A stretch of DNA of 33,325 bases from the NCBI GenBank assembly GCA_947627475.1, contig CANQWE010000017.1, positions 1-33,325 of the forward strand, read 5' to 3'. Made by a program: the position numbers and the translations under genes. Position 1 is the stretch's first letter. Each line of letters begins with the position of its first letter. This document shows, piece after piece, positions 1 to 33,325 of the stretch. This DNA is from an uncultured Clostridia bacterium. Lineage in GTDB: Bacteria; Bacillota; Clostridia; Oscillospirales; CAG-272. The notes below the pieces were generated by a model. That model saw nothing but the letters and a program-made list of their open reading frames with translations, made no database searches and was not told the origin of the DNA.

Positions 1-71
1 TGCAGCTGCTGCAAACCTTGCGCATACCGGAAAGGCTGCTTTGCCCCCATTTGTCAAAGGGGATGGGATCG

Positions 72-101
72 AAAAGGGAAGGGGAATCCCCCTTCCCTTT
101 T
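72..101. terminator. Perfect 13-bp inverted repeat with 4-nt loop, candidate (bidirectional) intrinsic terminator of an upstream unit
   Basis: AAAAGGGAAGGGG (72-84) / CCCCTTCCCTTTT (89-101), loop aatc. Confidence 0.6.
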
Positions 102-274
102 CCTGCTGCAGGACATTTATTTAAGAAGCAAAGCAGAACAAGCTTTTTCTGCATATGGTGTTTTTTTCACCCTATACCACAAGATGTATATTTTATCGTT
201 AAAATGCACAAAATTACACAATAAAATTCTCTAAAATTTTTCTAAATAACTTTTAGGAAAATTCCCTTCATCCG

Positions 275-303
275 TTGCAATACAATGGGAATTATGGTAA
301 AAT
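275..303 (+). promoter_or_regulatory. Candidate sigma-A promoter of the S10 operon
   Basis: TTGCAA (275-280) - 17 nt - TAAAAT (298-303), upstream of the rpsJ leader. Confidence 0.6.
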
Positions 304-309
304 TACAAG

Positions 310-619
310 GCTTGATGTGCGATGAAACGGAAGGTTGCCGTCCTTTTTGCTACAGAGGACGGGGAATTTCCGCGGAGTATGTCCGTTTTTAAAACGGGCG
401 AAGCGAACGCGAGCGCAGGCGGCGGCCGAAGTGTGTAAGGCCGGCGCGCAGATCTCCTCGCCATTTTGGCGGAGGAATGTATGTCCGGATGAAGGGCACA
501 GGCGGATTTGTGGTTGCACCGCCGCAGCGGCTTTTCGATCCGGTTTCCTTCAGGAGGTCCTGGAAACGCCCGGGCGCGTGTTCGTCGCCTCGGCAAGTAA
601 AATTTTAGGAGGCAGACAA
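310..619 (+). promoter_or_regulatory. Long GC-rich 5' leader of the S10 operon with several potential hairpins
   Basis: About 310 nt between candidate promoter and rpsJ start; hairpins such as CCGTTTTTAAAACGG and CCTCGCC-ATTTT-GGCGGAGG. Confidence 0.45.
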
Positions 620-931
620 GTGGCAACAAAAATCAAGGTTCGGCTCAAAAGCTATGAGCACACGCTGGCAGACAGCGCCGCAGCGAAAATTGTGGAAGTT
701 GCAAAAAGAGCAGGCGCACAGGTTTCCGGTCCGATTCCCCTTCCCACAGAGAAGGAAGTCGTTACCATCCTGCGTGCAGTACACAAGTACAAGGACAGCC
801 GCGAACAGTTTGAACAGCGCACGCACAAGAGACTGATCGTCCTTGAAAACGCCGACGCGAAGGTTGTGGAATCCCTTCTGGGTGTGGAACTTCCCGCAGG
901 CGTTGAGATTGAAGCGAAAGAAGTAAAATAA
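620..931 (+). CDS. rpsJ: 30S ribosomal protein S10
   Basis: GTG start after [24 protein letters not shown]...[10 protein letters not shown]-terminal part of ORF 335..931. Confidence 0.95.
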
Positions 932-1068
932 GCCTTTCGCAAAACAGCCGATTTTCCCCGTACAGAGCATGTAAAACTGCTTGATGGCGGAAAAGGTCAA
1001 GTTGGCGGCTGCGGCGTGGCTGCCGCGCAAATGAGAGACGTCAACCAATAACCTTATTGGAGGAAAAA

Positions 1069-1701
1069 ATGAAAAAAGGAATCATTGGAAAGAAGCTGGG
1101 CATGACCCAGATCTTCGCAGAAAACGGTGCTGCGATCCCCGTAACGGTGATCGACGCAGGTCCCTGCTTCGTAGTACAGAAGAAGACAGTGGCAACGGAT
1201 GGTTACAGCGCAGTACAGCTTGGTTATGAAGATATCCGGGAAAAGTTGGTGACAAAGCCCCGCGCCGGACACTTCAAAAAAGCAAACGTGCCCGCAAAGC
1301 GGCACCTGAAAGAGTTCCGTCTCGAAAACGCTGAGGAAATGAACGTGGGCGACGTAGTGGCCGTCGATACCTTCGCCGCAGGCGAAAAGGTCGACATTAC
1401 AGGCATTACGAAGGGTCACGGATATACCGGTGCCGTAAAGAGATGGGGCCACCACATTTTAAGAATGACACACGGTACCGGACCGGTGCACCGCCAGGTA
1501 GGTTCCATGGGCGCATGCTCCACTCCGTCCCGTGTCATGAAAAATAAAAAGATGGCCGGCCAGTACGGTAACGAGCAGGTAACCGTACTGAATCTGGAGA
1601 TCGTAAAAATCGACGCGGAAAAAGGACTGATCGCCGTAAAGGGTGCCGTTCCCGGCGCTAAGGGCGGGATCGTGTTCATCCGTGACAGCGTGAAAGCATA
1701 A
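1069..1701 (+). CDS. rplC: 50S ribosomal protein L3
   Basis: MKKGIIGKKLGMTQIF...; ATG at 1069 after GGAGG. Confidence 0.96.
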   Translation: MKKGIIGKKLGMTQIFAENGAAIPVTVIDAGPCFVVQKKTVATDGYSAVQLGYEDIREKLVTKPRAGHFKKANVPAKRHLKEFRLENAEEMNVGDVVAVDTFAAGEKVDITGITKGHGYTGAVKRWGHHILRMTHGTGPVHRQVGSMGACSTPSRVMKNKKMAGQYGNEQVTVLNLEIVKIDAEKGLIAVKGAVPGAKGGIVFIRDSVKA

Positions 1702-1721
1702 GCGGGAAGGAGGAAGAACAA

Positions 1722-2348
1722 ATGCCAGAGATTAAAGTAGTAAATATGGCAGGTGCCGACGCAGGCACAATGAAACTGTCTGAAAAAGTGTTTGGCGCCG
1801 AGGTAAAACCCAGCATCCTCCATTCTGCTGTAAGAATGTATCTGCTGAATCAGCGCCAGGGTACCCAGTCCACCCTAACCCGTACAGAAGTATCCGGCGG
1901 CGGCAAAAAGCCCTGGAGACAGAAGGGCAGCGGACGGGCAAGACAGGGTTCCACCCGTTCTCCCCAGTGGACACACGGCGGCGTAGCCCTTGGTCCTAAG
2001 CCCCGCTCCTATCGGGTAACCATGAACAAAAAGGCCAGACAGAAGGCGTTGTTCGGCGCACTGTCCGCCAAGGTTGCAGGCAGCGAGATGATCGTAGTAG
2101 ACCAGATCGCGGCGGCAGAATACAAAACCAAGGTGATGGTGAAAATGCTTACCGATATCGGTGCAGCTAAGAAAACCCTTGTTGTGCTCCCTGAGGTGGA
2201 CAGCAAGGTAATCGCGAGTCTGCAGAATATCGAGGGCGTAAAGGTTACGCAGTACAACGCCATCAACGTATACGACATACTGAACTGCGACTGCCTGGTA
2301 GCCAGCAAGGCAGCTGTAGAGAAGATCGAGGAGGTATACGCGAAATGA
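1722..2348 (+). CDS. rplD: 50S ribosomal protein L4
   Basis: GGGKKPWRQKGSGRARQGSTRSPQWTHGG motif. Confidence 0.96.
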   Translation: MPEIKVVNMAGADAGTMKLSEKVFGAEVKPSILHSAVRMYLLNQRQGTQSTLTRTEVSGGGKKPWRQKGSGRARQGSTRSPQWTHGGVALGPKPRSYRVTMNKKARQKALFGALSAKVAGSEMIVVDQIAAAEYKTKVMVKMLTDIGAAKKTLVVLPEVDSKVIASLQNIEGVKVTQYNAINVYDILNCDCLVASKAAVEKIEEVYAK

Positions 2349-2638
2349 AGTTAGCACAGGACATTATCTTGAAGCCGATTATCACTGAAAAGGCAATGGA
2401 TGCCATTTCCATGAAGAAATATACCTTCAAGGTAGCTTCCGACGCAACGAAGCCGGAAATTGCAAAAGCAGTGGAAGAGCTGTTCGGCGTGAAGGTAGCG
2501 GCTGTAAACACAATCAACATGAAAAGAAAACCCAAAAGACTCCGTTACAGCAGCGGTTACACCGCAGCATGGACCAAGGCGATCGTAACACTGACCGCCG
2601 ACTCCAAGACGATTGAGTTCTTTGAGGGAATGAACTAA
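2345..2638 (+). CDS. rplW: 50S ribosomal protein L23
   Basis: IILKPIITEKAM..YTFKVASDATKPEI; ATGA overlap with rplD. Confidence 0.95.
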   Translation: MKLAQDIILKPIITEKAMDAISMKKYTFKVASDATKPEIAKAVEELFGVKVAAVNTINMKRKPKRLRYSSGYTAAWTKAIVTLTADSKTIEFFEGMN

Positions 2639-2652
2639 GGGAGGAGTAGAAA

Positions 2653-3483
2653 ATGCCTACAATCAAGTATAAGCCTACCACGCCGGCAAGAAGAAATATG
2701 TCGGTATCCTCCTTTGTGGAAATCACAAAGAAGACTCCGGAAAAGAGCCTTCTGGAAGTGAAGAAAAAGCATGCCGGCCGCAACAGCTATGGCCGCATCA
2801 CCGTACGCCACAAGGGCGGCGGAAACCGTCAGAAATATCGTGTGATCGACTTCAAGCGCACCTCTGACAAACCTGCAACCGTAATCGGTGTAGAATACGA
2901 CCCCAACCGCAGCGCTTATATCGCCCTGGTACAGGACGATGCGGGCAAGAAAAGCTATGTGCTCTGTCCCGTAGGCGTTACAGACGGTATGGTGCTCTAC
3001 AGCGGCGCCGGCGCAGATATCAAACCGGGCAACACCCTGGCGATCGCCGACATTCCTGTAGGTACCTTCATCCACAACATCGAGCTGTATCCCGGCAAGG
3101 GCGGCCAGCTGGTCCGCGCAGCCGGAACACAGGCACAGCTTATGGCAAAGGAAGGCTCCATGGCACAGGTTCGTCTGCCTTCCGGCGAAGTGCGCTATAT
3201 CCGGATGAACTGCAAGGCAACCATCGGCCAGGTGAGCAACATCGAGCATGACACCGTAAAAATCGGTAAAGCAGGCCGTAAGCGTCACATGGGTATCCGT
3301 CCTACTGTCCGCGGTTCTGTAATGAACCCCTGCGATCACCCCCACGGTGGTGGTGAGGGACGTTCTCCCATCGGTCGTCCGGGCCCTGTAACCCCTTGGG
3401 GCAAGCCTGCTCTGGGTTATAAGACGCGGAAAAAGAAGAACACAACCGACAAGTTCATCGTAAAACGCAGAAACAGCAAGTAA
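2653..3483 (+). CDS. rplB: 50S ribosomal protein L2
   Basis: [34 protein letters not shown]. Confidence 0.97.
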
Positions 3484-3500
3484 GGAAGGAGTAAGGTTTC

Positions 3501-3785
3501 ATGAGCAGAAGTTTAAAGAAAGCCCCCTTCGTCGAACCCAAGCTGTACGCTCGCGTATGCGCTATGAATGAGAAGGGTGAGAAAAAGGTGCTCAAGACCT
3601 GGTCGAGAGCATCCACCATATTCCCTGAGTTTGTTGGACACACCTTTGCCGTACACGACGGAAGAAAGCACATCCCCGTATACGTAACAGAGGACATGGT
3701 CGGCCATAAGCTGGGCGAGTTCGCCCCCACCCGTACCTTCAAGGGACACGCCGGCTCCAAGACATCCAACTCAGGCAAGAAATAA
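3501..3785 (+). CDS. rpsS: 30S ribosomal protein S19
   Basis: [15 protein letters not shown]...[16 protein letters not shown]. Confidence 0.97.
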
Positions 3786-3804
3786 TTAGGGAGGAAATGT
3801 AGAA

Positions 3805-4152
3805 ATGGAACAGACGAAAGAAGCAAGATCCTATCTGAAGTTCGTACGCATCTCCCCCCGGAAGGTAAAAGTCGTTCTGGACTTGATCCGCGGCAAGGAT
3901 GTGAAAGTAGCCCGCGGTATTCTGAAGAATACCCCCAAGGCTGCCTGCGAGCATCTGATCAAGCTGCTGGATCGCGCCGTAGCAGATGCGGACAACAATT
4001 TCAGCATGGATACAGACAGACTGTATGTATCCGAGTGCTTCGTAACCCCTGGCATGACCCTGAAAAGAATGATGCCCAGAGGCAAGGGAAGCGCAGACAG
4101 AATTCTGAAAAGAACCAGTCACATCACCCTCGCGGTGAAAGAAAAGGAATGA
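3805..4152 (+). CDS. rplV: 50S ribosomal protein L22
   Basis: [22 protein letters not shown]...KRMMPRGKG. Confidence 0.96.
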
Positions 4153-4168
4153 AGGAGGCAAGGAGACA

Positions 4169-5029
4169 ATGGGTCAGAAAGTAAATCCCCACGGCTTTCG
4201 CGTGGGAGTCATTAAAAACTGGGACTCCAGATGGTACGCCAAAGACGAAGTGTTCGGCGATACCCTGGTAAACGACTACAACGTAAGAAAATATCTGAAA
4301 AAACGTCTCATGAACGCCGGCATTCCGAGAATTGAGATCGAACGGGACAACACCGGCAAAATCCGGGTGTACATTCACTGTGCAAAGCCCGGTATGATTA
4401 TCGGCAGAGACGGCGCAGAGATCGAAAAGCTGCGTGCAGATCTGGAAAAGATGACCGGGGCAGCTGTGTCCGTCAACGTGATCGCAGTAAAGCCTGTGGA
4501 AATGAGCGCACAGCTTGTGGCAGAAAACATCGCAAGCCAGCTGGAACGCCGTATCGGCTTCCGCCGCGCGATGAAACAGTCTATCGGCCGTACCATGCGT
4601 ATGGGCGCTAAGGGTATCAAAATCACTGTGTCCGGCCGTCTGGGCGGCGCGGAAATTGCCCGCAGCGAGCACTATCATGAGGGAACCATTCCCCTGCAGA
4701 CACTGCGTGCCGATATCGATTACGGTTTTTGGGAAGCCAACACCACCTACGGTAAAATCGGCGTAAAGGTTTGGATCTACAAGGGCGAGGTTCTCCCCGA
4801 AGTAGCCAGAGTGCAGACCGGCGCATCAGAAGAGCGTCGTCAGCAGAACAACCGTCGTGATAACCGTGGCAGAGGCGACCGCAGAGATGGTCGTGGACGC
4901 GGTGATCGCAGAGACAGTCGTGGCGGACGCCGGGACGGCGGCAGAGGCGGATTCGGTGGCCGCAGCGGCGGTCAGGGTCCCCGGCAGGGTCAAGGCCCCA
5001 GAAATAACAGTGAAGGGGGCGCGAAATAA
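4169..5029 (+). CDS. rpsC: 30S ribosomal protein S3 with Arg/Gly-rich C-terminal extension
   Basis: [24 protein letters not shown]; tail [33 protein letters not shown]... Confidence 0.96.
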
Positions 5030-5460
5030 TGTTAATGCCGAAAAGAGTTAAGTACAGACGTGTACACAGAGGCCGTATGAAAGGCCGCGCAACCCGCGGT
5101 AACAGAATCACAAGCGGAACCTTCGGTCTGATCGCAATGGAGCCCGCGTGGATCACCAGCAACCAGATCGAGGCAGCCCGTATTGCGATGACCCGTTACA
5201 CCAAGCGTGGCGGTAAAGTATGGATCAAGATATTCCCCGATAAGCCTATCACCGAGAAGCCGGCTGAAACCCGAATGGGTTCCGGTAAAGGCTCTCCCGA
5301 ATATTGGGTGGCTGTGGTAAAGCCGGGCCGCGTAATGTTCGAGATGGACGGCGTATCCGAGGAAATCGCAAGAGAAGCAATGCGTCTCGCAATGCACAAG
5401 CTCCCCATCAAGTGTCGCTTTGCGACCAAGGAGCAGCTTGATAAGGAACTGGAGGGATAA
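5029..5460 (+). CDS. rplP: 50S ribosomal protein L16
   Basis: [28 protein letters not shown] overlap with rpsC. Confidence 0.96.
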
Positions 5461-5463
5461 GCT

Positions 5464-5652
5464 GTGAAAGCAACAGAACTGAGAAAAATGTCGCAGGCAG
5501 ATCTGGGCACAAAACTTTCGGACCTGAAGAAGGAACTGTTCAATCTGCGTTTCCAGCACGCAATCAATCAGCTTGACAACCCCCACAAGATTGCGGATGT
5601 AAAGAAAGATATTGCCCGGGTTATGACCATAATCCGTGAGAAGAAAGCGTAA
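5464..5652 (+). CDS. rpmC: 50S ribosomal protein L29
   Basis: [36 protein letters not shown] start. Confidence 0.95.
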
Positions 5653-5666
5653 GGGGGTACTGACGA

Positions 5667-5930
5667 ATGGCAGACGAAACACGCGCACTGAGAAAGACCA
5701 GAGTGGGCAAGGTAGTCAGCGACAAAATGGACAAGACCATAGTCGTTGCGATCACCGATCACGTAAAGCATCCCACTTACGGCAAAATCATCAGAAGAAC
5801 GGTAAAGCTCCACGCCCATGACGAAGAGAACACATGCGGCATTGGAGACACTGTAAAATTGATGGAAACCAGACCGCTGTCCAAATCCAAGAGATGGCGT
5901 CTTGTAGAAATTATCGAGAAGGCGAAGTAA
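5667..5930 (+). CDS. rpsQ: 30S ribosomal protein S17
   Basis: [21 protein letters not shown]...[16 protein letters not shown]. Confidence 0.95.
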
Positions 5931-6002
5931 TCTTCACCGCTCCTAAAAAAAGGATATGTCAAAGCGCATACCGCAAAATTCAACAGGAGGACTTGCTATA
6001 AT

Positions 6003-6371
6003 ATGATTCAGCAGCAGTCATTAATGAAGGTAGCAGACAACACCGGTGCAAAAGAACTGATGTGCATCCGGGTGCTTGGCGGCTCCGGCAGACGTTACGG
6101 CAACATCGGCGATGTGGTCGTATGTGCTGTAAAGAAAGCAGCGCCCGGCGGCGTCGTAAAAAAAGGCGACGTTGTCCGTGCTGTTATAGTAAGAAGCGTT
6201 AAGGGACTTCGCCGTGCCGACGGTTCTTACATTAAATTTGATGAGAACGCAGCCGTTATCATCAACGACGACAAAAACCCCAAGGGAACCCGTATCTTCG
6301 GACCGGTGGCGCGCGAGCTGCGTGAGCACGAGTACACGAAGATTCTGTCCCTTGCACCGGAAGTACTGTAA
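6003..6371 (+). CDS. rplN: 50S ribosomal protein L14
   Basis: [27 protein letters not shown]. Confidence 0.97.
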
Positions 6372-6386
6372 AGGAGGCACACTGCA

Positions 6387-6701
6387 ATGAAAAAAGTTCA
6401 TGTAAAGCGCGACGATACAGTTATTATCGTGTCCGGGGACGACAAGGGCAAAACCGGTAAGGTTCTGCAGGTAGCGCCGAAAGAAGGCAAAATCATTGTC
6501 GAGGGCGTCAACATTGTGAAAAAACACGTAAAACCCCGTCCGCCCCAGGAAAACGGCGGAATCGTAGAGGCAGAAGGCGCTTTCTACGCAAGCAAGGCAC
6601 AGCTGTACTGCAGCAAGTGCAAAAAGGCAACCCGTGCCGGCTATAAAATCGACGGGGATCAGAAAAAAAGAGTCTGCGCGAAATGCGGCGCAGAGCTTTG
6701 A
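6387..6701 (+). CDS. rplX: 50S ribosomal protein L24
   Basis: KVHVKRDDTVIIVSGDDKGKTGKVLQV. Confidence 0.95.
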   Translation: MKKVHVKRDDTVIIVSGDDKGKTGKVLQVAPKEGKIIVEGVNIVKKHVKPRPPQENGGIVEAEGAFYASKAQLYCSKCKKATRAGYKIDGDQKKRVCAKCGAEL

Positions 6702-6716
6702 GGGAGGGAAACGTAA

Positions 6717-7271
6717 ATGGCAAGAATAAAAGATCTGTATAAGTCTGACGTAGCTCCCGCTCTGATGACAAAATATCAGTACAAAAGCGTAATGGAGATC
6801 CCCAAACTTGACAAAATCGTAGTCAACGTAGGCGCGGGGGACGCAAAAGACAACTCCAAAGTAATCGAGACCATCGTTAGCGAGCTGACGGAAATCACCG
6901 GTCAGAAGGCAGTTCCCACCTATGCCAGAAAGTCCGTTGCAAACTTCAAGCTCCGCGAGGGCATGAAGATCGGCGCAAAGGTAACGCTGCGGGGAGAGAT
7001 GATGTACGAGTTTGTAGACCGTCTCTTCAACTTCGCGCTGCCCCGTGTACGTGACTTCAAGGGCATCAATCCCGATGCCTTTGACGGCCGTGGCAACTAC
7101 GCGCTGGGCCTGAAGGAACAGCTGATCTTCCCGGAGATCGAGTACGACAAAATCGATAAGATCCGCGGAATGGATATCGTATTTGTAACCACAGCGAAGA
7201 CCGACGCAGAAGCAAGAGATCTGCTTGGTATGCTGGGCGCACCCTTTGCAAAGGAAGGAGCAGAGAAGTAA
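6717..7271 (+). CDS. rplE: 50S ribosomal protein L5
   Basis: [18 protein letters not shown]...[22 protein letters not shown]. Confidence 0.96.
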
Positions 7272-7272
7272 G

Positions 7273-7458
7273 ATGGCTAAGAAGGCAATGGTATTAAAGC
7301 AGCAGAAGAAGCAGAAATACTCCACCAGAGAGTATACCCGCTGCAAAATTTGCGGACGTCCCCATTCTTACCTGCGCAAATACGGCATCTGCCGTATCTG
7401 CTTCCGTGAACTTGCTTACAAGGGCGAAATTCCCGGTGTACGTAAGGCAAGCTGGTAA
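7273..7458 (+). CDS. rpsN: 30S ribosomal protein S14, zinc-binding (C+) type
   Basis: [61 protein letters not shown] (61 aa), CxxC..CxxC. Confidence 0.95.
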
Positions 7459-7592
7459 GAAGACCCCGCAGACGCCGAAAGAGAAGGCGTCACTCATCCC
7501 CACAGATAGGAATTCTGCGGAATTAACCGTCTGTGTGCGGCCGCGCAGCGCGGCAGCAAGAAAGTATACTTGCATGACAGGAGGATAAAACA
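7459..7592 (+). promoter_or_regulatory. Structured intergenic spacer rpsN-rpsH with three perfect stems
   Basis: GACGCC(7471-7476)/GGCGTC(7486-7491); CACAGA(7501-7506)/TCTGTG(7530-7535); GCCGCG(7540-7545)/CGCGGC(7549-7554). Confidence 0.4.
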
Positions 7593-7991
7593 ATGCAAAT
7601 GTCAGACGTAATTGCGGATATGCTGACGAGAATCAGAAACGCAAACAACGCAAAGCACGATACGGTAGACATCCCTGCTTCCAATATGAAGAAAGCAATC
7701 GCAGACATATTGCTGGCAGAAGGATACATCAAGGGCGTCCAGATCATCGAGGACGGCAAACAGGGTGTGATCCGTGTTTCCCTGAAATATGAGGCAGGCA
7801 AGCAGAAGGTCATCCATGGTCTTCGCAGAGTGTCCAAGCCCGGTCTGCGTATCTATTCCAACTACGAGGATATGCCCAAAGTGATGAACGGACTGGGCAT
7901 CGCCATCGTATCTACTTCCAAGGGCATCATGACCGACAAAAAGGCAAGACGCGAAAAAGTCGGCGGCGAGATTCTCGCCTTTGTATGGTAA
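7593..7991 (+). CDS. rpsH: 30S ribosomal protein S8
   Basis: [26 protein letters not shown]...[26 protein letters not shown]. Confidence 0.96.
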
Positions 7992-8009
7992 GAGAGGGGG
8001 AGAATTGAT

Positions 8010-8549
8010 ATGTCAAGAATAGGAAGAGAACCCATTACCATCCCTGCCGGCGTTGAGGTTACTGTAGGCGCAGAGAACCAGATCACCGTAAAAGGCCCTC
8101 TGGGAACCCTGTGCGAAAAAATGCCGGGCAGCATGACCATTACCCGGGACGGCGATGTGCTCACGGTAGCACGGCCAAACGATGAAAAAGAAATGAAGAG
8201 TCTCCACGGACTGACCCGTGCGCTGCTGTTCAACATGGTCCAGGGCGTAACCCAGGGATATTCCAAGAAACTGGAAATCAACGGCGTTGGTTACCGTGCC
8301 GAGAAGAGCGGCAACAAGCTAAACTTGAAACTGGGCTTCTCCCACGACGTGATTTTCGAAGAGGGCGACAGCGTAACCTTTGAGGTGCCAGACGCAAATA
8401 CCGTTATTGTAAAAAGCCCCAGCAAGCAGAAATGCGGGGAGATCGCAGCCCAGATCCGGAAGAAGAGACCGCCGGAGCCGTACCTTGGCAAGGGCGTGAA
8501 GTATGATACCGAGCATATCCGCCGCAAGGCCGGAAAAGCTGGTAAATAA
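8010..8549 (+). CDS. rplF: 50S ribosomal protein L6
   Basis: MSRIGREPITIPAGV...KRPPEPYLGKGVKY. Confidence 0.96.
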   Translation: MSRIGREPITIPAGVEVTVGAENQITVKGPLGTLCEKMPGSMTITRDGDVLTVARPNDEKEMKSLHGLTRALLFNMVQGVTQGYSKKLEINGVGYRAEKSGNKLNLKLGFSHDVIFEEGDSVTFEVPDANTVIVKSPSKQKCGEIAAQIRKKRPPEPYLGKGVKYDTEHIRRKAGKAGK

Positions 8550-8567
8550 TGAAAGGAGGCGACAGGT

Positions 8568-8927
8568 ATGGTAGCAAAACGGGACAGAAATCAGCAGCGG
8601 CTGAGAAGACACCGCCGTGTACGCGGGAAGATCAGCGGCACAGCAGCACGGCCCAGGCTGTGTGTATACCGTTCCAATAAGAACATCTACGCACAGATCA
8701 TCGACGATGTGAAGGGCGTAACCTTAGTCTCCGCATCCACCCTGGAAGCAGGCTTCGAAGGTGCCACCGGCAACAAGGAAGCAGCGAAGAAGGTGGGCCA
8801 GAAGGTGGCTGAGAAGGCACTGGCAGCAGGAATCGAAACAGTTGTATTTGACCGCGGCGGTTATATCTATCACGGACGTGTATCGGAATTGGCCGAAGGG
8901 GCCAGAGAAGCAGGACTGAAGTTCTGA
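8568..8927 (+). CDS. rplR: 50S ribosomal protein L18
   Basis: [20 protein letters not shown]...[26 protein letters not shown]. Confidence 0.96.
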
Positions 8928-8958
8928 TTCATCCCCAGCCAACATCCGGTTTGTACAC

Positions 8959-8979
8959 TGTTTAATGAACCATTAAACA
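8959..8979. repeat. Perfect 9-bp AT-rich hairpin in the rplR-rpsE spacer
   Basis: TGTTTAATG-AAC-CATTAAACA. Confidence 0.6.
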
Positions 8980-8997
8980 AATTCAAGGAGAAAAGAC

Positions 8998-9504
8998 ATG
9001 GCAAAGAATTTTGACGCATCGGCTGTGGAGCTGCAAGAGCGCCTGGTCGCTGTAAACCGCGTGTCCAAGACAGTAAAAGGCGGACGGATCGCCCGCTTTG
9101 CAGCCCTGATGGTAGTCGGCGACGGCAACGGCCACGTAGGCTTTGGTCTGGGCAAGGCAGCAGAGGTTCCGGAAGCAATCCGTAAAGGCATCGAGGATGC
9201 AAAGAAAAATATGATCGAAGTACCGCTGAACGAAACAACCATTCCTCACGAGGTGCTGGGAGAGTTCGGCGCAGGCAAGGTGCTTTTGAAGCCTGCCGCA
9301 GAAGGTACCGGAATCATTGCAGGTAAAACGGTTCGTGCCGTTGTGGAACTGGCAGGCGTGAAGAACATCCGCGCAAAGTGCCTGCGTTCCAACAACCCCA
9401 CAAACGTAATCAAAGCTACCATGGAAGGACTCAAGTCCCTTCGGTCCGCAGAGCAGGTAGCAAAGACCCGCGGCATTAGCGTGCAGCAGGTAACAAAAGG
9501 CTGA
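8998..9504 (+). CDS. rpsE: 30S ribosomal protein S5
   Basis: [44 protein letters not shown]. Confidence 0.97.
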
Positions 9505-9518
9505 GGGAGGGTGACGAT

Positions 9519-9692
9519 ATGACAAAGGTAACACTTTCAAGAAGCCTGATCGGAGCAAATCCGAAGCAGAAAGCAACAGCAGAATCCCTGGGACTGAAAA
9601 AGATCGGGGACAGCATCAGCCATCAGGACGGCCCCGTGCTGGATGGAAAGATCAAGGTGATTTCTCATCTTGTAACCGTGGAGAAGGCGTAA
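9519..9692 (+). CDS. rpmD: 50S ribosomal protein L30
   Basis: 57 aa MTKVTLSRSLIGANPKQKATAESLGLKKIGDSISHQDGPVLDGKIKVISHLVTVEKA; GGGAGG RBS; below the ORF-track size cutoff. Confidence 0.93.
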   Translation: MTKVTLSRSLIGANPKQKATAESLGLKKIGDSISHQDGPVLDGKIKVISHLVTVEKA

Positions 9693-9764
9693 ACCACTCC
9701 AGACAGAAACATGTGCCCCCAAAGGTACAAAAAAAGAATGATTTCAACGTAAGGAGGAAAAACC

Positions 9765-10211
9765 ATGAAGCTCCATGAACTTTCACCGGCACCAGGCTCC
9801 GTAAAACAGGTTTGGCGCAAAGGCAGAGGCCCGGGAAGCGGCAACGGTAAAACTGCCGGCAAGGGCCATAAAGGCCAGAACGCCCGCAGCGGCGGCGGAG
9901 TACGCCTGGGCTTTGAAGGCGGCCAACTGCCCCTTTACAGAAAGCTTCCGAAAAGAGGCTTTAACAATATTCGTTTTGCAACACAGTATGCGATTGTCAA
10001 TGTCGCTACATTGAACGAAAAGTTTGCAGACGGTGAAACAGTCAATTTGGAAACCCTGCTGGAGAGAAAAATCGTGCGCAAGGGTCTGGATGGACTGAAG
10101 GTGCTGGGAAGCGGCGAACTCACCAAGAAATTAACTGTTGAAGCGGCTGTCTTTTCAGGCACAGCAAAAGAAAAGATTGAAGCGGCAGGTGGAAAGGCCG
10201 AGGTGAAGTAA
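9765..10211 (+). CDS. rplO: 50S ribosomal protein L15
   Basis: [44 protein letters not shown]. Confidence 0.96.
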
Positions 10212-10212
10212 G

Positions 10213-11514
10213 GTGTTCCAGACGATAAAAAACGCTTGGAAAATCGACGATCTTCGTAAAAAGATCGTGTTTGCACTGTTTATTCTGCTCCTGTACAGAA
10301 TCGGTGCACAGATTCCCGTGCCCTTTCTGACGGCGGATCTGGCAGCAAGCATGAACGAGCAAACTGCAGGATCGATTCTGCAGTATCTGAACATCTTGTC
10401 CGGCGGTGCCTTTGCGCAGGCAACCCTGTTTGCACTGGGTATCTCGCCCTACATTACCGCATCTATTGTAATACAGCTTCTCACCGTAGCGATCCCGCCT
10501 CTGGAGCGCCTTGCAAAAGAGGGCGAGGATGGCAAAAAGAAGCTGAATCAAATCACACGGTATGTCACCGTGGCATTGGCACTGCTTACCGCGGTGGGAT
10601 ATTACTTCATGCTGCGGGGATACGACTATCTGACAGATAAAGGCGTGTTTGCAGCGATTGTTATTATCGCCTGCTACTGCGCTGGATCCTCCCTTGTAAT
10701 GTGGCTGGCGGAGAAGATCAACGAAAGCGGCATCGGCAACGGTATCTCTCTGATCCTGTTTGCCAACATCGTTTCCAGAGGACCCAGCATCATAGGCGCC
10801 CTGTGGAACTATGCATCCGGCAATGTAGAGGGAACCCCTCAGTGGCTGGGTATCATCATTGCTGTAGCATCCATTATCATCGGTATTCTGATGGTAGCGC
10901 TGATCGTGTTTATCACCAACTCTGAGCGCCGTCTGCCAGTGCAGTACGCCAAGAAGGTTGTAGGACGGAAGATGTACGGTGGTCAGAACTCCACATTGCC
11001 CATCAAGCTGAACAACACCGGCGTAATGCCCATCATCTTTGCAAGCTCCATCGTCAGTATTCCCGCGACGATCGGTATGTTTGTAGACTACAAGGATTCC
11101 AAATTCTGGACGGGCTTCTTCAATTTGTTTGACAGCGGGTCCGTTGTGTATGCGATTCTCACCTTCATACTGATTATCGCATTTGCATACTTCTACATCC
11201 TGATTTCCTTCAACCCTGTAGAAGTATCCAACAATCTGAAGAAAAACGGCGGCTCCATCCCCGGAATCCGCCCCGGAAAGCCTACTTCTGATTACATCAA
11301 GCGGGTTCTGAACAGAATCACGCTGATCGGCGCAATCTTCCTTGGCTTCATTGCTGTATTCCCCATGGTGATCAACCTGGTATCCGGCGGAAAGATGGCA
11401 GGACTCGCTTTCGGCGGATCTTCCATCATCATCGTAGTCGGCGTTATCATTGAAACCGCCCGGGAAATTGAAGGTCAGATGACGATGCGCCACTACAAAG
11501 GATTTCTGGAATAA
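10213..11514 (+). CDS. secY: Protein translocase subunit SecY
   Basis: 433 aa multi-TM; GAQIPVPFL, ITASIVIQLL, STLPIKLNNTGVMPIIFASS; GTG start 1 nt after rplO. Confidence 0.95.
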   Translation: MFQTIKNAWKIDDLRKKIVFALFILLLYRIGAQIPVPFLTADLAASMNEQTAGSILQYLNILSGGAFAQATLFALGISPYITASIVIQLLTVAIPPLERLAKEGEDGKKKLNQITRYVTVALALLTAVGYYFMLRGYDYLTDKGVFAAIVIIACYCAGSSLVMWLAEKINESGIGNGISLILFANIVSRGPSIIGALWNYASGNVEGTPQWLGIIIAVASIIIGILMVALIVFITNSERRLPVQYAKKVVGRKMYGGQNSTLPIKLNNTGVMPIIFASSIVSIPATIGMFVDYKDSKFWTGFFNLFDSGSVVYAILTFILIIAFAYFYILISFNPVEVSNNLKKNGGSIPGIRPGKPTSDYIKRVLNRITLIGAIFLGFIAVFPMVINLVSGGKMAGLAFGGSSIIIVVGVIIETAREIEGQMTMRHYKGFLE

Positions 11515-11532
11515 AAGGAACGAGGGAAACCT

Positions 11533-12186
11533 ATGAAAACCATTAAGCTGATCCTTCTGGGAGCGCCGGGGGCCGGCAAAGGAACCCAGGCAAGTGTCCT
11601 TTCAGAAAAGTACAACATTCCCACCATATCCACCGGCGCGCTGATCCGGGAGGCGATTGCGAAAGAGACCCCTCTGGGGAAAAGCGCCAAAACGTATACG
11701 GACGCCGGCGCGCTGGTGCCGGACGAAGTAGTCATCGGTATGATCCGGGAGCGGCTCAGCCAGCCGGACTGCGCGGGCGGCTTCATTCTGGACGGATTCC
11801 CCCGTACAGTGCCCCAGGCGCAGGCACTGGAGGACATGGGAGTGGACGTCACAGATGTGATCAGCATAGAAGTACCTGACGATCAGATCCAAAAACGAAT
11901 GGGAGGCCGGCGTGTCTGCAAGACCTGCGGCGCCACCTTCCATGTGGAGTATAATCCTTCTCCGGCAGGGGAAAAGTGTCCCTGCGGAGGCACGCTTACC
12001 GTCCGCAGCGATGATAGGCCGGAGGTAGTAGCAAGCCGGCTGGCCACTTACCACAGCATGACCGAACCGCTGAAGGCGTATTACGCCGAAAAGGGGCTGC
12101 TAAAAATCGTACAGGGACAGGAGCAAATCGCCGACACCACGGCCCTTACCTTGGCAGCATTGTCCAATGGGGGGAATAGAGGTTAA
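11533..12186 (+). CDS. adk: Adenylate kinase with Zn-type lid
   Basis: LILLGAPGAGKGTQA; FILDGFPRTVPQAQAL; lid CKTC...CPCGG. Confidence 0.96.
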   Translation: MKTIKLILLGAPGAGKGTQASVLSEKYNIPTISTGALIREAIAKETPLGKSAKTYTDAGALVPDEVVIGMIRERLSQPDCAGGFILDGFPRTVPQAQALEDMGVDVTDVISIEVPDDQIQKRMGGRRVCKTCGATFHVEYNPSPAGEKCPCGGTLTVRSDDRPEVVASRLATYHSMTEPLKAYYAEKGLLKIVQGQEQIADTTALTLAALSNGGNRG

Positions 12187-12198
12187 GAAGGAACTATC

Positions 12199-12954
12199 AT
12201 GATTTTTATTAAAAATCCTGAACAAATCAAAAAGATGCAGCAGGCAGGCCGGATCACCGGCGAAGCCTTGGCTCTCGCCGGGGAAGCCGTCCGGGAAGGA
12301 ATAACCACCGCCGCGCTGGATAAGATGATCCGATCTCATATTGAAAAGTGCGGCGCAAAGCCCTCCTTTCTGGGATACGGCGGATTTCCCGGCAGCGCCT
12401 GCATCAGCATCAATGAAGAAGTGATCCACGGCATTCCGTCGGCAGAGCGGTATCTGCAGGAGGGGGACATTGTAAAAATCGATGTGGGCGCCTACATCGA
12501 CGGCTTCCACGGAGACAGCGCAAATACCTTTCCTGTGGGGAAAATCAGTGTCGAGGCCCAGCGTCTGATCGATGCCACAAGAGAATCCTTTTACGAGGGT
12601 GTGCAGGCCGCGCAGCGGGACGGCGCCCGGATCGGTGACATCGGTGCCGCTGTGGACGGATACGTGTCCCAGCGAGGATATTCTGTGGTGCGTAAGTATG
12701 TTGGTCACGGCGTGGGAAAGGATCTCCATGAGGACCCCAGCGTTCCCAACTACGGCACGCCGGGACACGGTCCCCGGATCAGCCGGGGCATGGTGATCGC
12801 CATTGAACCCATGATCAACGCCGGAACAGGCCGTGTGATCGACCAGCCGGATGGCTGGACGGTGATCACGGCAGATGGACAGCTGTCTGCCCACTATGAA
12901 CACACAGTGGCTATCACCGACGAGGGGCCTCTGCTCCTGACAAAGGTAGACTGA
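12199..12954 (+). CDS. map: Methionine aminopeptidase type I
   Basis: GYGGFPGSACISINEEVIHGIPS; GDIVKIDVGAYIDGFHGDSANTF; YVGHGVGKDLHEDPSVPNYG. Confidence 0.95.
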   Translation: MIFIKNPEQIKKMQQAGRITGEALALAGEAVREGITTAALDKMIRSHIEKCGAKPSFLGYGGFPGSACISINEEVIHGIPSAERYLQEGDIVKIDVGAYIDGFHGDSANTFPVGKISVEAQRLIDATRESFYEGVQAAQRDGARIGDIGAAVDGYVSQRGYSVVRKYVGHGVGKDLHEDPSVPNYGTPGHGPRISRGMVIAIEPMINAGTGRVIDQPDGWTVITADGQLSAHYEHTVAITDEGPLLLTKVD

Positions 12955-12956
12955 CC

Positions 12957-13196
12957 ATGTGGGTCGGGGCGGTGGTCCAAAGCAAAGCGGGCCGGGACAG
13001 ATACAGGCTGTATATCATCATCGGAGAAACCCAGGACGGTCGGGCCCTTATCGCAAACGGCAGACTCCATACCCTGGAAAGGCCAAAGAAGAAAAATCTT
13101 CGGCATTTGACGGTACTTTCCGGGGGCGCAGAGAAGGTCCCGGACACGGACGATGCAGTATACGCCTATCTGCAGGATTTTGAAAATCGCGCATAA
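12957..13196 (+). CDS. KOW-domain RNA-binding protein (L14e-like)
   Basis: 79 aa MWVGAVVQSKAGRDRYRLYIIIGETQDGRALIANGRLHTLERPKKKNLRHL; map-infA location. Confidence 0.75.
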   Translation: MWVGAVVQSKAGRDRYRLYIIIGETQDGRALIANGRLHTLERPKKKNLRHLTVLSGGAEKVPDTDDAVYAYLQDFENRA

Positions 13197-13305
13197 AAAT
13201 CATGAAGAGACTGGCAGAGTCGTCAGGAAAAGAAAAATGGGAATCAAAACGATTTCGCACAGCGAAAACCGGCAAAAAGCCTGAGAAAGGTATGGACTTT
13301 TATTT

Positions 13306-13524
13306 ATGCCAAAAGATGATGTAATCGAATTTGAAGGCGTGGTGGTTGAGGCGCTGCCCAACGCAACCTTCAAGGTAAAGCTGCCCAATGAAATGATCGT
13401 CACCGCACACATTTCCGGGAAGCTGCGCATGAACTATATCAAGATTTTGCCTGGAGACAAGGTAACGGTGGAGGTTTCCATCTACGATCCTACAAAAGGC
13501 AGAATCACATGGCGTACGAAGTAA
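13306..13524 (+). CDS. infA: Translation initiation factor IF-1
   Basis: [54 protein letters not shown]. Confidence 0.96.
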
Positions 13525-13579
13525 TACAGCAAGGCTGTAGGAACGCAAAACGGCAAATCAAAGAAAGGCGGTTGTTACT

Positions 13580-13693
13580 GTGAAAGTAAAACCTTCTGTA
13601 AAAAAGATCTGCGAAAAGTGCAAAATTATAAAAAGACATGGCCGGGTAATGGTCATTTGCGAAAACCCCAAGCACAAGCAGAGACAGGGCTGA
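13580..13693 (+). CDS. rpmJ: 50S ribosomal protein L36
   Basis: 37 aa [40 protein letters not shown] start; below the ORF-track size cutoff. Confidence 0.95.
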
Positions 13694-13760
13694 TCGCCCA
13701 AGCAAGAGCGCGCCCAGAGGGCGCCCAACCAATCAAACCCGAAAGAGGTGAAAAAAAGCT

Positions 13761-14129
13761 ATGGCTCGTATATCAGGTGTTGATATTCCCAACCAGAAGC
13801 GTGTTGAGATTGCATTGACGTATATCTATGGAATCGGATTGAAGAGCTCCAAGGATATCCTTGCAAAAACCGGCATCAACCCCGACACACGCGCAAAGGA
13901 CCTGACTGAGGAAGAAATTGCAAAGCTGCGTGATGAAATTGAAAACAACTACACAGTAGAAGGTGAGCTTCGCCGTGAGGTTGCTATGAACATCAAGCGA
14001 CTGGTAGAGATCAACTGCTACCGTGGCATCCGGCACAGAAAAGGCCTGCCGGTACGCGGACAGCGGACCAAAACCAATGCAAGAACCAGAAAGGGTCCGG
14101 CAAAGACCATCGCCAATAAGAAGAAGTAA
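13761..14129 (+). CDS. rpsM: 30S ribosomal protein S13
   Basis: [26 protein letters not shown]...[26 protein letters not shown]. Confidence 0.97.
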
Positions 14130-14146
14130 AGGAGTGAGCTGATTTC

Positions 14147-14539
14147 ATGGCAAATGTAAAGAAAACGATCAAGAAGCGCCGCGACCGTAAAAATATTGAA
14201 AGCGGGGCCGCACATATCCGCTCCAGCTTCAACAATACGATCATTACCATCACCGACCTGCACGGAAACGCAGTTTCCTGGGCGTCAGCAGGAGAAATGG
14301 GCTTTAAGGGTTCCAGAAAGTCCACCCCGTATGCGGCGCAGACAGCGGCAGAAACCGCAGCAAAGCTTGCGATGGAGCATGGAATGAAAACGGTAGAGGT
14401 ATACGTAAAGGGTCCCGGAAGCGGACGGGAGGCAGCCATCCGTGCGCTGCAGACTACCGGTCTGAACATTACCCTGATCAAAGACGTAACCCCGATTCCC
14501 CATAACGGCTGCCGCCCTCCGAAGCGCCGCCGTGTATAA
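14147..14539 (+). CDS. rpsK: 30S ribosomal protein S11
   Basis: [28 protein letters not shown]...[18 protein letters not shown]. Confidence 0.97.
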
Positions 14540-14560
14540 TCTATAAGGAGGAAGAATCTA

Positions 14561-15187
14561 ATGGCAAGATATACAGGACCTTCCTGCAAGCTGTGCCGCA
14601 GAGAAGGAAAGAAGCTGTTCCTGAAGGGAGACCGTTGTCTCTCCGACAAATGCGCAGTATCCAGACGTGCGACGGTTCCCGGTCAGCATGGGGCAGGCCG
14701 TAAAACCGTAAAGGAATACGGAATGCAGCTGCGGGAAAAGCAGACTGCCCGCCGGTACTATGGCGTACAGGAGAAGCAGTTTAAAAAGTACTATGTAAAG
14801 GCGGACAAAAAGAGCGGTATCGCTGGTGAAAACCTGCTGTCCATTCTGGAAAGCCGCTACGACAACGCGGTATACAGAATGGGTCTGGCCTCCAGCCGTA
14901 AGGAAGCAAGACAGCTGGTTCGTCACGGACACTTTACCCTGAACGGGAAAAAGGCGGATATTCCGTCCATTATCCTGAAGGTGGGAGATGTGATTGAACT
15001 GCGTGAAAAAAGCCGTTCCAGCGAGAAATTCAAAGCGTTGATAGAGGATATGGCAAACGTGACCGCACCCAAGTGGCTGGATCTGAACAAAGATGCAGTC
15101 AGCGCGAAGGTTGTGGCAATGCCGGCCCGTGACGACGTAGACTTTGACTTCAACGAACAGCTGATTATCGAGCTTTATTCTAAGTAA
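14561..15187 (+). CDS. rpsD: 30S ribosomal protein S4
   Basis: MARYTGPSCKLCRREGKKLFLKG...SRKEARQLVRHGHFTLNGKKADIPS. Confidence 0.96.
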   Translation: MARYTGPSCKLCRREGKKLFLKGDRCLSDKCAVSRRATVPGQHGAGRKTVKEYGMQLREKQTARRYYGVQEKQFKKYYVKADKKSGIAGENLLSILESRYDNAVYRMGLASSRKEARQLVRHGHFTLNGKKADIPSIILKVGDVIELREKSRSSEKFKALIEDMANVTAPKWLDLNKDAVSAKVVAMPARDDVDFDFNEQLIIELYSK

Positions 15188-15332
15188 TAACCTGCCATGC
15201 TGCAGCCGGGCGGCAGTTGGTGAAGGACCGGATGCGTGGCAGCTCCGGCAGCCGTGCGCGGGCATGCAGCAAGTTCCTGCTCCTTTGAGGGAGCGTCTAA
15301 AGGATCAATGAATGAAATTACAGGAGGTTGTT

Positions 15333-16304
15333 ATGATCGAAATAGAAAAGCCGAACATCATGACGCTGAATATGAGCGAGACAGGGGAATCGGGCACATT
15401 TGTAGTCGAGCCGCTGGAAAGAGGCTATGGGATTACCCTGGGTAACTCCCTGCGCCGCGTATTGCTCAGCTCCCTCCCCGGCGTCGCTGTTACAAGTATC
15501 AAAATCGATGGCGTACTTCACGAAATCTCCACCATTGACGGTGTCAAGGAAGATGTAACGGAAATCGTCCTGAATGTAAAAGGAATTACGGCGAGACTGC
15601 ACTCTGTGACAACCAAGACGGTAATGCTGGATATGACCGGACCCTGCGACGTGACGGCAGGGGATATCAAGCAGGATGCAGATATTGAAATTCTCAACCC
15701 GGATCACCATATTGCAACCCTTGGAGACAATGTGCGGCTGCACATGGAGCTCAGCTTTGCCAGGGGAAGAGGGTATGTTTCCCAGCAGAGAAATAAACAG
15801 TATTATCTGGATGAAAACCAGGGCGTCAGCGCCCCGGTGGGAACGATCTTCACAGATTCCATCTTTACACCGGTCTACAATGTAAACTACAATGTGGAAA
15901 ACACCCGTGTGGGAAATATCACAGACTTTGATAAGCTGACAATCGAGATTTTGACCAATGGTACAATCTCGGCCAAAGAAGCGGTTTCATTGGGCGCCAA
16001 GATACTCAACGAACATCTCAACTTGTTCGTGGATCTTTCGGACGAGGCGAAAAACGCTGAAATTATGGTGGAAAGCGTAGCAACAGTCAAAGAAAAAGTA
16101 CTTGAGATGACCATTGAGGAGCTTGACATGTCCGTGCGCAGCTTCAACTGCCTGAAGCGTGCGGGCATCGATACGGTGGAAGACCTGATCAATCGGACAG
16201 AGGACGAAATGATCCGGGTGAGAAACCTTGGAAAGAAATCGCTGGAGGAAGTCATCGCGAAACTGAATTCTCTCGGCCTGGAGCTGAAGAAGGACGACGA
16301 ATGA
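15333..16304 (+). CDS. rpoA: DNA-directed RNA polymerase subunit alpha
   Basis: MIEIEKPNI...; [20 protein letters not shown]; alpha-[25 protein letters not shown] at 15333 after GGAGG. Confidence 0.96.
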
Positions 16305-16345
16305 GGCTTTCCCAAAAATAGTATTGCGAAAAGGAGGACATGAAC

Positions 16346-16702
16346 ATGCCCGGAACAAGAAAGCTTGGCAGGCCGACGGCCCATAGAAACGCCATGCTCC
16401 GTGGAATGGTAACCTACCTGCTGGAGAACGGTACAATTGAAACGACATTGACCCGTGCGAAGGAAGTCCGTTCCATGGCAGAGAAAATGATAACCCTTGG
16501 CAAGAAAAATACCCTTGCCTCCCGCCGTGCGGCACTTGCATATATCACAAAGGAAGACGTGGTGAAGAAGCTGTTTGATCAGATCGCACCGAAATACGCT
16601 TCCAGAAACGGCGGATACACACAGATTTACAAGCTTGGCCCCCGTCGCGGAGACGCCGCGGAGATGGCAATGATCAAATTGATCGACGAAGCTGCAGAGT
16701 AA
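16346..16702 (+). CDS. rplQ: 50S ribosomal protein L17
   Basis: [29 protein letters not shown]; start 16346 has better SD spacing than 16340. Confidence 0.95.
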
Positions 16703-16715
16703 GAGAAAAGCAATA

Positions 16716-16752
16716 TGGGAGGACAGAGCATTGGGCTGTCCTCCCATACTTT
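16716..16752 (+). terminator. Intrinsic terminator of the ribosomal super-operon
   Basis: TGGGAGGACAG (16716-16726) / CTGTCCTCCCA (16736-16746), then TACTTT. Confidence 0.85.
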
Positions 16753-16954
16753 GTATTTTAGGGACTATATGCAAAGTATATAGAGCGTGCAGGCTGTATG
16801 AAACAAGCCTTTTCGTACAGTTGTTTTACACCCCAATACGTCTTAAATCGGAAAACGCCTTTATAACTTCACCTGAAAAACAGCCGTTTTTATTAAGGAT
16901 TATTTCGGATATGGTCATCGGAGATGAGAGTAGGATAGTTTTTTCTTTCCCACA

Positions 16955-17011
16955 TCAGCTTCGCTGACACCCTCCCTCTGTGGCTTTTCACGAGTGAAGC
17001 CACAGAGGGAG
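16955..17011. repeat. Composite palindromic element A (two hairpins)
   Basis: TCAGC-TTC-GCTGA (16955-16967) and 15-bp CTCCCTCTGTGGCTT/AAGCCACAGAGGGAG (16972-17011). Confidence 0.75.
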
Positions 17012-17050
17012 CTTAGAGTAGAACAGGTCAGTTTTGTTGACATCATCCTG

Positions 17051-17070
17051 GTGTTTCGCCCGCGAAACAC
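17051..17070. repeat. Perfect 9-bp palindrome GTGTTTCGC-CC-GCGAAACAC
   Basis: Direct reading. Confidence 0.75.
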
Positions 17071-17232
17071 TGCAGAGAGGCAAGGGTCCTCATGTAAGTG
17101 GCACGCAGGGCGACTCCTCTATCGTCTCAGCAAGACTGGGATGATGGTTTTGTCGTTGAAAGGGTCGTCTACAAATTTTTCCCTCCGCAACAACGATACT
17201 GTACCATATTATTGCTGCCACGGAGCGGCGGA

Positions 17233-17652
17233 ATGGAGTTTTATATGAACAACACAACGATTCAGTTTCAATCGTCTGTTCCATATTCAATGGAAGGGAT
17301 TATTGATGGAGAAAAATCTGTGAAAGTCGCCACCGGTTCATTTGTCACCTTAGACCTTGTACCGGGTGTACACACCTTACGTGTGGCTGTTCCTTATCAG
17401 GGAAATGAGATAGGCGTTGTAGAAGTGGACTTTGAAGTTAAACCAGAGGGACAATATACGATTATTTATAAATTTACGGCTATGCAAATGCGGGGGTCCC
17501 TTACTGTAAAAGAGCGACTTGGAAGAGACCAGGAAACTGAAGTAGCAAAAACTTCTGGCGCCATCACCAGGCAAGGAATTGGTATACAAATTATCTGGTT
17601 TACGGCATTGATCTTGGTGGTTATTGCTATACTTTTAATTTTTTTCTTCTAA
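17233..17652 (+). CDS. Small membrane-anchored protein with N-terminal beta-rich domain and one C-terminal TM helix
   Basis: MEFYMNNTTIQFQSSVPYSMEGIIDGEKSVKVATGSFVTLDLVPGVHTLRVAVPYQGNEIGVVEVDFEVKPEGQYTIIYKF...IIWFTALILVVIAILLIFFF. Confidence 0.65.
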   Translation: MEFYMNNTTIQFQSSVPYSMEGIIDGEKSVKVATGSFVTLDLVPGVHTLRVAVPYQGNEIGVVEVDFEVKPEGQYTIIYKFTAMQMRGSLTVKERLGRDQETEVAKTSGAITRQGIGIQIIWFTALILVVIAILLIFFF

Positions 17653-17679
17653 AAGCCATCTAAAAGAAGGGAGTGCTTT

Positions 17680-18095
17680 ATGAACGACAATATTACGGTT
17701 TAACATCGAGAACCGGTGTATAGATGTGTCCATCGACCAGGGACCTCCAGCGCACATTGCCCCCGGGATGGCCGTGACTACACAGCTGCAGCCAGGGTCT
17801 CACGTGATCCGTGCCTCGATCTCCTATCAGGGTAACGAGGTAGGTGTTGCAATTGCAGCGTTCACTGTAGAGCCGGGATGCCGGTATGAAATTCAGTACG
17901 AGGGGGGCCGGCCTGTATAGAAACAGCAGGAATACAATTTTAAAGTACTATGGATCGGGGAAGAGCGGCACCGTATTATATACAACTCCAAGACGCCTCC
18001 GTCTATTTAAAGTATTTGGGATAGCGTACATAGGCTTGACTATTTGTGTGTTTGCAGGTGCGGTTTTGTATTTAATTTTTGGAATTTTCCTTTAA
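17680..18095 (+). pseudogene. Frameshifted tandem paralogue of the 17233-17652 protein
   Basis: Frame pieces MNDNITV / FNIENRCIDVSIDQGPPAHIAPGMAVTTQLQPGSHVIRASISYQGNEVGVAIAAFTVEPGCRYEIQYEGG / ...RLRLFKVFGIAYIGLTICVFAGAVLYLIFGIFL; two +1 shifts, one at a G6 tract. Confidence 0.65.
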
Positions 18096-18211
18096 TATGG
18101 TATATACCAATGAAACACCCATGCAAAAAATTGTAAGCAAATATAATTTTACAATGTAAGCATATCATGGATTTTTCTGGGGAAACCTACCTTGAAAAGC
18201 AAGGAGGGCCT

Positions 18212-18730
18212 ATGAAAAAATCTGGTATTCTATATGTCTGTGCTGCAGTCATGGTTGTTAGTATCATTTTAACAGGAATTGCATGTGGAGCTGATGTGGC
18301 AGCTATGAACCAGGAAGAGGCAATTGTCTGCCTGGCAGAGGAGACGGAAAATGCAAAAGGGGACATCATACTTACGCAAGCCGAAAAATCCCTGTTGGCA
18401 CAGCTGGTCAGCGCCGAATGTGCGGGAGAGCCATATTTATGTCGGGTGGCGGCAGCGGCGGTGGTACTCAATCGGGTAAAGCATGAGGGATTTCCGGATA
18501 CGGTGGTGAATGTTATCTTTTCTGTAGGAGCATTCCCTAGTGTAGAAGAAGGGCGGATCGGACAAGGGGCTGTATGGCAAGACGTGTCCATTTCCATGCA
18601 AGCAGTCCGGCAGGCAGCAAGCGGGGAAGATCCAACTGGGGGAGCGCTGTACTTTGCCAGGGAAGATGATCCTTTGGCTGCCGGTATCGGCGTGACCTTT
18701 TTCGCTGGGGACATGGTATTTGGAAGATAA
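18212..18730 (+). CDS. Cell wall hydrolase, SleB/Hydrolase_2-like, with N-terminal signal/TM segment
   Basis: EKSLLAQLVSAECAGEPYLCRVAAAAVVLNRVKHEGFPDTVVNVIFSVGAFPSVEEGRIG...DPTGGALYFAR. Confidence 0.8.
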   Translation: MKKSGILYVCAAVMVVSIILTGIACGADVAAMNQEEAIVCLAEETENAKGDIILTQAEKSLLAQLVSAECAGEPYLCRVAAAAVVLNRVKHEGFPDTVVNVIFSVGAFPSVEEGRIGQGAVWQDVSISMQAVRQAASGEDPTGGALYFAREDDPLAAGIGVTFFAGDMVFGR

Positions 18731-18734
18731 AGCG

Positions 18735-18771
18735 GCAAAAAGGGGAGTAGTCTCCTCTTTTTGCTTTTTTT
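18735..18771 (+). terminator. Intrinsic terminator
   Basis: GCAAAAAGGGGAG/CTCCTCTTTTTGC stem (one G-U) followed by T7. Confidence 0.85.
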
Positions 18772-18792
18772 AGCTGCATTCGCTGTAAAAGC

Positions 18793-18844
18793 CCCCTCGT
18801 GTTTCATCCCCGAAACACGAGGGGTGTCAAAACGTAGTTTTGAC
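18793..18844. repeat. Composite palindromic element B (two hairpins)
   Basis: CCCCTCGTGTTTC/GAAACACGAGGGG (18793-18824) and GTCAAAAC-GTA-GTTTTGAC (18826-18844). Confidence 0.75.
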
Positions 18845-18990
18845 GGGGAGATCTGCTTAAAAAGCATGGAATAGAGATCCCCACTCCGCCTTGGTACAAC
18901 CGGGCGTCTTTATATTTATACAAAGCCATACAGGGCTACAGAGTGCCGATTGTGCATATCCACAAATAAAAAGGATTCACAGAAACTACC

Positions 18991-19019
18991 TTGACAACAA
19001 AAGATCGGGGATGTATAAT
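18991..19019 (+). promoter_or_regulatory. Consensus sigma-A promoter of the arg operon
   Basis: TTGACA (18991-18996) - 17 nt - TATAAT (19014-19019). Confidence 0.85.
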
Positions 19020-19025
19020 TATACA
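19012..19025. promoter_or_regulatory. Candidate ArgR operator (ARG-box-like perfect palindrome)
   Basis: TGTATAATTATACA overlapping the -10; compare ARG box TGAATWWWWATTCA. Confidence 0.55.
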
Positions 19026-19087
19026 AATATAATGACTAAATAATCGGAAGCGATACACTTTTCTATCCCAAGGAAAGGAAGAACAAT

Positions 19088-20020
19088 ATGACAAAAGTAT
19101 TTATAGATGGCAAGGAAGGCACAACCGGCCTGCAAATATGGGAGCGGCTGGCAGACAGAGACGACGTGGAGCTGCTGGTCCTGCCGGAGGAGATGCGTAA
19201 AGATCCGGACGCGCGCTGTCAGGCGCTGAACAGCTGTGATATCGCTTTTTTCTGCCTTCCTGACGCGGCGGCCAAGGAAGCAGCCGCGATGATTAAAAAT
19301 CCCGCAGTGCGGGTTATTGACGCCTCCACCGCCCACAGAACGGCGCCGGGATGGATCTACGGATTTCCGGAGCTGTCCAGTGATATTCGCGGATCTGTTG
19401 CACAGGCCCCTCGGGTGGCCAATCCCGGCTGCCATGCCAGTGGATTCATCGCTTTGATTCGCCCCCTAATCGACGCGGGACTTTTAGACAGGGGTGTGGC
19501 CCTTTCCTGTTTTTCCATTACCGGATACAGCGGCGGCGGTAAAAAAATGATTGCCGGATATGAGGACAGCGCCCGTCCCGCCCTTTTGGATGCGCCCCGG
19601 CAGTACGGACTTGCCCAAACCCACAAGCATCTGCCGGAGATGCAGACCCTGTGCGGCCTTGCGACGGCTCCCATCTTTTGCCCCATCGTAGCAGATTATT
19701 ACTGCGGTATGGAGGTTACCGTGCCCCTGCACCGGGGAATGCTCCGGGGCAGTGCAGCGGATGTACAGACCGTGTATCGGGATTTGTACACCGGCCCGGT
19801 GGTTCGATACCAGGAAAAGGCAGAGGAAGAAGGGTTTTTCTCAGCCGGTAAATATGCGAATTGGGACGGAATGGAAATCTCAGTCCATGGCAATGCCGAC
19901 CGGATCCTGCTGTGCGCCCGGTACGACAACTTAGGCAAAGGTGCCTCCGGCGCTGCAGTACAGAGCTTCAATATTATGACCGGACAGTCGGAGACAAAAG
20001 GGCTTCGCCTGGGGCAGTGA
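19088..20020 (+). CDS. argC: N-acetyl-gamma-glutamyl-phosphate reductase (short, ~310 aa form)
   Basis: DGKEGTTGLQIWERL; VANPGCHASGF (catalytic Cys kept); ITGYSGGGKKMI; THKHLPEM. Confidence 0.94.
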   Translation: MTKVFIDGKEGTTGLQIWERLADRDDVELLVLPEEMRKDPDARCQALNSCDIAFFCLPDAAAKEAAAMIKNPAVRVIDASTAHRTAPGWIYGFPELSSDIRGSVAQAPRVANPGCHASGFIALIRPLIDAGLLDRGVALSCFSITGYSGGGKKMIAGYEDSARPALLDAPRQYGLAQTHKHLPEMQTLCGLATAPIFCPIVADYYCGMEVTVPLHRGMLRGSAADVQTVYRDLYTGPVVRYQEKAEEEGFFSAGKYANWDGMEISVHGNADRILLCARYDNLGKGASGAAVQSFNIMTGQSETKGLRLGQ

Positions 20021-20036
20021 AACTGCAGGACAATTG

Positions 20037-20065
20037 TTGACTTATCAGGGCAAACAAAGTATAAT
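20037..20065 (+). promoter_or_regulatory. Candidate internal promoter before argJ
   Basis: TTGACT (20037-20042) - 17 nt - TATAAT (20060-20065). Confidence 0.6.
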
Positions 20066-20098
20066 ATAAGGAAAGAATTGAGAGAATTGGTGACCGAT

Positions 20099-21319
20099 AT
20101 GGAGTTTATAAAAGGCGGCGTCTGTGCGGCGGCAGGATTTCGGGCCGGCGGCGTGCACTGCGGCATTCGGAAGAACAAGACAAAAAAAGACTTGGCGCTG
20201 ATTTTTAGTGAAAAAAAAGCGGCGGCAGCCTGCGTATATACCAGAAACCTGGTGAAGAGCGCGCCCATTGCAGTGACGCAGGAGCACGTGAAGAGCGGGT
20301 ATGCCCAGGCGATTATCTGCAACAGCGGCATCGCCAATACCTGCGCCAGCGACGGCGTGGAAAAAGCAGTAGGAATGTGCGCGCTTGCAGCAGACGCGCT
20401 GGGTATTTCCGAAGAGGATATCGTAGTGGCGTCTACCGGTGTGATCGGACCGTCCCTATCCCTGGATCCGATTCGCGCGCATATTGGAGAGCTTGCGGCC
20501 GGCCTTTCGGCGGACGAGAGCGGCAGCGCAGATGCGGCTACCGCCATTATGACCACAGATACAGTGAAAAAAGAGGTGGCAGTCCGTTTCCAAATCGATG
20601 GAGTGGAGTGCAGACTGGGCGGGATCGCTAAGGGAAGCGGTATGATTCATCCCAACATGGCCACCATGCTGGTGTTTGTCACTACCGACTGCGCGATTTC
20701 CCCGGAGCTGCTGCAAAAAGCCCTGTCTGACGATGTACCGGACTCCTTCAACATGCTCAGCATTGACGGAGACACCTCCACCAACGATATGGTGACGGTG
20801 CTTGCCAACGGCATGGCACAAAACCCACAGATTACAAAAGAGGGTCCTGGATACACCGCCTTTTGTCAGGCGCTGGCTGCAGTGACCCGATCCCTGTGCC
20901 GTATGCTTGCGGCAGATGGAGAGGGAGCGACTAAGCTGCTGGACTGCACCGTCTTTGGCGCACCAGACGAGGCCACGGCAAAAACAGCGGCCAAAAGCGT
21001 CATCTGCTCTTCCCTGGTGAAAAGCGCTATGTTCGGCGCGGACGCAAACTGGGGCAGAGTCCTGTGCGCCTTGGGTTACAGTGGGGTGGCGTTGGATCCT
21101 GGTAAAATTGATGTGTCCTTTAAAAGCGAAGCGGGAGAGGTCGCCGTGTGCAAAAACGGGGCCGGCATTCCCTTTGACGAAGAGCGGGCAAAGGAAATCC
21201 TTTCCCGAGATGATATACAGATTCTCGTAGATTTGCAGAGCGGGAACGCCAGCGCCCAGGCCTGGGGGTGCGATTTGACCTATGATTATGTAAAAATAAA
21301 CGGAGATTACCGGACATGA
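20099..21319 (+). CDS. argJ: Bifunctional ornithine acetyltransferase/N-acetylglutamate synthase
   Basis: GGVCAAAGFRAGGVHCGIR; cleavage motif MIHPNMATMLVF; start uncertain (20078 TTG or 20099 ATG). Confidence 0.94.
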   Translation: MEFIKGGVCAAAGFRAGGVHCGIRKNKTKKDLALIFSEKKAAAACVYTRNLVKSAPIAVTQEHVKSGYAQAIICNSGIANTCASDGVEKAVGMCALAADALGISEEDIVVASTGVIGPSLSLDPIRAHIGELAAGLSADESGSADAATAIMTTDTVKKEVAVRFQIDGVECRLGGIAKGSGMIHPNMATMLVFVTTDCAISPELLQKALSDDVPDSFNMLSIDGDTSTNDMVTVLANGMAQNPQITKEGPGYTAFCQALAAVTRSLCRMLAADGEGATKLLDCTVFGAPDEATAKTAAKSVICSSLVKSAMFGADANWGRVLCALGYSGVALDPGKIDVSFKSEAGEVAVCKNGAGIPFDEERAKEILSRDDIQILVDLQSGNASAQAWGCDLTYDYVKINGDYRT

Positions 21320-22182
21320 GTGAAGGAAAGCCCAGTGCAGAGCTCACCTCCCAGGTGTTGATTCAGGCGCTGCCCTATATCCAGAAATATAAGGACAAAA
21401 CCATCGTGATCAAGTACGGCGGCAACGCTATGATCAACGAGGAATTAAAAGACGCGGTCATGGGGGATATCGTGCTCCTCAGCGCCATCGGCATCAAGGT
21501 GGTGCTGGTCCACGGCGGCGGCCCCGAGATCACCGACATGCTCCGCCGGGTGGGCAAGAAAAGCGAATTTGTAGACGGCCTGCGGGTCACAGACCGGGAA
21601 ACAGTGGATATCGTACAAATGGTGCTGGCGGGAAAGGTGAACAAAGGCCTGGTGGATCTGGTTACACGCAAGGGAGGCAGGGCGATCGGCCTGTGCGGGA
21701 TCGACGCAGGAATGCTTCAGGCCAGAGCGGCGGACAGCCGCCTGGGCTTTGTGGGGGAGATCACCCACGTGGATACCCGTCCCATCGCAGACGTGCTGGA
21801 GCAGGGGTATATTCCCATCATTTCCACCGTAGGCAGCGACGGTGCAGGAAACGTGTATAATATTAACGCCGATACGGCGGCCTCCCGGATTGCGGGGGCG
21901 CTGCGGGCAGAATCCCTGATTATCATGACAGACGCCCCCGGTGTGCTCCGGGAAAAAACAGACCCGGATACGCTGATTTCAAAAATATTCGTATCCGACA
22001 CCCTGCGTCTGGCAAAAGAAGGGGTGCTGGACGGAGGAATGATCCCCAAGGTAGATTGCTGTAAGGACGCCATCCGCCGCGGCGTAAACCGGGTTTTCAT
22101 TATTGACGGCAGGGTACCCCATTCGATTTTGATTGAGATATTTACCGACGCAGGACTTGGCACCATGTTTGTGGGCGGCTGA
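21316..22182 (+). CDS. argB: Acetylglutamate kinase
   Basis: IVIKYGGNAM; VLVHGGGPEITDML; ATGA overlap with argJ. Confidence 0.96.
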   Translation: MSEGKPSAELTSQVLIQALPYIQKYKDKTIVIKYGGNAMINEELKDAVMGDIVLLSAIGIKVVLVHGGGPEITDMLRRVGKKSEFVDGLRVTDRETVDIVQMVLAGKVNKGLVDLVTRKGGRAIGLCGIDAGMLQARAADSRLGFVGEITHVDTRPIADVLEQGYIPIISTVGSDGAGNVYNINADTAASRIAGALRAESLIIMTDAPGVLREKTDPDTLISKIFVSDTLRLAKEGVLDGGMIPKVDCCKDAIRRGVNRVFIIDGRVPHSILIEIFTDAGLGTMFVGG

Positions 22183-22199
22183 GGTACAGAGAGGTATAT

Positions 22200-23369
22200 A
22201 TGGAAAACATACAAAATTTGACCGATAAATATATTGCAAAAACCTATAACCGTTCCCCTGTACAGTTGATCCGGGGGGCGGGCTCTCTGGCGTATGATAC
22301 AGAGGGAAAGCGGTATATTGATCTTGGCTCCGGCATCGCGGTCAATCAGTTTGGCATTGCAGATCCGGACTGGATCCAGGCAGTGACCGTGCAGCTGTCC
22401 TGCCTGCAGCACACATCCAACCTGTATTACAGCGAACCAGCTGCCCGCCTTGCCAAAATTCTGTGTCAGCGGACGGGAATGGAGCGGGTGTTCTTCTCCA
22501 ACTCCGGCGCCGAGGCCAACGAGTGTGCCATCAAAACAGCCCGCAGACGGGCATTCCTTACCTATGGAGACGAGTCCCACAGTACCATCATCACCCTGCG
22601 TGACTCCTTTCACGGCCGAACCGTCACCACCCTGTCCGCTACCGGGCAGGACAGCTTCCATACGGAGTTTGGTCCCTTTACGCCGGGCTTTGTCTATGCC
22701 CAGCCGGGGGACGTGGCGGATCTGCACCGGCTGGCAGACAGTACGGACTGCTGCGCCGTCATGCTGGAGACCATCCAGGGAGAGGGCGGCGTCAATGTGC
22801 TGGACGAGGCATATGTGCAGGCGGCATGGGAACTGTGCCGTCAGCGGGATATGCTGCTGATTGTGGACGAGGTGCAAACCGGAAACGGCCGCACCGGCAG
22901 CCTGTATTCTTATACACATTATGGAATAACACCAGACATAGTCACCACAGCCAAGGGGCTTGCCGGGGGACTGCCCATGGGGGCGACCCTGCTGGGCAGC
23001 CGGTGTGCCGACGTGCTCACCCCCGGATCCCACGGATCCACCTTTGGAGGCAATCCAGTGGCAGCGGCAGGGGCTGTAAATATTATAAACAGAATCGATG
23101 AAGGGCTTCTTGCCGGCGTGCTGCAAAGGGAAACGCTGATCCGTGATCTCCTTGCAGGCGCGAAGGGCGTGATTGATGTGACAGGCCGGGGCCTCATGCT
23201 GGGAATCCGGTGTGAAAAGCCCGCCGGAGAGATTGTAGCCCAGGCGGCCCGTGCAGGGGTTTTGGTACTTACGGCCAAAGATAAAGTTCGTCTTCTGCCT
23301 GCGCTGAATATTCCGGAGCATCTGCTCCAGGAAGCCATCGAAATTTTGAAACGGGTAATTGCAGAATGA
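22200..23369 (+). CDS. argD: Acetylornithine aminotransferase
   Basis: FFSNSGAEANECAIKTAR; IVDEVQTGNGRTGSLY; PLP lysine TTAKGLAGGLPMGA. Confidence 0.95.
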   Translation: MENIQNLTDKYIAKTYNRSPVQLIRGAGSLAYDTEGKRYIDLGSGIAVNQFGIADPDWIQAVTVQLSCLQHTSNLYYSEPAARLAKILCQRTGMERVFFSNSGAEANECAIKTARRRAFLTYGDESHSTIITLRDSFHGRTVTTLSATGQDSFHTEFGPFTPGFVYAQPGDVADLHRLADSTDCCAVMLETIQGEGGVNVLDEAYVQAAWELCRQRDMLLIVDEVQTGNGRTGSLYSYTHYGITPDIVTTAKGLAGGLPMGATLLGSRCADVLTPGSHGSTFGGNPVAAAGAVNIINRIDEGLLAGVLQRETLIRDLLAGAKGVIDVTGRGLMLGIRCEKPAGEIVAQAARAGVLVLTAKDKVRLLPALNIPEHLLQEAIEILKRVIAE

Positions 23370-24214
23370 AGCATTTTCTGACCATATCGGATCTGCACGC
23401 AAAGCAGATCCACGAAATACTGAACCTGGCGGATCAGCTGAAATACGAAAAGCAGCACCGCACGCCCCATTTGCTGCTCCAGGGAAAAACCCTTGGAATC
23501 GTGCCGGGAAGCTCCTCTTCCCGCACGCGCATCTGCCTGGAGGTTGGGATGTATGATCTGGGGGGCCAGGCCGTGTCCCTGCCGGCGGACACCCTGCGGG
23601 AACAGGATGGATCCCGGATCCGGGAAAGCGCGCAGTGTTATTCCCGCTTTGTAGATGTGATCGCCCTGCGTGCGCTGCCCCATACGGTGCTGGGTGCCTT
23701 TGCGGCAGAGAGCACCGTACCGGTGCTCAATGGAGCATCGGATCTGGCGGACCCCTGCAGCACCCTTGCAGATCTGATGACGATCCGGGAGCGGTGCGGC
23801 ACCTTTGCGGGGCTTCGACTTTGTTATGCCGGCCCTGCCGGAGCCGCTGCGAACAGTCTGATCGCCGGCGCACTGACCATGGGGATGGAAGTGGCTACGC
23901 TCACGGCCCCCTGCAGGGAAACAGACGGAAGTCCGTTGCTTTTAAAGGGCTGGACCCTGTTTGAAAATCTTGCCGACGCCGCGGCAGGCGCCGATATTAT
24001 CTATACAGGTCCCGGAGCGGCCTTTGGGGGGATTGACAGCGCCATTGCCGCCTCCGGCGCCCAGGAGCTGCTTGTCCTCCATAAGCAGCCCGCCAACAGA
24101 GGCGGGGAGCTGTCGGAGCAGGTTTTTGCGGAGCACGCCCAGGAAATCTACGATCAGGCGGAAAATAAGCTCCATGTGATCAAGGCGCTCCTTGTAAAGC
24201 TGCTTCGTCAGTGA
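23366..24214 (+). CDS. argF: Ornithine carbamoyltransferase-like protein, divergent active site (282 aa)
   Basis: GSSSSRTRICLEVGMYDLGG, VLNGASDLADPCSTLADLMTI, LHKQPANRGGELSEQVF, QAENKLHVIKALL; operon position. Confidence 0.8.
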   Translation: MKHFLTISDLHAKQIHEILNLADQLKYEKQHRTPHLLLQGKTLGIVPGSSSSRTRICLEVGMYDLGGQAVSLPADTLREQDGSRIRESAQCYSRFVDVIALRALPHTVLGAFAAESTVPVLNGASDLADPCSTLADLMTIRERCGTFAGLRLCYAGPAGAAANSLIAGALTMGMEVATLTAPCRETDGSPLLLKGWTLFENLADAAAGADIIYTGPGAAFGGIDSAIAASGAQELLVLHKQPANRGGELSEQVFAEHAQEIYDQAENKLHVIKALLVKLLRQ

Positions 24215-24261
24215 GGATATAGAAGGCTGGATGGGAATAAGGCAAAGAAAGGTAAGGGAGT

Positions 24262-25338
24262 ATGAAGAAAGCATATTTGATATTGGACGGCGGACAGGTG
24301 TTTGAGGGGTACCGTTTCGGCGCCGAGGGAGACGCCGTAGGGGAGCTGGTATTCAACACCGGTATGGTGGGGTATATCGAAACCCTCACGGATCCCAGCT
24401 ACTGCGGGCAAATTGTGCTGCAAACTTTCCCGCTGATCGGGAACTACGGTATGAATGAAGAGGACTGGGAAGGAAAGCCTGCCCCCAGCGGATATGTAGT
24501 GCGGGAATGGTGCGACACACCGTCCAACTTCCGCAGTACAGGCACCGTAGATGCGTTTTTGAAAAAAGCGGGAATTCCCGGCATCTTTGGGGTGGATACC
24601 CGCCAGATCACCCGGATCATCCGGGAGCGGGGCGTGATGAACGCCGTCATTGCAGACAGCGTGCCTGCAGATTTGTCCGCGTTACATACCTATACCATTG
24701 CCGACGCAGTGCGGCAGGTGTCCTGCCAGGCGCCTGCTGTATATCCGGCCCAGGGTGAGGAAAAACACAAAATTACCCTGATCGATTACGGCTGCAAGAA
24801 AAGCACCATTCAGTGGCTGACCCAGCGGGGCTGCACTGTTACCGCAGTGCCTTATGATACCTGCGCGAAAGATATTCTCGCCGCCGCCCCCGATGGTGTC
24901 GTCCTGTCCGGCGGCCCTGGAGACCCGGCGGAAAATACCGGCTGCATTGCAGTGCTCCGGGATCTTCTCGGGAAAGTCCCCCTGTTTGGCGTGGGGCTGG
25001 GCCATCAGATGCTGGCCCTGGCAGCCGGCGGAAAAACCTGCAAGCTGAAATACGGCCATAGAGGCGCCAACCAGCCGGCCAAAGAGCTTTTGGGACATCG
25101 GACCTATATCACTGGTCAAAACCACGGCTTTGCAGTGGATATGGACAGCATACCGGAGGGCGGCCGTGTGACCTTGGTCAACGCCAACGACGGCACCTGC
25201 GAGGGAATCGAATATCCGGCCCTGCGTGCCTTCTCTGTACAGTTTGACCCCCAGACGTGCACCGGCCCTCTGGGAAAGAGTCCTTTGCTGGATCAGTTTA
25301 TCAATTGGATGGGAGGAGCAGACAATGCCGCTGAATAA
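24262..25338 (+). CDS. carA: Carbamoyl-phosphate synthase small subunit lacking canonical glutaminase triad
   Basis: GELVFNTGMVGYIETLTDPSYCGQIVLQTFPLIGNYG; FGVGLGHQMLALAAGGKTCKLKYGHRGANQP; QFDPQTCTGP. Confidence 0.92.
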   Translation: MKKAYLILDGGQVFEGYRFGAEGDAVGELVFNTGMVGYIETLTDPSYCGQIVLQTFPLIGNYGMNEEDWEGKPAPSGYVVREWCDTPSNFRSTGTVDAFLKKAGIPGIFGVDTRQITRIIRERGVMNAVIADSVPADLSALHTYTIADAVRQVSCQAPAVYPAQGEEKHKITLIDYGCKKSTIQWLTQRGCTVTAVPYDTCAKDILAAAPDGVVLSGGPGDPAENTGCIAVLRDLLGKVPLFGVGLGHQMLALAAGGKTCKLKYGHRGANQPAKELLGHRTYITGQNHGFAVDMDSIPEGGRVTLVNANDGTCEGIEYPALRAFSVQFDPQTCTGPLGKSPLLDQFINWMGGADNAAE

Positions 25339-28300
25339 AAGTATCAAAAAGGTCCTGATGATTGGAAGCGGACCCATCGTAATCGGGCAGGCAGCAGAAT
25401 TCGACTATGCGGGGGCGCAGGCGTGCCGTGTGCTGAAAAAGGCTGGGGTCAATGTGGTGCTGGTTAATTCCAACCCGGCTACTATTATGACAGATAACGC
25501 CCTTGCGGATGAAATTTATTTGGAACCGCTGACGGTGGAAACCGTCAAGCGGATTATAGAAAAAGAACGGCCTGACAGCCTTTTGGCAGGACTTGGAGGT
25601 CAGACTGGACTTACGCTGGCGATGCAGCTTTCCAAGGACGGATACTTGGAGGAGCAGGGCGTGCGCCTGCTGGGTACAGACGCCCATGCCATTGACCGTG
25701 CGGAAGACCGGCAGATGTTCAAGGATACTATGGCAAAGATTGGCCAGCCCGTAGTACCTTCCGATATTGCGAATACCGTAGACGGCTGTGTGGAAGTGGC
25801 AGAGCGGATTGGCGGATATCCTGTGATCGTGCGTCCTGCCTTCACCCTTGGAGGCGGCGGCGGTGGCGTGGCATATTCCGAGGAGGAGCTGCGTGTCATC
25901 GCCCGTACCGGACTGGATGTGTCCCCTATCACCCAAGTGCTGATCGAGCGGTATATCGCCGGCTGGAAGGAAATCGAGTTTGAAGTCATGCGGGATGCTG
26001 CGGACAACGCCATCGCCATCTGCTCCATGGAAAACTTTGACCCTGTGGGCGTACATACCGGCGACTCTATCGTGGTGGCCCCTGCGCTTTCCCTGTCCAC
26101 CAGGGAATACGCAATGCTGCGGTCCGCTTCTCTGGATATCGTATCCGAGCTTGGCATCGTGGGGGGCTGTAACTGCCAGTTCGCCCTGAATCCGGACTCC
26201 TTTGAGTATGCAGTCATCGAGGTAAACCCCCGGGTTTCCCGTTCCTCTGCATTGGCATCTAAGGCTACCGGATATCCTATCGCAAAGGTGACTACCCAGC
26301 TGGCTCTGGGCTATACCCTGGATGAGATTCAAAATGAGATCACCGGAGGGACCTGCGCCTGCTTTGAGCCTACCGTTGACTATGTGGTGCTGAAATTCCC
26401 CAAATGGCCCTTTGATAAATTTGTCAATTCCAGCCGGAAACTAGGTACACAGATGAAGGCTACTGGAGAGGTCATGTCCATCGCGCCCTCCTTTGAAATG
26501 GCAGTGATGAAGGCAGTCCGGGGGGCGGAGATCTCACTGGACACCCTGAATATGCAGCCAAAAACGGCGCAGCCTCTTACCGAGCGGCTGGCCGCCCAGG
26601 ACGATGTGCGGATCTTCACCGTTTTTGAGGCACTGAAGAGTGGTATGGACATAGAGGAAGTCTATAAAATTACAAAAATCGACCGCTGGTTCCTCCATAA
26701 GCTCCAGGGTCTTGCGGAATTTGAAAAGAAAATTGCCGGGGGACTTTCCGATGAGGACTACTACGCGGCAAAGAAACTGGGCTATACAGATGCGGCCCTC
26801 ACTGCTCTGAGCGGCAGAAGGGAGCTGCCGGAGAGCACCGCGGTGTACAAAATGGTGGACACCTGCGGCGCGGAATTTGCAGCCCAAACCCCGTATTTCT
26901 ATTCCACCTACGATACAGAATGTGAATCCCGCACCTTTAGAAGAAGCGGCAAGCCGGTGATCATGGTGCTGGGCAGCGGCCCCATCCGGATTGGCCAGGG
27001 CATCGAGTTTGACTACTCCTCTGTCCACTGTGTATGGACTCTCAAGGAGCTGGGCTACGACGTGGTGATCGTCAACAACAACCCGGAAACCGTTTCTACC
27101 GACTACGATACCGCAGACCGGCTGTATTTCGAGCCCCTCTGTCAGGAAGATGTGATGAACATCATCAAGGCGGAGCATCCTGTAGGAGTCGTTGTAGCCT
27201 TCGGCGGCCAGACGGCGATCAAGCTCACGAAATTTTTAGATCAAAACGGAATCAAAATCCTGGGCACCTCTGCAGACGGCATCGATATCGCCGAGGACAG
27301 AGAGCGGTTTGACGCGCTGCTGGAGGAATTCTCCATCCGCCGTCCCAAGGGACATGGGGTTATGACCTGTGAAGAGGCGCTGGCTGCAGCCAACGAGCTT
27401 GGGTATCCTGTTCTGCTGCGCCCCTCTTATGTAATCGGCGGCCAGAACATGACCATCGCCTATGACGACGCAAGCGTGCGCCGATATATGGATATCATCC
27501 TCTCCGGAGAGATCGAAAATCCAGTGCTCGTAGACAAATATATGATGGGCACAGAGCTGGAGGTAGACGTCATCTCCGACGGACGGGACGTGCTGATCCC
27601 CGGTATTATGGAGCACATCGAGCGGGCAGGGGTTCACTCCGGCGACTCCATCGCTGTGTATCCCCCCTATAATCTGAACGATCTTATGCTGGAAAAGGTG
27701 ATCGACTGCTCCACAAAGCTGGCCCTTTCTCTGGGCACCAAGGGGCTTGTGAATATCCAGTATCTCATTTATCACGGAGAACTGTATGTGATTGAGGTAA
27801 ATCCCCGGGCATCCCGTACCGTTCCCTATATCAGTAAGGTGACCGGCGTGCCCCTGGTGGACATCGCTAGCCGGGTGATGACCGGCGCGGCCCTGGCAGA
27901 TTTGGGCTATGGCACAGGTCTGTACAAGACGCCGCCTTACTTTGCGGTAAAGGTGCCGGTGTTTTCCTTTGAAAAGCTGTCCGACGTAAACTCTATCCTG
28001 GGACCGGAAATGAAATCCACCGGCGAGGTGCTGGGGATCGGACGGACCATGGCGGAGGCCCTGTTCAAGGGACTTACCTCCGCGGGCTTTGATTTAAAAC
28101 TTCCAAGCCGGGGCAAAATCGGCGCGCTGATCAGCGTGTGCGAGCACGACAATTTTGAAGTGGTGACCCTGGCGAAGAAGTTCCACGATTTGGGTATTGA
28201 AATTTACGCTACCCCGGATACGGCCAACGCCATCGGCCAGCTGGGCATTGAAGTGAACACCGTGCGCAGCATGGACCAAGGGGACGATATGATGCAGCTG

Positions 28301-29356
28301 CTGGAATCCGGTAAGATCAGCTATGTGATCTACACCGGCGCGGTGCACGACGATACGGTAGGGGATTATATCACCCTCCATCGCCGGGCTATCCAGCTTT
28401 CCATCGCATGCCTCACCTCCCTGGATACAGCCAACGCCCTGGCGGATATCTTTGCGTCCCGCTACAACCAGCAGAATACGGAAAATGTAGACATCAATAA
28501 CATGCGGACCATGCGGCAGAAGGTACCCTTCTCCAAAATGGAGGGCAGCGGCAACGACTACATCTTCATCGACAACTTTGACGGTAAGATTACCTGCCCC
28601 GAATCCCTCTGCGTGTCTTTGTGCGACCGAAACTGCGGGATCGGCGGCACCGGCATTGTGCTGATAGAAAAATCCCACAGGGCAGACGCCAAAATGCGCA
28701 TCTTCAACCAGGATGGCAGCGAGGGCTTGATGGCGGGCAACAGCATCCGCTGCGTGGCAAAATATCTGTACGACAAGGGCATTACCGTAAAAAAGGTGCT
28801 GCAGATTGAGACGGCCAGCGGAATCCGTACCCTGCGTCTGTATACGATGAACGGGAAGGTTTCCTCCGTTTCGGTAGATATGGGACGGGCAAGCCTGTCT
28901 CCGGCTGATATCGGTACCACCCTTATGGGGGACGAGATCGTAGACCGGACCGTGCAGATCGGTGGGGACGCGTACAACATTACCTGCGTTTCTGTGGGAA
29001 ATCCCCATTGCGTGGTGTTCTGCAGCCGGGTAGACGATGTGGATATCGAAAAGGTAGGCCCTGCCTTTGAAAACGCGGAGATTTTCCCCGGTCGGATCAA
29101 TACGGAGTTTGTCCGTGTGGTCAACGAAGCAACGCTGAAAATGCGGGTATGGGAGCGGGGCAACGGGGAAACCCTTGCCTGCGGCACCGGCGCCTGTGCG
29201 GCGGTGGTGGCTGCCACCCGTCTTGGCTACCTGAAGAAAGGTACCGACGTGACAGTGAAGCTGCCCGGCGGAGACCTGATCGTGCGGTATACCGACGAGG
29301 GCGTTACCCTTACCGGCGAGGCAAAGCTGGTGTATGAAGGGGAAGTGGAGCTGTAG
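25325..29356 (+). CDS. carB: Carbamoyl-phosphate synthase large subunit fused in frame to a diaminopimelate epimerase domain
   Basis: CarB ~25325-28501: [56 protein letters not shown]. DapF ~28502-29356: [47 protein letters not shown]. No stop between. Confidence 0.93.
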   Translation: [1343 protein letters not shown]

Positions 29357-29374
29357 GATCATAGACAGATGTAG

Positions 29375-29872
29375 ATGGCAAAGGATGGAGAGGATGCAAA
29401 GATGGATTGCATGGTCAGGCCCTTGGGAATCTGTGAACTGCCGGCACTATTGGCGCTTTTTGCTTACGGCGACATAGAGGATATGCTTTCTGAAAACAAG
29501 CAAAAGCTTGCAGAGAACGCGATTGATATTTTTGGGCTGTTTTACAGGGAGCGATTGGTCGGTGAGCTGCGCGCCGCCTATGTCTGTGAGGATAGACTGT
29601 TTGCTGTGCGGGGCTGTAGGGCTTATCTTTACGCTTTTCGCGTACATGGGGATTTTCAGGGCCGAGGTCTTGGAAAATATTTGCTGGAGAGTGTGATCGA
29701 CATACTGATACAGCGCGGTTACTCTGAATTTACAGTGGGTGTTGAGGACGCCAACGACCGTGCGCGGCATATTTATAAAAGCTTCGGCTTTGATGAAAGG
29801 CTTGCTCGAAAATATGAGGAATACCAGGGCTGCGGCTATACATATGATTTGTATCTTAAACACAGCGTATGA
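29375..29872 (+). CDS. GNAT-family N-acetyltransferase
   Basis: FRVHGDFQGRGLGKYLLESVIDILIQRGYSEFTVGVEDANDRARHIYKSFGF; start may be 29402. Confidence 0.85.
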   Translation: MAKDGEDAKMDCMVRPLGICELPALLALFAYGDIEDMLSENKQKLAENAIDIFGLFYRERLVGELRAAYVCEDRLFAVRGCRAYLYAFRVHGDFQGRGLGKYLLESVIDILIQRGYSEFTVGVEDANDRARHIYKSFGFDERLARKYEEYQGCGYTYDLYLKHSV

Positions 29873-29936
29873 TACTTGTAAAACTTTTAGGGTGAAATAA
29901 ATTTGTGTGTTAACAGTGGCTTTTAGCCGAACGGAA

Positions 29937-29962
29937 AGCGTCGCTTTGGGCGGCGCTTTTTT
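29937..29962 (+). terminator. Intrinsic terminator
   Basis: AGCGTCGC/GCGGCGCT stem then T-run. Confidence 0.75.
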
Positions 29963-29979
29963 AGAGAAACAATCCCTTA

Positions 29980-30066
29980 GTCAGCTCCGCTGACAGTCCC
30001 TTCACCCAAGGGGGCTTCTCCCCAACCTAAGCCTCTGCTTCTTTGTGTTTCACAAAGTGAAACAGC
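29980..30066. repeat. Composite palindromic element C
   Basis: GTCAGC-TCC-GCTGAC (29980-29994) and GTTTCAC-AAA-GTGAAAC near 30047-30063. Confidence 0.55.
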
Positions 30067-30103
30067 GGGGTGGTCCCATATATTAGAAAAAATAAAAAAA
30101 CGC

Positions 30104-30132
30104 TTGATTTTTTTTAAAAGATATGCTATAAT
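30104..30132 (+). promoter_or_regulatory. tRNA-Ser promoter with extended -10
   Basis: TTGATT (30104-30109) - 17 nt - TATAAT (30127-30132), preceded by TGC. Confidence 0.75.
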
Positions 30133-30170
30133 AACAGGGCACTCTGAAGAGACCACAGAGTGCTCCATAC

Positions 30171-30262
30171 GGAGAAGTCGCGTAGTTGGTCGAGCGCGCG
30201 CGATTGGAAATCGCGTAACCGTCAAAAGCGGTTCGAGAGTTCGAATCTCTCCTTCTCCGCCA
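30171..30262 (+). tRNA. tRNA-Ser (anticodon GGA), CCA encoded
   Basis: GGAGAAG...CTTCTCC acceptor, CGCGATT-GGA-AATCGCG anticodon arm, long variable arm, GAGAGTTCGAATCTCTC T arm, GCCA end. Confidence 0.95.
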
Positions 30263-30265
30263 TTG

Positions 30266-30302
30266 AAAAGTCCTGTAAACACTGGGTTTATAGGACTTTT
30301 TC
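30266..30302 (+). terminator. Terminator downstream of tRNA-Ser
   Basis: AAAAGTCCT ... AGGACTTTTT. Confidence 0.7.
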
Positions 30303-30358
30303 TTATGCAAAAACGGCTTTTGACCCTTTATTTTACCCTTTACAGCTTCAGAAACAAA

Positions 30359-30385
30359 AAAAAGAGGCTTCGCAGCCTCTTTTTA
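30359..30385. terminator. Bidirectional terminator at int 3' end
   Basis: AAAGAGGCT-TCGC-AGCCTCTTT flanked by A and T runs. Confidence 0.8.
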
Positions 30386-31576
30386 TTATCCAGTGATTTT
30401 TTGTATATATTGCTCCATTCTGTCAGCGCTGTCTTTTTTCATCTGCTCTGTTACATGCCCGTATACGTCCAGCGTAAAAGCTGCCGTGTGGTTCCCCATG
30501 TTTTCCTGTACAGTTTTTATATCGTCTCCGGCCCGAATAGACATGACTGCGAAGGTATGCCGCAAATCGTGAAACCGCATGTCCGGCAGTCCCATTTCGG
30601 TTACAATTGCTTTAAAGTTTTTATATACCGTACCTGCAACCAAGTGCTTTCCAAATTCATTTGTAAATACAAGGTTTTCAAAATCTCCTTCGCTCCATAG
30701 ATTTCCGGCGACTCTTCGCGCTTCCAACTGCCATGTAAATTGCGAGCGTAAAGCCTCTATTACAGGCTTCGATACTGTTATGCTCCGGCCTTTATCATTT
30801 TTCAGCGATGTAAAAGCGTATGGATCGCCTTTATTTTTGCCTTTTTGCAGTTGGCGGCAAACAGTGATGCTTTGTTTTATAATATCGACACAATCCCATG
30901 TAAGTCCCAGAAGCTCCCCCTCTCTCATACCCGTAAATAACGCAAGAATATACAGGTTTTCAAACTTATGCCCTTTTATCGCTGTAAGAAACTGTGGAAT
31001 TTGCAAATCGTCAAACGGTTTGATCTCACTCCGTACAATTCGAGGCAAAGCACAATTGTCTGCGGGATTATATCTTAAATACCCAACTGTTGTTGCTTGT
31101 TTCAGTACCTTATGCAATACACCGTGAATATCTTTAACAGACTTTGGAGAGAGGGCTTTGTGGCCGTCTATCCCTTTGGAAAGCCCATTGTATAGCCGTT
31201 GTACCTGGGGCACGGTAAGTGCAGCCAGCTTTACGGCCCCTATATATGGCTTTATATGAATCCGGATATTCTTTTCATAGGCATTTATTGTAAAGGGCTT
31301 TACATTACCGTTGTACTCTTCCAGCCAGATATCCAGCCATTCTCCCACAGTGATTTTGGACGGATCCTTATAAACACCGTTGTCCATTTCCGTACTGATC
31401 TGGGAAAGCTTTTTTCGCACTTCCGCTTGTGTCTGCCCATAAACGGAACGCTGAATTTGCTTTCCTGTTCCGGGATCTCTGCCGACAGTATAGCGGGCTT
31501 CCCACCTTCCATCTGGACGCTGGCGGATCGTGCCTCCGCCTTTAGCATTTTTGCTGTTTGGTTTGGATATTTTCAT
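30386..31576 (-). CDS. int: Site-specific tyrosine recombinase/integrase
   Basis: ALFTGMREGELLGLTWDCVD; LPDMRFHDLRHTFAVMSI; ENMGNHTAAFTLDVYGHV; 396 aa next to tRNA-Ser. Confidence 0.95.
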   Translation of the reverse strand: MKISKPNSKNAKGGGTIRQRPDGRWEARYTVGRDPGTGKQIQRSVYGQTQAEVRKKLSQISTEMDNGVYKDPSKITVGEWLDIWLEEYNGNVKPFTINAYEKNIRIHIKPYIGAVKLAALTVPQVQRLYNGLSKGIDGHKALSPKSVKDIHGVLHKVLKQATTVGYLRYNPADNCALPRIVRSEIKPFDDLQIPQFLTAIKGHKFENLYILALFTGMREGELLGLTWDCVDIIKQSITVCRQLQKGKNKGDPYAFTSLKNDKGRSITVSKPVIEALRSQFTWQLEARRVAGNLWSEGDFENLVFTNEFGKHLVAGTVYKNFKAIVTEMGLPDMRFHDLRHTFAVMSIRAGDDIKTVQENMGNHTAAFTLDVYGHVTEQMKKDSADRMEQYIQKITG

Positions 31577-32330
31577 GTGTTACCTTTCTTACTTTTATCC
31601 CCGTTGCCAAAGACTCAATAAATTTCCAAAATTCATGTTGCGAGCGCCATAATATAGCATCAGATTTTTCACGGGCAGAATTAGCATTTGAAATCAATTT
31701 ACTTGTTTCACCAAACATTTTAGAATATGTTATATCCATCCTGCAACGCTGTTCCAATATGTATATAGCTTCATCAGGATCAATATTACCCGTTTCTACC
31801 TCTGCATCCACTTCTTGTGCCAAGCGCAGTTCTATATCGTCTAACTCTTTATTACAAGTATATGCTTGTTCATATAAAATTACAGCCTCGTTTTTTGCAT
31901 ATACAGTGCTTTTTAATGTGAGTAAAAAGTGTTCCAATTCTCGGGAAGAAAAAAAATGATCAAGGAAATCAGTTGACACTCGTTTTTGCTTGTGTTTTTT
32001 AAAAATGGTTCCACCAATATTTTTTTCCCCGCTATATAAAGACGTTAGATTTTCGACAACTTCTTCCGAACATCCAATTTTTTTGCATATGGCTTGTGTA
32101 TCAATATCGGTTGACTGTATGTCTGACAAGCCCAAAAGATAATCTGCTGATACATTCAGAAACTCTGCTATTTTTATAATCTGTTCCGTATTCGGCGTTC
32201 TTTTTCCGCTTACAAAATACGAAATTGTATTATCTGTAACGCCGAGTGCCGCTGCTAATTCCTTTTGTTTTATGTTTGCGGCAGCCAGAGCGCTATTTAT
32301 TCGTTGTCCGATAACCTTTCTGTTATCCAT
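31542..32330 (-). CDS. XRE-family HTH transcriptional regulator (CI-like repressor)
   Basis: IGQRINSALAAANIKQKELAAALGVTDNTISYFVSGKRTPNTEQIIKIAEFLNVSADYLLG. Confidence 0.88.
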   Translation of the reverse strand: MDNRKVIGQRINSALAAANIKQKELAAALGVTDNTISYFVSGKRTPNTEQIIKIAEFLNVSADYLLGLSDIQSTDIDTQAICKKIGCSEEVVENLTSLYSGEKNIGGTIFKKHKQKRVSTDFLDHFFSSRELEHFLLTLKSTVYAKNEAVILYEQAYTCNKELDDIELRLAQEVDAEVETGNIDPDEAIYILEQRCRMDITYSKMFGETSKLISNANSAREKSDAILWRSQHEFWKFIESLATGIKVRKVTHENIQTKQQKC

Positions 32331-32381
32331 ATTGCTTTAATCCTCCCGATAAATAACTATAATGATATGTAGTGGAAAAAA

Positions 32382-32424
32382 CATAACAAAACATATTTAC
32401 ATATCCAATTTGTTATGGTACAAT
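32382..32424. promoter_or_regulatory. Element early promoter with candidate repressor operator
   Basis: TTTACA (32396-32401) - 17 nt - TACAAT (32419-32424); inverted repeat CATAACAAA (32382-32390)/TTTGTTATG (32409-32417). Confidence 0.6.
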
Positions 32425-32482
32425 CAAAGCATAGCACAAAAAATGCAAATTGTCAACGACAAAAAAGAAAGGATGAAACAAA

Positions 32483-32701
32483 ATGGAAACGAATCGCATT
32501 ATCCGGGAAGATTTTCCCCTGCTGATGAGTGCAAAGGATCTGCAAAAAGTAGGGGTTACAAAAACAATGGCTTATCAGCTGCTCAACAGAGAGGATATCC
32601 CTGTGGTTTGCATAGGAGGCAGAAAGTTTGTCAACCGGGACAAGTTCTTCCAATGGCTGGACAGTCAAACGCTTGCGAGCGCGCAAAGCGAAAAGGCCTG
32701 A
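32483..32701 (+). CDS. Excisionase/AlpA-like HTH DNA-binding protein
   Basis: LLMSAKDLQKVGVTKTMAYQLLNREDIPVVCIGGRKFVNRDKFFQWLDSQ. Confidence 0.8.
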   Translation: METNRIIREDFPLLMSAKDLQKVGVTKTMAYQLLNREDIPVVCIGGRKFVNRDKFFQWLDSQTLASAQSEKA

Positions 32702-32728
32702 ACGGTACTACATAGAGAGAGGGGAAAA

Positions 32729-33325
32729 ATGGCAGAACGCAGAATGTTTGCAAAAACGGTAATAGACAGCGATTCCTTTCTGGAGATGCCGCCGACCACA
32801 CAAAATTTGTATTTCCACCTGTCCATGCGAGCGGATGATGACGGGTTTGTGAACGGTCCAAAGAAAATCCAACGAATGGTGAGCGCAGCTGACGATGATC
32901 TGAAACTTCTGCTTGCAAAGGGGTATATTATTGCCTTTGAAAGCGGTGTCATTGTAATAAAGCATTGGAGGATTCACAATTACATACAAAAAGACCGGTA
33001 TAAACCAACGATCTATCAGCACGAAAAGAGTCTGTTGGAACAAGGGGAAAACGGCATATATACAGAATGTATACAAGATGTATCCACTTTGGATACCCAG
33101 GTTAGGTTAGGTAAGGTTAGTATAGGTAAGGATAATATATTATGTGCGCCGGATGAACCGGTACACAATCCACCCCTATCAAAAAAGGGGAAAAATACCT
33201 CTGGAAAACCAAAGACTTGTAAGCATAAGTATGGCGAATATCAAAACGTATTGCTGAGCGATGGAGAACTGGACAAGCTGAAGAATCGTTTCCCTGACTA
33301 TCAGGAAAGGATTGAACGATTATCC
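32729..33325 (+). CDS. Phage-type replisome organizer-like protein, truncated by window end
   Basis: MAERRMFAKTVIDSDSFLEMPPTTQNLYFHLSMRADDDGFVNGPKKIQRMVSAADDDLKLLLAKGYIIAFESGVIVIKHWRIHNYIQKDRYKPT..., open to end of window. Confidence 0.8.
   Translation, partial: MAERRMFAKTVIDSDSFLEMPPTTQNLYFHLSMRADDDGFVNGPKKIQRMVSAADDDLKLLLAKGYIIAFESGVIVIKHWRIHNYIQKDRYKPTIYQHEKSLLEQGENGIYTECIQDVSTLDTQVRLGKVSIGKDNILCAPDEPVHNPPLSKKGKNTSGKPKTCKHKYGEYQNVLLSDGELDKLKNRFPDYQERIERLS

Follow-up and report, generated by a model that had tools for sequence, protein, structure and literature searches.

An arginine operon in an uncultured gut Clostridia bacterium encodes, between argD and carA, a short protein of the ornithine transcarbamylase (OTC) family that, judging from the residues it has lost, is very probably dead as a transcarbamylase. 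We lean towards the view that this OTC-like protein is a conserved pseudo-transcarbamylase that acts as a non-catalytic trimer subunit or as a sensor of carbamoyl phosphate or another anion. We are far less sure of this specific role as partner or sensor than of the catalytic death. The gene lies in a stretch of 33,325 nucleotides, the whole of which is referred to here as the window.

The gene order in the window is argC-argJ-argB-argD-(OTC-like)-carA-carB/dapF (Table 1). The 4 bp overlap between the argD stop and the start of the OTC-like gene occurs in all seven genomes that carry this short form of the protein. A consensus (12/12) sigma-70-like promoter at 18991-19019, 5' of argC, is suggestive only; promoter-like sites as a class are not commoner in the sequence than in shuffles of it. 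Our scan found no terminator-like sites on the + strand in the argD-carA interval. Further downstream in the window, on the - strand, are ORFs resembling a site-specific integrase (30386-31576) and a helix-turn-helix regulator (31542-32330), both judged by eye from their translations. Together they resemble the border of an integrated element.

Table 1. Features of the arginine operon and motifs of the OTC-like protein, in window coordinates.
Feature	Position	Strand	Remarks
argC	19088..20020	+	
argJ	20078..21319	+	
argB	21316..22182	+	
argD	22200..23369	+	4 bp overlap (ATGA) with the OTC-like gene
OTC-like protein (putative pseudo-transcarbamylase), 282 aa	23366..24214	+	ATG start
GSSSSRTRI phosphate-binding region (canonical QKSSTRTRV)	23507..23533	+	SxRT kept, ornithine-contacting Lys lost (PMC4581275)
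DPCS replacing HPCQ	23750..23761 (residues 129-132)	+	carbamoyl-binding His and Gln lost
IIYTGPGAAFGG replacing the DVWxSMG loop	23996..24031 (residues 211-222)	+	loop helix deleted
HKQP replacing HCLP	24080..24091 (residues 239-242)	+	
carA	24262..25338	+	glutaminase Cys and His lost (GVGLGHQ; FDPQT)
carB fused to a DapF domain	25325..29356; DapF ~28530-29353	+	first presumed catalytic Cys of DapF is Ala (MAGNSIRC)

The original prediction described this ORF as a short, divergent OTC homologue, and its length and every coordinate named agree exactly with the sequence. The changes of STRTR to SSRTR (residues 51-55), HPCQ to DPCS and HCLP to HKQP are each where they were said to be; DVWxSMG is absent and the Arg of AENRLH is Lys (AENKLH, residues 265-270). 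The OTC scaffold is still recognisable in LGG, NGxxDxxxPC and RGGELSEQVF. The motif changes are not due to chance or assembly error, because they recur in six further genomes of the genus. Across the seven genomes the short form is 282 aa long, and its members are 78-91% identical to the window protein.

Membership of the transcarbamylase family is well supported. Pfam PF02729 and PF00185 both score above cut-off, and an AlphaFold single-chain model built from an alignment of 54 sequences (pLDDT 89.5, pTM 0.90) drops to very low confidence at residues 186-190 and nowhere else. The structure prediction, proposed earlier as a check, yields a predicted OTC fold whose closest PDB structures are OTCs (Foldseek E down to 3e-25), with query-normalised TM-scores of 0.84-0.91 to the transcarbamylases listed. 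The protein is thus predicted, by all three methods, to have the two-domain alpha/beta transcarbamylase fold. Among NCBIfam models OTC ranks first yet remains below threshold (195 vs 280.85 bits for TIGR00658, 202 vs 306 for PRK00779), and the scores fall far below the cut-offs of other classes (PTC 128 vs 500, AOTC 87 vs 288, YgeW 19-21 vs 453-500).

So, is the protein still an enzyme? Shi et al. assign phosphate binding to SxRT, carbamoyl binding to HPxQ and the shaping of the site to the Leu of HxLP, and their review lists for each of the nine characterised transcarbamylase classes the Arg-Thr pair, the beta-4 Arg, and the His, Gln and Leu or an equivalent (PMC4581275). Relative to canonical relatives, the short form carries H129D, Q132 to S/G, C240 to K/R, L241Q, R268K, K49S and D215G. 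It has also lost the Asn pair at 159-160, S219, M220 and the SMG-loop helix, and its 80s loop is changed. HPxQ reads DPC(S/G) and HxLP reads H(K/R)QP in all seven genomes; YTGPxxxFG/WG stands at DxxxSMG, the loop helix is deleted, and GPxGAA occupies the Asn167 region. The claim that both the carbamoyl-phosphate and the ornithine motifs are lacking therefore holds for HPxQ and the ornithine site but not for the phosphate-binding residues: S51, S52, R53 and T54 of SxRT, and R102 of the beta-4 strand, are invariant in the seven genomes. Emphasis had also been placed on the Cys of HCLP, which is indeed gone (K/R), but the residue common to all transcarbamylases is the Leu, which forms a cis peptide to Pro and is here Gln (PMC4581275). 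Of the putative carbamoyl-phosphate site, the phosphate half is kept and the carbamoyl half is gone, as is the ornithine site.

These residues also bear on whether the protein could be an active transcarbamylase with a different amine acceptor and a carbamoyl site rebuilt from D129, K/R240, Q241 and K268. The retained SxRT and beta-4 Arg fit this idea, as do the nearly invariant altered pocket across seven species, the adjacent carbamoyl-phosphate synthase genes and the Lys at the R319 position, which YTCase, DPTCase and DBTCase have as well (PMC4581275). We nevertheless consider it quite improbable. The protein lacks three residues that all nine characterised classes have (PMC4581275), the His and Gln of HPxQ and the Leu of HxLP; its acceptor loop is deleted; and the neighbourhood lacks extra catabolic or biosynthetic genes that would hint at a new substrate.

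The genome search for a canonical argF, also proposed earlier, recovered one. A PF00185 search of the genome found three genes: the OTC-like gene, a 331-aa OTC on contig C28 and PyrB on C57. The C28 OTC has canonical motifs (STRTR, HPTQ, DVWVSMG, HCLP, AENR) and is isolated, flanked by unrelated genes; argG and argH are on C22. Given a canonical OTC, ArgG and ArgH elsewhere, arginine synthesis should not need the OTC-like gene, and the possibility that it encodes the only OTC of the genome is rejected. We also rejected assignment as the catabolic OTC of an arginine deiminase pathway, since no carbamate kinase scored above cut-off and the neighbours are argCJBD and carAB.

A redundant copy may simply be on its way out, and a vestigial argF drifting to loss would be consistent with the canonical OTC elsewhere, with a second lineage that degraded in another way (see below) and with the degraded adjoining CarA. 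The selection data make this highly improbable. Among the seven genomes the short form has pairwise dN/dS values of 0.04-0.16, over dS up to ~1 and above; argD and carA give similar values and carB lower ones. Some pairs have dS >1, a range in which individual values are rough owing to saturation, and closer pairs (dS 0.2-0.6) agree. None of the ten copies of the two forms has a frameshift or stop, and the length of the short form is uniform. A decaying pseudogene is rejected on the same dN/dS values and ten intact copies. In recent short-form pairs the N-terminal domain has a dN/dS of 0.02-0.03, but canonical OTC has the same asymmetry in constraint between its N- and C-terminal domains, so we dropped domain-specific constraint as evidence for a role in trimers. 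Catalytic residues lost under purifying selection, with an active-looking paralogue (the C28 OTC) in the same genome, are the marks of a conserved pseudoenzyme. Of the possibilities originally offered, we prefer that of a pseudoenzyme or regulator in light of the canonical OTC elsewhere, the lost sites and the purifying selection; a transcarbamylase of different specificity is less likely.

The short form is narrowly distributed. No member outside the genus turned up in HMM searches covering 297 genomes from the family and 396 from the order, and a wide distribution is rejected on this basis. A second form, 43-44% identical to the window protein, occupies the same operon slot in three genomes. 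It has ASSTR or ASGTR (with loss of the SxRT Arg), NPCQ or NPCH and no SMG loop, and it keeps HCLP and AENR. Together the two forms occur in 10 of 18 genomes of one genus (Candidatus Avispirillum and kin, including Candidatus Avispirillum faecium); at least five more genomes of this genus have a canonical OTC of the 331-aa type beside argD instead. Among ~140 distinct OTC-like ORFs examined, the active-site set is lost in just these ten, and in three others the only flag was a truncated end or a single substitution. That another lineage holds this slot with a different set of losses suggests that the scaffold was kept rather than catalysis. A second-form protein in a genome of another genus (G311, contig C127, locus L188) is identical to that of G014 (C43, L082); it is probably contamination, one of the two assemblies being contaminated.

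In our tree both forms group with an ArgF type of ~300 aa, away from the 331-aa type, and this ~300-aa type holds the same operon position in related families. The stem of the short form is long (3.47 changes per column, with a conserved crown) and that of the second form shorter (1.0). The two forms are joined with support of 90 in one tree and are unresolved in another, and their branches are long.

The preferred model of a conserved pseudo-transcarbamylase would run as follows. The ornithine site, HPxQ and the HxLP Leu were lost along the long stem branch, and strong purifying selection has acted since. The protein would make no citrulline, would be co-expressed with CarAB, and may form an OTC-type trimer, alone, mixed with canonical ArgF or bound to CarAB. 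The pocket of SxRT and Arg102, with K/R240 and K268, could bind carbamoyl phosphate, phosphate or another small anion, and such binding may tune carbamoyl-phosphate supply or ArgF activity. A phosphate pocket with extra basic residues favours an anionic ligand for the short form. Since the second form lost the SxRT Arg, anion sensing could not be a function common to both if they have a single origin.

The same pocket might serve other ends. H129D, L241Q, R268K, D215G and K49S are fixed in all seven short-form genomes, and the new polar residues D129, Q241 and K268, with K/R at 240, could indicate that the protein acts on a phosphorylated or anionic metabolite by another chemistry (e.g. hydrolysis), or that it is an anion-binding protein unrelated to the control of ArgF or CarAB. 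We regard this as rather unlikely, as both the place in the operon and the 4-bp coupling to argD speak for a function within the arginine pathway.

How does the protein compare with known systems? It shares with ArgF (anabolic OTC; TIGR00658/PRK00779) the fold, two-domain layout, operon position, SxRT and beta-4 Arg, and is ~40-47% identical to ArgF of related organisms, but it has lost the HPxQ His and Gln, the HxLP Leu, the DxxxSMG loop and the equivalents of Asn167 and Lys53. Fold and SxRT are also shared with AOTC, SOTC, YgeW/YTC, PTC, DPTC, DBTC and UGTC, of which YTC, DPTC and DBTC share its Lys at the OTC Arg319 position (PMC4581275), but all of these, unlike it, retain His and Gln in HPxQ and Leu in HxLP. 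Dead homologues retained beside a transcarbamylase have precedents in the inactive dihydroorotase (DHOase) of the dodecameric bacterial ATCase and the pseudo-DHOase of fungal CAD-like proteins, which are holoenzyme parts (PMC4581275). In those systems, too, a dead homologue of a pathway enzyme is kept with a transcarbamylase; however, the dead member there is the DHOase, whereas here the transcarbamylase itself appears dead. A catalytically dead transcarbamylase is not among the classes described in the review (PMC4581275), and our search of the open-access literature found none.

If the assignment is right, the protein would be a natural non-catalytic member of a very well-studied enzyme family, inside an arginine operon, and could lead to carbamoyl-phosphate control of a new kind. 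Automatic annotation would probably label the gene argF, and arginine metabolism could then be mispredicted from the wrong gene.

Two other products of the operon have lost residues as well. The residues missing from the window CarA and from the DapF domain fused to CarB are ones that we take to be catalytic in class-I glutamine amidotransferases and in DapF. The CarA Cys and His are jointly lost in 16 of 57 CarA ORFs at the examined loci, scattered across Clostridia (the window, L016, L022, L027, L028, L073, L078, L080-L082, L119, L128, L152, L156, L165 and L175). On a quick tree this amounts to at least eight state changes; branches with strong support require only two of these. Three genomes that are 95-96% complete (G019, G029 and G051) have only CarA without this Cys and His. 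Animal CPS I carries out ammonia-dependent carbamoyl-phosphate synthesis, and the pattern suggests repeated switches to such a mode. The first DapF Cys (MAGN for MCGN in the window) is missing in 36 of 36 carB-dapF fusions seen, and pseudo-domains may, as these losses suggest, be a wider theme in these operons. The window genome has intact CarA, CarB and DapF on contig C1. It is conceivable, though we think it improbable, that the carbamoyl-phosphate half of the operon forms a regulated assembly of dead enzymes (pseudo-OTC, glutaminase-less CarA and CarB-pseudo-DapF), which would use free ammonia and in which ligand binding by the dead domains would control the synthase, with intact OTC, CarAB and DapF elsewhere doing the ordinary chemistry. 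In another locus (L072; G000:C1:30000-49900), genes named by eye at ~7000-19000 are a glutamine synthetase-like gene, purA, guaA, purF, carA, carB and dapF; the CarA and DapF catalytic motifs are intact there, giving a second carbamoyl-phosphate synthase beside purine and glutamine genes.
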